Assembly (NCBI RefSeq): GCF_014352935.1
Contig: NZ_CP060694.1
Coordinates: forward strand, 124,001 to 188,000
Length of the DNA stretch: 64,000 nt
Source: Aliarcobacter cryaerophilus
Lineage (GTDB): Bacteria > Campylobacterota > Campylobacteria > Campylobacterales > Arcobacteraceae
Reading direction: 5' to 3'
The position numbers and the translations under genes are program-made. Of this stretch, positions 1 through 64,000 are shown in pieces. The notes beneath the pieces were generated by a model. That model was not told where the DNA came from, did no database searches, and was given only the letters and a program-made list of their open reading frames with translations. Position 1 is the first letter of the stretch, and each line of letters begins with the position of its first letter.

Positions 1-1011
1 AAAAGCCAAAGATATTATAAAACTACTAGAGATTATATTTAATTTTAAACTATTAAATAGATACTCAAATGCCGTAAAATCAAGAGTGTTTATATCCAAA
101 AGAGTCCAATAAATCAAAACCCCAGTAGGTATAAAAAGTGTAAAAAGAGCAATTATAAAAGATATTAAAAATGCAAAAAAGTTATATTTTCCTTTTAATT
201 TTATTTTAGAAGGCTTCTCGCTACTGTTTGTTGAGCTAGAAAACTTGAGTTTTTTTCTAATATTATATTCAACTAAAAGAATTAAAAATACAAAAACAAG
301 TAAAATAATTGCAATATTTATAGCTCCACCTAAATCACCATAACCAAACCAAGATTTAAAAATTCCAACACTAAAAGTCTCTATTCCAAAGTATAAAACA
401 GTTCCATAATCGCTTAAAGTTTCCATAATAGCTAGTATTGTTCCTGCAAAAATTGCTGGATATGATAAAGGAAGATAAACAGTGAAAAAAGCTTTTATCG
501 GATTTAATTTATATAAAGATATAAGTTCTACAACTGATTTTGATACCATAGAAAAAGATACACGAGCTAGTATAAAAACATATGGAAACATTGCAATTGT
601 AAAGATAAAAATAGCTCCACTCATATTTAAAATATCAAATTTTATAGATGTGTCATTTAAAATTTGTGATAAAAGTCCACGAAATTCAAAAAATCCAACA
701 TAAGTATAACCAAAAATATATGCAGGATAAGCCAAAGGAAGTATAAAACAAACAGAGAAGAACTTACTACCAAAGTACTCAAATCTAGCACTTAAGTAGG
801 AAGTTACTACTCCAAATATTATTACAAATATTGCAGTACCTATTATTAAATAGATAGTATTTAATGAATATTCTAATAAAAAACTACTCTCTAAAAACTC
901 TTTATTAAAAGAGCCATTGAATAGAAAATATATTATTAGTATTAAAATTGGTAGTGATATAAGTAGCCCTAAAATAGGGGCTACTAAAAGCTTTAGATTT
1001 TTTATTTCCAA
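1..1011 (-). CDS. fbpB: Iron(III) ABC transporter permease, FbpB-like (3' end cut by window edge)
   Basis: The minus strand is open from about 1011 to the window edge and encodes at least 337 residues with many hydrophobic segments, as expected for an inner-membrane permease importing ferric iron from a periplasmic binding protein. A cytoplasmic-loop motif METLSDYGTV near residue 196 matches the EAA-type loop of FbpB-family permeases, which contacts the ATPase. The probable start is TTG at 1011, overlapping the last codons of the binding-protein gene just upstream, so the two are translationally coupled; an AAAAGGGAA ribosome site lies very close to it. No ATG is available nearby, so the start is uncertain. 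The C-terminal part and any ATPase gene lie outside the window. Confidence 0.85.
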   Translation of the reverse strand, partial: MEIKNLKLLVAPILGLLISLPILILIIYFLFNGSFNKEFLESSFLLEYSLNTIYLIIGTAIFVIIFGVVTSYLSARFEYFGSKFFSVCFILPLAYPAYIFGYTYVGFFEFRGLLSQILNDTSIKFDILNMSGAIFIFTIAMFPYVFILARVSFSMVSKSVVELISLYKLNPIKAFFTVYLPLSYPAIFAGTILAIMETLSDYGTVLYFGIETFSVGIFKSWFGYGDLGGAINIAIILLVFVFLILLVEYNIRKKLKFSSSTNSSEKPSKIKLKGKYNFFAFLISFIIALFTLFIPTGVLIYWTLLDINTLDFTAFEYLFNSLKLNIISSSFIISLAF

Positions 1012-2012
1012 TTCCCTTTTGTTGCTATTTCAACAGCTTTTCGTGTCTGTTTTCCAACTTCATTTAAAGGTATTGTATCCTCTTTGAACTCTCCCCAAGA
1101 AGCAACTATTCCAGCTGGTTTAACTTTTGGATTAACAGGATATTCATAGTTTCCTTGTGCTAGTTCACCTTGTGCTTCTTCGCTTGTTAAAAACTCTATT
1201 AGTTTTATTGCATTCTCTTTATTTGGAGCAAATTTTGTAATACCAGCACCTGAGATATTTATATGAGCACCTGTAGTTTTTTGTGCAGGAAAAAATACTT
1301 TTACCTCTTTTGCTATTTCCTCATCAACTTTATCACCACTATTTGCCATAACTCCTAAATAATATGAGTTTACAACAGCAATATCAGCTTCACCAGAAGC
1401 TACTGCTCTTATTTGATCTTTATCAGCACCTTTTGGATCTCTTGCAAAATTATTTACTAAACCTTTTACGAACTCTAAAGATTTTTCTTCACCGTTATGT
1501 GCAATTATAGAAGCAAGAAGTGACTTGTTGTAAGCATTTGTTGAACTTCTAGTTATCACTTTTCCTTTAAATTCAGGTTTTGTAAGTGAAAAATAGTCAT
1601 CTAGGTGTGCTGGATTTATAGTTTTTGGATTATAAACGAAAAGTCTAGCTCTTTTTGTAATAGCAAACCATTTTCCATCTTCATCTCTTAGGTGAGCTGG
1701 AATATTTTTTTCCAATACTTTTGAGCTAACTCCTTGAAGCAAATCTCTCTCTTTAGCTTCATATAAATTTCCAATATCAGCTGTTATAAGAATATCTGAT
1801 GGACTATTTGCACCTTCTATTGACAGTCTTGAAACAAGCTCTTCGGCTTTTGCAGTTATAAGGTTTACTTTTATACCTGTTTTTTCCTCAAATTTTTTGA
1901 ACAGAGCTTTGTCTGAGTCATAGTGTCTTTGTGAATATACATTTACTTCACTACCACTTGCAAACAAAATATTTGCAAATAGTATCGAACAAAGTAGCGA
2001 TTTTTTAAGCAT
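1002..2012 (-). CDS. fbpA: Periplasmic iron(III)-binding protein of an ABC transporter, FbpA/FutA-like
   Basis: 336 aa. A cleavable signal peptide (residues 1 to about 19, ending near FASG) is followed by the extracellular solute-binding fold: EVNVYSQRHYDSDKALFKKF at the start, then PSDILITADIGNL, and a paired-tyrosine segment (VVNSYYLGVM) where family members hold Fe3+. It would bind ferric iron in the periplasm and hand it to the overlapping permease gene downstream. The ATG is preceded by AAGGA at a normal distance. The candidate Fur box about 85 bases upstream suggests iron repression. Substrate is inferred from family; a few relatives bind other metals or complexes. Confidence 0.9.
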   Translation of the reverse strand: MLKKSLLCSILFANILFASGSEVNVYSQRHYDSDKALFKKFEEKTGIKVNLITAKAEELVSRLSIEGANSPSDILITADIGNLYEAKERDLLQGVSSKVLEKNIPAHLRDEDGKWFAITKRARLFVYNPKTINPAHLDDYFSLTKPEFKGKVITRSSTNAYNKSLLASIIAHNGEEKSLEFVKGLVNNFARDPKGADKDQIRAVASGEADIAVVNSYYLGVMANSGDKVDEEIAKEVKVFFPAQKTTGAHINISGAGITKFAPNKENAIKLIEFLTSEEAQGELAQGNYEYPVNPKVKPAGIVASWGEFKEDTIPLNEVGKQTRKAVEIATKGNWK

Positions 2013-2094
2013 CTAACTATCCTTTTTTATTTTATAATATCTAATTTTTAAATTTAAAAGGAAATAGTATAGTAAGAAAGCTTTAATAACTCTT

Positions 2095-2117
2095 AATATT
2101 AAGAATGATTATCAAAA
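2095..2117 (-). promoter_or_regulatory. Candidate Fur box upstream of fbpA
   Basis: Read on the minus strand the site contains TTTTGATAATCATTCTTAA, close to the Fur pattern GATAATNATTATCAA. It sits just upstream of a TATACT hexamer (2071-2066 on the minus strand), so it would cover the -35 region of the fbpBA transcript. The position in front of iron-uptake genes supports the call; binding is not shown by sequence alone. Confidence 0.6.
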
Positions 2118-2231
2118 GTATAATATTTTTATAAATTTTATAAAATTTTTTATATATAAATAATCATGAAATATCAATAATATAGAATTTTATAAATAAA
2201 AATAATTTTTATGAATAAATATATTATAAAA

Positions 2232-2263
2232 ATCACCCCAATGGGTGATGTTTTTATTTTTTT
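2232..2263 (+). terminator. Terminator-like hairpin between divergent genes
   Basis: ATCACCC and GGGTGAT form a 7-bp stem with a CAAT loop, followed by a T-rich tract on the plus strand. It lies between two divergent genes, so there is no annotated upstream plus-strand gene for it to end. It may end a small RNA, or simply isolate the adhesin promoter just downstream. Confidence 0.6.
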
Positions 2264-2266
2264 ATT

Positions 2267-2276
2267 TTGATAAAAT
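2267..2276 (+). promoter_or_regulatory. Probable promoter -10 of the giant adhesin gene
   Basis: TTTGATAAAAT, with TAAAAT at 2271-2276, lies 33 bases before the ATG. Campylobacterota sigma-70 promoters typically have a -10 with a T-rich upstream region rather than a clear -35, and the T tract at 2251-2268 fits this. Confidence 0.5.
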
Positions 2277-2309
2277 ACTCAACTTTATTATTATATTGGA
2301 GATAAAATT

Positions 2310-5300
2310 ATGGCAAATTTAGCACAAATACAATCAATTGCACAGGGACAATTTTTTGTAAAAGATTCTCTAGGAAATTTAACTGAGTTAAAAGTAGGTG
2401 ACACTGTATCTTTAAATGATACAATAGTTGCTGCAAGCTCAAATACAGATTTGTCAAAAATAGAAATACTTTTTGATACAAATGAACTAATAACACTAAG
2501 TCAAGGTGAACAACTTTTAGATACTACTTTACTAGCAAGTACTTTTGGAAATGAAGAGTTGGCATTTGATAAACAAGAAGTAGATGAAACACTAAATGCT
2601 TGGAATAATGCACAAGATGGTGATGCAACAGATATGGAGACAGCAGCAGGTGATGTAACAGAACAAGCAACAAATGCTGGTGATGAAAGAGCTGCTGATG
2701 GAGGAGCTTTAAGAAGTAAGTTTAACTCAAGAGATGGTGATGCTACTGATATAGTAAGTGACTTAAGAGAGGCTTCATGGACAGGTGGAATAGAAAGAAC
2801 AAATGAAGATTCAGAAAATATGCTTTTGGAACAACCATTGCCTGTAGTTTATACTATTATCGAGGGTATTGATGTTGTAAATGAGGGTGATAGTGCAAAT
2901 TATGTTGTAAAACTTCAAGATGCTGCTGGAAATCCAGTAATTGCAACTCAAGATACAATAATATATGTAAGATATACAAATAAAACAACTCAAGATGGAG
3001 ATACTCAATATAATAATGAAAATATTATAGAAGTAGTAATCAAAGCAGGTACTAGTCAAACTGAGTTTACAATTAAGACAAATGATGATTATTTGGCTGA
3101 TAATGGTGAAATTTATAATGTATCAATAACTGGAAACAACTCTACAGAGTTCGATATGAGAACAGGAGATGTGGCTGGAAATAAAACAAATGTAGATACA
3201 ACAATCTTGGATAATTCAAATCCTTTAAATCCAGGTGGAGAAGATGGTGGATATGGAAGTGAAGATATAGTTTTTGCAATAATAGAAGGAACAACAACAG
3301 TAAATGAAGGTGACACAGCTCAATATGTTGTAAAATTAGTAGATAAAGATGGAAATCCTGTAACTGTAACAAAAGATACAGAAGTAACTATAAAATATAC
3401 AAACAAAACAACTCAAGATGGTGATACGGAATATAATAACAACGATACAATAAAAATTACTATTAAAGCTGGTGAAAATTCATCAGATAAATTTGATGTT
3501 GATACAATTGATGATTATTTAGCAGATAATGGAGAAAAATTTAATTTAGAAATTACAAATGTTGATGATCAAGGACAATTTGAGAAAGTAAATATTGGTG
3601 ATATAAATGGTGATAAAACAAATGTTGACACAACAATCTTAGATAATACAACTGATAAACCAAATGAAAATAGTACAGTAGAAAGTAATCAAGAAAATGT
3701 AATTTTAAAAATAGTAGCAGCAGATAAAGATGGGAACCCAATCAAAGATGCTAATGGAGATTATTTAACACAAAATGAAGTTCCAGAAGGAAATAATGCA
3801 TATTATGTAGTATTGGCATTTGAACCAAATACAACTAAATTTAATGATAATACAAAATTAGATATTCAAAGTGGAACAGTAGAAGTACAAACATTTGATA
3901 AAAATGCAACTGGAACAACAACACAAACAAAAGAAGATGGAACACAAGATTATATTTCAAAAACTCAAAAAGTTGAATTAGGGAAAGTAATATCTGTAGA
4001 AACATTAGATGATTGGAAATCTGATAATAATGAGCAGTTTGAAATCAAAATTACAGATAAATCATATCAACACCCAAGCACACCAGTTTATGAAAATGTG
4101 GTTACAAACACTGATCCAGTAACAACAACAATAAAAGATAACACAACACCAAATACAGAAACAAATGTAGAAGATGTAAAAATTGTACTTGTAGCTGTAT
4201 CATCTGCTACAACTACAATTGCTGATATTACAAACTCAGATGGAACACTAAAAGTTACAAATACAAATGAAACCCCAGAAGGTGGGAAATTATATTATAT
4301 TGCAGTAGCAGTTGATAAAGATGGAAAACCTTTAGCTACTCAAGGTGGAGATGTTACAATAAATTACGGAACTACATCAAATATTTCAGATAAAGATGCA
4401 ACAGCTGGTGTAGATTATGATAATACTATAAAAGTAAATACAAAAGTTGGAGTTGTATTTGAAGTAAAAACAAAAGATGATTATTATGCTGAAGGAGATG
4501 AAAACTTTACTGTAAAAATTACAGATTTAAAAAATTCACCATATGAAACACCATCTATTGATACAACAAAAGATACTGTAACTTCAACAATAAAAGACAA
4601 TGCACCAAAAATAAATGGAACAGTTGTTTCAGGTGGTGAAGATACAGATGGTAATACTTATGGAGCAGAAGATACAGTATATGCAATCATTACTGGAGAA
4701 ACAACAGTAAATGAAGGAGGCGTTGTTACATATACAGTTAAACTAGTTGATAAAGATGGTAATACTGTAATTCCAACAAAAGAAACAACAGTTACTGTAA
4801 CTTATACAAATATTGGAACAACATCAACAGATGATACAAATAAAACAAATAATCAAGAAATAGCTGTAAAAATAGATGCTTCAGGGAAAGGAACATTTAC
4901 TGTAGAAACAAAAGATGATTATTATGCAGAAGCTGATGAAAACTATAATGTAAAAATTACAAATGTACAAAATACGGGTGAATTTGAAAATGTAAAATTT
5001 GATAGTTATCCAAATACTATTCCAAATAACCCATCAAATAATGTTACTACAACGATTAAAGATAATCCATCAAAAGTTGAACAACCAGATACTGGAACAG
5101 GAAATGATGATCCAATAAATGGAAGTTATGGAAAAGAAGATACAGTATATGTAAAAATTGAAGGTAATCCAACTGTAGTTGAAGGTGGAAAATTATCACA
5201 TACTGTAACACTTGTAGATAAAGATGGAAAAGCTGTAACTATTCCAGTTGGAGAAAGTGTAACAGTAACATTAACTTACAAAGAACCAGCAAATGATAAA

Positions 5301-8300
5301 AATCCAAATGCAGATGATTATGTTACTAAAACAGAAACTATTACAATAAAAGGTGGAACATCTTCAACAACTTTTGAAAATATTACAAAAGTAGATTTTG
5401 TAACTGAAGGCAAAGAAGTTTATGAAATCACAATATCAAAAGTTGAACAAAGTGGTGCTTTTGAAAATGTTGCTATTGATTCTACTGCAAATAAAGTAAC
5501 AGATACAATCCTTGATGGTATTACATTAACAAACCCTCAAAATGCTTATGTTGATGAAGACAACTTCTATACAAATAAAAATGATGGAACAAATTCAACA
5601 ACTAAAAATAGTAATATAAATGATACAAAAAGCTTAGGATTTACAATTCCAACAAATTATGAAACAGAAGTTGGAACTTTTAGTGTTAATTTTGTAAGTG
5701 CACCAACAGTTACAGTTGATGGAAATAATTATGCATTAACTTCAAATGGGGTAGCTGTTACTTATACAGTTAATGGAAATACAATTACTGCAAACGCAGG
5801 AAGTACAAAAGTTTTTGATATTGTTTTAAGTAAGAATGGAACGTACACATATAAACAATATGCAAATATTGACCATCCAAAAGCAGGAAATACAAATACA
5901 GATTATGAAAATGTTAATACAAATGACAATATTGATTTAAATTTTAAATTTAATATTACTACAACACCTAAAAATGGTGAGCCTACTACAACAAGTCCTA
6001 CACAAGAGTTCAAAGTAACTGTAAATGATTCTACACCAGATGCAGAAACAAGAACAGAAACAGTAAATGAAGATGGGACTTTAACTATTGTTTTAAGTGA
6101 TGAATCATTTAAAGATGGAAAAATTGAAATAGATAATGGAAAAGATGGATACCAAACTCTAGTTAAAAATGGAACAGCTAATATTTATGATGGAAATGAA
6201 GTTATTGGTGTATTGAAAAACAATGCAAATGGAACTTTGACTTTTACACCTAATAAAGATTATAGTAAATATGAAGCTGATAATGGTTATTTACCAAATT
6301 TCAAATATAGAGTTAGTGATACTGATGGAGATTATGCGCAAGGACAAATCAATATTCATGTTAAACCAGTAGCTGATGGTACAACTATTAAAGTAGAAAA
6401 TGTAACAACTTATGAAGATAATAAAAATACTCAAGAAGGACAAAATTCTGTATCTTTAGGATTAGTACAACCAACTATTAAGGATAATACAGATAAAAAT
6501 GACACTGCAAAAGGTGACCATGGTGAAAGAGTTGATTATATTACACTTAAATTTACAAATGGAGCTTCTGTAAAAGGTGCCGTTTTAGAAAAAGCTGATG
6601 GTACTGATATTTTAACTATTACTAAAAATACTGATGCAGTTAAAATAGTTATTGTTAAAGATGATGGAACAGGAAAAATGATAGTAGACACAGATTTCCA
6701 CCACTCAAATATTACTTTGGGACAATCAGGAGTAGTTTATCTTACAAAAGAGGAATATGAAGGATTAAAAATCCAACATGCTGAAGATAATGATACAGAT
6801 ATAGTAATTAATATTTCAACAAGAAGTTATGAAGTTAATGATAGTGGAGAACCTTTATCTGGTGTAAATTCAAAATCAAATAATTCAAATATGACTGTAG
6901 TTATTAAACCAGTAACTGATGATATTAGTTTAAAATGGAATGATGAGAGTGCAGGAACAATATCTGATGCTGGAAAAACTTACACATTTAATGATATAAA
7001 AGAAGGAAATGATACTATTGATTTAAAAGCACTTCTTACTAAAACAAGTGGAACAGAACTAAACGATGGTACAACTGGAAATAAAGCTGATTTAGATGGA
7101 AGTGAAAAAAGAACATATACGATTTCTGGTATTCCAGAAGGTACAGTTGTAACTTTAGGTGGACAAACTGCTGTTGCAAATGATAAAGGTATTGCAACTA
7201 TAGTATTTAATGATACAAATAATAAAAATGCAGATCCAGATTTTTCTATGAAATTCCCTGAAAATTACTCTGGAACAGTTGAAGGAAAAATTACTTTAAG
7301 TGTTTATGATAATGGAGTAGAATCTGGACAAAGAGATGCAACAGATTATGGAAATGGTGCAAATGGTATTAAAACTGCTGAAGTTGATTTCAAAGTAAAT
7401 GTAAACCCAGTTGCAGATGACGCTACAGTTAAAGTAGGACAGCCTATGGGATATGAAGATGCTGGAAGAGAAGGTGGAAATACAAAAGATAAATCAGGAG
7501 CTATTACAAATCCTACAAAAGGTATAGTATTGCCTATAACAGTTACATCTACAGATAAAGATGGAAGTGAAACATTTACTGTAACTATTAAAGATATTCC
7601 AAATGGTGGAGCTATTTTTGTGAAAGAACCACTTACAGGAAAAGATATTCTTGTAACTTATGCTGAAGATGGAACACCTACAATAAAAGTATGGAATAAC
7701 GGTGTTTTAGAAGATTATACTGGAACTACTATAACAGCGAATAAAGGAACTATAACTATTGAAAAATTTGACAATGAAAATCCACCAAAATTTATTCCAC
7801 CACATAATTCTCATGGAGATTTTAAATTAAATGTTGATGCAAAAACAGTTGATACAGTAATAATAAATGGGCAACCAGTAACAAATGTTCAAGATGTAGC
7901 AACTAATAAAGATATATTAGTTGTTGTAAAAGATGTTGCAGATAGTGTTGTAGGAAATGATTATAACAAAGAAAATTTATCTTTAGCAGATGGTACAAAC
8001 AAAGATTATAACTTAGTAACACAAGAAGATACACAAATAAAACTAGATTCTGTATTTAAAGATTCTACAAAACTTTCATCTTATGATAAAGAAAGTGAAG
8101 ATTTAACTATCATTCTTAAATCTTTACCAAAAGGTGTTGAGTTAGAAGGAAATGTAACTTTAATAAATGGTCAATACATCTTTAAAGCTGATGATATTTC
8201 AGGTATCAAGATTGTAACACCAGCAAATTATAGTGGAGAATTAAACTTTGATGTTACATACATAACAACAGAAAAAGGTGAAGCTAATAATCCAAGTAAA

Positions 8301-11039
8301 ACTCACGATAGTAAACAAGAGACTGATAAAATAAGTATCTTTGTAAAACCTACTATTGATGCACAATTTGATTCTCAAACTACAAAAGCAGAAGATAGCG
8401 AAATTGTAGATGGTGGAAATAGTTATTATAAAGTGGATTTAGGAATTTCTCACCAAAATGGTGATAATGATGAAACTTTAGAAAGTGTTACTATAAAAGC
8501 TCCAGAAGCAAATAGTGGATATAAATTATTCATAATAGATGGCAATACAAAAACAGAAATTACAAGTGACTATACTCTTAAAACTACTGAATTGAACAAA
8601 GTTTATGTAGAAGTAAAAGAGAATCAACATGGTAGCTTTGATATAAAAGGTACTTATACAGTAAAAGATAGTCAATATGCAGGAAAAGATGTAAATTATG
8701 AGACAAAAGAGACAAAAGATTTTACTCATAAATTGACTATTACACCAGTTACAGATACTCCAACTATAACAGTTGAAACTGGTACACAAACACACATAAA
8801 TGTAAATGCAGGAGAAAATACAGAGATAAAAATCCCTGTAAAAGTATCTTCAGAAGATACAGATGGAAGTGAAAATATCACAAAAATAGTGATTAGTGGT
8901 GTTCCAAAAGGTGTTACAATAGACACAGGTTCTGCTGAATTAGATGGAAAAATAACTGTAAGTGAGCACAATGGTATTTATACGATTACAGGACATAATT
9001 TAAATAGTAGTAATTTTAAAGATATCGTATTTAAAGTAGATGGAAATGCAAATTTTGAATATAGAGATATTACTATTACTGCATATACAAAAGATGCTCA
9101 AGGATCAATTGAAGAACAAACAAGTACAAAAATAACTTTAGATAAAACTCATAATGGAAATGGAGGAGGAACTGGAACAGGTCCAAAACTAGACATTATA
9201 GTTGATGAAGTTAAAAAAGATTTTAATGCAACAGAAGATACACAGTTCAATTTCCTAGATGTATTTAAAGTTACAGTAGCAGATAATTCAAATGATGGAA
9301 GAACAGAGTTAAATTTCAAAATTGATGTAGGTTCAAATGCAACATTAAAAGGTTTAGATGCTTATAAAAATGCAGATGGAAGTTATACAATAAAAGGAAA
9401 TAGAGCTGATATTGAGTCTGTTTTAGCAAATTTAAAAGTAGTTCCAAATAAAGATTTTAATAGTAATCAAGATGCAGATGGAATATCTATTAAAGTAGAA
9501 ACAAATGGAAAAGAATCTACTATAAAAGTTCCTGTGACTCCTGTAACAGATAGTTTAAATGTAGAAATAACAGCAAATGATAGTACAACTATAGATGAAA
9601 ATGGTGAGTTTAATTTTGATATTAAACTTACGAATAATTCAGATAAAGAGTTTACAAATATAAATGATTTTTATGTTGTTGTAAATGAAAACTTTGAAGC
9701 TGGAGAAAGCTCAAAAGGTGAGTTATATTTAGGAAATACTAAACTAGAATTAGTAGATGGAAAATATAAATTACCAGCAGATTATAAGTTAGGTGATAGT
9801 TTAAATCTTACTTATAAATCGGGTGAAGATAGACATGGCGCAGTTGAAATAAAAGTAATTGCTCAAAATAAAGAAACAGGTGCAACAAATGAATTGACTT
9901 CAACAGGAACTACAACTATTATTGTAAAACCTGTTGCTTCTTCTGAAATAGAAGTGAAAAAAGTACAAGACGGTATTGAAGATAAAGAAATGGCAAGTGC
10001 AAAACTAAATGTTGTAAAAGCTGACCCCTCTGAGAAATTTGAAAGTGTTTTAATAAAAGTTGCTTCAGGAGTAGCTATTTATTATAATGAAGGAAAATCT
10101 TTAGCTATGAATTTAGGTGATGGTTCTTGGTTAGTTCCTGTAAATAGCGATGGCACTCTACCTCAAATTTTCTTCAAAGGAAATGAACACTTTGGTGGAG
10201 AAATTAAATTTGATGCAATAATAAATGTAAAAGATGGAAACTCTAAAAGCACAATTGAACTAAAAGATAGTTCGGTTTATATTAAAGAAGTTGCAGACGG
10301 TGTTACTATTGACCCAACAAAAACAGGAATTGATAAAAATGCATTTGAATGGACAAGTTTAAATCTAAATGCAAATATGAAAGATTTAGATGGTAGTGAA
10401 AAAATGCATTTCACTCTTGAAGGACTAGATAGTTCAGCACAATTTAGAATCGTGGATAAAGATGGAAATATTACAGATTTAAGTTCACAATCTAAATTTG
10501 AAAATGGAAAATGGACTATAAATGGAATTGAAGCTAAAGATATAAATAGTATTGAAATATCACATGATAAATCAGTATCAGGTGTGAAAGTAGAAGCCTC
10601 GACGGTTGATGGAGATAATGTATCTACTTCACCTTCAGTTTCAGGTACATTTGATTTAAGTTATAAAGCTGATGCTAAATTTTCAAATGGTTCATTTACT
10701 TTAGCAAAAGATATGGATATTGATTTCAATAATATTGGTAAATTAGGTTTTACAAATGTTGAGAAAATTGATTTAGGTGCTGGAAATGGTAAAAATGAAC
10801 TTCTAAATCTTACGTTGCAAGATGTATTAGATATGGGTAAAAAAGATGGTGGAAATATTAATCTTACAATTCTAGGAGATAGTCAAGATAAAGTTAGTTT
10901 TGCTGATAAATCTCAATGGCAAAAATCAGAAACAACAATTATTGAAAATGGTAAAACATTTACACAATGGTCAAATATTTCTGATAGTACGGTTACACTT
11001 AAAATTGAACAACCAATATCAGATGGTATTACAAATTAA
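2310..11039 (+). CDS. Giant LapA-type adhesin, type I secreted, with retention module
   Basis: 2909 aa. Residues 1-90 resemble the N-terminal retention module of LapA-family adhesins (MANLAQIQSIAQGQFFVKDS, then LKVGDTVSLNDTIV). TAAG at residues 111-114 matches the sequence and place of the LapG protease site in Pseudomonas LapA. Residues about 175-1065 hold six Calx-beta-like repeats, each with a VNEG or EGG motif, a DDY/E motif and a terminal TTI(L/K)DN. Residues about 1070-2660 hold VCBS/cadherin-like repeats separated by linkers such as KPVADG, KPVTDD and TPVTDT. The last about 200 residues (FTNVEKIDLGAGNGKNELL, then LTLQDVLDMG) look like the C-terminal secretion region of large adhesins. 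I see no GGxGxDxxx nonapeptide repeats. The protein is acidic and almost cysteine-free. It would be held at the outer membrane for biofilm attachment. No type I secretion or LapD/LapG genes are in the window. The ATG follows TTGGAGA. Confidence 0.88.
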   Translation: MANLAQIQSIAQGQFFVKDSLGNLTELKVGDTVSLNDTIVAASSNTDLSKIEILFDTNELITLSQGEQLLDTTLLASTFGNEELAFDKQEVDETLNAWNNAQDGDATDMETAAGDVTEQATNAGDERAADGGALRSKFNSRDGDATDIVSDLREASWTGGIERTNEDSENMLLEQPLPVVYTIIEGIDVVNEGDSANYVVKLQDAAGNPVIATQDTIIYVRYTNKTTQDGDTQYNNENIIEVVIKAGTSQTEFTIKTNDDYLADNGEIYNVSITGNNSTEFDMRTGDVAGNKTNVDTTILDNSNPLNPGGEDGGYGSEDIVFAIIEGTTTVNEGDTAQYVVKLVDKDGNPVTVTKDTEVTIKYTNKTTQDGDTEYNNNDTIKITIKAGENSSDKFDVDTIDDYLADNGEKFNLEITNVDDQGQFEKVNIGDINGDKTNVDTTILDNTTDKPNENSTVESNQENVILKIVAADKDGNPIKDANGDYLTQNEVPEGNNAYYVVLAFEPNTTKFNDNTKLDIQSGTVEVQTFDKNATGTTTQTKEDGTQDYISKTQKVELGKVISVETLDDWKSDNNEQFEIKITDKSYQHPSTPVYENVVTNTDPVTTTIKDNTTPNTETNVEDVKIVLVAVSSATTTIADITNSDGTLKVTNTNETPEGGKLYYIAVAVDKDGKPLATQGGDVTINYGTTSNISDKDATAGVDYDNTIKVNTKVGVVFEVKTKDDYYAEGDENFTVKITDLKNSPYETPSIDTTKDTVTSTIKDNAPKINGTVVSGGEDTDGNTYGAEDTVYAIITGETTVNEGGVVTYTVKLVDKDGNTVIPTKETTVTVTYTNIGTTSTDDTNKTNNQEIAVKIDASGKGTFTVETKDDYYAEADENYNVKITNVQNTGEFENVKFDSYPNTIPNNPSNNVTTTIKDNPSKVEQPDTGTGNDDPINGSYGKEDTVYVKIEGNPTVVEGGKLSHTVTLVDKDGKAVTIPVGESVTVTLTYKEPANDKNPNADDYVTKTETITIKGGTSSTTFENITKVDFVTEGKEVYEITISKVEQSGAFENVAIDSTANKVTDTILDGITLTNPQNAYVDEDNFYTNKNDGTNSTTKNSNINDTKSLGFTIPTNYETEVGTFSVNFVSAPTVTVDGNNYALTSNGVAVTYTVNGNTITANAGSTKVFDIVLSKNGTYTYKQYANIDHPKAGNTNTDYENVNTNDNIDLNFKFNITTTPKNGEPTTTSPTQEFKVTVNDSTPDAETRTETVNEDGTLTIVLSDESFKDGKIEIDNGKDGYQTLVKNGTANIYDGNEVIGVLKNNANGTLTFTPNKDYSKYEADNGYLPNFKYRVSDTDGDYAQGQINIHVKPVADGTTIKVENVTTYEDNKNTQEGQNSVSLGLVQPTIKDNTDKNDTAKGDHGERVDYITLKFTNGASVKGAVLEKADGTDILTITKNTDAVKIVIVKDDGTGKMIVDTDFHHSNITLGQSGVVYLTKEEYEGLKIQHAEDNDTDIVINISTRSYEVNDSGEPLSGVNSKSNNSNMTVVIKPVTDDISLKWNDESAGTISDAGKTYTFNDIKEGNDTIDLKALLTKTSGTELNDGTTGNKADLDGSEKRTYTISGIPEGTVVTLGGQTAVANDKGIATIVFNDTNNKNADPDFSMKFPENYSGTVEGKITLSVYDNGVESGQRDATDYGNGANGIKTAEVDFKVNVNPVADDATVKVGQPMGYEDAGREGGNTKDKSGAITNPTKGIVLPITVTSTDKDGSETFTVTIKDIPNGGAIFVKEPLTGKDILVTYAEDGTPTIKVWNNGVLEDYTGTTITANKGTITIEKFDNENPPKFIPPHNSHGDFKLNVDAKTVDTVIINGQPVTNVQDVATNKDILVVVKDVADSVVGNDYNKENLSLADGTNKDYNLVTQEDTQIKLDSVFKDSTKLSSYDKESEDLTIILKSLPKGVELEGNVTLINGQYIFKADDISGIKIVTPANYSGELNFDVTYITTEKGEANNPSKTHDSKQETDKISIFVKPTIDAQFDSQTTKAEDSEIVDGGNSYYKVDLGISHQNGDNDETLESVTIKAPEANSGYKLFIIDGNTKTEITSDYTLKTTELNKVYVEVKENQHGSFDIKGTYTVKDSQYAGKDVNYETKETKDFTHKLTITPVTDTPTITVETGTQTHINVNAGENTEIKIPVKVSSEDTDGSENITKIVISGVPKGVTIDTGSAELDGKITVSEHNGIYTITGHNLNSSNFKDIVFKVDGNANFEYRDITITAYTKDAQGSIEEQTSTKITLDKTHNGNGGGTGTGPKLDIIVDEVKKDFNATEDTQFNFLDVFKVTVADNSNDGRTELNFKIDVGSNATLKGLDAYKNADGSYTIKGNRADIESVLANLKVVPNKDFNSNQDADGISIKVETNGKESTIKVPVTPVTDSLNVEITANDSTTIDENGEFNFDIKLTNNSDKEFTNINDFYVVVNENFEAGESSKGELYLGNTKLELVDGKYKLPADYKLGDSLNLTYKSGEDRHGAVEIKVIAQNKETGATNELTSTGTTTIIVKPVASSEIEVKKVQDGIEDKEMASAKLNVVKADPSEKFESVLIKVASGVAIYYNEGKSLAMNLGDGSWLVPVNSDGTLPQIFFKGNEHFGGEIKFDAIINVKDGNSKSTIELKDSSVYIKEVADGVTIDPTKTGIDKNAFEWTSLNLNANMKDLDGSEKMHFTLEGLDSSAQFRIVDKDGNITDLSSQSKFENGKWTINGIEAKDINSIEISHDKSVSGVKVEASTVDGDNVSTSPSVSGTFDLSYKADAKFSNGSFTLAKDMDIDFNNIGKLGFTNVEKIDLGAGNGKNELLNLTLQDVLDMGKKDGGNINLTILGDSQDKVSFADKSQWQKSETTIIENGKTFTQWSNISDSTVTLKIEQPISDGITN
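2830..5515 (+). repeat. Six tandem Calx-beta-like repeats within the adhesin gene
   Basis: Units begin near 2830, 3262, 3700, 4177, 4675 and 5143. Units 1, 2, 5 and 6 share a start such as VYAIITGETTVNEG and an inner segment VDKDGN; units 3 and 4 are more diverged. Units 1 and 2 are also similar in DNA, for example around 3169-3225 and 3601-3655, which encode nearly the same NKTNVDTTILDN ending. Such arrays can change length by recombination. Confidence 0.8.
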
Positions 11040-11048
11040 TCTCTCTTT

Positions 11049-11076
11049 TAAAGCTGGGGCTTAAGTCCCAGCTTTA
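11049..11076 (+). terminator. Hairpin after the adhesin gene
   Basis: TAAAGCTGGG pairs with CCCAGCTTTA (10 bp, 8-nt loop) ten bases after the adhesin stop. No clean T tract follows, so it is either a weak terminator or a 3' stabilising stem. Confidence 0.65.
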
Positions 11077-11123
11077 ACTACCAATTTTAAATCCTATTAA
11101 ACAAAATACTAATTACAATTAGA

Positions 11124-11129
11124 TATAAT
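11124..11129 (+). promoter_or_regulatory. -10 element of the trpG-led transcript
   Basis: TATAAT in the context TTAGATATAATCAAA, 28 bases before the trpG ATG, in an AT-rich gap that follows the adhesin terminator. Confidence 0.5.
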
Positions 11130-11156
11130 CAAAAACTTTTTAAAGGGAATAAATAG

Positions 11157-11726
11157 ATGATTTTAATGATTGATAACTACGATAGTTTTACATACAATAT
11201 TGTTCAATATTGCCTAGAACTAGGAGCTGATTTGAAAATAGTAAGAAATGATGAGTTAACTTTAGAGCAGATTATAGAGTTAAATCCAAGTAAAATTATA
11301 ATCTCTCCAGGACCTGCTACTCCAAATGAATCTGGAGTTTGTTTAGAAGTTATAGAGTATTTTGCAGGAAAGAAACCAATATTTGGAATTTGCTTAGGTC
11401 ATCAAGCAATAGCTCAGGTTTTTGGGGCAAAAGTAGTCAGAGCAAAAAATATGATGCATGGGAAAACTTCAAAAATAGAAGTTTTAGAAGATACAAAGAT
11501 ATTTGATGGTTTACCAAAAGAGTTTACACAAACAAGATACCACTCTTTGATTGTACAAAAAGATAATTTGCCAGAAGATATTATAGTAACTTCAAAAAGT
11601 ATGGATGATGGTGAAATTATGTCTTTAGAGATAAAAGGTAAAAATATTTATGGAGTTCAGTTTCATCCTGAATCAATTATGAGTGAATATGGACACAAAA
11701 TTATAGATAATTTTCTAAAGATATAA
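11157..11726 (+). CDS. trpG: Glutamine amidotransferase, anthranilate/aminodeoxychorismate synthase component II
   Basis: 189 aa, full length for the TrpG/PabA family. It releases ammonia from glutamine for a chorismate-using partner. Visible motifs: DNYDSFTYN at the start, the oxyanion-hole PGP in ISPGPATP, the nucleophile in GICLGHQ, and the HPES that supplies the catalytic His and Glu. The ribosome site is AAAGGGAA before ATG. No synthase component I lies next to it in this window, so whether it serves tryptophan or folate synthesis (or both) cannot be decided from here. The next gene starts two bases after its stop. Confidence 0.9.
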   Translation: MILMIDNYDSFTYNIVQYCLELGADLKIVRNDELTLEQIIELNPSKIIISPGPATPNESGVCLEVIEYFAGKKPIFGICLGHQAIAQVFGAKVVRAKNMMHGKTSKIEVLEDTKIFDGLPKEFTQTRYHSLIVQKDNLPEDIIVTSKSMDDGEIMSLEIKGKNIYGVQFHPESIMSEYGHKIIDNFLKI

Positions 11727-11727
11727 G

Positions 11728-12927
11728 ATGTTTACAAAAAACAAATATACAATCTATTTTTATTTAATTTTATTTTTTATTGTATCTTTGTTGCTTATAA
11801 CAGCAAATTACTCCTTAAGTATCTCATATAAAGAGGCTTTAAATCTATATTACAACAGTTCAATTTTGTCTATTATCACAAACTCTTTTACATATATTTT
11901 TGGACATAATGATTTAGCTTTAAGAGCACCTTTTATTGTTTTTTATTTTTTAAGTGCTATTTTAATGTTTTTGATTACAAAAGATTATTTTAAATATGAA
12001 AAAGATAGATTTATCTCTGTTTTAATTTTTATGTCTCTTCCTGGAGTTTTGAGTGCTTCATTGCTTGTAAACACAGCTATTATTGTCACTTTCTTTACTC
12101 TTTTGTATATCTATTTTTATCAAAAACATAAAAAACATTTATACTATTTATTACCATTTTTACTACTTGTTGATAACTCTTTTGCGATACTGTTTTTAGC
12201 ACTATTTCTTTTTTCATTAAAAACAAAAGATAGAAAGTTGTTGTATATCTCTTCAATTTTATTTGTAGTTTCACTGCTTATTTATGGAATATCAACAGAT
12301 GGAAAGCCAAGAGGTTTTTTAATAGATACAGTTGGAATTTATGCAGCTATATTCTCTCCAATACTATTTTTATATTTTTTATATGTTATTTATAGATTAA
12401 TAGTAATAAAACAGACGGATTTAACAACTTATATCTCTGCAACTGCACTTATTTTATCCATATTAGTATCTTTTAGACAAAAAATATATATCGAAGATTT
12501 TGCCCCTTATGTTGTTATTGCTATACCATCTATGGTAAAAATGTTTTTACACTCATATAGAGTAAGATTAAAAGAGTTTAGAACAAATTACAATATAGCA
12601 GCAATTTTAATTGTGGTAATGTTGGGAATAAATGTTGTTTTTACATTTGTAAACAAACCTCTTTATTTAATAATTCAAAATCCTCAAAAACACTTTGTTT
12701 ATCAATATCATATTGCTAAGGAGTTATCAAATGAGCTTAAAAATAGAGCTATAAATAATATAATATTAGATGATAAAGATTTGTTGTTGAGATTAAAATT
12801 TTATGAAATAGAAGATGGAAATGATTACTATTTATCAACAAAAGAGTTTTATAACTACGATGATAAAATATCTATATACTATTATGAAAAAGAGTTATTT
12901 ACAATTTATATAAAAAAACTAATATGA
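11728..12927 (+). CDS. Multi-pass membrane protein, GT-C/family-39-like
   Basis: 399 aa with about ten hydrophobic segments and short charged loops, ending in a soluble stretch of about 80 residues. The topology (N-terminal membrane anchor, a loop with YKEALNLYYNSSILSI, then FGHNDLALRAPF) resembles family 39 transferases such as ArnT/PMT, where LAxRxP is a common motif after the first loop. These use lipid-linked sugars on the periplasmic side. The usual acidic pair in the first loop is not clear: only a single Glu is visible there. It starts two bases after trpG ends and overlaps the next gene by four bases, so the three are co-transcribed. Function remains a family-level guess. Confidence 0.55.
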   Translation: MFTKNKYTIYFYLILFFIVSLLLITANYSLSISYKEALNLYYNSSILSIITNSFTYIFGHNDLALRAPFIVFYFLSAILMFLITKDYFKYEKDRFISVLIFMSLPGVLSASLLVNTAIIVTFFTLLYIYFYQKHKKHLYYLLPFLLLVDNSFAILFLALFLFSLKTKDRKLLYISSILFVVSLLIYGISTDGKPRGFLIDTVGIYAAIFSPILFLYFLYVIYRLIVIKQTDLTTYISATALILSILVSFRQKIYIEDFAPYVVIAIPSMVKMFLHSYRVRLKEFRTNYNIAAILIVVMLGINVVFTFVNKPLYLIIQNPQKHFVYQYHIAKELSNELKNRAINNIILDDKDLLLRLKFYEIEDGNDYYLSTKEFYNYDDKISIYYYEKELFTIYIKKLI

Positions 12928-13535
12928 AAAAAACATTTTTAATCCTAGAATTGGTTTTTGTAATTGTAATTTTAGGTATTTTATATACAGTTTTTACACC
13001 AAAGTTACCAAATTATAAGCTTGATGAGGTCACAAATAGAGTTTTAATATATTTAAATTATGTAAGATACAAAGCTTTAATAGATGATAAGTTTGAAACT
13101 GAAGTAAGCGAATGGTTTAAGGGAAGATGGACAATGAAGTTTATGAGATGTAGAGAAGATAAAGGTGGTGGTATCTATTTTACTATTTATAGTGAAACAA
13201 ATGACAAAGGACATACTGGTCAAGAAGAGAGCCTAAAAGACCCACTTACAAATAAATATATTTTCACTTCAAATTATTGTAAAAAGAATCCAGAAAATAG
13301 CCCTTTTGTGCTTTTAAAAAATTATGATATAGAAGATGTTCAAGTATCTTGTAATACAACAACTTCTATAGGGCAAATCTCTTTTGGTGCGGATGGTAAA
13401 GTATATACGCAGTTAACAAGTGAAAATCTTGAACTTAAAAAACCATGCACTATTAGATTTGTATCAAAAACAAAAGAGTTTAGAGATATAAAAATTTACC
13501 CAAAAACTGGCTATATAGAAAAGATAAATAATTAG
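12924..13535 (+). CDS. Pseudopilin-like protein
   Basis: 203 aa. The N-terminus MKKTFLILELVFVIVILGIL has the type IV pilin hydrophobic helix with Glu near position 5 of the mature form (LELVFVIVILG), as in type II secretion and competence pseudopilins, although the usual Gly before the cleavage site is replaced. The remaining 180 residues are soluble and contain four cysteines (MRCRED, SNYCKK, VSCNTT and KPCTIR), which may form disulfides. The ATG overlaps the TGA of the preceding gene (ATGA), so it is translationally coupled. Export would need a prepilin peptidase encoded elsewhere. Confidence 0.7.
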   Translation: MKKTFLILELVFVIVILGILYTVFTPKLPNYKLDEVTNRVLIYLNYVRYKALIDDKFETEVSEWFKGRWTMKFMRCREDKGGGIYFTIYSETNDKGHTGQEESLKDPLTNKYIFTSNYCKKNPENSPFVLLKNYDIEDVQVSCNTTTSIGQISFGADGKVYTQLTSENLELKKPCTIRFVSKTKEFRDIKIYPKTGYIEKINN

Positions 13536-13580
13536 TTTTTTACAAATTCCCAAATTTAAGCCAACATTAATAAAAACCCC

Positions 13581-13609
13581 TTGACAAAAGAAAAAAAAGG
13601 CACTATAAT
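13581..13609 (+). promoter_or_regulatory. rRNA operon promoter
   Basis: TTGACA (13581-13586), a 17-bp spacer and TATAAT (13604-13609) form a perfect sigma-70 consensus, unusual in this phylum. The following TCCCGTCC is a GC-rich discriminator in an otherwise AT-rich region, as in promoters under stringent control. The 16S gene starts about 240 bases later. Apart from this promoter and the processing arm at 13678-13711, nothing else is seen between 13536 and 13856. Confidence 0.9.
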
Positions 13610-13677
13610 TCCCGTCCAATTTGACCAGAGGGTTAAAATTAGAGTTCTTTAAAATATGTATGAAGTTTATAAGTAAT

Positions 13678-13711
13678 CTTTGTAAACTAAATATAATGAT
13701 TGTTAAAAGTA
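13678..13711 (+). repeat. Left arm of the 16S processing stem
   Basis: This arm (CTTTGTAAACTAAATATAAT and onward) is complementary, with few mismatches, to 15429-15462 beyond the 3' end of 16S. The two arms would pair in the precursor and bring both ends of 16S together, the usual RNase III substrate. Confidence 0.75.
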
Positions 13712-13856
13712 AAAAAATTGAACAAGATATAAATATTGTAAAAGATATTTATTAACTTGTCTATAAATTTGAGTGATAATTTTGTAATTAAGTAATTAAA
13801 AACAAAAATGTCAGTTTCAACTACTACATAATGATTAAATAAGATTTAATCAATAA

Positions 13857-15376
<1,520 letters not shown>

Positions 15377-15428
15377 CAAAGAAATATTATTAAGATTTGT
15401 TTCTTAATATATAAATAAAAAGAAAAAA

Positions 15429-15462
15429 ACTACTTTTAACAACATATATTTAGTTTGTAAAG
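15429..15462 (+). repeat. Right arm of the 16S processing stem
   Basis: Complement of 13678-13711: ACTACTTTTAACAACATATA and onward. It lies between the end of 16S and tRNA-Ile. Confidence 0.75.
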
Positions 15463-15500
15463 ATTATTTGAAGAACTACAAATAATTTATAGGTAAATAT

Positions 15501-15577
15501 GGGCCTATAGCTCAGCTGGCTAGAGCGCTCGACTGATAATCGTGAGGTCTCAGGTTCAAGTCCTGATAGGCCCACCA
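15501..15577 (+). tRNA. tRNA-Ile (GAT)
   Basis: 77 nt including an encoded CCA. Acceptor stem GGGCCTA/TAGGCCC, D-arm GCTCAGCTGGCTAGAGC, anticodon loop CTGATAA (anticodon GAT), T-loop GGTTCAAGTCC. Usual place in the 16S-23S spacer. Confidence 0.98.
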
Positions 15578-15581
15578 TCAT

Positions 15582-15657
15582 GGGGAATTAGCTCAGCTGG
15601 GAGAGCGCCTGCTTTGCACGCAGGAGGTCAGCGGTTCGATCCCGCTATTCTCCACCA
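15582..15657 (+). tRNA. tRNA-Ala (TGC)
   Basis: 76 nt including an encoded CCA. Acceptor stem GGGGAAT/ATTCTCC (with one G-T pair), D-arm GCTCAGCTGGGAGAGC, anticodon loop TTTGCAC (anticodon TGC), T-loop GGTTCGATCCC. Four bases separate it from tRNA-Ile. Confidence 0.98.
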
Positions 15658-15997
15658 TATATACTATAAGAATAAAATTAGATATAAGCTTTTATATATA
15701 AGAGTTTATATCTGGTTTTAATCAGAAGCGTTACCTTGAAATAACTTTAGTTATTTTAAGTAATATGATATTTAAAAATATAATGTTAAAGTCTTTAAAA
15801 TTTTTTCGTAAAATTAAATAGTAATGTTTAATTTTAAATAAAAAAATTTCATATCTAAAATTTAATGTAAAAATTAAATTTAACTATAGATAACACAACT
15901 AACTTATTATAGTATGTACTTGTATATATGTTTAATAAGATAGTAGCCAAAGAATATTATCAAATTTAGAATAATTAGAAATAATTATTCTGGCAAT
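15658..15997 (+). other. tRNA-Ala to 23S spacer
   Basis: About 340 bases, very AT-rich, with no gene seen. It holds the left 23S processing arm (15926-15954). It also has a second short match around 15778-15797 (TTAAAGTCTTTA) that is complementary to 19014-19032 beyond 23S, suggesting that the precursor helix extends well past the main arms. Confidence 0.7.
15926..15954 (+). repeat. Left arm of the 23S processing stem
   Basis: ATATGTTTAATAAGATAGTA and onward is nearly the reverse complement of 18918-18947; about 27 of 29 bases pair, with one bulged base. It lies some 45 bases before the 23S start and is a probable RNase III site. Confidence 0.8.
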
Positions 15998-18908
<2,911 letters not shown>

Positions 18909-18917
18909 TTAACAATT

Positions 18918-18947
18918 TTCTTTGGTTTACTATCTTATTAAGCATAT
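18918..18947 (+). repeat. Right arm of the 23S processing stem
   Basis: TTCTTTGGTTTACTATCTTA and onward pairs with 15926-15954. It starts about 10 bases after the 23S 3' end. Confidence 0.8.
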
Positions 18948-19046
18948 TTCTTATGTTTAATTTGTGTTGATTATGTATAGATATACAAATATGAAATTAG
19001 CTTTTTAAAGCTACAAAGACTTTAGCATTAAATTTCTCAATCTCGC

Positions 19047-19090
19047 AATTTGAGTATTAAGAGTTTACAAAAGCTTTTAATACTCAAATT
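19047..19090 (+). repeat. Hairpin abutting the 5' end of 5S rRNA
   Basis: AATTTGAGTATTAAGAG pairs over 17 positions (one G-T) with CTTTTAATACTCAAATT, leaving a 10-base loop. The right arm ends where 5S begins, so it may guide 5S maturation. There is no T tract, so it is unlikely to be a terminator. Confidence 0.65.
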
Positions 19091-19208
19091 TGCTGGTGGT
19101 TAAAGAGAAGTGGAAATACCCAGCCCCATTCCGAACCTGGTAGTCAAGCACTTCATCGCCGATAATACTGCTGGGTCCCCCGGTGGAAACGTAGGTCGCT
19201 GCCAGCTC
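19090..19208 (+). rRNA. rrf: 5S ribosomal RNA
   Basis: About 119 nt. The 5' TGCTGGTGGT and 3' CTGCCAGC form the terminal helix; the middle has CCCAGCCCCATTCCGAACCT and GTCAAGCACTTCATCGCCGA as in bacterial 5S. The ends are approximate. Confidence 0.95.
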
Positions 19209-19230
19209 ATTGAGTTTTTATTAAATCCAA

Positions 19231-19285
19231 AGAGCTTATCTTGTCTTACTATAGTTTTAGTAGGTCAAGGTAAGCTTTTTTATTT
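19231..19285 (+). terminator. rRNA operon terminator
   Basis: AGCTTATCTTG pairs with CAAGGTAAGCT over 11 bp (one G-T), the inner CTTACTA/TAGTAGG extends the stem, and TTTTTTATTTT follows at once: a strong intrinsic terminator. Confidence 0.92.
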
Positions 19286-19461
19286 TACCTCTTGTTTATA
19301 CAAGCTTTTTTATCTTTACATTTTATACTTAATATTCGGGTTTTATATTTATACTAACAATCTTTTACTACACTTTTATAATTATTTCTTTAAATATAAT
19401 TTAATATATGTTTTTGTTTCTTTTATGATATAATTTTTTACATTACATTCAAGGAGGAAAC

Positions 19462-19791
19462 ATGAAAAAATTTGTTGCTATATTAGCTATTTTTAGTGCT
19501 TTATTTTTAGGAGCTATTGATCTTCAAACTGCTTCAAAAAGTGACTTAATGGAAATTAAAGGTATTGGTGAGAAAAAAGCAGATGCTATTATTGAGTATA
19601 GAAAATCAAATACTATAAACTCTGCTGATGACTTAAAAAACATAAAAGGATTTGGGGATACTATTATTGACAATATAAAAAAGGATATAAAAGTAAAATC
19701 TAATACATCTAAAAAAGATGAAAAGAATAAATCAAAAGCTGAAGATAACAAAGAGTCAAAGAAAACTAAAAACTCTAAATCTGACAATTAA
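19462..19791 (+). CDS. Secreted helix-hairpin-helix DNA-binding protein, ComEA-like
   Basis: 109 aa. A signal peptide (residues 1 to about 18) leads into a helix-hairpin-helix pair: DLQTASKSDLMEIKGIGEKK, then DLKNIKGFGDTIIDNI. This is the domain with which ComEA binds double-stranded DNA in the periplasm during transformation. A 35-residue lysine-rich tail follows (KSNTSKKDEKNKSKAEDNKE and onward), which may add nonspecific DNA or envelope contact. It has the best Shine-Dalgarno site in the window (AAGGAGG). It stands alone after the rRNA terminator and ends at a two-way terminator. Confidence 0.85.
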   Translation: MKKFVAILAIFSALFLGAIDLQTASKSDLMEIKGIGEKKADAIIEYRKSNTINSADDLKNIKGFGDTIIDNIKKDIKVKSNTSKKDEKNKSKAEDNKESKKTKNSKSDN

Positions 19792-19802
19792 TCCCTTTTT
19801 TA

Positions 19803-19840
19803 TTACTTAGTAAGAGCAATTGGCTCTTACTAATCCCGTT
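19803..19840. terminator. Two-way terminator between comEA-like and the lipoprotein gene
   Basis: TTAGTAAGAGC and GCTCTTACTAA form an 11-bp stem with an AATTG loop between converging genes. T-rich stretches lie on both sides (CCCTTTTTTTATTA before, CGTTTTATTCTTATT after), so it can serve both strands. The right arm includes the stop codon of the minus-strand gene. Confidence 0.85.
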
Positions 19841-20216
19841 TTATTCTTATTAAGATGTTATTTTTAATATCTTTATGAACTATCTCTTTATCTTTTTTAT
19901 CAAAGAGGGATTTTAAGAAATTTTTTGGGTAAGTAGAACTTAGATTCTCTTTGTTAAAAGTATCTAAATCCTGACATTTGAAGGTACTCTTGCAAACTTT
20001 ATCTTCATATATTTTCATATCTAAAATTGCAACGCCTGCACTAAAAATTTGAACTTGTGTATAATCTTTGAATTTAAAAATAAATCCTTTGTCATTAAAT
20101 TTCATATTTGGTGTTTTTATTAAAATTGTTGCACTGTTTGATTCTAACTGTAGCTCTTTTTGGCTACAACCTGTAAGTAAAAAAAGAAAAGCTACTATGT
20201 AAACTAAATTTTTTAT
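19830..20216 (-). CDS. Small putative lipoprotein with a non-standard start codon
   Basis: I do not recognise the family. The frame is open well beyond the first ATG (20105): reading upstream gives a lipoprotein signal peptide, KNLVYIVAFLFLLTGCSQKE, with lipobox LTGC. The only start that keeps it is ATA at 20216, six bases after an AAAGGA ribosome site; no ATG, GTG or TTG is available in frame there. The product would be about 128 aa, anchored by its lipid in the envelope, with a soluble part containing two more cysteines (VCKSTFKC). If ATG at 20105 were used the product would be a 91-aa cytoplasmic protein without its export signal, which is less plausible. Confidence 0.6.
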   Translation of the reverse strand: MKNLVYIVAFLFLLTGCSQKELQLESNSATILIKTPNMKFNDKGFIFKFKDYTQVQIFSAGVAILDMKIYEDKVCKSTFKCQDLDTFNKENLSSTYPKNFLKSLFDKKDKEIVHKDIKNNILIRIKRD

Positions 20217-20245
20217 TGGAAATCCTTTATTTAAAATTTTTTAAC

Positions 20246-20251
20246 TATAAT
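20246..20251 (+). promoter_or_regulatory. -10 element of queH
   Basis: TATAAT at 20246-20251 would start transcription near 20258. This makes the upstream TTG at 20251 unlikely as the queH start and favours TTG at 20287. Confidence 0.5.
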
Positions 20252-20286
20252 TGTATCTTATTTTAGTTTGTAAAGGTTTATATATT

Positions 20287-21360
20287 TTGTTAGTTCATAT
20301 TTGTTGTGCTGTTGATAGCCACTATTTTTTAGAAAAAATTCAAGAAGAGTATCCAGATGAAAAACTTATAGGCTATTTTTATGACCCAAATATTCATCCA
20401 TATAGTGAATATAGGCTTAGATATTTGGATGTTGAATACTCTTGCAATAAATTAGGAATTCCACTTATTGAAGGTCCTTATAATCTTGAAGAGTGGTTAA
20501 AAAAAGTCAAAGGAATGGAGCATTTACCTGAAAAAGGAGATAGATGTACAGTTTGTTATGATGATAGGCTTGATAATAGTGTTCAAAAAGCAATAGAATT
20601 AGGTCATGATAAGTTCACTACAACTTTATTAATTTCTCCAAAAAAATCCCAAGAGAAACTAGAGATTATTGGAAATAATCTTTTTAAAAAAACTGGAGTA
20701 GAGTTTATTTTTAGAGATTACAGAAGTGGTAATGGTGCAGAAATTCAAGGAGTTCGTGTAAAAGAGAATAGTCTTTATAGACAAAATTATTGTGGTTGTT
20801 TATTTGGTTTAACGGCTCAAAGAGAACATCAAAAAAAGATTATGGATGAGATGTTTAATCCTATTTCAAAACAAATCCTACCTGAATCAATAGAGCAAAG
20901 ATTAGAACTTTACAAAAAAAGAAACACTCTTGAAGATGAGAAAAAAGAGTATAAATTAATTAAACAAAGATTTTTAAATTATAGATTACTAGGAGGAAAA
21001 GTTGTTGTAAATAAAGAGGTTATTCCCTCTTATATTTTTGCTTACTCTACTATAAATAAAAATCAAACTAGTTCAAAAATAGAGTATGAAAAAGATGGTA
21101 TAAACTATTTGGCAAAAGATGAAGTAAAAATAATCTCTTTGAATACTTTTAACAAATTTGCACAAACTAAGTATAAAAATACGAAAGAATTGATGTTTAA
21201 ATCTATAAATTTTGAAGATGAGATAAAATTAAGATCAGATATTTTAAAAAATCCTTTTGATTTAAGTGCTTTAATTGTAATTGATGAGATTATTGATTCT
21301 AAATATGAAATTTTTATAAATAGTGTAACATATGAAGATATAAAAGAGGAGATTGTATGA
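20287..21360 (+). CDS. queH: Epoxyqueuosine reductase QueH
   Basis: 357 aa. QueH performs the last step of queuosine synthesis, reducing epoxyqueuosine in tRNA with a 4Fe-4S cluster. The family signature cysteines are visible: HICCA at the N-terminus, DRCTVCYDDR, and NYCGC after RDYRSGNG. The C-terminal 150 residues extend beyond the core domain and are more variable. I place the start at TTG 20287, ten bases after AAAGG; the longer frame from TTG 20251 overlaps the -10 element. Its stop overlaps lpxB by four bases (ATGA). Confidence 0.88.
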   Translation: MLVHICCAVDSHYFLEKIQEEYPDEKLIGYFYDPNIHPYSEYRLRYLDVEYSCNKLGIPLIEGPYNLEEWLKKVKGMEHLPEKGDRCTVCYDDRLDNSVQKAIELGHDKFTTTLLISPKKSQEKLEIIGNNLFKKTGVEFIFRDYRSGNGAEIQGVRVKENSLYRQNYCGCLFGLTAQREHQKKIMDEMFNPISKQILPESIEQRLELYKKRNTLEDEKKEYKLIKQRFLNYRLLGGKVVVNKEVIPSYIFAYSTINKNQTSSKIEYEKDGINYLAKDEVKIISLNTFNKFAQTKYKNTKELMFKSINFEDEIKLRSDILKNPFDLSALIVIDEIIDSKYEIFINSVTYEDIKEEIV

Positions 21361-22400
21361 AAGTTTTAGTAAGTGCTATGGAGACATCATCGAATATTCA
21401 TCTAAAAGAGTTAAAAAAATATTTAGATGATGATATTGAGTTTGTTGGAGTTTTTGATAAGGAGTTAGGAAATCCTCTTTATGATTTAAGCTCTTTAGCA
21501 ATTATGGGATTTGTTGATGCTCTCAAAAAATTAAAATTCTTTTTTCGTCTTAGAGATGAACTTGTAGAGCTAGCAAAAGATTGTGATAAGGTTTTACTTC
21601 TTGATAGTAGTGGATTTAATCTGCCTTTAGCAAAGAAACTAAGAGAGACATATCCAAATAAAGAGATTATTTATTATATTCTTCCTCAAGCTTGGGCTTG
21701 GAAGAGAAAAAGAGTAATTGCTTTAGAGAAATATTGTACAAAATTATGTTCAATTTTACCTTTTGAAAGTGATATTTATAATGATAAATCTAAAATAACT
21801 TATGTAGGGCATCCTCTTTTAGATGAGATACCAAAATTTAAAAATGAGCTATCAAATTCAGGTAAAATAGTTTTTATGCCAGGCAGTAGAAAAACTGAGA
21901 TAAAAAACTTAATGCCTGTTTTTAAAGATTTGATTAAAAAAATTCCGAATAAAGGTTATATTTTGGTAATTCCATCAAAATTTAGTGATGAATATATAAA
22001 AAAAGTTTATGGAGATATTGGCGATTTTAAAATATCTAAAAATGCACACGAAGCACTTTTAGAAGCTGAATATGCTTTTATTTGCTCTGGAACAGCAACT
22101 TTAGAAGCTGCACTTATAGGAACTCCTTTTACTTTATCTTATATAGCAAAAAAATTAGATTTTTTTATTGGAAAAACTTTTGTAAAATTAAATTATGTAG
22201 GGCTTGCAAATATCTTTTTTGAAAAAATGACAAATAAGAAACTCCATAGTGAATTTTTACAAAATGAAGTAAGTGTTGAAAATCTTTTAAAAGATTATAA
22301 AAATTTAGATAGAGAACTTTTTTTTGAAAATTCAAAGCTTTTAAGAGTCTATTTAAAACATGGAAGCTCAAGAAATGTTGCAAGCATTATAAAAAACTAA
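21357..22400 (+). CDS. lpxB: Lipid-A-disaccharide synthase
   Basis: 347 aa. LpxB joins UDP-2,3-diacylglucosamine and lipid X to make the lipid A disaccharide at the inner membrane. Seen: the N-terminal GT-B half with VSAMETSSNIHLKEL and LDSSGFNLPLAK, the family segment YYILPQAWAWKRKR, the linker VGHPLLDE, then the donor half with FMPGSRKTEI and FICSGTATLEAALIGTPFTL. It is somewhat shorter than the E. coli enzyme (about 380 aa), as in relatives. It overlaps queH by four bases. Confidence 0.95.
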   Translation: MKVLVSAMETSSNIHLKELKKYLDDDIEFVGVFDKELGNPLYDLSSLAIMGFVDALKKLKFFFRLRDELVELAKDCDKVLLLDSSGFNLPLAKKLRETYPNKEIIYYILPQAWAWKRKRVIALEKYCTKLCSILPFESDIYNDKSKITYVGHPLLDEIPKFKNELSNSGKIVFMPGSRKTEIKNLMPVFKDLIKKIPNKGYILVIPSKFSDEYIKKVYGDIGDFKISKNAHEALLEAEYAFICSGTATLEAALIGTPFTLSYIAKKLDFFIGKTFVKLNYVGLANIFFEKMTNKKLHSEFLQNEVSVENLLKDYKNLDRELFFENSKLLRVYLKHGSSRNVASIIKN

Positions 22401-22412
22401 ACTACTTTTAGT

Positions 22413-22418
22413 TATAAT
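22413..22418 (+). promoter_or_regulatory. -10 element of the fabZ transcript
   Basis: TATAAT in TTTTAGTTATAATCC, about 36 bases before the fabZ ATG, in the short gap after lpxB. It suggests a separate start for the fabZ-lpxA-clpX-mreBC run. Confidence 0.5.
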
Positions 22419-22453
22419 CCACAACTTTAGCAATTTTAAATTCAGGAATTATT

Positions 22454-22897
22454 ATGTTTGATATTATACAAATTCAAGAGATTTTACCTCACAGATACCC
22501 TCTTCTTCTAGTAGATAGAATTACAGATATGGAAGTTGCAAAATCTATAAAAGGTTTTAAAAATATCTCTATATCTGAACCAGCATTTCAAGGACATTTT
22601 CCTGGGCATCCAATTTATCCAGGTGTTATGATTCTTGAAGGAATGGCTCAATGTGGTGGAGTTTTAGCTCTTAAGAGTTCAGGTTTAACTGATGAGCAGA
22701 TGAAAGATAAAGTTATATATTTTATGAGTATAGACAAGGCAAAATTTAGAAATCCAGTTCGTCCAGGAGATAGACTTGACTATGAATTAACGGCTATAAA
22801 AATGAAAAGTACTTTAATGGTACTTGAAGGAAAGGCTTATGTTGATGGTAAACTAACTGCTGAAGCAGAGTTTAAAGCAATGATAGTTGATAAATAA
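22454..22897 (+). CDS. fabZ: (3R)-hydroxyacyl-ACP dehydratase FabZ
   Basis: 147 aa, full length. FabZ removes water from 3-hydroxyacyl-ACP in fatty acid elongation. The hot-dog fold motifs are clear: [14 protein letters not shown], then [20 protein letters not shown] with the catalytic His and Glu. The position before lpxA is classic, since FabZ and LpxA compete for the same 3-hydroxyacyl-ACP pool. Confidence 0.97.
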
Positions 22898-22909
22898 TTA
22901 AGGTCGAAA

Positions 22910-23713
22910 ATGAGTAATATTCACAAAACAGCCATTATTGAAGATGGTGCAATTTTAGGGGAAAATGTAACGGTTGGCGCATATACTATTATAGGAAAAG
23001 ATGTAAAAATCGGTGATGGAACTGTAATCGACTCTCATACAGTAATAGCTGGAAAAACAACTATTGGTAAAAATAATCATATTTTTTCACATGCTTCAAT
23101 TGGAACAATTCCACAAGATTTAAAGTTTAATCCAAATGATGATGTTGAATTAATTATTGGTGATAATAATAAGATTAGAGAATACACTTTATTTAATCCA
23201 GGAACTGTAACAGGACACTCTAAAACAGTTATTGGGAATAATAATTTATTTATGGGATATGTTCATGTGGCGCATGATTGTGTTATTGGGAATAACTCAA
23301 TTTTTGCAAATGGTGTAACTTTGGCTGGTCATGTTGAGTGTGGAGATTTTGTAGTTATTGGAGGTCTTACTCCAATTCACCAATTTTGTAAAATTGGAAC
23401 GGGAGTTATGGTAGGAGGAGCTAGCGCAGTTGCACAAGATATTCCACCATTTTGTTTAGCTGAAGGGAATAAAGCTTTAGTAAAAGGATTAAATCTTGTA
23501 GGTCTTAGACGAAGACTAGAAAATAGAGAAGATGTAGATGCTTTAAAACATGCATATAGAGAACTATTTAACATGAGAAGACCTCTTCAAGAAGCTGCTC
23601 TTGATTTATATGAAAATGATAAGAATCCTTATGTAAAAGAGATGGCAAATTTTGTATTAAATACAAAAAGAGGTATCCCTTTTGAAAGAAAAATAAAGAG
23701 CGAAAATGAGTAA
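22910..23713 (+). CDS. lpxA: UDP-N-acetylglucosamine O-acyltransferase LpxA
   Basis: 267 aa. LpxA transfers a 3-hydroxyacyl chain from ACP to UDP-GlcNAc, the first step of lipid A. Left-handed beta-helix hexapeptide repeats run through residues 1-190 ([20 protein letters not shown] and similar), with the catalytic His in [15 protein letters not shown], and an alpha-helical C-terminal domain ([20 protein letters not shown]). It lies 12 bases after fabZ and overlaps clpX by eight bases. Confidence 0.97.
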
Positions 23714-24926
23714 ATTAATATGTGATTTTTGTGGAGCTTCTGACACAAAAGCAAATCCTATAATAACAGGAGACAATGCTTGTATATGTAAAGCTTGCGT
23801 TGGTGCTGCGTATGATATTATGAGTGGAGATTTTGTTGATGGTGAAACAAAATCTAAACCTGAAAAAGTAGAAAATATAAAAATAAAAACTCCTGCTGAG
23901 TTAAAAAAGATTTTAGATGAGTATGTTATAGGTCAAGAAAGAGCTAAAAAGGTTCTTTCTGTTGCTGTTTATAACCATTATAAAAGAATTTTTAGAAAAG
24001 ATGAATTACAAGGTGATATTGAATTAAATAAATCAAATGTACTTTTAATTGGTCCAACTGGAAGTGGAAAAACTCTTTTGGCTCAAACAATATCAAAATA
24101 TCTTGATGTTCCTCTTGCTATTGCAGATGCAACAAGTTTAACAGAAGCTGGATATGTTGGAGATGATGTTGAAAATGTTGTAACAAGACTTGTTCAAGCT
24201 GCTGGTGGAGATATTGAAAAAGCTCAAAGAGGAATAATTTTTATTGATGAGATTGATAAAATTGCAAGAATGAGTGAAAATAGAAGCATAACTAGAGATG
24301 TTTCAGGAGAGGGAGTTCAGCAAGCACTTCTTAAAATTATAGAGGGTGCTGTTGTAAATGTTCCACCAAAAGGTGGAAGAAAACACCCTGGTCAAGACTC
24401 TTTACAAGTAGATACTACAAATATTTTATTTATTTGTGGTGGAGCTTTTGATGGTCTTGAAGATATAATAAAAAGAAAACAAGGTTCGAATGTTTTAGGA
24501 TTTAATCAAGATAAAAAATCAAAAGTTGAACAAGATAAGATTATCTCAAATGTAGAAACAGATGATTTAGTAAAATATGGGCTTATTCCTGAACTTATTG
24601 GAAGGCTTCATATGATTGCAACTTTAAATGAGATCACAAAAGAAGATATGGTTCATATTTTAACAGAGCCAAAAAATGCCTTAATCAAACAATATATAAA
24701 ATTATTTGAGATGGATAATGTAACTTTAGAATTTGAAAAAGATGCCCTTTTAGAGTTAGCAAATTTAGCAATTATTAGAAAAACAGGGGCAAGAGGTTTG
24801 AGGTCGATTTTGGAAGATATTATGCTTGATATTATGTTTGATCTTCCAAAATATAAGAGTAAAAAAATAGTGATTACAAAAGATGTAGTTTTAAAAACAG
24901 AAGAACCAAAAGTTATAAAAGGATAA
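23706..24926 (+). CDS. clpX: ATP-dependent Clp protease ATP-binding subunit ClpX
   Basis: 406 aa. ClpX unfolds tagged proteins and feeds them to ClpP. The N-terminal zinc-binding domain has Cys 6, 9, 28 and 31. Walker A GPTGSGKT is near residues 116-123, Walker B is [12 protein letters not shown], and the [10 protein letters not shown] and GLIPELIGR segments (the latter an IGF-loop and sensor region neighbour) match the family. The C-terminal small domain includes [20 protein letters not shown]. The gene overlaps lpxA and sits five bases before mreB. Confidence 0.98.
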
Positions 24927-24931
24927 ATAAT

Positions 24932-25972
24932 ATGATTTTAGATAAATTTATAGGCGTTTTTTCAAACGATATGGCAATAGATTTAGGTACAGCAAACACA
25001 ATCGTATCTGTAAAAGGTAAAGGTATTATTATAAATGAACCTTCTGTTGTAGCAGTACAAAGAGATAGACAAGGTAAAGATAAAATTTTAGCAGTTGGTC
25101 AAGAAGCAAAAAGAATGTTAGGAAAAACTCCAATAAATATTCAAGCAGTTCGTCCTATGCAAGATGGAGTTATTGCTGATTTTGAGATGACTGAAAGAAT
25201 GATTAGATATTTTATTGAAAAAGCACACTCAAGAAAATCATTTATAAGACCTAGAGTAATTATTTGTATTCCTTATGGTATAACTCAAGTTGAGAGAAAA
25301 GCAGTTGAAGAGTCAGCTTTAAGTGCAGGTGCTAGAGAAGTTTTCCTTGTGGAAGAGCCAATGGCAGCAGCAATTGGAGCTGGTATTCCAGTAAGTGATC
25401 CAGAAGGTCATGTTGTTGTTGATATTGGTGGAGGTACAACAGAGATTGGTGTTACATCTTTGGGTGGTTTAGTTTTATGTAAATCAGTTAAAGTTGGTGG
25501 AGATAAAATTGATAGATCAATTATTGAATATGTAAGACAAAACTATAATTTATTTATAGGAGAGAGAACAGCTGAAACTGTAAAAATAGAGGTTGGAGCT
25601 GCAATTAAACTTGATCCTGAATTAAAAATACAAATTAAAGGTAAAGATCACTCTGGATACTTATCTACAATTGAGCTTGGAAGTGAAGGAATTAGAATTG
25701 CAATAAAAGAGCCTCTAAAAGAGATAGCTTCTGCAATTAGAAGCGTTTTAGAAAATATGCCACCAGATTTAGCAGGAGATGTTGTTGATAATGGAATTAT
25801 AATAACAGGTGGAGGAGCTTTAATTAGAGGATTAGATAAATATCTAACTGAAATTGTAAAAATTCCTGTAAGAATTGCAGATGAGCCACTTTTATCTGTT
25901 GCTTATGGAACAAGTCAAGTTTTAGATGAGCCAGGACTTTTAAAAATCATTGAAGATATGAAAAACTCTTAA
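24932..25972 (+). CDS. mreB: Rod shape-determining protein MreB
   Basis: 346 aa. This actin-like protein forms membrane-associated filaments that position the cell-wall elongation machinery. Nucleotide-binding motifs: AIDLGTANTIV (phosphate 1), VDIGGGTTEIGV (phosphate 2), and IIITGGGALIRGLD (adenosine). Length and sequence are typical. It is followed by mreC 12 bases on. Confidence 0.98.
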   Translation: MILDKFIGVFSNDMAIDLGTANTIVSVKGKGIIINEPSVVAVQRDRQGKDKILAVGQEAKRMLGKTPINIQAVRPMQDGVIADFEMTERMIRYFIEKAHSRKSFIRPRVIICIPYGITQVERKAVEESALSAGAREVFLVEEPMAAAIGAGIPVSDPEGHVVVDIGGGTTEIGVTSLGGLVLCKSVKVGGDKIDRSIIEYVRQNYNLFIGERTAETVKIEVGAAIKLDPELKIQIKGKDHSGYLSTIELGSEGIRIAIKEPLKEIASAIRSVLENMPPDLAGDVVDNGIIITGGGALIRGLDKYLTEIVKIPVRIADEPLLSVAYGTSQVLDEPGLLKIIEDMKNS

Positions 25973-25984
25973 ATTATTTAAAAA

Positions 25985-26824
25985 ATGAAGAGATTTTTAT
26001 TTTTACTACTAATTGTATTTGCTGGACTATCTTATCTATTTGAATTAGATGAGTTTCTAGCAAAACACTTTAAAGTATTTGGAAATTTAAAAGAGTCATA
26101 TATAAATACATACATAAGTGTATCCCAAAAGTTTGCAAACCACTTTGAGCATGAAAGACTAATAAGAGATCTTCAAAATGAGAATTTAGAACTAAAAGAG
26201 TATAAAGCATTATACAATACTACAGTGTCAGCAATAGAAGATTTAAGAAATTTAATACAAAATATTGAGATTCCAGAAATTAACTCTAAAATTGAAGTTA
26301 TTAGAGTTTTATCATATGTAAATTTTGATGATTTCACAAGTGTTTGGTTAGATAAAGCTCCTACTGATAATAAAATATTAGGATTAATAGCTGATAATTA
26401 TGCTGCTGGAATCTCTATGACTAAAAATGGTAAAAGAATAGGACTTCTAAATGGAAATAAAGATTGTACTTATGCTGTTTTTATAGGAAATGAGAGAAAT
26501 CCTGGAATTGCAACTTCAAATGATGAATCATCAGATTTATTATCTGTAAAATTTATTCCCGTTTGGGCTGATATAAATGTTGGAGATGAAGTTATAACTT
26601 CAGGAATGGATAATATTTTTTATGAGGGACTTAGAGTTGGTAAAGTTGTAGAGATAAAAGATTTCCCAGAGATGAAAATTGCAACAATACAACCATATGC
26701 AAAACCTCTAAAAAAGAGATTCTTTTACACTTATGAAGCAAATAACAACATTGACAATCAAGAGAAGAGTATTTTAGAAAATTTAGATGAGTCAAAAAAA
26801 GTAGAGAATAAAGAGCAAAAATAG
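25985..26824 (+). CDS. mreC: Rod shape-determining protein MreC
   Basis: 279 aa. One N-terminal membrane helix (residues 4-20, FLFLLLIVFAGLSYLF), a coiled coil (about 55-90), then the periplasmic beta domain with NGKRIGLLNG and INVGDEVITSGMDNIFYEGL, a segment typical of MreC. It links MreB inside the cell to the wall-synthesis enzymes outside. mreD does not follow; the next gene is on the other strand. Confidence 0.93.
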   Translation: MKRFLFLLLIVFAGLSYLFELDEFLAKHFKVFGNLKESYINTYISVSQKFANHFEHERLIRDLQNENLELKEYKALYNTTVSAIEDLRNLIQNIEIPEINSKIEVIRVLSYVNFDDFTSVWLDKAPTDNKILGLIADNYAAGISMTKNGKRIGLLNGNKDCTYAVFIGNERNPGIATSNDESSDLLSVKFIPVWADINVGDEVITSGMDNIFYEGLRVGKVVEIKDFPEMKIATIQPYAKPLKKRFFYTYEANNNIDNQEKSILENLDESKKVENKEQK

Positions 26825-26843
26825 TAATTTTTAATATATAAAA

Positions 26844-27452
26844 TTAATATCTAGCCATTATTCTATCAACATCTCCCCAAGATAATTTATTATCCTTTTT
26901 AAACATATTATAGATATATCTTGCAAACATATCTGTTTCTATGTTAACTTTACTTCCTGATTTATAATTTTTAAAAATTGTATTTTGTATAGTATGTGGA
27001 ATTATTGTTAATCTAAAAGAAGTTTCAAAAACATCATTAACTGTAAGTGAAACTCCATCAATAGTAATACTTCCTTTTGGAATAACAAATTTAATAAACT
27101 CTTTTGGTAAAGATATATAAAAATCAGTAGAGTTTCCATTTTTCTCTATTTTTTCAACTACACCAATACAATCAACATGTCCTTGGACAATATGACCTTC
27201 AAATCTATCCCCCATTTGCATAGCTGGTTCTATATGAACTTCGTTTTTGTAGTTTTCTAAAGCTAAAAGAGATGTGCTTTCAGGAGATAACTCTACATTA
27301 AAACTATTATTTGAAATTTTAATAACAGTTAAACAAGCTCCATTTACAGCAATAGAGTCACCAATTTTTGGTTTATAGTTTGATTTTAGAGTTAAAATAT
27401 TGTTTGAAAAGCTTTCTACTTTTGCTAATTCTCTTATAAGCCCTGTAAACAC
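26844..27452 (-). CDS. ribE: Riboflavin synthase, alpha subunit
   Basis: 202 aa. The enzyme converts two 6,7-dimethyl-8-ribityllumazine molecules into riboflavin and a pyrimidine. It has two similar barrels: the first begins MFTGLI and includes GDSIAVNGACLTV, the second begins GHIVQGHVDCIGVV and includes GSITIDGVSLTVND. The start is GTG at 27452, after AAAGG, giving the family-typical MFTGL start. It is divergent from mnmG, and the two -10 elements overlap. Confidence 0.95.
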   Translation of the reverse strand: MFTGLIRELAKVESFSNNILTLKSNYKPKIGDSIAVNGACLTVIKISNNSFNVELSPESTSLLALENYKNEVHIEPAMQMGDRFEGHIVQGHVDCIGVVEKIEKNGNSTDFYISLPKEFIKFVIPKGSITIDGVSLTVNDVFETSFRLTIIPHTIQNTIFKNYKSGSKVNIETDMFARYIYNMFKKDNKLSWGDVDRIMARY

Positions 27453-27474
27453 TTAAAAAACCTTTAGATAAAAT

Positions 27475-27491
27475 TTGGTTATAATAGCCAA
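27475..27491. promoter_or_regulatory. Overlapping divergent -10 elements of ribE and mnmG
   Basis: The 17-base near-palindrome TTGGTTATAATAGCCAA reads TATAAT on the plus strand (27480-27485) and TATTAT on the minus strand in the same place. Both genes could only be started alternately from here. Confidence 0.5.
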
Positions 27492-27557
27492 AAATTCATA
27501 AGAAGCTAATTTTTACTAATATTTAAAAATCTGATACTCTTTAAAAAGGAAAATTTA

Positions 27558-29441
27558 ATGCAATACGATATTATCGTTGTTGGTGCAGGACATGCTGGTA
27601 TTGAAGCAGCACTAGCAGGTGCAAGACTTGGAAAAAAAACTTTATTAATCACAATGCTTGTTGAGCAAATAGGAGCTGCTAGTTGTAACCCTGCTATTGG
27701 AGGTTTAGCAAAAGGTCATTTAGTAAGAGAACTAGATGCTCTTGGTGGAGAGATGGGACTTTGTACAGATGCTACAGGAATTCAGTTTAGAATACTAAAT
27801 GATTCAAAAGGTGCAGCTGTTCAAGGTACACGTGCTCAAATTGATATGGATGAATACAAGGAGTATATGCGAAAAGTTTGTCACAATACTGCTAATTTAG
27901 ATATTTATCAAGATGAGGTTAGTTATTTAATCGTTGAAAATGATGAAGTCTTAGGAGTAAAAACAAAACTTGGAGAAGAGTTTAAATCTAAAAAAACTAT
28001 TCTTACAACAGGAACTTTTATGCGAGGTTTAATTCATATTGGAGAGAATACTTATGAAGCAGGACGTGCTTGGGAGTTGCCATCTACTACTCTTTCAATT
28101 CAACTTAAAGAGCTTGGATTAAATGTAGGAAGACTTAAAACTGGAACACCTTCAAGACTTGATGCAAATAGTATTGATTTTTCAGTTATGGAGACTCATG
28201 GTGGAGATATAAAACCAACACCTTTTTCTTTTAGAACACCTAGAAAAACTTTTAACCCAACACAATATCCTTGTTATGTAACATATACAAATCTTGATAC
28301 TCACGAAATAATTTCACAAAATTTTCATAGAGCTCCAATTTATACAGGACAAATTCAAGGTTCAGGTCCAAGATATTGTCCTAGTATTGAAGATAAAGTT
28401 AAAAGATTTAGTGAAAGAGAGAGACATCAACTATTTTTAGAGCCACAAACTTCTAAGTGTACAGAGTATTACATAAATGGAATGTCAAGTTCACTTCCTA
28501 TTGAAATACAAAAAAAGATGATAGCTAGTGTAAAAGGTTTAGAGAATGCAAGAGTTATTAGATATGGATATGCTATTGAGTATGATTATGTTGATCCAAC
28601 AGAGCTAAAACACACACTTGAAACAAAAAAGATAAAAAATCTTTATCATGCTGGACAGATAAATGCAACAACAGGATATGAAGAAGCAGCAGCTCAAGGA
28701 TTGATGGCAAGTATAAATGCATCTTTGGCAATAGATGGAAAAGAGCCTTTTATTTTAAGACGAGATGAGGCATATATTGGTGTTTTAATCGATGATTTAG
28801 TTACAAAAGGAACGCACGAACCATATAGAATGTTTACAAGTAGGGCTGAGTATAGACTTCTTTTAAGAGAAGAGAATGCTGATTTGAGATTAAGTCATTA
28901 TGGATATGAATTAGGGCTTATCTCTAAAGAGCAAATAGACAAGGTAGAAGAGAAAAGAAAAACTCTTCAACAGGCTGTAGAGTTTATGGCAAATACATGG
29001 ATAACTGCAAAAAAAGAGACTTTGGAACTTCTTGAAAGTATTGGCGAAGATAAAATAAATGATAGAGTTTTATTAATAGATTTAATAGGAAGAAACACTA
29101 TTGATAAAGAGAAATTTGATGTTTTATTACCTAGTTTAAAAGAGCTTGATGATTATTTCAAAGAGCAAATTATTATAGAAGCAAAATATTATAGATATAT
29201 TCAAAAGCAACAAAAACAGATAGAAAAAATGAAGAAAATGCTAAAACTAAATATACCTGAAAACTTCTCTTATAGAGGACTTCCAGGGCTTTCAAATGAG
29301 GTTGTTGAGAAGCTTGAAAAGCATAGACCACCAACTTTATATAATGCAAGTTTAATATCGGGAATTACACCAGCGGCTTTGGATATTGTACATTTAAATT
29401 TGAATATGTCACAAACACTAAAAAATGAGAATGGACATTAA
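27558..29441 (+). CDS. mnmG: tRNA uridine-5-carboxymethylaminomethyl modification enzyme MnmG (GidA)
   Basis: 627 aa. With MnmE it uses FAD and folate to modify the wobble uridine of several tRNAs. The N-terminal FAD motif is [20 protein letters not shown]; family signatures are [19 protein letters not shown] and [19 protein letters not shown]; the C-terminal helical domain has [13 protein letters not shown]. Length is typical. Ribosome site AAAAGGAAA. Confidence 0.98.
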
Positions 29442-29520
29442 ATAGTGATAATATGTACATTAAAAATTGATAATAAGATACTATCTAAATATTGTATTTT
29501 TAAATAAATTAGGAGAAAAA

Positions 29521-30381
29521 ATGAAATTTGTAGGAGCACATGTAAGTGCAAGTGGTGGAGTTTTTAATGCTCCTAAAAATGCTGTTGAAATTGGTGCAAA
29601 AGCTTTTGCTCTTTTTACAAAAAATCAAAGACAGTGGAGTGCAAAAGCACTTGATAATAAAACGATAGATTTATGGTTTAAAGAGTTAGAAAAATCAAAA
29701 ATAGAACCAAAGCATATTTTACCTCACGACTCATATTTGATAAATTTAGGGCATCCCAATAGTGATGCTAGAGAGAAATCTTTAAATAGTTTTATAGATG
29801 AAGTTCAAAGATGTGAAATTTTAGCTCTTGATAGACTAAATTTTCATCCAGGAAGCCATTTAAGAGAGATTAGTGAAGAGGAGTGTTTGAATAATATCGC
29901 AGAGTCTATGAACATAGTTTTGAATAAAACAAGTGGCGTAAAACTTGTACTTGAAAACACAGCAGGTCAAGGAAGTAATCTTGGATATAAATTTGAACAC
30001 CTAGCTTATATTATAGATAAAATCGAGGATAAATCAAGAGTTGGTGTATGTATTGATACTTGTCATATGTTTACAGCTGGGTATGATATAAGAACACGAG
30101 AAGCTTATGATAAAACTTGGGATGAGTTTGAAAAGATTGTAGGCTTTAAATATTTAAGTGGAATGCATATAAATGACTCAAAACCTGAGCTTGGAAGTAG
30201 AGTTGATAGACACGATAGTTTAGGCTGTGGAAAAATTGGTTGGGATTCATTTAAATTTTTGATGAATGATTCAAGAATGGATGATATTCCACTTATTTTA
30301 GAGACTATTGATGAGTCTATTTGGGCAAAAGAGATAGAGACTTTATATAGTTTTGTAGAAGATAGTTCAACTATAAAATAA
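29521..30381 (+). CDS. nfo: Endonuclease IV (AP endonuclease)
   Basis: 286 aa. It cuts DNA 5' of abasic sites using three zinc ions on a TIM barrel. Metal ligands are visible in [58 protein letters not shown] and PLILETID. The frame is open from 29467, but the ATG at 29521 follows AGGAG and gives the standard [10 protein letters not shown] start. Confidence 0.96.
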
Positions 30382-30412
30382 AAAAGTGAGAATTTAAAAC
30401 TCACTTTTTTTA
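30380..30412. terminator. Two-way terminator between nfo and the SDR gene
   Basis: AAAAAGTGAG and CTCACTTTTT form a 10-bp stem between converging genes. A runs on the left and Ts on the right give a usable tail on both strands. Confidence 0.9.
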
Positions 30413-30426
30413 AATAATTGAAAATT

Positions 30427-31239
30427 TCACAATCCAAAAGTTTCAATTATTTTTTTCTCAAAATCTTCATTGCTTAGCTCTTTTCTAAGAGGAACAAAAG
30501 TCGTAGCTTCTGCTCCAACTGGTATAGCAATAGGAGAATTATCATCTTCAATAATATTTTTTACAGCATTTGCTATTGCTATTGGGTTTGGTCCTTCATT
30601 TATTGCTTTTGCAACAATTGGAACCAAATGAGAAGTTAATTTTTTATAAGGTGAATCTTCTCTCATAGTTTTTTCATTTATTACTAAACCTTTTTTAACA
30701 AAATTTGTTCCAAAAAGTCCAGCTTCAATAGAGTGTACTCTAATATTAAAAGGCAAAGTTTCAAATCTTAAAGAGTCTGTTATACCTTCAACCGCATATT
30801 TTGATGCATTATAATGAGATAATAAAGGAAGCCCCATTTTTCCTAAAAATGAACTAATATTTATAATAACACCATAATTTTCTTTTCTCATATATGGTAA
30901 AACTTCTCGTATAGTTTTTATAAGTCCAAAAACATTTACATCAAATTGATTAAAAATCTCTTCATCTGTACCATCTTCTAAAGTTGATAAAAGACCATAG
31001 CCAGCATTATTTAGTAAAACATCAATTTTACCCTCCGTATCAATTACTTTTTTTACTGCATTTTTTATAGAGTCAGTTTTTGTAACATCAAGATATATAT
31101 AATTTATATTTCCATCGCATTTTTCTATATTTTTATCTCTACAACCTGCATAAACTTTGTATCCATTTTCAGAAAGCAACTTAGCCGTAGCTTCTCCCAT
31201 ACCTGAAGTAGCACCTGTGATTAAAACAACTTTTGACAT
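30427..31239 (-). CDS. Short-chain dehydrogenase/reductase
   Basis: 270 aa. Classical SDR oxidoreductase: NAD(P)-binding LITGATSGMGEATAKLL, NNAGYG, and the active-site Ser with YNASK. An Arg and Lys in GCRDKN after the second strand suggest NADPH use. The substrate cannot be told from the sequence. A perfect 26-bp palindrome at 31245-31270 covers its ribosome site (AAAAGGAG), so translation may be controlled there. It lies 72 bases downstream of the SulP gene on the same strand. Confidence 0.85.
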   Translation of the reverse strand: MSKVVLITGATSGMGEATAKLLSENGYKVYAGCRDKNIEKCDGNINYIYLDVTKTDSIKNAVKKVIDTEGKIDVLLNNAGYGLLSTLEDGTDEEIFNQFDVNVFGLIKTIREVLPYMRKENYGVIINISSFLGKMGLPLLSHYNASKYAVEGITDSLRFETLPFNIRVHSIEAGLFGTNFVKKGLVINEKTMREDSPYKKLTSHLVPIVAKAINEGPNPIAIANAVKNIIEDDNSPIAIPVGAEATTFVPLRKELSNEDFEKKIIETFGL

Positions 31240-31244
31240 AGAAA

Positions 31245-31270
31245 ACTCCTTTTATTTAAATAAAAGGAGT
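31245..31270. promoter_or_regulatory. Perfect 26-bp palindrome over the SDR ribosome site
   Basis: ACTCCTTTTATTT and AAATAAAAGGAGT are exact reverse complements. On the minus strand the AAGGAG half is the Shine-Dalgarno sequence of the SDR gene six bases before its ATG, so an RNA hairpin would hide it. It could instead be a protein operator. No T tract follows, so it is not a good terminator. Confidence 0.65.
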
Positions 31271-31311
31271 CTATCTTAAAAGAAATTAGTAGATATTGTT
31301 TAAAATCAATC

Positions 31312-32943
31312 TTAATTGTGAATAAAATTCTTTTTATGCATAGCATACTCTATTGCATCATTTATATTTGAAAAAGTTGTAACATAATCAAATTTTGCAC
31401 GTTCTAGTTTTTTTAAAACATTTTGATTTAATCCTGCAAATATAAGCTTTTTATTTTTTGCTTCAAAGCTATCTACTATTGATTTTAACGCAACCATTGC
31501 TGTCATATCAAGCATTGATACATTTTTCATATTTAGTATTACAATATTTTTTTCTTCATTTATATTTACTAAAGTTTTTAAAGCTTTTTGAGCAGCACCA
31601 AAAAACATAGGACCATTGATATCATATATTAAAATATCTTTTGGCATATCTTTATGTGTTTCCAGATTTTCACTTACAAGCTCAATAGAGTATAAATCAA
31701 TAGTTCGTTTGATAAATAAAATAGATGCAAGACTAATACCAACAGCAACAGCAACTTCCATATCTATTAAAACAGTTAAAGAAAAACATGTTAGAAGTAC
31801 ATAAATATCATCTTTTGGAGCAGTTTTTAAAATATTTACAAAGTGTTTAATTTCACTCATATTCCAAGCAACCATAAGTAGTAAAGCAGATAGTGCAGCC
31901 ATTGGAAGATATGAGATAATTGGAGCAATTAATAAAATCGAAATCAATATAAAAATGGAGTGAACTATTGAAGATAATTTTGCTGTTCCTCCTGAATTTA
32001 TATTTGCTACTGTTCTTGCAATTGCTGCAGTTGCTGGAATTCCTCCAAAAAATGGCACAACCATATTTGCAATTCCTTGCCCTATTAACTCTTTATTTGG
32101 GTCTGTTTTATTTCCAGTCATAGCATCGCTTATAACTGCACATAAAAGTGATTCCAAAGCTCCCAAAATTGCAATTGCAATTGCATGAGGAAGAAGTTTT
32201 ATTAGTAAATCAATATTTATTTCATGAGGTTTTAAAAACTCCCAAGGAAGAGAAAATTGTAGAGGTATTGGAGGAATTCCATTTGCTGTTACTCCATCAA
32301 TAACATAAGTAAAAGTAGAGTTGATTGTTGAAATATTTAAACCATAAAAAGAGTTAAAAAAAGCTACAAAAATTGAAACAACTCCTAAAGCAACCAAAGC
32401 AGCTGGAATTTTACTTTTTGTTTTTCTCCAAATTATTAGTAAAAATAGCGTTACACTAGCAGTTAAAAATTCAAAAAGGTTAAATGTAGAAAAAGAGTTG
32501 AAAAGCAAAACAATTTTATCTATATAAGTTCCACTAAAATTCTCTATAGTAAGCCCAAAAAAATCTTTTATTTGTAAAGTTGCAATTACAACTGCAATTC
32601 CAGATGTAAAACCAACTGTTACTGGATAAGGAACTAGTTCTATTAAATTTCCTAGTTTAAAAAGTCCAACTAAAACTAAAATAATACCAGATAAAAATCC
32701 GCACAAAAGTAGCCCTGTTATTCCAAATTGTTGAACTATAGGGATTAAAATAACAATAAAAGCAGCAGTTGGTCCAGAAATATTTACTTTACTACTTCCA
32801 AAAATAGCTGCTAAAATTCCTGCAACAATTGCTGTATAAAGACCAAGTTGAGGTGGAACTCCAGTTGCAATTGCAAGTGCCATAGATAAAGGCAAGGCAA
32901 TAATTCCAACAGTAAGCCCTGAAAAGATATTACTTTTTATCAT
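31312..32943 (-). CDS. SulP-family anion transporter with STAS domain
   Basis: 543 aa. An inner-membrane transporter for sulfate, bicarbonate or a related anion. It has many transmembrane segments from residue 5 to about 410, with family segments PLSMALAIATGVPPQLGLYT, NISGPTAAFIVIL and GNKTDPNKELIGQGIANM (near residue 280). A STAS domain follows from about 440 (ILIYDINGPMFFGAAQKALK, then LNMKNVSMLDMTAM). The substrate is not decided by the sequence; marine relatives often move bicarbonate (BicA) or sulfate. Confidence 0.9.
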   Translation of the reverse strand: MIKSNIFSGLTVGIIALPLSMALAIATGVPPQLGLYTAIVAGILAAIFGSSKVNISGPTAAFIVILIPIVQQFGITGLLLCGFLSGIILVLVGLFKLGNLIELVPYPVTVGFTSGIAVVIATLQIKDFFGLTIENFSGTYIDKIVLLFNSFSTFNLFEFLTASVTLFLLIIWRKTKSKIPAALVALGVVSIFVAFFNSFYGLNISTINSTFTYVIDGVTANGIPPIPLQFSLPWEFLKPHEINIDLLIKLLPHAIAIAILGALESLLCAVISDAMTGNKTDPNKELIGQGIANMVVPFFGGIPATAAIARTVANINSGGTAKLSSIVHSIFILISILLIAPIISYLPMAALSALLLMVAWNMSEIKHFVNILKTAPKDDIYVLLTCFSLTVLIDMEVAVAVGISLASILFIKRTIDLYSIELVSENLETHKDMPKDILIYDINGPMFFGAAQKALKTLVNINEEKNIVILNMKNVSMLDMTAMVALKSIVDSFEAKNKKLIFAGLNQNVLKKLERAKFDYVTTFSNINDAIEYAMHKKNFIHN

Positions 32944-32986
32944 CTTTTATTCTTTAAAATAGGATTTGCGACCTTTTTAAAAAAAT

Positions 32987-33625
32987 CTAGAAGATATAAA
33001 TATTTGAGTTTTTATCCTCTTTGTTAGAAGTTGCTTTGTTTAACCAATACTCATATTTTATCTGGTCTTTTGCAACTCCATAAAGTCCTTGTTTATAGAC
33101 ATTTGTCAATAACTCTTGAGCTTGTAATACTCCATTTTGAGCAGAAAACTCAAGTAAATCTATACCTTTTTCGTTATCTATTTTTGTATTTATCCCTTGA
33201 AGATAAAATCTTGATAACTGAAATGCTGCAATAGGGTCAATATCGCTAGACTCTTTTAGAAGTTCAAAAGATTTATTTATATCTTTTTTAACTCCTTCTC
33301 CTTTGTAGTATAAAAGAGCTAATGGCAATTTTGCATAGAGATTTTTATTCTCATCAGCCATATTTAGGTATTTTAAACTCTCTTTATAGTCGTTTTTTGT
33401 TGAATAATAAGTTCCTAGCCTAATTTGAGCAAAAGAGTTACTATTTTCAATTTTTTTATAACACTCTAGTTTCTCTTTTTGAGTATCTAAATCTTGACAA
33501 ATATTTGCTTCTTTTAGAAGTTCATCATAATTTATATCCGAAAAAGTTAGAAATTCAGGCATTTTAAAAGAACAAGCACTAAAAAGAAAAATAGTAAAAA
33601 TTGGTAATAAAATATAATTTCTCAT
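32987..33625 (-). CDS. Sel1-repeat lipoprotein
   Basis: 212 aa. A lipoprotein signal peptide with the lipobox region FLFSACSF is followed by Sel1-like helical repeats (KLPLALLYYKGEGVKKDINK, then AAFQLSRFYLQGINTKIDNE), which mediate protein contacts. It is similar in layout to the gene just upstream (three bases away), so the two look like a tandem duplication. Role unknown; Sel1 lipoproteins often work in envelope stress or as binding partners. Confidence 0.8.
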   Translation of the reverse strand: MRNYILLPIFTIFLFSACSFKMPEFLTFSDINYDELLKEANICQDLDTQKEKLECYKKIENSNSFAQIRLGTYYSTKNDYKESLKYLNMADENKNLYAKLPLALLYYKGEGVKKDINKSFELLKESSDIDPIAAFQLSRFYLQGINTKIDNEKGIDLLEFSAQNGVLQAQELLTNVYKQGLYGVAKDQIKYEYWLNKATSNKEDKNSNIYIF

Positions 33626-33628
33626 CTA

Positions 33629-34243
33629 TTATCTACCATAAATTTTTTTTGTAAAATCTTCTTTTCCATCTTGATATAAATTATCATAAAAAAGAGCTTT
33701 TTCATCGTTTGGTTCTATATATTGACCATTTGTATAAACTAAAACTAAATCTTTTTGAGCATCTTTTACTTCATTTGTAGCAGCATATTCAAGAAGTTCT
33801 ATAGCTTTTTGTGGATTTCCATTTGAAAAATAGTAGTAAGATAATCTATAAGCTGCAATTGGATCAACATCTTCAACATCTTTTAAAAGATTTATAGATT
33901 TTTTTTCATCAAATTCTACACCTAAACCATTACCATAAAGAGTTGATAAAAGTGCATTTGCATAGAAATTACCAGCTTTTTGTGCTTTTGTATATCTTTC
34001 AAAGGCTTCAGCAGGTCTTCCCTTATTTTGAGCATCAATTCCAAGTCTTAGCATTGCAAAACTATTTTTAGTAGCTATAAAATCATAACAATCTAACTCA
34101 AAAGCCAAGCTATCTCTTTTGCAATCTTGATTTAACTGCTCCAATTCGTTTGGCAAAACTTCCATAGCTTTTTTATGACCAGCACAAGCAGTAAAAATAG
34201 ATAAAACTATAAAAATAGAAGAGAACTTAATAACTTTTAGCAT
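33629..34243 (-). CDS. Sel1-repeat lipoprotein, paralogue of the next gene
   Basis: 204 aa. I place the start at ATG 34243, preceded by AAAGGAG, giving MLKVIKFSSIFIVLSIFTAC with a lipobox at TACAG. The frame is open to 34297, but the longer form would bury the signal peptide. Sel1-like repeats follow (NALLSTLYGNGLGVEFDEKK, then AAYRLSYYYFSNGNPQKAIE). It shares the arrangement of the neighbouring lipoprotein: a Cys-containing N-terminal part (NQDCKRDSLAFELDCYDFI versus NICQDLDTQKEKLECYKKI) and the repeat spacing. Confidence 0.8.
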   Translation of the reverse strand: MLKVIKFSSIFIVLSIFTACAGHKKAMEVLPNELEQLNQDCKRDSLAFELDCYDFIATKNSFAMLRLGIDAQNKGRPAEAFERYTKAQKAGNFYANALLSTLYGNGLGVEFDEKKSINLLKDVEDVDPIAAYRLSYYYFSNGNPQKAIELLEYAATNEVKDAQKDLVLVYTNGQYIEPNDEKALFYDNLYQDGKEDFTKKIYGR

Positions 34244-34360
34244 AATAAAAGTCTCCTTTAAAAATAAATGTTTGTATTTTATCATTTTTTTATTCATTTG
34301 TAGTTAAGACGATTTAAGATAATATATATGCTTAATTAAATTAATATTTGTAAGGGTTTT

Positions 34361-36094
34361 ATGCAAGAGGTAATAGATTTTTTAAAGGCAAAAAATGTTG
34401 AAAAAACGAAATTTTTTAATCAGCTAAAATGTAGTTTAGAAGAAGCAAAAATTTTGCAGTACCTCTCAAAAGAGTATATAAATGGAAGAGATGTACTAAG
34501 TACAATTGATATTTTAGGACAATTTTATAGTATTGAAAAATATGAACATTTAGAAAAACTAAGTTTGATAAAATCTTTGCTTGAGTATGGATGGTTGATT
34601 CAAGTTGCTTTTGATCAAGTAAAATTAAATGAAGCTTCAAAATTAGAACTTATAAACTCAAGTGTAGCACTTTCTAGTGCATATTTAAAAATGCTTGAAA
34701 GTGGAAATAGTGAGTTTGTATTACCTGAAATAAAAAATTATAGTGACCACTTAGAGTATCTTCAAGACCAATTTTTAAAAATTGATATTACACAACAACT
34801 AAATATTGTAAAAAGAAATTTTGATATAAATTCTCCTAGTTCAAATAGATTAAAAAATAAACTTTTACTTGTAGAAAATAGAATAAAAGATAGAATAAAT
34901 GCAACTACAAACAAGATTTTAATAGAAGAATTTTTTAAAGAACAAGGCTTGGATGAGCAAGAGAAAATACTATTTTTGGCTCTTTTAAAAGAGGAGTATA
35001 GTGGAGGAGATGGAACATTAAGAGAGATGAACTATCTACTTGAGTTAATATCAAATGATGATTATGAGAAGATAAAATATAGAAGTCTTCTTGAAGAGAG
35101 TTCAACTTTGATTTCAAAAAATTTGGTTGATTATGATGAGGTTTTAACACCATTTGGTGGAATAAATAGAAACTTTTATATTCCAGATGAAGTTTTGTAT
35201 AAAATATCTCATCCAAATAAAAAAGGCTCAACAGTTTCAAAAATAAAACTTGAAACGATTATAAAAGATCAAGAGATGTTTGAGTTAATTTCTGCACAAA
35301 AAAGTTTAGAAGATGTTGTTTTAAATCCAAAAACAAAAGAGACTTTAAATAATCTTTTAAAACAAGTTGATAAAAGTGTTATAAATAGACTAAAAGCTTG
35401 GGGAATTAAGGATAAAAAAAGAGGAATAGACGCAAAAATAATTTTTTATGGAGTTGCAGGAACTGGAAAAACAATAACAGCTTTAGCTCTTGCAAAGTCA
35501 TTAAAAAAAGAGGTTTTAAGTTTTGATTGCTCTAAAATTTTATCAATGTATATAGGGGAAAGTGAAAAAAATGTACGAAATATTTTTGATAAATATAATG
35601 AGATAAAAGAGCAAACAAAAACAGAGCCTATTTTACTTTTAAATGAAGCAGATCAATTTTTAAGTTCAAGAAGCAGTGGCACTGGAAGTAGTGCTGATAA
35701 GATGCATAATCAAATGCAAAATATATTTTTGGAACAAATAGAGAGATTTGATGGGATTTTAATAGCAACAACAAATTTGCTTGAAAATCTTGATAAAGCA
35801 TTTTCAAGAAGATTTAATTATAAAATAGAATTTGTCAAACCAAATCATGAGCAAAGAGTAGAGCTTTGGAAAAAACTTATTCCTGCAGCTTTACCACTAG
35901 AAAATGGTTTTGATTTTGAAAAAATTGCAAAACATGAGCTTACAGGTGGTCAAATAGAGTTGGTTATTAAAAATACAGCTTATAAACTAGCTGTTTTAGA
36001 AGATGCAGTTTTTACTCTAAAAGATTTTGAAGAGCAAATAAGTAAAGAGAAAAAAGGTCAATTTGATAGTGAAACAAAAGTTGGATTTTTTTAA
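34361..36094 (+). CDS. AAA-family ATPase with a long N-terminal region
   Basis: 577 aa. Residues from about 355 form a classical AAA module: Walker A GVAGTGKT (about 364-371), pore-loop region KILSMYIGESEKNVRNIF, Walker B-like ILLLNEADQFL, sensor 1 ATTN, Arg-finger area FSRRFNYKIEF, and a C-terminal lid. The Walker B Asp is Asn (LLLNEAD), a change seen in some AAA subfamilies. Residues 1-340 are mostly helical and charged with no domain I recognise. Partner and substrate are unknown. It is followed 11 bases later by another unknown gene and then mqnD and murB. Confidence 0.75.
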   Translation: MQEVIDFLKAKNVEKTKFFNQLKCSLEEAKILQYLSKEYINGRDVLSTIDILGQFYSIEKYEHLEKLSLIKSLLEYGWLIQVAFDQVKLNEASKLELINSSVALSSAYLKMLESGNSEFVLPEIKNYSDHLEYLQDQFLKIDITQQLNIVKRNFDINSPSSNRLKNKLLLVENRIKDRINATTNKILIEEFFKEQGLDEQEKILFLALLKEEYSGGDGTLREMNYLLELISNDDYEKIKYRSLLEESSTLISKNLVDYDEVLTPFGGINRNFYIPDEVLYKISHPNKKGSTVSKIKLETIIKDQEMFELISAQKSLEDVVLNPKTKETLNNLLKQVDKSVINRLKAWGIKDKKRGIDAKIIFYGVAGTGKTITALALAKSLKKEVLSFDCSKILSMYIGESEKNVRNIFDKYNEIKEQTKTEPILLLNEADQFLSSRSSGTGSSADKMHNQMQNIFLEQIERFDGILIATTNLLENLDKAFSRRFNYKIEFVKPNHEQRVELWKKLIPAALPLENGFDFEKIAKHELTGGQIELVIKNTAYKLAVLEDAVFTLKDFEEQISKEKKGQFDSETKVGFF

Positions 36095-36105
36095 AAGGAA
36101 GATTA

Positions 36106-36876
36106 GTGAAAATTATAGAAAATTATGATTATATTTTAAGTGTTGGGGCATTTTTTGAAGATGAGGAGTTTAGAAATAGTTTAAAAAAAGCTATTAAAAA
36201 TAGTGCTACTTTTATATATATGCACCCAATTGATAATTTTGAATTAAAAGATTTTTATGATCAATTTATAAAATATGAAGTAGCAAGTGAAGAGGCTATT
36301 TTGGCTTTGATTTTTAATTTTTTTGCAAAAAATTTACCAAAAGAGCAAAAAGATTTTTTAGAAAATCTTGATATTGGATATTTATCAGCTGAAAGTAGTG
36401 CAGGAGAAGAGGAGTTTGAAGAGGCTTTTGTAAAATTTGAAGAAGCTTCAAAAAGAGCTCTTTTTGTTGGTGATGATTTAATAAATCACGAAAGAGTTGA
36501 AAATATTGTAAAACTTCTAGCAAATATTAAAAAATATACAGATTTTGAACTTTTATTTAGTGATAAAACTTTTGAAGAAAAAGTAAATTCTTGTTCTAAT
36601 TTATATTTAGATGAAATTGATGATTTGCAAACATTTAATGGAACTTTAGTTTATTTTATCAATATTGAAAATAATGAAAAGTTAATTGCAAGTCAAACTT
36701 TTTTAAATATTGCAAAATTAAAAAGTGGGGATATGGCTAGTTTTAAAATAGATGATAAAATATATAAAAAAGAGGTAGTTTTAGATAAAAACCTTTTAGG
36801 AACTATTGCTTTAATATCAAATCCAACATCAAATTATAGATTTGCAAAAATTGTTTTAAATAAGGAGCAAAATTGA
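36106..36876 (+). CDS. Conserved hypothetical protein in the mqnD-murB operon
   Basis: 256 aa, start GTG after AAAAGGAAG. I do not recognise it with certainty. No signal peptide and no cysteines apart from one in NSCSNLYLDE. The C-terminal part (LKSGDMASFKIDDKIYKKEV, then LLGTIALISNP) faintly resembles the small beta domain at the end of NuoG/molybdopterin oxidoreductases; Campylobacterota do carry unusual Nuo-linked proteins, but no nuo genes are next to it here. It overlaps mqnD by four bases. Confidence 0.6.
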   Translation: MKIIENYDYILSVGAFFEDEEFRNSLKKAIKNSATFIYMHPIDNFELKDFYDQFIKYEVASEEAILALIFNFFAKNLPKEQKDFLENLDIGYLSAESSAGEEEFEEAFVKFEEASKRALFVGDDLINHERVENIVKLLANIKKYTDFELLFSDKTFEEKVNSCSNLYLDEIDDLQTFNGTLVYFINIENNEKLIASQTFLNIAKLKSGDMASFKIDDKIYKKEVVLDKNLLGTIALISNPTSNYRFAKIVLNKEQN

Positions 36877-37739
36877 GAACTATTAGTGTAGGGCACTCTC
36901 CTGATGCAGATGATATATTTATGTATTATGCAATCAAGTTTGGATGGGTTGGTATAGAGAATACAAAATTTGAAAATATTGCACTTGATATAGAGACTTT
37001 AAATCAAGCAACACTAAAAGGGATTTATGATATTTGTGCTATCTCTTTTGCTTTGTATCCTTTTGTTAAAGATGATTTTGCCTTACTTAAAACAGCTGTT
37101 TCATTTGGGGAAGGGTACGGACCAAAGTTGATTAAGAAAAAAGGAACTAAACTAAAGAAAAACTTTAAAGTGGCTCTTAGTGGAGAGTTTACTACAAATG
37201 CTCTTGTATTTAAAATAGCTTATCCAGAAGCCAAAATTTCATATATGAATTTTTTAGATATTGAAAATGCTGTAATAGAGGGAACGGTTGATGCTGGAGT
37301 TTTAATCCACGAGTCTATTTTAACTTATAGCAGTGTTCTTGAAGTTGAAAGAGAGATTTGGGATATTTGGGTAGAATTATGCGAAGGTGAAGAGTTGCCC
37401 CTTCCTCTTGGTGGAATGTGTCTTCGTCGTTCAATTCCGCTTCACGAAGCTATAAAATATGAAAATGCACTTATAAAAGCTGTTGATGTAGCAAATAAAA
37501 ATAGAAAAACTTTAGCTCCTATGCTTTTAGAAAAAGGCTTAATTCGTGTAGATGCTACAACTTTAGATAAATATTTAGATCTATATGCAAACGATAACTC
37601 TGTAAAAATGAGCCAAATTCAATATAAAGCTCTAAATAAACTTTTTGAACTAGGTTATAAAAGTGGACACTACCAAAATTTAATAAAAGCAGAAGATTTT
37701 TTAATCCCAAGTGAATATGAAGAGTTAAGAGCTAGATGA
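36873..37739 (+). CDS. mqnD: 1,4-dihydroxy-6-naphthoate synthase, menaquinone (futalosine) pathway
   Basis: 288 aa. MqnD converts cyclic dehypoxanthinylfutalosine to 1,4-dihydroxy-6-naphthoate. The start has the family motif GHSPDADDIFMYYAI, followed by DIETLNQATLKGIYDICAIS and later LPLPLGGMCLRRSI. The fold is that of a periplasmic-binding-like protein. The start is TTG overlapping the TGA of the previous gene. Use of this pathway rather than MenA-F is typical of Campylobacterota. Confidence 0.92.
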   Translation: MRTISVGHSPDADDIFMYYAIKFGWVGIENTKFENIALDIETLNQATLKGIYDICAISFALYPFVKDDFALLKTAVSFGEGYGPKLIKKKGTKLKKNFKVALSGEFTTNALVFKIAYPEAKISYMNFLDIENAVIEGTVDAGVLIHESILTYSSVLEVEREIWDIWVELCEGEELPLPLGGMCLRRSIPLHEAIKYENALIKAVDVANKNRKTLAPMLLEKGLIRVDATTLDKYLDLYANDNSVKMSQIQYKALNKLFELGYKSGHYQNLIKAEDFLIPSEYEELRAR

Positions 37740-38533
37740 GTGAAAAAATAGCTAATTATTATAAAACAGTAGATTTTAAAAGATACTCTTCTATACATAT
37801 TGGTCCTATAAAAGAGGTTTTGGTTATAAACGAAATAGGTGATTATTCAGATTTTCAGATAATTGGAAGAGGAAATAATTTACTTATCTCTCCAAAATGT
37901 GAAAAAAAGTTTGCAATTTTGGGTGAAGAGTTTGATTATATAAAAGATGAAGATGATTTGCTATATGTAGGTTGTGCTACAAGTAGTGGTAAACTTCTTA
38001 CATATACAAGAAAAAATGATATTGCCTCTTTGGAGTTTTTAGCAAAATTACCTGGTAATTTAGGTGGTCTTGTAAAGATGAATGCAGGTTTAAAATCTTG
38101 GGAGATTTTTAACTATATTCACTCAATAAAAACTAAAGATGGATATATAAAAAAAGAGAATGTAGATTTTTCATATAGAGAGACAAAAATTGACACTATA
38201 GTTTATGAAGTAGTTTTTCATAAAACTAAAGGTTTTTCAAAAGATATGCAAAATGAGTTTACAAAAATGAGAGATAACCAACCACAAATTGCTAGTGCTG
38301 GAAGCTGTTTTAAAAATCCAAAAGGTGATTTTGCAGGACGACTTATAGAAGCAGTTGGGCTAAAAGGGTATAGAGTTGGTGATATGGAGTTTTCAAATAC
38401 TCATGCAAATTTTTTAGTAAATCACGAAAATGGTACATTTGATGAAGCGATAACTTTGATAAATCTAGCAAAACAAAAAGTAAAAGAGCAGTTTGATATA
38501 GAGTTGGAAACAGAGATTATAATTTTTGAGTAG
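37736..38533 (+). CDS. murB: UDP-N-acetylenolpyruvoylglucosamine reductase
   Basis: 265 aa. MurB reduces the enolpyruvyl group to make UDP-MurNAc for peptidoglycan. Seen: FAD-binding segments IIGRGNNLLI and FLAKLPGNLGGLVKMNAG, active-site SAGSCFKNPKG, and C-terminal SNTHANFLVNHENGT. It is short, as in the type II MurB group that lacks an insertion loop. The ATG overlaps the mqnD stop. Confidence 0.94.
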   Translation: MSEKIANYYKTVDFKRYSSIHIGPIKEVLVINEIGDYSDFQIIGRGNNLLISPKCEKKFAILGEEFDYIKDEDDLLYVGCATSSGKLLTYTRKNDIASLEFLAKLPGNLGGLVKMNAGLKSWEIFNYIHSIKTKDGYIKKENVDFSYRETKIDTIVYEVVFHKTKGFSKDMQNEFTKMRDNQPQIASAGSCFKNPKGDFAGRLIEAVGLKGYRVGDMEFSNTHANFLVNHENGTFDEAITLINLAKQKVKEQFDIELETEIIIFE

Positions 38534-38653
38534 ATATATACTAAGTTAAAAACTATCATTAAAATTAATAAATCATAAATATTTAAATCATATAAGAAAA
38601 TCTTACATTTTTTATGTTAGAATGCAAACTTTTATAAATAAAAGGCAATTTAA

Positions 38654-40987
38654 GTGAAAAATTTAGTAATAGTGGAATCACCAGCAAAAGCAAAAACAAT
38701 ATCAAAATTTTTAGGCTCTGATTATGTAGTTATGGCATCTATGGGGCATGTAAGAGATTTACCAAAATCTACTTTAGGATTTGATCCAGATGATAACTTT
38801 AAACCAAACTATCAAGTAAGTGCTGATAAAAAAAAGGTCATAGCTGATTTAAAAAAACAGATCTCAAAAGATACAACAATCTACCTAGCGGCCGATGAGG
38901 ATAGAGAGGGAGAGGCTATTGCATGGCATTTGATTCCCGCACTTAAAATTGAAAAAAATCCAATAAAAAGAATAGTTTTTCACGAAATTACAAAAGATGC
39001 AATACTTAAAGCCTTACAAAATCCAAGAGATGTGGATCAAAATCTTGTGGATGCTCAACAAGCAAGAAGAATACTAGATCGTGCAGTTGGATATGAATTA
39101 TCTCCTCTATTATGGAAGAAAGTGAGATATGGGCTTAGTGCTGGAAGAGTTCAAAGTGTTGCTGTTAAAATAATTGTAGATAGAGAGAATGAAATTAGAG
39201 CTTTTGTTCCTGAAGAGTATTGGAAAATAAAAGCAGATTTTATAAACCCTGAACTTTCAAGTGAATTAGCAAAAAAAGATGGCAAAAATATAAAAGTAAA
39301 AAATGAAAAAGAGGCAAGAGATATTGAAAAATCTTTGAATAGTGGTTCATACAAACTTGTAGATATAGAAGAGAAAGAGAGCACTAGAAATCCAGCCCCA
39401 CCATTTACAACTTCAACACTACAACAAGAAGCAAGTAGAAAAATAGGTCTTAGTGTTGCTCAAACTATGATGATAGCTCAACAGCTATATGAAGGAAATG
39501 TTGCAAATATTCCAAATCATACAGGTGGTTTGATTACTTATATGAGAACTGACTCATTAAACCTATCAACTGTTGCAACAACTTCTGCTAAAAAAGTTAT
39601 TGAAGATGAGTATGGAAAAGATTACTCACTAGCAAAACCAAGAGCTTTTAAATCAACAGCAAAAGGTGCTCAAGAGGCTCACGAAGCTATAAGACCTGTT
39701 GATATGAGTTTAAAACCATCTGATGTAAAAGCATATTTAGATCCTTCTCAATATAGACTTTATAGTTTAATTTGGAAGAGAACAATAGCTACTCAAATGG
39801 CTACTGCAAAAATTGCAAATACAACATATAAGATAGAAGCAGGAAAAAATAAAGAGTTTGAATTTCAAACAAAGGGTCAAAGAATTATTTTTGCTGGATT
39901 TATGAAAGCTTACACAGAAGGTAGTGATAATCCTGAAGCTGCACTTGATAGTGCTGAAAAAATATTACCAAATATAAAAGTTGGTACAGTTTTAGAGCTA
40001 GAAAATTTAAGTAGTGAACAAAACTTTACAAAACCACCTTCAAGATATACTGAAGCTAGTTTAGTTAAAAAACTTGAGAGTGAAGGAATTGGACGTCCTT
40101 CAACTTATGCTCCAACAATTTCAACTATTCAAGCACGTGAGTATGTAGTAAAAACAGAGGATAAAAAATTAGCTCCAACACCAACAGGAGAGATTGTAAA
40201 TAGTTTTTTAACTGATCACTTCTCAAATATTATTGATTTAGGATTTACAGCGCGTATTGAAGAGCAGTTTGATGATATAGCAGAAGGGAAAAAAGCTTGG
40301 GTTGATGTAATGAAAAGCTTTTATGGCGATTTTAAAGAGACTATAAAAGATAAAGAGGAGAATATTAGTAAATCTGATTATTCTCAAGTAAGAGAGCTTG
40401 GAATTGACCCAAAATCTGGAAAACCAGTAAGTGCTAGAGTTGGAAGATTTGGTCCATTTGTTCAAATTGGTACAAAAGATGATGAAGAGAAACCAAAATT
40501 TGTGGCAATTCCTGAAAAACTGAATATGGATACAATTACATTAGATGAAGCTTTGTTCTTATTTACACTTCCAAGAGTTGTTGGAGTTGATGAAAATGGA
40601 AATGAGATTAAAGCAAATATTGGAAGATTTGGTCCATATTTACAAGTTAAAACAAAATATTACTCACTAAAAACTGATGACCCTTATACAGTTGATGAGC
40701 AAAGGGCAAGAGAGATTATAAGTGAAATTGATGAAGCAAAAAGTAAAGCCTTAATAAAAGATTTTGAAAAAGAGAAAATCCAGATTTTAAACGGACAATA
40801 TGGAGCTTATATAAAACAAGGTAGAAAAAATTTCAAAATTCCAAAAACAAAGGTTGCTGAAGAATTAACTTTAGAAGAGTGTTTGGAAATAATTGAAAAA
40901 GATAGTAAGGGTACTAAAAAACCTGCTAGAAAAACAGCTACTAAAACTACAACAAAAAAAGTATCTGCAAAAGCAAAAAAAGAGTAG
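38654..40987 (+). CDS. topA: DNA topoisomerase I
   Basis: 777 aa. It relaxes negative supercoils. The TOPRIM domain begins with LVIVESPAKAKTISKFLG and has YLAADEDREGEAIAWHL; the nucleophilic Tyr is in GLITYMRTDSLNLS. Two C-terminal repeats contain GRFGPFVQIG and GRFGPYLQVK, and no zinc-finger cysteines are present. A basic tail (KKPARKTATKTTTKKVSAKA) ends the protein. The start is GTG after AAAAGGCAA. The next gene begins directly after the stop. Confidence 0.96.
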   Translation: MKNLVIVESPAKAKTISKFLGSDYVVMASMGHVRDLPKSTLGFDPDDNFKPNYQVSADKKKVIADLKKQISKDTTIYLAADEDREGEAIAWHLIPALKIEKNPIKRIVFHEITKDAILKALQNPRDVDQNLVDAQQARRILDRAVGYELSPLLWKKVRYGLSAGRVQSVAVKIIVDRENEIRAFVPEEYWKIKADFINPELSSELAKKDGKNIKVKNEKEARDIEKSLNSGSYKLVDIEEKESTRNPAPPFTTSTLQQEASRKIGLSVAQTMMIAQQLYEGNVANIPNHTGGLITYMRTDSLNLSTVATTSAKKVIEDEYGKDYSLAKPRAFKSTAKGAQEAHEAIRPVDMSLKPSDVKAYLDPSQYRLYSLIWKRTIATQMATAKIANTTYKIEAGKNKEFEFQTKGQRIIFAGFMKAYTEGSDNPEAALDSAEKILPNIKVGTVLELENLSSEQNFTKPPSRYTEASLVKKLESEGIGRPSTYAPTISTIQAREYVVKTEDKKLAPTPTGEIVNSFLTDHFSNIIDLGFTARIEEQFDDIAEGKKAWVDVMKSFYGDFKETIKDKEENISKSDYSQVRELGIDPKSGKPVSARVGRFGPFVQIGTKDDEEKPKFVAIPEKLNMDTITLDEALFLFTLPRVVGVDENGNEIKANIGRFGPYLQVKTKYYSLKTDDPYTVDEQRAREIISEIDEAKSKALIKDFEKEKIQILNGQYGAYIKQGRKNFKIPKTKVAEELTLEECLEIIEKDSKGTKKPARKTATKTTTKKVSAKAKKE

Positions 40988-41500
40988 ATGAAGATAGGAA
41001 TTTTATCAGATAGTCATCATAAAAATGAATATTTAAAAGAGTGTATAGAGTTTTTAAAAAAAGAAAATTGTGAATATTTAATCCATGCTGGAGATATTTG
41101 CTCAAAAGATGGTTTGGATATTTTAAAGAATTCAAATTTAAAATATATTGCAGTTTTTGGAAACAATGATAGAGATTTATTTCAATTTTCAGAAGATTAT
41201 AATATAAAAAAAGAGCCATATTATTTTAAAATAGAAGATAAAAGTTTTAAACTTATGCACTTACCTTTTCATTTACATCCAGATACAGATATCATAATTT
41301 TTGGTCATACTCATAAATTTGATTGTGAATACAAAAATAAAAAACTTTTTATAAATCCAGGAGAGGTATGTGCTAGAGAAAAGCCAATAATTTCATGTGC
41401 AAAACTTGAAATTAATACAAATGAATATATAATCACACACTATTTTAAAAATACAAATGAAAATAATTTTATGAAAGAAGAGTTTAGATATGAGCAGTAA
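40988..41500 (+). CDS. Metallophosphoesterase, YfcE/MJ0936 family
   Basis: 170 aa. A small two-metal phosphodiesterase: metal ligands in GILSDSHHKNEY, HAGDIC, FGNNDRD, LMHLPFH and FGHTHKFD. It would cleave simple phosphodiesters; the natural substrate is unknown. It starts right after topA ends and overlaps bioB by 11 bases, so the three are probably one transcript. Confidence 0.85.
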   Translation: MKIGILSDSHHKNEYLKECIEFLKKENCEYLIHAGDICSKDGLDILKNSNLKYIAVFGNNDRDLFQFSEDYNIKKEPYYFKIEDKSFKLMHLPFHLHPDTDIIIFGHTHKFDCEYKNKKLFINPGEVCAREKPIISCAKLEINTNEYIITHYFKNTNENNFMKEEFRYEQ

Positions 41501-42338
41501 TCAAATATATTTATGTGCAATTTCAAATATTGAAAGTGGAACTTGTAACGAAGATTGTAAATTTTGTACACAAAGTGTAAAGTACAAAGCGGATATACAA
41601 AGATATAGAAGAAAAGAGATTGAAGAGATAGTTCTAGAAGCAAAAAGAGCTAGAGAAAATAAAGCTGTTGGTTTTTGTCTTGTAACAGCTGGAACAGGGC
41701 TTGATGATAAAAGATTAGATTATGTTTGTAGAGCAGCTGATGCTGTACATAAAGCGGTTCCAGATATTTCATTAATCGCTTGCAATGGAATTGCAACTTA
41801 TGAGCAGTTAAAAGAGTTAAAAAAACATGGAATTGAAAACTATAACCACAATCTTGAGACAGCAAGAGAGTTTTATAGTGAAATTTGTACAACGCATTCA
41901 TGGGATGATAGATACAATACTTGTTTAGATGCAAAAAAAGCCGGACTTTATTTATGTACGGGTGGAATTTTTGGTCTTGGAGAAACACAAGCTAATAGAG
42001 TTTCTATGCTTGAATCAATTGCTTCTTTAGAGCCAATGTCTGTGCCAATTAACTTTTTTCATCCAAATGAAGCACTTCCTTTAGTAAACAATCCTTTATC
42101 AAAAGAGGAAGCTTTTAAGTTGGTTGAATTAGCAAGAAGCTATTTACCAAATCAAATGTTAATGATTGCAGGTGGTAGAGAGTTGATGTTTGGAGAAAAT
42201 CAGTATGATGTATTTAAACATGGTGCAAATGCTTTAGTTGTTGGAGATTATTTGACAACTGGAGGGGCAAGTGCTGAAGATGATATCAAAGCTGTTACGG
42301 CTTTAGGATATGAAATAGCTTTTGCATGTCATCAATAA
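41490..42338 (+). CDS. bioB: Biotin synthase
   Basis: 282 aa. A radical SAM enzyme that inserts sulfur into dethiobiotin. The 4Fe-4S motif is Cys 19, 23 and 26 (CNEDCKFC). Further family segments are FCLVTAGTG, YNHNLETAREFY, CTGGIFGLGE and NFFHPNEALPL. It is shorter than the E. coli protein, as in the Campylobacter type. No other bio genes are nearby. Confidence 0.94.
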   Translation: MSSNQIYLCAISNIESGTCNEDCKFCTQSVKYKADIQRYRRKEIEEIVLEAKRARENKAVGFCLVTAGTGLDDKRLDYVCRAADAVHKAVPDISLIACNGIATYEQLKELKKHGIENYNHNLETAREFYSEICTTHSWDDRYNTCLDAKKAGLYLCTGGIFGLGETQANRVSMLESIASLEPMSVPINFFHPNEALPLVNNPLSKEEAFKLVELARSYLPNQMLMIAGGRELMFGENQYDVFKHGANALVVGDYLTTGGASAEDDIKAVTALGYEIAFACHQ

Positions 42339-42368
42339 ATAAAGGCTTAAAGCCTTTATTATTTTTTA
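42338..42368. terminator. Two-way terminator between bioB and recA
   Basis: AATAAAGGC and GCCTTTATT (9 bp, TTAAA loop) between converging genes, with ATTATTTTTT after it on the plus strand and an AT-rich run on the other side. It begins at the last base of the bioB stop. Confidence 0.85.
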
Positions 42369-42371
42369 AAA

Positions 42372-43421
42372 TTAGTCATCTAAAGAAGATGTTTCATCTT
42401 CACTATCTATACTTCCTGCAATTATTGCATCATTTATTCCCATAGAGTTTAAAATTTTATCTTCAATCTCTTTTGCAATAGCTGGATTATCTCTTAAGAA
42501 GACTTTAGAGTTCTCTCTTCCTTGTCCAATTTTTGTATCACCATAACTAAACCAAGCTCCAGCTTTATCAATAATATCAAGTTTAACACCATAATCAACA
42601 AGCTCACCAGTTTTTGAAATTCCTTCACCAAACATAATATCAAACTCAGCTTGTTTAAATGGAGCAGCAACTTTATTTTTAACAACTTTTACTTTTACTC
42701 TATTTCCAATTGAGTTCTCACCCTGTTTTAAAGTTGCAATTCTTCTAATATCTAGTCTTACTGATGAGTAGAATTTTAAAGCATTCCCACCTGTTGTTGT
42801 CTCTGGACTTCCATATCCTGTCATTCCAATTTTCATTCTTATTTGGTTGATAAATATAACTGTACAGTTCATTTTGCTTAAAAGTCCAGTTATTTTTCTT
42901 AAAGCTTTACTCATAAGTCTAGCTTGAACTCCAACTTGTTGATCATCCATATCACCATCAATTTCTACTTTAGGTGTTAAGGCTGCAACAGAATCCACAA
43001 CAACTAAATCAACAGCACCACTTCTAATAACAGTTTCAAGTATCTCTAAAGCTTGCTCACCAAAATCTGGTTGAGAAACTAGTAAATTGTCAATATCTAC
43101 ACCAATATCTTTTGCATATTTTACATCAAGTGCGTGTTCTGCATCTATAAATGCACAAACTCCACCAGCTTTTTGAGCTTCAGCAATTGCGTGAAGTGTT
43201 AAAGTTGTTTTACCAGAACTTTCAGGTCCATAAATTTCAATAACTCTACCTTTTGGTAAACCACCAACTCCAAGAGCTAAGTCAAGACCAAGTGAACCAG
43301 TGCTAATAGCTTCAGTTGGAATTACCTCTTTATCTCCTAATCTAATAAGAGTACCTTTTCCAAAAGCTTTGTCTATTTGTTTAATTGCAAGTTCAAGTGA
43401 TTTTTTTTGATTTTCATCCAT
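42372..43421 (-). CDS. recA: Recombinase RecA
   Basis: 349 aa. The DNA strand-exchange ATPase. Walker A GPESSGKT is at residues 65-72, Walker B is [10 protein letters not shown], loop L1 is [10 protein letters not shown], and [20 protein letters not shown] holds the L2-region signature. The acidic C-terminal tail is present ([11 protein letters not shown]). The start is ATG 43421 behind AAAAAAGGAAAT; the longer open frame to 43472 has no good ribosome site. Confidence 0.98.
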
Positions 43422-43514
43422 ATTATTTCCTTTTTTAGTTTTCTTTGTTTGTTTATTTTGAAATCTTAGCACAATTTTTTAAAAGTTATTAGAAATATGT
43501 CAATTTGTAATATT

Positions 43515-43703
43515 TTACTCTTGATTTAAAGTTTTTACTGTTTCAATCACTTTTATATGGGAGTTTACTCTTTTTCTCATAGTGTGTGTTTTTATATGTT
43601 TTGCTAATATTTTTGTATATTTTTTGTAATTCCTTGAGTCTTTTTCAAAAGATGCAAGTTTTTTTTGTATTTTTAAAATGTCATCAGGGATAACTTCACT
43701 CAT
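43515..43703 (-). CDS. Small hypothetical protein
   Basis: 62 aa, helical and charged (MSEVIPDDILKIQKKLASFE, then KYTKILAKHIKTHTMRKRVN). The ATG is preceded by AGAGGAA at a good distance, which is why I accept it as real despite its size. Lys-rich, no Cys, no membrane segment. Lying upstream of recA on the same strand with a gap of about 93 bases to the recA start. Function not recognised. Confidence 0.6.
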   Translation of the reverse strand: MSEVIPDDILKIQKKLASFEKDSRNYKKYTKILAKHIKTHTMRKRVNSHIKVIETVKTLNQE

Positions 43704-43774
43704 TTTTTTTCCTCTAAAAATATAAATCTATTATTGCATAATTTAATAAAATATTAAATAAATCCAATTTTCGA

Positions 43775-43780
43775 TAAAAT
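43775..43780 (+). promoter_or_regulatory. -10 element of the pse operon
   Basis: TAAAAT within TTTTCGATAAAATAG, 30 bases before pseB, after a periodic A/T-rich stretch. The CGATAA core recalls a FliA (sigma-28) -10, but no TAAA sits at the right distance, so sigma-70 is favoured. Confidence 0.4.
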
Positions 43781-43800
43781 AGAGACTAATTTACATTTGA

Positions 43801-45921
<2,121 letters not shown>

Positions 45922-45929
<8 letters not shown>

Positions 45930-46620
45930 CTGTGTAGCAATAATTCCAGCAAGAGGTGGAAGCAAAAGAATTCCTAAAAAAAACATAAAACTATTTCATG
46001 GAAAACCACTTATTGCTTATAGTATTGAGGTTGCTATAAAATCAAAACTTTTTTCTAAAGTTATTGTTTCAACAGATGATGAAGAGATAGCAAAAATTGC
46101 TAGAAGTTATGGAGCAGATGTTCCATTTATAAGACCAAAAGAGCTAAGTGATGATTTTACAGGAACAGGTGCTGTTGTAAATCATGCTATAGAATTTTTA
46201 AAAGCTCAAGGTGAAAAAATAGATTTCGTATGTACAATCTATGCAACCGCTCCATTTTTGCAAGAGAAATATCTAATTGAAGCTTACGAAAAATTAAAAA
46301 ATTCAAATGAAAGAAATGCTTTTTCTTGTACTTCGATGCCATTTCCAATTCAAAGAACTTTTAAAATAACAAAAGATGAAAGATGTGAAATGTTTTGGCC
46401 AGAGAATTTTTCTAAACGAAGTCAAGATTTAGAAGAAGCCTACCAAGATGCTGGACAATTTTATTGGACAAATTTAAATGTAAAATCAGATGATATTATA
46501 TTTGGTAAAGATAGTATCCCTATAATACTTCCTAGATATTTGGTGCAAGATATTGATACACTTGAGGATTGGACTAGAGCTGAATTTATGTACGAAGCTA
46601 TACAAAAAGAGTTAAAATGA
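45922..46620 (+). CDS. pseF: CMP-pseudaminic acid synthetase
   Basis: 232 aa. It activates pseudaminic acid with CTP. The cytidylyltransferase signature is IIPARGGSKRIPKKNIKLFH; further ATAPFLQEKYL and the metal-binding end LVQDIDTLEDW. It overlaps pseC by eight bases and the next gene by four (ATGA). Confidence 0.93.
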
Positions 46621-47521
46621 ATATTTTAGTAAGAGCTGATTCATCTTCATATATTGGAACTGGTCATATTATGAGAGATTTAGTTTTGGCTAAACAATAT
46701 AAAAATGAAAATATTATTTTTGCTACACAAGATTTAGTTGGAAATATAAATCACAAAATAGAAGAAGAAAACTACAAAATAGAACTTTTAAAATCAAATG
46801 ATTTTGAAGAGTTAAATAAGCTTGTAAAAAAATTCGAAATTGATATGATAATAATTGATAATTATGATATAGATTATAATTTTGAAAAAAATTAAAAGAA
46901 GATAACTCAAGTTTAAAAATATTTGTTTTAGATGATACTTATGAAAAACATTTTTGTGATATTTTATTAAATCACAATATTTATGCAAATAAAAAAAATT
47001 ATAAGAATAAAGTACCAGAAAATTGTGAATTAAGATGCGGAAGTAGATATATACTTTTAAGAGATGAGTTTTTGGAAGCTAAAAAAGCCAAAAAGAGAGT
47101 AAAGAAAAAAAATAAAATAATATTTTTGGGCTTAGGTGGAGCTGACCATAAAAACTTAAATATAAAAATTTTAAAAGTATTAGAAAAGTTTAAAAAATCT
47201 TTGAAAATAAATTTAGTAACTACAACAACAAATAAAAATTTAGAAGAGCTAAAAAAGTATTGTAAAGATAAAAAGTGGATAAATCTACAAATAAATTCAA
47301 ATGAAGTTGCAAAACTTATGAGCAAGAGTGATTTTGCAATTGTAACTCCTAGTGTAACAGCTAATGAGATTTTTTATTTAGATTTACCTATGATTACTAT
47401 AAAAACAGCTAAAAATCAAAATCAAATGCATAAATATTTAAAGAAAAAAGGGTATTTTACAATGAAAAAGTTTGATAAACAAAAGTTAAATAAATATTTA
47501 AAACTATTTTTAAAGAGGTAA
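46617..47521 (+). pseudogene. pseG: UDP-2,4-diacetamido-sugar hydrolase PseG, broken by a frameshift
   Basis: PseG removes UDP to give the free sugar used by PseI. The first frame (46617-46895, 92 codons) begins MNILVRADSSSYIGTGHIMR, the PseG nucleotide-binding start, and stops after NFEKN. The second frame (46892-47521) continues the protein: LKEDNSSLKIFVLDDTYEKH, later IIFLGLGGADHKNLNIKILK and VTPSVTANEIFYLDLP, to a normal end. The frames meet at seven A's (46885-46891); one more A would restore a single reading frame of about 302 codons. Without PseG the pathway is blocked unless slippage in the A tract restores it or the shift is a sequencing error. It sits in frame order between pseF and pseI as expected. 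Confidence 0.85.
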
Positions 47522-47523
47522 AT

Positions 47524-48555
47524 ATGAAAATAGGTAATTTTGATTTAAATAAAGATGGAGTTTATATAATTGCAGAACTTAGTGCAAATCATAATGGAAG
47601 TTTACAAACGGCACTTGATACAATAAAAGCTGCAAAAGAGATAGGCACAAATGCAATAAAACTTCAAACTTATCGTGCAGATACAATCACATTAAATAGT
47701 AAAAATCCTGATTTTATGATAGATGGTGGAACACTTTGGGATGGAAAAAATCTTTATGAACTTTACGAAGAGGCATATACTCCATGGGAGTGGCACAAAG
47801 AGCTGTTTGATTATGCTAGAAGCATAAATATTGATATTTTTTCAACACCTTTTGATAAAAGTGCAGTTGATTTTCTGGAGCAATTTAATCCAAGTGCATA
47901 TAAAATCGCCTCTTTTGAAATAACTGATTATGAGCTTGTAAGATATACAGCTTCAAAAGGTAAACCTATTATTATAAGTACAGGTGTTGCAACTATTGAT
48001 GAGATACAAGATGTTGTAGATATTTGTAGAAGTGTTGGAAATGAAAATATTATTCTTCTAAAATGCACTAGTGAATATCCAGCAAAACTAGAAGAAGCAA
48101 ATTTAAAAACCATTCCAAATATGAGAGATACTTTTGGTGTTGAGGTTGGATTTTCTGATCATACTATGGGGCATATTGCCCCTGTTGTTGCAGTTACTTT
48201 GGGTGCAAAAGTAATAGAGAAGCACTTTATTTTGGATAAAAATATAGGTGGAGCAGATAGTGCATTTTCTTTAGATAAAAAAGAGTTTGAAGAGATGATA
48301 AAAGCTGTTAGAGATAGTGAAAAGTTAATTGGAAGAGTTGATTATAGTTTAAATGAAAAAAGAGAAAAACAGCGTCGTTTTGCAAGAAGTTTGTATGTAT
48401 CAAAAGATATAAAAGAGGGCGAAGTTTTTAGTGAGGAGAATATTAAAAGTGTAAGACCTTTTTATGGACTGCATCCAAAATATTTAAAAAATATTTTAGG
48501 TAAAAAGGCAAAAAAAGATTATAAATTTGGAAGTAGAGTTGAAAATAGTTTTTAA
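47524..48555 (+). CDS. pseI: Pseudaminic acid synthase
   Basis: 343 aa. PseI joins the free 2,4-diacetamido hexose with phosphoenolpyruvate to make pseudaminic acid. The NeuB-type barrel is seen in IIAELSANHNGSLQTALDTI, NAIKLQTYRADTITL and FSDHTMGHIAPVVAVTLGA; the C-terminal SAF (antifreeze-like) domain begins at RFARSLYVSKDIKEG. RBS AAAGAGG. It overlaps the next gene. Confidence 0.95.
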   Translation: MKIGNFDLNKDGVYIIAELSANHNGSLQTALDTIKAAKEIGTNAIKLQTYRADTITLNSKNPDFMIDGGTLWDGKNLYELYEEAYTPWEWHKELFDYARSINIDIFSTPFDKSAVDFLEQFNPSAYKIASFEITDYELVRYTASKGKPIIISTGVATIDEIQDVVDICRSVGNENIILLKCTSEYPAKLEEANLKTIPNMRDTFGVEVGFSDHTMGHIAPVVAVTLGAKVIEKHFILDKNIGGADSAFSLDKKEFEEMIKAVRDSEKLIGRVDYSLNEKREKQRRFARSLYVSKDIKEGEVFSEENIKSVRPFYGLHPKYLKNILGKKAKKDYKFGSRVENSF

Positions 48556-49066
48556 GAATTTTATCTTTTTAAACGATATAGAGAAAAAAGATATTTTAGA
48601 GCTTAGAAATAAAGAGTATGTAAGAGAAAATATGATTAATAGTGAGCCAATAAGTTTAGAGAATCATATTTTATTTATAGAGTCATTAAAAAATAAGAAC
48701 AAAACATATTTTGCTATATTTTTTGATAATAAATTAATTGGTTCTTTAAATATTATAAAAAATGAAGAGCTAATTTGGGGATTATATTTTAAAGAAGAAG
48801 CAAATCCTATTATAAAATCTTGTGTAACTTATCTTTTTTTAGATTTTATTTTTTCTAAATTCAGTGAAGATGTAAACTCCTTTGTTAAAATAAAAAATAT
48901 TCAAGCATTAAATTTTAACAAAAATTTTGGATTTGAAATATTTAAAGAGGATGAAGAGTATTTTTATTTGAAACTATCAAAAGAGGTTTGGGAAAATAGT
49001 AAAAAATCAAGATTACTAAAACCAATTAAAAGATATTTAGATAAAATTGAGTATTACTTTGAATAA
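48539..49066 (+). CDS. pseH: GNAT acetyltransferase, PseH-like
   Basis: About 175 aa. It fits PseH, which acetylates the 4-amino group of the sugar intermediate before PseG acts. Features: ELRNKEYVRENMINSEPISL at the start of the GNAT fold, then YFAIFFDNKLIGSLNI, and a C-terminal NFNKNFGFEIFKEDEEY. I favour TTG 48539, five bases after GGAAG, over TTG 48527; both overlap the pseI end. The identity rests mainly on context and the GNAT fold, so it is less certain than its neighbours. Confidence 0.8.
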   Translation: MKIVFKNFIFLNDIEKKDILELRNKEYVRENMINSEPISLENHILFIESLKNKNKTYFAIFFDNKLIGSLNIIKNEELIWGLYFKEEANPIIKSCVTYLFLDFIFSKFSEDVNSFVKIKNIQALNFNKNFGFEIFKEDEEYFYLKLSKEVWENSKKSRLLKPIKRYLDKIEYYFE

Positions 49067-49076
49067 TGGGGACGAG

Positions 49077-49367
49077 ATGCAAGAAAAAATTGAAAAAATT
49101 ATAATAGATACATTAAAAGAGCTAAATGAAGAGTTAGAAAATGATTATTTTATAAATCTAAATTCTAAAACAAAGCTTTATGGTACAGATGGAGCTATGG
49201 ACTCTTTAGCGCTTGTTAGTTTTATAGCTGATTTAGAAGATAAAATTTCAGATGAGTTTGAAAAAGATATTATTTTAGCAGATGAAAAAGCTATGAGTGC
49301 AAAAACTTCACCTTTTAGAAATATTGAGAGTTTAACTTCTTATATAAAAAGTTTATTGGAAAATTGA
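49077..49367 (+). CDS. Acyl carrier protein
   Basis: 96 aa. A small acidic helical protein with a phosphopantetheine attachment site at Ser 43 (GAMDSLALVSFI). The frame is open from 49047, but ATG 49077 follows GGGGACGAG and fits the family length. It is not the fatty acid ACP (no fab genes beside it) and probably carries an acyl or aminoacyl group for the ligase and SDR encoded just after the inserted toxin-antitoxin pair. ACPs occur in similar Campylobacter flagellar glycosylation islands. Confidence 0.85.
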   Translation: MQEKIEKIIIDTLKELNEELENDYFINLNSKTKLYGTDGAMDSLALVSFIADLEDKISDEFEKDIILADEKAMSAKTSPFRNIESLTSYIKSLLEN

Positions 49368-49407
49368 CATCTATTTTAGAATAGGATAAAATGACAAGAT
49401 ATTGTCA
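49364..49407 (+). promoter_or_regulatory. Promoter and palindromic operator of the toxin-antitoxin pair
   Basis: TTGACA (49364-49369), exactly 17 bases, then TAAAAT (49387-49392). At once follows the inverted repeat TGACAAGATATTGTCA (49392-49407; arms TGACAA/TTGTCA), ending before the ribosome site AAAGGAG. The -35 overlaps the ACP stop codon. An antitoxin bound there would block transcription, the usual autoregulation of YefM/YoeB modules. Confidence 0.75.
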
Positions 49408-49419
49408 AAAGGAGATAAA

Positions 49420-49671
49420 ATGCAAGTAGTTCAATATTCACAAGCAAGAAATAATTTACGAGAGATAATAAATAAAGTATGTGATAACTTTGAAGAGTAT
49501 ATTATTAGTACAAAAGATAATAAGCAAGCAGTTTTAATATCTCAAGAAGAGTACAACTCTATGAAAGAGACTATGTATTTATTATCATCAAAAGCTAATA
49601 GAGATAGATTAAATGAAGCTATAGATGAGATAGAAAATTTAAAATTTATAAAAAAAGATATTAGCTTATGA
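49420..49671 (+). CDS. yefM: Antitoxin, Phd/YefM family
   Basis: 83 aa. The N-terminal half has the Phd/YefM DNA-binding fold (VQYSQARNNLREIINKVCDN, then ISTKDNKQAVLISQEEYNSM); the C-terminal half is the toxin-binding tail. ATG 49420 follows AAAGGAG; a longer start at 49402 is possible but lies in the operator. It overlaps the toxin gene by four bases. Confidence 0.93.
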   Translation: MQVVQYSQARNNLREIINKVCDNFEEYIISTKDNKQAVLISQEEYNSMKETMYLLSSKANRDRLNEAIDEIENLKFIKKDISL

Positions 49672-49931
49672 TAGTTGGTTTTTCCACAAAAGCTTGGGAA
49701 GATTATAAATATTGGGTACAAAATGATAAGCAAATAGTAAAAAGAATAAATTTATTATTAGAAGATATAAAAAGAAATCCATATGATTCAAATGGTATTG
49801 GAAAACCTGAAAGATTAAAGGAAAATTATAGTGGATATTTTTCAAGAAGAATTACAAGTGAGCATAGATTGGTTTACAAAATAGTAGATGATTTGATAAT
49901 TATTGCACAGTGCAGATTTCACTATTTATAA
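49668..49931 (+). CDS. yoeB: mRNA-cleaving toxin, YoeB/Txe family
   Basis: 87 aa. A ribosome-dependent endoribonuclease of the RelE/YoeB group. Conserved parts: STKAWEDYKYW, GIGKPERLK with the catalytic Glu, YFSRRITSEHRLVYKI with Arg, and the terminal CRFHYL carrying the His-Tyr pair. All catalytic residues known for YoeB appear intact, so the toxin is probably active. It ends 22 bases before the SDR start. Confidence 0.95.
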   Translation: MIVGFSTKAWEDYKYWVQNDKQIVKRINLLLEDIKRNPYDSNGIGKPERLKENYSGYFSRRITSEHRLVYKIVDDLIIIAQCRFHYL

Positions 49932-49953
49932 AATTTATAAAAAAGATAAAAAT

Positions 49954-50655
49954 ATGAATAAAGTAGTTGTTATAACTGGAACTTCAAAAGGTATAGGAAA
50001 AGCAATGGCTTTATACTATCTAAATAAAAATTTTGTAGTTGCTGGTTGTAGTAGAAGTAGTAGTTCAATAGAACATCAAAATTATAGACACTTTGAATTA
50101 GATATTACAGATGAAAAAGCTGTTGTAAGTATGATAAGAGCTATAAAAAAAGAGTTTAAAAAAATAGATATTCTTATAAACAATGCAGGAATTGCATCTA
50201 TGAATCATATTCTTACAACTTCAAATGAGTCAATATCAAAACTTTTTAATACAAATTTTTTAGGAACTTTTTTATTTACTAGAGAAGTAGCAAAAGTTAT
50301 GATGAAAGAAAAATATGGAAGAGTAATAAACTTTTCAACTATTGCAAAACCTCTTAGACTTGAAGGTGAAGCTGTTTATGCTGCAAGTAAAGCTGCAATT
50401 GAGAGTTTTACTCAAACTTCTTCAAAGGAGTTAAACGCTTTTAATATAACAGTAAATGCTATTGGTCCAACTCCAATCAAGACTGATTTAATAAAAGCTG
50501 TTCCAAAAGAGAAAATTGAAGATTTGTTAAATAAACAGACAATTAAGCGATTTGGAACAGTTGAAGATATTATAAATGTAATTGATTTTTTTATTGATGA
50601 TAGAAGTAGTTTTATAACTGGTCAGATAATTTATCTTGGTGGAGTTAATAACTAA
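49954..50655 (+). CDS. Short-chain dehydrogenase, FabG-like, of the ACP cassette
   Basis: 233 aa. NAD(P)-dependent oxidoreductase: VVITGTSKGIGKAMALYY, NNAGIA, FSTIAKPLRLEGEAVYAASK with the Tyr-Lys pair, and a FabG-type end RFGTVEDIINVIDFF. ATG 49954 is preferred to the open frame from 49903, which runs through the toxin gene. Placed between ACP and an adenylate-forming ligase, it probably reduces or oxidises a carrier-bound or free small acid. It abuts the ligase (one shared base). Confidence 0.85.
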   Translation: MNKVVVITGTSKGIGKAMALYYLNKNFVVAGCSRSSSSIEHQNYRHFELDITDEKAVVSMIRAIKKEFKKIDILINNAGIASMNHILTTSNESISKLFNTNFLGTFLFTREVAKVMMKEKYGRVINFSTIAKPLRLEGEAVYAASKAAIESFTQTSSKELNAFNITVNAIGPTPIKTDLIKAVPKEKIEDLLNKQTIKRFGTVEDIINVIDFFIDDRSSFITGQIIYLGGVNN

Positions 50656-51995
50656 TGAGTTTTATACTAGAAAAATTTAAAAGTTTTAACTCTAAAAATG
50701 CAATAGTTTTTGAAGATAGAATATATTCTTATGAAGAGTTTATTAAGCAAATAAAAGATTATAAAAATATTTTAGATAAGCACAATATATCTTCAAAAGT
50801 TGTTGTAATTTTGGGTGATTACTCTTTTTATAATCTAGCGCTATTTTTTGCTCTATATGAAAATAAAAATATAATTGTACCAATTACTTCAAATATAAAA
50901 AAAGTTCAAGATGATTTTATAGAAGAGTCATTTTGTCAAACTATTATAAAAACTGATGAAAAAAATCTTTTAATACAAGATTTAAAAAATGCATCTTCTC
51001 ATAATATGATAGATAATTTAAGAGAAAAAAATAGTTCTGGTCTTATTCTTTTTTCAAGTGGAAGTACAGGAAAACCAAAGGCTATGATACATAATCTTGA
51101 TACTCTAATAGACTCTTTCAAGGATAAAAAAGAGAAATCTATGAATATGTTGGTTTTTTTGATGTTTGATCATATTGGTGGATTAAATACAGTTTTTAAT
51201 GCTTTATGCATGGGAGCTTGTTTGATTATTCCAAAAATTAAAGATGCAAAAACTATTTGTGAACTTATAGAAAAATATAAAATTATGGTTCTTCCAAGTA
51301 GTCCAACTTTTTTAAATCTTATTTTAATCTCTGAAGAGTATAAAAATTATGATTTAAGTAGCTTGCGAATGATTACTTACGGTACTGAAACAATGCCACA
51401 ATCACTTCTTTTAAAATTAAAAGAAGTTTTTCCAAAGGTTAAATTTTTACAAACATTTGGAACAAGTGAAACAGGAATTAGTACTACTAGTTCAAAATCA
51501 TCAAACTCTTTATTTATGAAACTTGAAGATATAAATGGTGAGTATAAGATAGTTGAAAATGAACTTTGGCTTAGAAGTAAAACTCAAGTTTTAGGGTATT
51601 TAAATGCTTCAATGGATAGTTTTACAAGTGATGGTTGGTTTAAAACTGGTGATTTAGTTGAGGTTGATGGAGAGTATATAAAAATTATTGGAAGAGCTAA
51701 AGAGGTTATAAATGTAGGTGGTCAAAAAGTTCTTCCTGCTGAGGTGGAATCTATTATTTTAGAGATGGAAGAGATTAGCGATTGTATGGTTTATGCAGAG
51801 CAAAATGCAATTACAGGACAAACAGTTGTTTGTGATGTGGTTTTAAATAAGAATATAGAAAATATCAAAAAAAGAGTAAGAGGTTTTTGTAAAGATAGAT
51901 TAGATACTTATAAAATACCTACAAAGGTAAATGTAGTTGATAAAACAAATTTTAGTGATAGATTTAAGAAAATTAGACTTAAGGATATTAATTGA
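50655..51995 (+). CDS. Adenylate-forming acid-CoA/ACP ligase (ANL superfamily)
   Basis: 446 aa. It would activate a carboxylic acid with ATP and load it on the ACP. Core motifs: GLILFSSGSTGKPKAMIHN (P-loop A3), YGTETMPQSLL and LQTFGTSETGI (A4-A5), GWFKTGDLVEVDGEYIKIIG (A7), AKEVINVGGQKVLPAEVE (A8), and a C-terminal FSDRFKKIRLKDI where the catalytic Lys lies. It is compact for the family. The substrate is unknown; similar ligase plus ACP pairs occur in Campylobacter glycosylation islands that add glyceric or amino acid groups. Confidence 0.85.
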   Translation: MSFILEKFKSFNSKNAIVFEDRIYSYEEFIKQIKDYKNILDKHNISSKVVVILGDYSFYNLALFFALYENKNIIVPITSNIKKVQDDFIEESFCQTIIKTDEKNLLIQDLKNASSHNMIDNLREKNSSGLILFSSGSTGKPKAMIHNLDTLIDSFKDKKEKSMNMLVFLMFDHIGGLNTVFNALCMGACLIIPKIKDAKTICELIEKYKIMVLPSSPTFLNLILISEEYKNYDLSSLRMITYGTETMPQSLLLKLKEVFPKVKFLQTFGTSETGISTTSSKSSNSLFMKLEDINGEYKIVENELWLRSKTQVLGYLNASMDSFTSDGWFKTGDLVEVDGEYIKIIGRAKEVINVGGQKVLPAEVESIILEMEEISDCMVYAEQNAITGQTVVCDVVLNKNIENIKKRVRGFCKDRLDTYKIPTKVNVVDKTNFSDRFKKIRLKDIN

Positions 51996-52885
51996 AAATA
52001 GTAATTTTTGGTATAGGTGGAGCAGGAAGAGCAATATACAGGACACTTAAAGATGATAATCAAATAATTGCTTTTATTGAGAATAATAGTAGTTTATATG
52101 ATACTTTTTATGATGATATTTTAATAAAGCCAGTAGATTTTATAAAAGAGATAGAGTTTGACAAAATTGCTATTTCTGGGGTTTGGATAGAAGAGATGAA
52201 AAAACAACTTTTGGATTTAGGGGTACAAGAAGATAAAATTTGGCTAGTAGATGATAGTAGTTTAAAGTTTTCAAGCTTAGATAGGGAAAGAACAACAGAT
52301 AGCTTAATAAAAGAGTTTTCAAGACTTATGAGAAATGAAAATATTTCATATTTTATAGAGGGCTCTTCATTGCTTTGCCTTTTAAGAGGACAAAATTTAT
52401 CAGATGTTTCAGATGTGGATATATTGGTTACTTCAAAAGAAGATATAGAAAAGATTTGGGAAGCTCTAAATAAAAGTACAATTTTTTTAAATCAAGAACT
52501 AAAAAAAATAGTATATGAAAAAGATAAAATTCTTAGTAAAAAAGATGAGATAGATAAAATTATTGTAAAAAGTAAAAATCAATCTTATGATACAGAACCA
52601 ACAAATTTTGATATAAACTTAGCATATGATGTAGGGGATTTTTATATCCTTGATTATGAAAGTGAGTCGTATCACTATTATAGTAAAGAGTTTATAGAGC
52701 AAGGAAGGCAGATAGAGTATAAAGATATGAAGCTACAAATTCCTCTATATGCTGAAAAATATGTAGAACAAGCTTATGGTAAAAATTGGCGAATACCAGC
52801 AAAAAAGTGGTCTTATATGGATTATAAAAATCTTCTTTTAAGCAATAGTGAATTAATGAAATTTATCAAAAAGGGTAGAAAATGA
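51992..52885 (+). CDS. Rossmann-like module fused to a LicD-like nucleotidyltransferase fold
   Basis: 297 aa, start TTG overlapping the ligase stop. Residues 1-90 form a small nucleotide-binding-like module (KIVIFGIGGAGRAIYRTLKD, then FDKIAISGVW), also found in three other proteins of this island. Residues about 105-290 resemble LicD: YFIEGSSLLCLLRG followed by the metal-binding DVD at 141-143 in SDVSDVDILV. LicD proteins pass phosphocholine or a phosphonate from a CDP/CMP carrier to a glycan. Here a LicC-like gene lies three genes on, which supports a LicD role, but the match is weak and another nucleotidyltransferase role is possible. Confidence 0.6.
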   Translation: MKIVIFGIGGAGRAIYRTLKDDNQIIAFIENNSSLYDTFYDDILIKPVDFIKEIEFDKIAISGVWIEEMKKQLLDLGVQEDKIWLVDDSSLKFSSLDRERTTDSLIKEFSRLMRNENISYFIEGSSLLCLLRGQNLSDVSDVDILVTSKEDIEKIWEALNKSTIFLNQELKKIVYEKDKILSKKDEIDKIIVKSKNQSYDTEPTNFDINLAYDVGDFYILDYESESYHYYSKEFIEQGRQIEYKDMKLQIPLYAEKYVEQAYGKNWRIPAKKWSYMDYKNLLLSNSELMKFIKKGRK

Positions 52886-53946
52886 GAAATAAAGAGTATA
52901 TCTTTACTCCAGGACCTGTACCAATATCAGAAAAAATTCTAAAAATTGGCTCAAAACAGTTACCATATTTTAGAACAGATGAGTTTTCTAAAGTAGTTTT
53001 CGAGTGTAAAAAAGATTTGCTAGAACTTGTTAATGCACCAAAACATAGTGAAGTTGTTTTTATGACAAGTTCAGGAACAGGAGCTATGGAAGCATCTATT
53101 ATAAATCTTTTATCAAACAAAGATAAAGCAATAGTTATAAATGGTGGTGGCTTTGGAGAGAGATTTGTAGAGATATGTAATTTTCATAATATTTTTAATC
53201 ATAATATAAAAATAGAAAAAGATGAAGATATAAATTTTGAAGCATTAAAAAAGCTAGAAGCAAATAGTTTTTTAGTAAATGCTCATGAGACAACTATTGG
53301 AAGATTGTATAATTTGAAGAAAATTGGAGATTTTTGCAAAGAAAATAATCTTTTAAATATTGTAGATGCTATTAGTACTTTTGTAAGTGACAAAATAGAT
53401 ATGCAAGAGCAAAATATAGACGTTTTAATAACTAGCTCAAACAAGGGTTTAGCTCTACCACCAGCTTTAGGTATTGTGGTATTAAATCCAAATGCTCTTA
53501 AAAAAATAGAAAAATCAAGCTCATATTATTTTGATTTTAGCTCTTATCTAAAAGACATAAAAAGAGGACAAACTCCTTTTACACCAGCAATTTCTATAAT
53601 ACTTCAACTACAAAAAAGGCTAAAAGAGTTAAAAAAAAGAGGTATAAAAAAAGAGAATAAAAGAGTAGAAAAATTGGCTAAATATTTTAGAGAAAATATA
53701 AGGGATTTACCTTTTGAGTTTTATGTAAAAGATATGCCAAATGCAATGACAACTTTAACTCCAAAAGATGGTAAATTTGCAAGTAAGATAATAGAAGATT
53801 TTAAAATAAAATATAATATTACATTAACTCCAAGTGGAGGAGAGTTAAAAGATAAAGTAATTAGAGTATCACATATGGGAGATATGAATAAGAGATATAT
53901 CGATGTTCTTTTAAGAGCTTTAAAAGATTATTATAAGAAGGGATAA
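52882..53946 (+). CDS. Class V aminotransferase, PhnW/alanine-glyoxylate type
   Basis: 354 aa. PLP enzyme with TPGPVPISEKI at the start, FMTSSGTGAMEASI, and the PLP Lys at residue 188 in TSSNKGLALPPALGI. The closest named families are 2-aminoethylphosphonate-pyruvate transaminase (PhnW) and alanine/serine-glyoxylate transaminases. Next to LicC- and LicD-like genes, a role in making an amino-phosphonate or amino alcohol is attractive, since some PntC cytidylyltransferases are fused to such a transaminase. It overlaps the upstream gene by four bases. Confidence 0.75.
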   Translation: MRNKEYIFTPGPVPISEKILKIGSKQLPYFRTDEFSKVVFECKKDLLELVNAPKHSEVVFMTSSGTGAMEASIINLLSNKDKAIVINGGGFGERFVEICNFHNIFNHNIKIEKDEDINFEALKKLEANSFLVNAHETTIGRLYNLKKIGDFCKENNLLNIVDAISTFVSDKIDMQEQNIDVLITSSNKGLALPPALGIVVLNPNALKKIEKSSSYYFDFSSYLKDIKRGQTPFTPAISIILQLQKRLKELKKRGIKKENKRVEKLAKYFRENIRDLPFEFYVKDMPNAMTTLTPKDGKFASKIIEDFKIKYNITLTPSGGELKDKVIRVSHMGDMNKRYIDVLLRALKDYYKKG

Positions 53947-53949
53947 AAA

Positions 53950-54816
53950 ATGATAGATGTAAATGATGAAGCGATTAATATAAAAAAAAGACTAATAGAG
54001 ATTGAAAATATTCAAAAAGAGTTACAAAATGAACAAGAGTTTTTAAAAAATAAAATTCATCTATATTTTGATGGGGAGCAATTTGAAACTAGTAAAGCTG
54101 AAGCTTTTATTGTTGATTGGTATTGGCAAAATTGTTATGGTAGCGAAATAAGAATAGACCCAATAAGAGTTAATTATACAAAAAATAGTTTAGAAAAAAC
54201 TATTAAAAAGTATGTTACAAATTATAATAGAGCATTAGATATAGGGTGTGGGTATGGACTTTTTACAGAGTTTATGGCATCAAGATTTAAAGAGAGTATA
54301 GGGTTAGATTTAAGTGAGTTTAGAGTTGGTGAAAATAATAAGAATAATAAGCTAGAAAATGTAAAATATTTGTCAGATAATTTTGTAACTTGTGATAAAT
54401 CTAAACTAGGAAAATTTGATTTCATTTTTGCAAGTGATATAAATATGTATTCAAGTGAAAAAGATTATGAGCAAATTTTTAATTCATATCTTGATTTATT
54501 GGATGATGAGGGGGTACTTTTAATGAGAGAGAGTGTATATAAAGAAGATGAATATAAAGAGCATAAATCTCATAGATATGTAGCTTATTATAAGAGTATA
54601 AATTATTATAAAAATGGAATATATAAAAACTACTATATAGATAGTTTTAAAGACACTAGTATACATATAAATGAATTAAATAGAAAATATTTTTCTCTTT
54701 TTCCAGAGAAAAAAGCAGAAGTAGAGAGAGATATAAAATTACTTGATGATATAGTAAAAAATAATATTAGTAGAGATACTACTACAAGTTATTATTATAT
54801 TTATAAAAAGGATTAA
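53950..54816 (+). CDS. SAM-dependent methyltransferase, paralogue 1
   Basis: 288 aa. A coiled coil (about residues 5-38) precedes a class I methyltransferase domain: motif I ALDIGCGYGLF at 96-106, GLDLSEFRV, FDFIFASDINMYS and LDDEGVLLMRESVY. The C-terminal part has RYVAYYKSINYY, also present in the paralogue at 55532-56422, so the two arose by duplication. The methyl acceptor is unknown; either N-methylation of an amino group or O-methylation of a small acid would fit the cassette. Confidence 0.8.
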   Translation: MIDVNDEAINIKKRLIEIENIQKELQNEQEFLKNKIHLYFDGEQFETSKAEAFIVDWYWQNCYGSEIRIDPIRVNYTKNSLEKTIKKYVTNYNRALDIGCGYGLFTEFMASRFKESIGLDLSEFRVGENNKNNKLENVKYLSDNFVTCDKSKLGKFDFIFASDINMYSSEKDYEQIFNSYLDLLDDEGVLLMRESVYKEDEYKEHKSHRYVAYYKSINYYKNGIYKNYYIDSFKDTSIHINELNRKYFSLFPEKKAEVERDIKLLDDIVKNNISRDTTTSYYYIYKKD

Positions 54817-54819
54817 ATC

Positions 54820-55530
54820 TTGAGAGTTTTAATAATGGCAGCAGGAGTAGGAAGTAGAATAAGTAGGCACTTGCAAGGGCAACCAAAGTGTTGTGTTAAG
54901 ATAAAAGATACTCCTCTTATTAGATATACTGTAGAGCTTTTAAACAAAAAAGGGATAAAAGATATAGCAATTGTTACAGGGTATGCTCAAGATTTTATTA
55001 TTGATGCTTTAAAAGGTTTAGAGTATAAACACTACTATAATCCATTTTTTGATGTTACAAATTCAATAGCTTCAACATGGTTTGCAAAATATTTTTTACA
55101 AAACAGTGATGATTATATTATTATGAATGGAGATGTTTTTATAGAAGAGAATATATTAGATACTCTTCTTGAAAATAGCAGATCTCCACTTTTTTTGGCT
55201 GATAGTACAAGAGTAGAAGATGCTGATTATAGGTTTAACTACAAAGATAATAAGCTAGTAAAATATGGAAAAGATATAAGTGTTGAGGAGACTACTGGAG
55301 AGTATGTAGGAATTGCAAAGATAAAAAAAGAGGATATAGATTTTATGAAACAAAAACTAGAAGAGCTAATATCTTTTCAAAAGCATGGCTATTGGTGGGA
55401 AGATATATTTTATAGAAACATAGAAAAAAAAGATGTCTATATAAAAGATATAAAAGGCTACTTCTGGGCTGAGGTTGATTATATAGAAGATTATGAGAGA
55501 ATTAAAAAATATTTGGAAAAAGGAGTTTAA
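54820..55530 (+). CDS. LicC/PntC-like cytidylyltransferase
   Basis: 236 aa, start TTG. Nucleotidyltransferase fold with AAGVGSR at 7-13, PKC at 22-24, the segment YNPFFDVTNSIASTWFAKY typical of the LicC (phosphocholine) and PntC (phosphonate) group, metal-binding MNGD at 102-105, and a C-terminal WAEVDYIEDY. It would join CTP with a small phospho- or phosphono-amino compound. Sugar-1-phosphate specificity cannot be excluded, but the VTNSxxS motif argues against it. Lies between the two methyltransferase genes. Confidence 0.75.
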   Translation: MRVLIMAAGVGSRISRHLQGQPKCCVKIKDTPLIRYTVELLNKKGIKDIAIVTGYAQDFIIDALKGLEYKHYYNPFFDVTNSIASTWFAKYFLQNSDDYIIMNGDVFIEENILDTLLENSRSPLFLADSTRVEDADYRFNYKDNKLVKYGKDISVEETTGEYVGIAKIKKEDIDFMKQKLEELISFQKHGYWWEDIFYRNIEKKDVYIKDIKGYFWAEVDYIEDYERIKKYLEKGV

Positions 55531-55531
55531 G

Positions 55532-56422
55532 TTGGATAAGCTAAATCAAGATCTAATAGAGGCAAAAAAAAGGTTAAATGAGATAGAGAAGATTAAGCTA
55601 GAGCTAGATGAAGAGTTTAAATATCTTCAAGATAAGATTCATATGTATTTTGATAGTGAAGTTCACAATACTGATGAAGCAGAGAAGTTTATAATAGGTG
55701 ATTTTTGGTCAAAAGCATATATGCTATATAAAGATGGTGGATATATTACAAATGATGAATATATCTCAAAAGTAAGATTTGATTATGAGACAAAACAGTT
55801 AGAAAAAATTATAAATGAAAATATAAAAAATAGAAAAACTGCTCTTGATATAGGTTGTGGAGAGGGAAGATATACAAAGGAGTTTGCAAAGATTTTTGAT
55901 AGTGTTACAGGACTTGACTTATCGCAAGACAGAGTTGATAGAAACAATAGTGAAAATAGTAATCCAAAAATAAAATATATAAATGAAAACTTTCTAAAAG
56001 TAGAAAAAGGAAGTTTGGGAAAATTTGATTTTGTATTTGCTAGTGATGTTTTTACTTATACTCCAGACAAAGAGATAGAGCCAATATTTGAAAAGCTTTT
56101 AGAGCTGGTTGCTGATGATGGATTTTTGATTATGAGAGAAAGTACACAAAACCATGGAAGTAGTGCTTGGAGATCTAAAGGATATGTAGCATATTATAGA
56201 AATACAAAATTCTATGAAGAGAGTATCTTCAAACAAACTTTTAAATCTTCATATCAAATATATGGGTATAGCTTATACTATACAAATAAATATTTTAATG
56301 TAAATAGAGAAAAAAGAGATGAAGTAGCAAAAAATCCATTTTTACTTGATGAAATTGTGCCAAAATTTATAGACCCAAAACTAAAATCAGCACATTTTTT
56401 CTTGCATAAGGTAAAGAGTTGA
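55532..56422 (+). CDS. SAM-dependent methyltransferase, paralogue 2
   Basis: 296 aa from TTG 55532, which follows AAAGGAG; a longer in-frame ATG at 55493 would overlap the cytidylyltransferase and adds 13 residues with no match in the paralogue. The order is as in paralogue 1: coiled coil, YLQDKIHMYFDSE, motif I ALDIGCGEGRY, GLDLSQDRV, FDFVFASDVFTYT, and RGYVAYYR-like GYVAYYRNTKFYEESIF. The close match over its length argues for tandem duplication, then insertion or retention of the LicC-like gene between the copies. Confidence 0.8.
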   Translation: MDKLNQDLIEAKKRLNEIEKIKLELDEEFKYLQDKIHMYFDSEVHNTDEAEKFIIGDFWSKAYMLYKDGGYITNDEYISKVRFDYETKQLEKIINENIKNRKTALDIGCGEGRYTKEFAKIFDSVTGLDLSQDRVDRNNSENSNPKIKYINENFLKVEKGSLGKFDFVFASDVFTYTPDKEIEPIFEKLLELVADDGFLIMRESTQNHGSSAWRSKGYVAYYRNTKFYEESIFKQTFKSSYQIYGYSLYYTNKYFNVNREKRDEVAKNPFLLDEIVPKFIDPKLKSAHFFLHKVKS

Positions 56423-57858
56423 AAATAGAAGATTTAAGAGGTAAAAACTGTTATATTTTTCCAAAATCACCAATTACAGAGACTTTTAAAAAGTATTTAG
56501 ATGTAAATGGTGTTTTTGTAAAAGATTTTATTGATAATCAAAAAAAAGAGAATACTTTTTATTTAGATGATATTTCATCAAAAGATTTTGACTATATTTT
56601 AATCTTCTCTCCAAATCACTATAGAGCGATTTATGAGCAAACTATTAACTCTATTTCAAAAGAGAAAGTAATATTTGTATATTTTGGAAATAATAATAAA
56701 GAATATCTTTTTACAAAAGATATAGAAGCATTATCAACCATAGATAGTAAAGAGAAATATGAGAAATATTTTGAAACAAAAATTAAAAACTACACTCTAA
56801 AAGATGAAGTACTTTTTATAGGGATAGGATTTTTGGATTTAAATATAAAATATTTGTATCTATTTCTAAAAAAACATACCAATTTAAAAGTATATATATC
56901 AACAAACAATCAAAGAGATATAGATATTTTTAAAAAGTACAATATAGATGTAGTTCCTTTTTTTAGTGAAGAGTTTTTTGATTTAGTTTTTAGAACAAAG
57001 ATAAAAATAGTTGATCAAACTCCAACAGATGAGTTACTGATAAAATGTTTAAATATTGGAAAATCTATCCAGCTTTGGCATGGAATTACTATTGAGCAGT
57101 TAGGAGTTTTGGCAAATTATAAACTGCTTAAATATGATGTTGTTTTATCTACTTCAAATTTTGTGAGTGATTACTCTTTTAGTAAAATATATCTATATGA
57201 TAAGCTTATAAATTGTGGTTACCCTAGAAATGATATTTTGTATAATGATAATATAGAGCTTATAAATGTGGATTTAGAACTTTTAGATGAGATTAAAAAT
57301 AGTAAAGAGTTGAAATATGTAGTATATATGCCAACTCATAGGCTTCATAGTTTTGAAAGTAATCCAATAAACTATAAAGAGCTAAATGATTTTGGAGTAA
57401 GAAATAGTATTAAGTTTATAATAAAAATGCACCCACTTGTAGCAGAAAAAGCAAGAGAAGATTTAGCTCTTTATCAAGAAATTTGTGATTTCTCAAATTT
57501 AGTGATATATCCATCTTTTATGGATATATACCCGATATTAAAATATAGTGATATTTTAATATCTGATTATTCATCTGTTTATTTTGATTTTTTATATACA
57601 AATAAACCAATAATATTTTTTTGTTATGATTACAAAGAGTGGGTAGAGAGTGAGGGGAGTGTAGTGCTTGATTATTTCTCTTACTCACCTGGAGATAAAT
57701 GCTATACATTTATAGAACTTTTAAACTCTATTTTAACTAATTTAAAAGAAGATAAATATATAGGTGATAGAAAAAGAGTATTTGATCAAATGTTTGAAAA
57801 TAAAACTCAATCTGCATCTAAACTTATTTTAGAAGAGATAAAAGGATTATTAAAATAA
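56419..57858 (+). CDS. CDP-glycerol/TagB-TagF-like glycerophosphotransferase
   Basis: 479 aa, start TTG overlapping the previous stop. Residues 1-100 form the small Rossmann-like module shared with other island proteins. The C-terminal 300 residues match the TagB/TagF (CDP-glycerol glycerophosphotransferase) fold: QLWHGI near 219, YMPTHR near 304, IKMHPL near 337, and SDYSSVYFDFLYTNKPIIFF near 382. Such enzymes pass an alcohol phosphate from a CDP carrier to a glycan or polymer, so it may be the acceptor enzyme for the product of the cytidylyltransferase. Its end overlaps the converging GT2 gene by nine bases. Confidence 0.8.
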   Translation: MKIEDLRGKNCYIFPKSPITETFKKYLDVNGVFVKDFIDNQKKENTFYLDDISSKDFDYILIFSPNHYRAIYEQTINSISKEKVIFVYFGNNNKEYLFTKDIEALSTIDSKEKYEKYFETKIKNYTLKDEVLFIGIGFLDLNIKYLYLFLKKHTNLKVYISTNNQRDIDIFKKYNIDVVPFFSEEFFDLVFRTKIKIVDQTPTDELLIKCLNIGKSIQLWHGITIEQLGVLANYKLLKYDVVLSTSNFVSDYSFSKIYLYDKLINCGYPRNDILYNDNIELINVDLELLDEIKNSKELKYVVYMPTHRLHSFESNPINYKELNDFGVRNSIKFIIKMHPLVAEKAREDLALYQEICDFSNLVIYPSFMDIYPILKYSDILISDYSSVYFDFLYTNKPIIFFCYDYKEWVESEGSVVLDYFSYSPGDKCYTFIELLNSILTNLKEDKYIGDRKRVFDQMFENKTQSASKLILEEIKGLLK

Positions 57859-59073
57859 CATATCAAATACTATAATTTTTGATTCATCTATATTTAATTC
57901 ATTAATGAGATAGTCTTTTATATCATTTTCCCTTCCAAAAACAGAAATAATTATTTTATCAAAATCCATATTATTTAGTTTCTCTGGATGATAAATTTCA
58001 GAGTATTTAGAAGTGCTATTAGTATTCAAATCAACTATTGCAACAAGTTGATTTATAAGTTCATTTGCATAGATATTTCCAATTATTCCATTTCCATAAA
58101 TTATAATTTTTTTATTATCATTTTTTAATAATTTAATGTGAGAGAATAAAATATTTATTTCTCTTGAAAATATATATCTTTTTTCAGATTGATTAAGTTC
58201 GTATTTAGATATTGTATTATTAATTATTAGCTCTACGCAATAAAGATAATTTATAATATCTTTATTATTGGTAACTAGATTTGCTTTTTGTTTTGCAAAG
58301 TTTAAATATTTCGTTACTCCTCTATGCAAATCAAATTTTATAACATCAAACTCTTTATTTGTTAATAAAAAGTTTAACCACTCATTATAAATAGAATTTA
58401 TTGAATTTGCATGATACATTGTAAATTGGTTTGAAGTTGAATTTTCTCTATCTAGCCACTTATATAAACATTCATTTACAACAGAAATTTTATTTGCATA
58501 GTAATACACCTTAGGTAATAAACATACATCTTCGTACGCATAATTTGGGAAAAATAATAAATTTTCAATAAATATATTTTTTTTAAATAAAATACCACAA
58601 GAAATGAGGCTGATTTTACCTGAAAAAATATAAGAATTCTTTGAGCTACTATTAATTATATTTTCATTTATTTTTGGAAATCTATCTAATATATCACCAA
58701 TTTGATTGACTCTTTCCCATCCACCTATAGCAATGTCGCTTTTATCTTTTATTATTTTATTATATAGCGATTCCAAGGTATTAAGCTGTATGTAATCATC
58801 TGAATCTAAGAAAAATATAAAATCTGTTTCAGAGTTCATTATCCCAAAATTTCTACAGAAACTTTGTCCTTTATTTTTTTGATTAAAAAGTCTAATTCGA
58901 GAATCTTTTTTTTGATATTTTTGACATATTTTATAACTATTATCTATTGAACCGTCATTTATCAAAATTATCTCTATATCTTTAAATGTTTGATTTATAG
59001 CTGAATCTAAACATCTTTCTAAATATTTTTCTGTATTGTATATAGGGATTATTATGCTTACTTTTATTTTCAT
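57850..59073 (-). CDS. Family 2 glycosyltransferase with C-terminal Rossmann-like module
   Basis: 407 aa. GT-A domain at the N-terminus: VSIIIPIYNTEKYLERCLDS, LINDGSIDNSYKI, FFLDSDDYI (DXD). A helical middle part, then from about residue 316 the module IIIYGNGIIGNIYANELINQ with FDKIIISVFGREND, similar to the end of the next upstream gene (CgeB-like). The sugar is unknown. It is the last gene of the minus-strand block. Confidence 0.85.
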   Translation of the reverse strand: MKIKVSIIIPIYNTEKYLERCLDSAINQTFKDIEIILINDGSIDNSYKICQKYQKKDSRIRLFNQKNKGQSFCRNFGIMNSETDFIFFLDSDDYIQLNTLESLYNKIIKDKSDIAIGGWERVNQIGDILDRFPKINENIINSSSKNSYIFSGKISLISCGILFKKNIFIENLLFFPNYAYEDVCLLPKVYYYANKISVVNECLYKWLDRENSTSNQFTMYHANSINSIYNEWLNFLLTNKEFDVIKFDLHRGVTKYLNFAKQKANLVTNNKDIINYLYCVELIINNTISKYELNQSEKRYIFSREINILFSHIKLLKNDNKKIIIYGNGIIGNIYANELINQLVAIVDLNTNSTSKYSEIYHPEKLNNMDFDKIIISVFGRENDIKDYLINELNIDESKIIVFDMLF

Positions 59074-59089
59074 TATTTAACTTTAAAAT

Positions 59090-60550
59090 TTATATATTAA
59101 ATATATAAATTTTTGATGATTCTATTTTATACTTTAAAATTAAAATTTCTTCTATCTCCTTTTCATATCCAATAACTGAAATTATTATAATATCAAACTC
59201 AAAAATATTTATATCATCTGGGTTATAAATATTCAAAGAATTACTATCTTTAGAAGCTAATTGATCAAAAATAACTACTATATTTGGTATATATTCTTGA
59301 ATTAATTTTGATATATTTCCATTTCCATAAATAGCAATTTTTTTATATTTTAAAGACAACTCTTTTATTTGTTTTATTATGTTATTTAAATTATTCCTTA
59401 GCTCTTTTTTCTTTTGGCTATCTAACCTTCTAATTGATAAAATATATTTATATCTCTCTTTAACAGAAATTTCTTTTTTTGAGAATTCATAAACTTCTTT
59501 TGCTAAAACTTTATATGTATAATCTTTAAGAGTTTTTTTTTGACCTCTTATAGCTATTTTTTTTCTTTCTTCTTCATGTTCTAAATAATATTTTATTAAT
59601 TCTTTTGCTTGTGCATATGTTTTAAAGGTAACAGCTTCGACTTTCTCTTCAAAAAGTTCATTCATATTAGGTTTATAATCTGTTAAAAGTAAACTTCCCA
59701 TACCCGTAACTTCAAAAAGTCTAATATTTGCAGCATCTAAAAGAAATTTAGGATGAATATTTAAAACAATTTTTGAATTTGCCAACACATTATAAACTTC
59801 TTTTCCATATATTGCAGAATGACAATATAGTTTCAATTCTTCATCATCTGTATCACCAAATATAGTAATATTAATATTATTTTGTATTAAGTATTTAAAA
59901 AAATCAATTCTTTCTTGATACCAATTTCTAAGTAATTTACCAAAAAATATAATATCATATTTCTTTTTATCACTATTTTTAATTATTTTTAGTATTTTAG
60001 GTTCAAACATATGATTTACTTTTATTACTTTACAAAAGTTATTTTTAATTAAAGAATTTTTTATATTATCAGAACAAGTAAATAAAGCGTCTATGTATTT
60101 TTGTCCAGTTAAATTTTCTAGCGAAGATATCGCACAATTCCAACCAATAATTTTAATATTTGGAAGTATAAGTTTAATTTCCTCTAAAATATTTTCTGGT
60201 ATTAACCATATTTCATGAAAATATACTATATCAGGATTATAATATTGTATCTGAAATATTAATATATCATATTTTGAAATAATATTATTATTAATACCAT
60301 TTGCTTCACACCACTTCTGATAAAATATAGATGAGTCTAGATTCTCTTTTTGAAAAAAAATAATATTATTACATTGCCAATTATATAACTCTTCTAGATT
60401 TTTTTCTAATGCATCTCCTGGCCAATAAAATTCGCTATAATATAAATTAATAATTTCTTGATAACTTTTTTTATACAAATTTGGATGTTTTATAAAGAAA
60501 TCTTTCACCATATCTTCATAATTTATATTTATCTTTAAAAACTTTTTCAA
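59090..60550 (-). CDS. CgeB-like glycosyltransferase with C-terminal Rossmann-like module
   Basis: 486 aa. The GT-B-like body has FGDTDDEELKLYCHSAIYGK, VLNIHPKFLLDAANIRLFEV and a CgeB-type end TGMGSLLLTDYKPNMNELF, then a short linker and the module KKIAIYGNGNISKLIQEYIP with FDIIIISVIGYEKE (from about residue 400). CgeB-type proteins are glycosyltransferases of spore or surface glycans and occur with Maf genes in flagellar islands. Strongly AT-rich, with many ATA and AAT codons. Confidence 0.75.
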   Translation of the reverse strand: MKKFLKININYEDMVKDFFIKHPNLYKKSYQEIINLYYSEFYWPGDALEKNLEELYNWQCNNIIFFQKENLDSSIFYQKWCEANGINNNIISKYDILIFQIQYYNPDIVYFHEIWLIPENILEEIKLILPNIKIIGWNCAISSLENLTGQKYIDALFTCSDNIKNSLIKNNFCKVIKVNHMFEPKILKIIKNSDKKKYDIIFFGKLLRNWYQERIDFFKYLIQNNINITIFGDTDDEELKLYCHSAIYGKEVYNVLANSKIVLNIHPKFLLDAANIRLFEVTGMGSLLLTDYKPNMNELFEEKVEAVTFKTYAQAKELIKYYLEHEEERKKIAIRGQKKTLKDYTYKVLAKEVYEFSKKEISVKERYKYILSIRRLDSQKKKELRNNLNNIIKQIKELSLKYKKIAIYGNGNISKLIQEYIPNIVVIFDQLASKDSNSLNIYNPDDINIFEFDIIIISVIGYEKEIEEILILKYKIESSKIYIFNI

Positions 60551-60551
60551 T

Positions 60552-62078
60552 CTAACCCTTTAACTTAAATAACTCAATTTTGTAGGTTTTATTTTTTCCA
60601 ATAGTACTTATTATATTAAAAATAAAAGTATCTATTTTTACAAATTTTTCTAATTCAAAATCATAAAAATCAGGAATAATGACATACTCAATATGCTCTT
60701 TTACCATATATGAATATAGCTCTTCTTCACTATCTATCCAAAATGATTCATCATCTTCTTCTTTATTATTTTCAGAAATAATATACCAATCTGGAAACAA
60801 ACAAATATCTCTTAGAGATGCTACATATTGAATTGGTTCATTATAATATCTATAACCTGAAAAAATTTTATTATAATCATTTTGTGGGTTCTTATAAGCT
60901 ATTAATATTTTACTTCTTTCTGGAATTTCTAAAAAAAATCTATATAATTTTTCAATATCAATTCTTGTATTATACGGAGAGTTAATTCCTGGTGCAATGT
61001 AATTTTTCCCCCGGGGAATTACATTTATTAAACTTCCATAAATAGGATATATTGAAATAATGAAAGAAAAGAATAAAATTAAATTGAAATCTATATTTAA
61101 CATATACGAAAAAGAGGTACTTAGATAAGCTAAATAAAAACTTTGTTGATCTGCAAATCTAAATAACAATTCATTATTAATAAATAAGAATACAATAGTA
61201 AACAAGAAATAATAAATAAGATTTATATCAAAACAAAAATATATTAATAATATAAATTGTACTTGAGTAATAAATAAATACACTGTTTTAAACGTTAATT
61301 TCCTATATTTTTTTCTTTTATATTTTACTTTATTACTTGTACCTATAGATTGAATAATATACACTATAGAATCTATTTTTGATATAACTATTGGTATAAA
61401 CAACTTTAATCCAGCAGGAATAAGTATAATAATAAGTATGTAATCTGATAAATATATTGAAGCCACAATTATAAAAATAGTTGCAATAAAAAAAACTGTG
61501 AATGATGTAATAGCAATACAAAAAAGAATTATAGAAAGTACTAAATAATTAGAACTAATTATATAATATATCAGGATTGGATAGAGCATACCTCCTAATA
61601 TATTGTAATTTTGAATTTCTATAAACGTTGAAAAAAAAAGCGTGCTATAAAATACAAAAAATAAAATCCATATATTCGGATTTTCCTGATAAATAATAAT
61701 AAAAGATAGTATCCAAAAACACATTGCAAAAAACATTATAAATGTTGTACCAAGACTAGATTGTAATTTTAAACTAAATGGCATAACATGAAATAATTTT
61801 TTTAAGCAAAAATTTCCTCCGCCTAGAAGATAACTTTCTCCATATCTACCAAATTTTTGAATATTAAAATCTTGTGTGTAATAAAAAAAATTATTATAAG
61901 CATTTCTTTGCCCATTTCCATTTAGATATTTCCAATCATACTTTAATAAAGAGATACTTATATTATAAACTGATATCGTAGTATGTTTAAGCATAATTAG
62001 TGGTAAAATAATAGGATACATTATAATAGCAAGAATTTTTCTATCCTTATATCTTGCACTATTTTTATAAATGTTCAT
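60552..62078 (-). CDS. Large membrane protein, possible GT-C or polymerase-type glycan enzyme
   Basis: 508 aa with about eleven hydrophobic segments between residues 15 and 365, and a soluble C-terminal part of about 140 residues. The first large loop (YDWKYLNGNGQRNAYNNFFY) may be periplasmic. No motif identifies it; GT-C transferases and O-antigen polymerase-like proteins share this layout. It is rich in Ile, Tyr and Asn with ATA codons common, suggesting an AT-drifted, probably accessory gene. It overlaps its upstream neighbour by four bases. Confidence 0.6.
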   Translation of the reverse strand: MNIYKNSARYKDRKILAIIMYPIILPLIMLKHTTISVYNISISLLKYDWKYLNGNGQRNAYNNFFYYTQDFNIQKFGRYGESYLLGGGNFCLKKLFHVMPFSLKLQSSLGTTFIMFFAMCFWILSFIIIYQENPNIWILFFVFYSTLFFSTFIEIQNYNILGGMLYPILIYYIISSNYLVLSIILFCIAITSFTVFFIATIFIIVASIYLSDYILIIILIPAGLKLFIPIVISKIDSIVYIIQSIGTSNKVKYKRKKYRKLTFKTVYLFITQVQFILLIYFCFDINLIYYFLFTIVFLFINNELLFRFADQQSFYLAYLSTSFSYMLNIDFNLILFFSFIISIYPIYGSLINVIPRGKNYIAPGINSPYNTRIDIEKLYRFFLEIPERSKILIAYKNPQNDYNKIFSGYRYYNEPIQYVASLRDICLFPDWYIISENNKEEDDESFWIDSEEELYSYMVKEHIEYVIIPDFYDFELEKFVKIDTFIFNIISTIGKNKTYKIELFKLKG

Positions 62079-63100
62079 TTTTGTAATTCTAACATATTTT
62101 TTGAAAAACTAATAAGAAACTGAAAAAAACCATGATTTTTAAAACCAATTTTTAGATTGTAATAAATATAAGATTTAACTACAGTTTCATTTATATTAAA
62201 ATTTATATCAATATTATATTTTTTAGCTTGCTTATTAAAAAATATTTTATGGAAAGATTTTCCATATATATTTATATCGTTTTCATCAAATCCAAGTTTT
62301 TCTATATTTTTAAAAAATATTTGATAATAAGATTTATAATTATTTTCCAATGTATGTAATGTCATTTTTGTATTTACAGAGGAAACTATATTTATAGTAG
62401 CAATTTCATTTGAATTCAATCTTAATTTATTGACTAATTTATTTTCTATATTTTGATAATTTTTTTGATGATTTGAAATATGTACTTCAATATTCTCAAA
62501 AATATCTTTTATATCTTTCAGCTCTATCAACTCTAAATTACTATTTTTCCCAAACTTATTTTTTATCTCTTTTATTGAATTCTTATCAAAATATAAAGCC
62601 TTAAAATCATACTCTGGAAAATCTTTTATTATTTCATTTACATACTCTACAAACTCTTCATCTTCCAAATTCTCTTTAGTAGCTAAAAATCCCACACAAT
62701 TTGGTTTATACATATTTTTTAACTCTTCACTTAATGGTTCAGATAGACTATGTAAAAATTTAGCTTCATTAAATTTTTCATGATTTTTATCAATCAAGGT
62801 ATATGGAGAGTTTACAAGTTCCTCACCAGAGTCATGATTTTTAAAAGATATAATAGCTTTTTTACCTATATATTGCACTGGTAGATTGTATGTGAAAGCT
62901 TTGCTTTCAACATCATACATATCATCGATTTTTTGTATAAACTCATTTGCTATAATTGTATCAATTAGTTTGTCATCTAAAAAAACATCTATTTTTTGTG
63001 TTTCATCACTTCCTATTTTTTTTGCAAAACCTATAAATGAGAAAAAGTTCTCCGTATGAAGAGCACCATAAGTTTTACCAGTTTGTATAGGTCTAGTCAT
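62075..63100 (-). CDS. Unknown protein with a beta-sandwich-like N-terminus, next to Maf
   Basis: 341 aa. Residues about 15-105 (FSFIGFAKKIGSDETQKIDV, then FLDDKLIDTIIANEF) recall a beta-sandwich domain found attached to bacterial glycosyltransferases, with a pattern like VDGxxVGTxxANxxR. The remaining 230 residues are helical and charged, with no motif I know. It overlaps the Maf gene by eight bases, so the two are coupled and may work on the same glycoprotein. Function not recognised. Confidence 0.6.
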   Translation of the reverse strand: MTRPIQTGKTYGALHTENFFSFIGFAKKIGSDETQKIDVFLDDKLIDTIIANEFIQKIDDMYDVESKAFTYNLPVQYIGKKAIISFKNHDSGEELVNSPYTLIDKNHEKFNEAKFLHSLSEPLSEELKNMYKPNCVGFLATKENLEDEEFVEYVNEIIKDFPEYDFKALYFDKNSIKEIKNKFGKNSNLELIELKDIKDIFENIEVHISNHQKNYQNIENKLVNKLRLNSNEIATINIVSSVNTKMTLHTLENNYKSYYQIFFKNIEKLGFDENDINIYGKSFHKIFFNKQAKKYNIDINFNINETVVKSYIYYNLKIGFKNHGFFQFLISFSKNMLELQK

Positions 63101-64000
63101 TTCTTACCTTTTGAGATTTGATATCAATTCTATCAAATATGCTATTAAAACTACTCAAAACTTCGTAAATTTGTTTTTCTAAAATCTTATTTACTTCTTT
63201 GTTTTCTAAAATTTTATTATAAGGTAATATAAGCTTAAAAAATCTATCAAAAATATTACAAATCATAGAGTTTGGATATTTTTCAAAAAATATTTTAAAC
63301 TCTTGATGAAATTTTTCTATTTTTATGGTATTTAGTTTTTTAAGTACTTTTTTCTCTTTTATTATCTCTTTTGTATCAATCTCTTCTAAGTTTTGTTTAG
63401 AAATTTTTTTAAAACTCTCAAAAAGTTTTATATCTAAAATTTCTTTATCTATTTGCTCTAAATTACTTTTTAATTCTTCTATTTTTAAAGGAGTAGCACC
63501 TTTAAAATATGCACCACTTCCTAAATTATAAACCTTTACAAATTCGGAGTGTTTAAATATTATATCTTCAGCACTCTCTATCATCTCTAAATACTCTCTA
63601 AAAGTAGGTACTTCTTCTTCAAAATTTCCTTTGACATAAACAATATCTTCTCTAAAATCTCCACTATTTTTCACATTTAGATTTAGTTTTCTACTTGATT
63701 TATGAGTTCCTACATGAGTTTTCCCATTTTTACTATCAATACTAGCATCAACTCCTAAAAGATAAATCTCTTTAGCTCCAAGCCTAGCAATTATATCAAT
63801 ACCAATATCTCCAACAGTAACGCCACTTAAAAAACCATAGTTTGAAAATAGCTCCAAAGCATTTTGCATAAAAAATATTTTTGTATGTTTTAGTTTTAAA
63901 AATAGCTTGGTATCAAGTTTGATTGAAGCTAAAATTATAGAGTCTTTATACATTTTAGAATCTGTATTAAACTGCTCAAGCATTGGTTCTTTTTGACCAT
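63093..64000 (-). CDS. Motility accessory factor (Maf), DUF115 family, 5' end cut by window edge
   Basis: At least 302 aa; the frame is open to the window edge (GQKEPMLEQF precedes the first internal Met), so the N-terminus is missing. The DUF115/MAF_flag10 core is clear: GFLSGVTVGDIGIDIIARLG, then AKEIYLLGVDASIDSKNGKT. Maf proteins glycosylate flagellin with nonulosonic acids such as pseudaminic acid in Campylobacter and relatives, which matches the pse genes in this window. A helical C-terminal third follows. Confidence 0.88.
   Translation of the reverse strand, partial: GQKEPMLEQFNTDSKMYKDSIILASIKLDTKLFLKLKHTKIFFMQNALELFSNYGFLSGVTVGDIGIDIIARLGAKEIYLLGVDASIDSKNGKTHVGTHKSSRKLNLNVKNSGDFREDIVYVKGNFEEEVPTFREYLEMIESAEDIIFKHSEFVKVYNLGSGAYFKGATPLKIEELKSNLEQIDKEILDIKLFESFKKISKQNLEEIDTKEIIKEKKVLKKLNTIKIEKFHQEFKIFFEKYPNSMICNIFDRFFKLILPYNKILENKEVNKILEKQIYEVLSSFNSIFDRIDIKSQKVRND

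What the first reader, a model, noticed from the sequence alone, without database searches (positions are those of the whole stretch)
51992..57858. Candidate new pathway: CMP/CDP-activated amino-phosphonate or phospho-amino alcohol decoration in a pseudaminic acid island
Six adjoining plus-strand genes encode a LicD-like protein, a PhnW-like class V aminotransferase, two methyltransferases, a LicC/PntC-like cytidylyltransferase and a TagB/TagF-like transferase. Established knowledge: LicC with LicD makes and transfers phosphocholine; PntC cytidylyltransferases activate 2-aminoethylphosphonate and may be joined to an AEP transaminase. Inference: this set builds a methylated amino-phospho/phosphono group and puts it on a surface glycan. 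No PEP mutase or decarboxylase is in the window, so the phosphonate branch is unproven.
Basis: partly seen in the sequence, partly recalled or inferred. Interest (0 to 1): 0.72.

Follow-up and report, generated by a model that had tools for sequence, protein, structure and literature searches.

The report
Exchangeable phospho-amino glycan decoration cassette
A block of six genes beside a flagellar sugar island probably builds a methylated amino-alcohol phosphate, activates it with cytidine and puts it on a surface sugar; close relatives carry true phosphonate genes in the same place, so the bacteria seem to swap one phosphorus decoration for another.

Summary
The six plus-strand genes are real, tightly packed and partly conserved elsewhere. 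The cytidylyltransferase (CyT) is nearest LicC, then PntC. The aminotransferase (AT) is PhnW-like but far below the AEP-transaminase cut-off. Both methyltransferases (MT) are nearest, by a moderate margin, to phosphoethanolamine N-methyltransferases. The phosphonate reading fails for this genome: no PEP mutase, nor in any of 15 genomes with a close AT or CyT. Best reading: AT makes a phospho-amino alcohol (serinol-P or ethanolamine-P), the MTs N-methylate it, CyT makes the CDP form, LicD/TagF transfer it to the pseudaminic-acid (flagellin) glycan. AT relatives sit beside glycerol-3-phosphate-cytidylyltransferase-like/dehydrogenase fusions, distant MT relatives near cytidylyltransferase and CDP-alcohol phosphotransferase genes. 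Unexpected: the site after the AMP-ligase is an exchange slot. In the genus, 2 of 31 genomes carry AT-CyT-MT there, 2 carry PEP mutase there, one a CDP-polyol-like cassette; the LicD-like protein beside one PEP mutase is 69% identical to the window's. The amino alcohol and all activities are undetermined. Nearest known kind: C. difficile type A and P. aeruginosa b-type flagellin decoration.

The parts
51992..52885 (+). LicD-like phosphotransferase (TTG start): N-terminal PglD_N-like Rossmann part plus LicD-type domain
   Evidence: 69% identical to the LicD-like protein beside PEP mutase in G011
52882..53946 (+). PhnW-like class V aminotransferase (AT); below the AEP-transaminase cut-offs
53950..54816 (+). 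MT1, SAM methyltransferase nearest phosphoethanolamine N-methyltransferases
54820..55530 (+). CyT, LicC/PntC-type cytidylyltransferase (TTG start)
55532..56422 (+). MT2, SAM methyltransferase nearest phosphoethanolamine N-methyltransferases (likely TTG start 55532; mechanical ORF from 55493)
56419..57858 (+). TagF-like CDP-X:glycan phosphotransferase (PF04464)
50655..51995 (+). AMP-ligase; last gene of the conserved flank, where the exchange slot begins
49954..50655 (+). SDR of the conserved flank (ORF 49903-50655; 233-aa homologues imply a start at 49954)
49047..49367 (+). acyl carrier protein of the conserved flank
   Evidence: (weak family hit, E 6e-4)
43810..49066 (+). pseudaminic acid genes: PseB, C, F, G (broken into two ORFs), I and an acetyltransferase-like ORF
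   Evidence: PseG by its intact G029 homologue; names PseB/C/F/I are recalled, no family search was made for them
63093..64000 (-). C-terminal part of a Maf-type flagellin glycosyltransferase gene that continues beyond the window

Best explanation
A cassette that decorates the pseudaminic-acid (probably flagellin) glycan with an N-methylated phospho-amino alcohol. Inferred route: (1) AT aminates a phosphorylated C3 ketone or C2 aldehyde, most likely dihydroxyacetone phosphate to serinol phosphate, or glycolaldehyde phosphate to phosphoethanolamine; (2) MT1 and MT2 N-methylate this phosphobase, in the extreme case to phosphocholine; (3) CyT makes the CDP-amino alcohol; (4) the LicD-like and/or TagF-like protein moves the phospho-amino alcohol onto the glycan. 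It sits in a slot downstream of the AMP-ligase where relatives carry other CMP/CDP-donor cassettes (phosphonate, polyol-phosphate-like) with orthologous or analogous transferases. Shown: gene families, synteny, absence of PEP mutase, exchange slot. Inferred: every enzyme activity, the amino alcohol, the acceptor.
For: CyT: best solved relative LicC over residues 2-233 (E 1.9e-15), then PntC; sugar enzymes lower and mostly over the first half; same order with an 11-sequence profile (67.0, 57.1, then 46.1 bits). MTs: the best solved relatives of all three MTs searched are plant phosphoethanolamine N-methyltransferases; in the 6-sequence profile search 11 of 46 chains are such enzymes, and their best single domains score 71.5 and 65.4 (plant) and 48.8 bits (nematode) against 47.7 and 40.2 for the next others. 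MT2 homologues (31-33%) of two genomes of other families lie directly beside a CTP_transf_like gene and, past an Asp/Glu racemase, a CDP-alcohol phosphotransferase gene. AT: relatives of 49.6-54.8% identity follow fusions of a CTP_transf_like and a GFO/IDH/MocA domain in 4 loci, two with LicD directly behind; the one fusion scanned is nearest glycerol-3-phosphate cytidylyltransferase and inositol 2-dehydrogenase, both below cut-off. LicD-AT-CyT triplet in Fusobacterium, no PEP mutase in that 2.1 Mb record; LicD-AT-fusion in a Ruminococcus plasmid, TagF-AT-TagD-like in a Bacteroides plasmid. No PEP mutase. No choline-kinase-family hit in G000, G122, G125. Slot. Maf gene 5 kb away.
Against: No member of this AT clade has a known substrate; its best solved relative 3f0h is named only 'aminotransferase'. 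The high whole-chain scores of the plant methyltransferases (104 and 97 bits) sum two domains; by single domain the margin is moderate, and for the G029 MT only 35.6 against 29.0 bits. The structural second look at MT2 (core only, mean pLDDT 60) lists various N-methyltransferases (OvoA, OvsM, TylM1, NodS), none of them a phosphoethanolamine enzyme in the 50 rows. CyT has Asn103 and Glu194 where LicC has Asp/Asp and Tde-PntC Glu/Glu, so neither phosphocholine nor AEP is indicated. G029 has one choline-kinase-family hit elsewhere (48.1 bits, over cut-off). Six AT-CyT loci (L023, L024, L067, L068, L070, L083) show no MT hit (some stretches end near the pair). The CTP_transf_like hits beside the distant MTs are partial (29.3 and 25.3 bits). 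LicD profile comparison is weak (71.8% probability) and the WDDDID motif of true LicD is absent. PseG is broken in this genome, so the island may be off.
Confidence: 0.57

Rival explanations
1. Type A-like phospho-amino acid: the cassette makes a CDP-N-methyl amino acid (as proposed for CDP-threonine in C. difficile), with AT supplying an unusual phospho-amino acid, and TagF transferring it.
For: LicC-like cytidylyltransferase, N-methyltransferase and TagF-like transferase are the same three kinds of gene as described for CD0242-CD0244 and PA1088-PA1091 (passages of PMC10714395 and PMC11833859); both systems decorate flagellin glycans.
Against: None of the six genes is a phosphoserine-phosphatase-like protein such as CD0241; AT relatives go with glycerol-3-phosphate-cytidylyltransferase-like domains and MT relatives with a CDP-alcohol phosphotransferase.
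Confidence: 0.13
2. Amino-phosphonate (AEP) decoration, with the phosphonate imported or the PEP mutase lost.
For: PntC is the second-best solved relative of CyT and AT is PhnW-like; PEP mutase cassettes occupy the same slot in G011 and G015, beside LicD-like proteins, one of them 69% identical to the window's.
Against: No PEP mutase in this genome nor over cut-off in 15 genomes with close AT or CyT, this one included; AT scores 173.9 bits against the AEP-transaminase cut-off 360.8, whereas the AT of a PEP mutase cluster (G034) scores 387.3; AT and CyT of that cluster sit on very long branches apart, whose exact place is unsure.
Confidence: 0.07
3. Amino-sugar pathway: AT aminates a nucleotide-linked sugar, the MTs N-methylate it, CyT is a sugar-1-phosphate enzyme.
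For: NCBIfam sub-threshold hits of CyT are mostly sugar nucleotidylyltransferases; TylM1 and DesVI amino-sugar N-methyltransferases rank high in the structure comparison of MT2.
Against: Full-length best matches of CyT are LicC and PntC; AT belongs to the class V (PhnW/AGAT-like) group; no dehydratase- or epimerase-type gene among the six; the MT profile's best single-domain matches are phosphoethanolamine enzymes (71.5 bits against 47.7 for the best other).
Confidence: 0.12
4. Phosphoramidate-type decoration like the methyl phosphoramidate of C. jejuni, with the MTs methylating the phosphorus group.
For: Distant CyT homologues (about 28-35% identity) of the same bacterial family lie beside a PPDK_N/PEP-utilisers protein of 772 aa in L027; ORFs of 767-779 aa hold the same place in L028-L033 but were not scanned.
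Against: No such gene among the six; the four CyT homologues of those loci put in the tree form a branch of their own (99/100); no aminotransferase belongs to the known phosphoramidate route (recalled).
Confidence: 0.04

Closest known systems
C. difficile type A and P. aeruginosa PAO1 b-type flagellin glycan clusters (cd0240-cd0244, pa1088-pa1091)
   Same: LicC-like cytidylyltransferase, N-methyltransferase and TagF-like transferase in a flagellin glycan locus; CDP-(N-methyl)amino compound as proposed donor (passages)
   Different: Here a PhnW-like aminotransferase instead of a phosphoserine-phosphatase-like gene, two methyltransferases, an extra LicD-like protein, and a pseudaminic acid island; no direct sequence comparison was made
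Lic-1 phosphocholine pathway (LicA, LicB, LicC, LicD)
   Same: LicC-type cytidylyltransferase plus LicD-like transferase
   Different: No choline-kinase-family hit in this genome; amine apparently made de novo by AT and MTs. A licABCD locus is reported in C. upsaliensis (passage of PMC539331)
PntC/AEP phosphonyl tailoring pathway
   Same: Class V aminotransferase with a LicC-like cytidylyltransferase; the same genomic slot holds PEP mutase in two genomes of the genus
   Different: No PEP mutase; AT fails the AEP-transaminase cut-offs, CyT pocket positions differ
Phosphoethanolamine N-methyltransferases (PMT) of plants, nematodes, Plasmodium
   Same: Best sequence matches of MT1 and MT2, including an R-E-S stretch of the N-terminal plant and nematode domain
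   Different: Separate single-domain proteins in a glycan cassette; margin over other methyltransferases moderate; substrate unknown
Serinol phosphate formation by DHAP transamination (RtxA; C. jejuni Cj1437)
   Same: Proposed reaction of AT
   Different: RtxA (PMC3222319) and Cj1437 (PMC12096443) are known from passages only; no sequence comparison with AT was made; those passages name no CDP derivative of serinol

Membership tests
AEP phosphonyl tailoring (PntC) pathway | PEP mutase in the genome | tested here: not met
   Only one hit below the TIGR02320 cut-off (121.6 of 319.55 bits), a methylisocitrate-lyase-like gene beside a citrate-synthase-like gene (the last two names recalled from the sequences)
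AEP phosphonyl tailoring (PntC) pathway | AEP transaminase above curated cut-off | tested here: not met
   TIGR03301 173.9 of 360.8 bits; TIGR02326 118.1 of 400.8; NF010006 126.2 of 296
AEP phosphonyl tailoring (PntC) pathway | Phosphonopyruvate decarboxylase in the genome | not tested
   No search was made in the own genome; none among the ten island proteins scanned
AEP phosphonyl tailoring (PntC) pathway | CyT prefers AEP (Glu104/Glu196 pocket) | tested here: inconclusive
   Aligned positions are Asn103 and Glu194 (alignments; pocket residues from PMC6697681 section 8)
Lic-1 phosphocholine pathway | LicC-type cytidylyltransferase | tested here: met
   Best solved relative 1jyk over 2-233; activity not testable here
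Lic-1 phosphocholine pathway | LicA choline kinase | tested here: not met
   PF01633 no match in G000
Lic-1 phosphocholine pathway | LicD family transferase | tested here: inconclusive
   No PF04991 hit for the window protein; homologues in the slot of G015, G007 and G011 pass it
Lic-1 phosphocholine pathway | LicB choline permease | not tested
   -
Type A/b-type flagellin phospho-amino decoration | LicC-like CyT, N-methyltransferase-like protein and TagF-like transferase near flagellin glycosylation genes | tested here: met
   met by family only, no comparison with CD0242-CD0244 was possible
Type A/b-type flagellin phospho-amino decoration | CD0241/PA1089-like phosphoserine-phosphatase-type protein | tested here: not met
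   No HAD-type family among the six proteins; the rest of the genome was not searched
Phosphoethanolamine N-methyltransferases | Sequence relation to PMT above other methyltransferases | tested here: met
   Best solved matches; single-domain margin moderate (71.5 against 47.7 bits; 35.6 against 29.0)
Phosphoethanolamine N-methyltransferases | Structural match to PMT | tested here: inconclusive
   Not among the 50 rows shown; low-confidence model outside the SAM-binding core
Phosphoethanolamine N-methyltransferases | Methylation of phosphoethanolamine | not testable with these tools
   needs enzyme assay

The most novel reading that the evidence does not exclude
A choline-independent, soluble bacterial route to a CDP-activated N-methylated or quaternary amino alcohol (phosphocholine itself or its serinol homologue) used to decorate nonulosonic-acid flagellin glycans, built around a new aminotransferase family and swapped, as a cassette at one chromosomal slot, with phosphonate and polyol-phosphate-like cassettes that feed an orthologous LicD-like transferase.
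Probability: 0.4. Interest if true: 0.78.

Novelty: new variant of a known kind. Interest (0 to 1): 0.62.

Why it matters
It gives a concrete, testable function to a family of PhnW-like aminotransferases found here in the window's phylum and in Fusobacteriota, Bacillota and Bacteroidota records, which by best family hit would be called 2-aminoethylphosphonate transaminase although none of the 15 genomes and one full-length record searched has PEP mutase over the cut-off. If right, it adds a de novo source of a phosphocholine-like group to the known bacterial choline-phosphate routes, and it shows that phosphonate, phospho-amino-alcohol and probably polyol-phosphate donors are interchangeable at one slot of a surface glycan island, which bears on how such bacteria vary what host receptors, phages and antibodies see.

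Tried and rejected
Single-sequence structure prediction of the LicD-like protein failed (mean pLDDT 40) and was not used for a fold search. The structure of MT2 from a 6-row alignment is good only in the SAM-binding core; its comparison shows N-methyltransferase relatives but no phosphoethanolamine enzyme in the 50 rows, which counts neither way. The one genome-contig scan, with the AT alone, gave a single weak archaeal locus (26% identity) and no close named relatives. MT2 has no match in the plasmid collection at E 1e-12. PHROGs gave one to three hits of unknown or general function for three of four proteins, none for the LicD-like one. A role of ACP-SDR-AMP-ligase in making the phospho group was considered and rejected: the ligase occurs in 10 of 31 genus genomes, CyT at E 1e-8 in 2 of them. 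F. nucleatum LPS papers were searched for phosphocholine (listing only) and not followed; passages of PMC10918830 and PMC5495459 were seen and bear only indirectly. The trees of AT and CyT have few well-supported forks and very long outgroup branches; they are used only to say that the PEP-mutase-cluster proteins and the kinase-locus CyTs stand apart. Novelty in print: the searches over the held open-access library listed (in lists capped at 10 to 20 rows) no paper on an AT-CyT-methyltransferase-LicD/TagF cassette; subscription papers are mostly not held.


Full report
Observation. The window is bases 124001-188000 of a single-contig genome of 2,020,388 bases; no call names the organism, and that it belongs to the Arcobacter group of Campylobacterota is my inference from its genes. 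They are packed with overlaps of 4 or gaps of 1 to 3 bases, each start preceded by an AAGG-type site. MT2 most likely starts at TTG 55532. G+C of the six-gene stretch is 0.26 against 0.288 for the window.

Protein families. The CyT has as best solved relatives LicC (E 1.9e-15, residues 2-233) and the PntC-AEP transaminase protein (1.6e-9, residues 3-226); sugar nucleotidylyltransferases follow, mostly over the first half. A profile of 11 homologues gives the same order. The alignments place Asn103 and Glu194 of CyT, both invariant in 11 of 11 homologues, at the positions of LicC Asp105/Asp192 and Tde-PntC Glu104/Glu196 that lie at the amine (PMC6697681, section 8 read), so its pocket is neither one nor the other. 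The AT best matches an uncharacterised structure, 3f0h (E 5e-86), and reaches 173.9 bits with the AEP transaminase model, cut-off 360.8. MT1, MT2 and the MT2 of G029 each have the plant phosphoethanolamine N-methyltransferases 5wp5 and 5wp4 as best solved relatives. In the profile search these reach 104 and 97 bits, but that sums two domains; their best single domains score 71.5 and 65.4, the nematode enzyme 48.8, the best others 47.7 (1wzn, uncharacterised) and 40.2 (OvsM); 11 of 46 chains are phosphoethanolamine methyltransferases. For the G029 protein alone the margin is small (35.6 against 29.0 bits). The TagF-like protein is PF04464 at 155.9 bits. The LicD-like protein has no Pfam hit itself, a weak Mf1 choline phosphotransferase hit and a weak profile match to LicD proteins, but aligns over its length with slot proteins of G015, G007 and G011 that pass PF04991.

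No phosphonate pathway in this genome. The only PEP mutase-family hit is a 295-aa methylisocitrate-lyase-like protein next to a citrate-synthase-like ORF, far below the PEP mutase cut-off (121.6 of 319.55 bits). Genomes with a close AT or CyT: G000, G029, G055, G060, G067, G068 and G037, G122, G125, G282, G339, G375, G394, G428, G455; 0 of these 15 have a PEP mutase over the cut-off. G060 is 91% complete, the others 97% or more. Of the 19 genomes, G034 and G085 do have one; in G034 PEP mutase, a TPP decarboxylase, CyT and AT form a cluster, its AT passes TIGR03301 with 387.3 bits and is 24% identical to the window's.

Who shares the cassette. AT at E 1e-50 or better occurs in 12 of 397 genomes of the phylum drawn; MT2 at E 1e-25 in 6 of 397, four of them with the AT. 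G029: Pse genes, ACP, SDR, AMP-ligase, LicD-like, AT, CyT, MT2, then a Stealth-family protein in place of TagF. G125 and G122: PseF, TagF-like, AT, CyT, MT2, TagF; G122 also has a split MT1-like gene. Thus each of the four cassettes has at least one transferase of the CDP-donor kind (LicD or TagF family), but not always the same one.

What the AT and MT relatives stand next to. In G339, G455, G037 and G394 the AT follows a protein that fuses a CTP_transf_like domain to a GFO/IDH/MocA oxidoreductase; for G339 the first domain is nearest glycerol-3-phosphate cytidylyltransferase (121.2 bits, cut-off 165.4) and the second nearest inositol 2-dehydrogenase (60.2 bits, cut-off 355). In G339 and G455 a PF04991 LicD follows. 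In Fusobacterium vincentii a LicD (34% identical to that of G339), AT (45%) and CyT (50%) stand together, near an RfaY-like kinase gene (47.5 bits, below cut-off), with no PEP mutase match in the 2.1 Mb record. A Ruminococcus albus plasmid has LicD, AT, the same kind of fusion, LicD, GNAT, LicD; a Bacteroides plasmid has a TagF-family gene, AT and a TagD-like cytidylyltransferase; only those plasmids, not the chromosomes, were searched for PEP mutase (none). These pairings suggest a three-carbon, glycerol-derived amino alcohol for the AT family: CDP-glycerol oxidised and aminated in the fusion loci, DHAP aminated directly in the window type (inference). In G068 a CyT 58% identical to the window's stands beside a HisC-like aminotransferase instead; G067 has an ORF of the same length in that place, not scanned. 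MT2 homologues of G174 and G147 stand directly beside a gene with a partial CTP_transf_like hit and, on the other side past an Asp/Glu racemase, a CDP-alcohol phosphotransferase gene, as expected of a methyltransferase in a CDP-amino-alcohol route.

The slot. The AMP-ligase of the island occurs at E 1e-80 or better in 10 of 31 genomes of the genus, and I read the downstream region in all ten. DNA synteny with G015 and G007 ends within about 20 bases of the end of the AMP-ligase gene. Directly or within about 0.4 kb behind it stand: LicD-like + AT + CyT + MT in G000 and G029; LicD-like + PEP mutase (with a CTP_transf_like domain and EDKTGLKKNS) + TPP decarboxylase + iron alcohol dehydrogenase in G015; LicD-like + PEP mutase and, further on, a second LicD-like + PEP mutase + decarboxylase + dehydrogenase set in G011; LicD-like without a recognised donor cassette in G007; TagF-like + an IspD-SDR fusion, of the kind expected for a CDP-polyol, in G030. 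In G013, G012, G025 and G009 blastp showed none of these there (G013 was compared with the window proteins only). In the genus PEP mutase above cut-off is found in 2 of 31 genomes, G011 and G015, one copy of each directly behind the LicD-like gene and the second G011 copy about 5 kb further on. CyT at E 1e-8 is found in 2 of 31, G000 and G029. The first LicD-like protein of G011, next to PEP mutase, is 69% identical to the window's, closer than that of G029 (57%), which shares the window's cassette. So the transferase appears to follow the acceptor and the donor cassette to be exchanged (inference).

Acceptor. A Maf-type gene runs into the window end at 63093 and pseudaminic acid genes precede the cassette; Maf proteins put nonulosonic acids on flagellin (established knowledge). 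Flagellin is therefore the likeliest carrier; LOS is not excluded. PseG of this genome is split by a frame change around 46880-46890 while G007, G013, G029 and G030 have one long ORF, so the island may be silent in this isolate, or this may be a sequencing error.

Comparison with known systems. Passages read of PMC10714395 and PMC11833859 show that C. difficile type A and P. aeruginosa b-type flagellin glycans depend on a LicC-like cytidylyltransferase, a putative N-methyltransferase and a TagF-like transferase, with CDP-threonine as proposed donor. This is the kind the window works like; the aminotransferase in place of the phosphatase-like protein is the main difference. Passages of PMC10434233 describe four bacterial phosphocholine-related routes and mention phosphoethanolamine methylation only for parasites. 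Passages of PMC3222319 and PMC12096443 document DHAP transamination to serinol phosphate in Bradyrhizobium and C. jejuni. No listing among ten literature searches showed the cassette described here (calls named under tried and rejected).

Verdict. Real, shared with a few relatives and probably functional as a unit; the phosphonate reading is rejected for this genome but true of the same slot in two relatives; the most likely product is a CDP-activated N-methylated phospho-amino alcohol. The choice between serinol and ethanolamine (phosphocholine) is open: AT neighbours favour serinol, MT relatives favour ethanolamine.

Noticed in passing
window 49364-49947: An insertion of 584 bases between ACP and SDR, absent from G015 and G007, whose translation looks like a YefM/YoeB-type antitoxin-toxin pair (recognised by eye, no family search).
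   Followed up: partly
window 46617-47521: PseG is split into two frames around 46880-46890; long single ORFs exist in G007, G013, G029 and G030. No run of 8 or more A or T, or 7 or more G or C, lies at the break.
   Followed up: partly
L101 4294-14492 (G011): Two PEP mutase cassettes in one island, each with its own LicD-like protein; the first is followed by a metallophosphatase-like, an SDR/epimerase-like, a DUF6564 and a weakly saccharopine-dehydrogenase-like protein, a phosphonate set that I do not recognise.
   Followed up: partly
L023, L024, L067, L068, L070: AT-CyT pairs (AT fused to a domain with a weak alpha/beta-hydrolase hit in L067 and, by 66% identity, L068) amid large uncharacterised proteins; L023 also has Mur-ligase and weak ATP-grasp hits. 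Possibly an unknown surface polymer.
   Followed up: partly
L025, L026: CyT close to an aminotransferase-sized gene (HisC-like in L025) and an ORF of about 3200 aa or more running off the stretch; L025 also has PGA_cap and Mur-ligase hits.
   Followed up: partly
L066, L069, L071, L074, L084: Fusion of a CTP_transf_like (glycerol-3-phosphate-cytidylyltransferase-like in L066) and a GFO/IDH/MocA domain next to the AT (L084 by 42% identity), a candidate CDP-glycerol oxidation enzyme.
   Followed up: partly
L112, L113: MT2 homologues beside cytidylyltransferase-like, Asp/Glu racemase, CDP-alcohol phosphotransferase and alpha-alpha-toroid/methyltransferase fusion genes.
   Followed up: partly
window 2310-11039: A 2909-aa ORF, not examined.
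   Followed up: no
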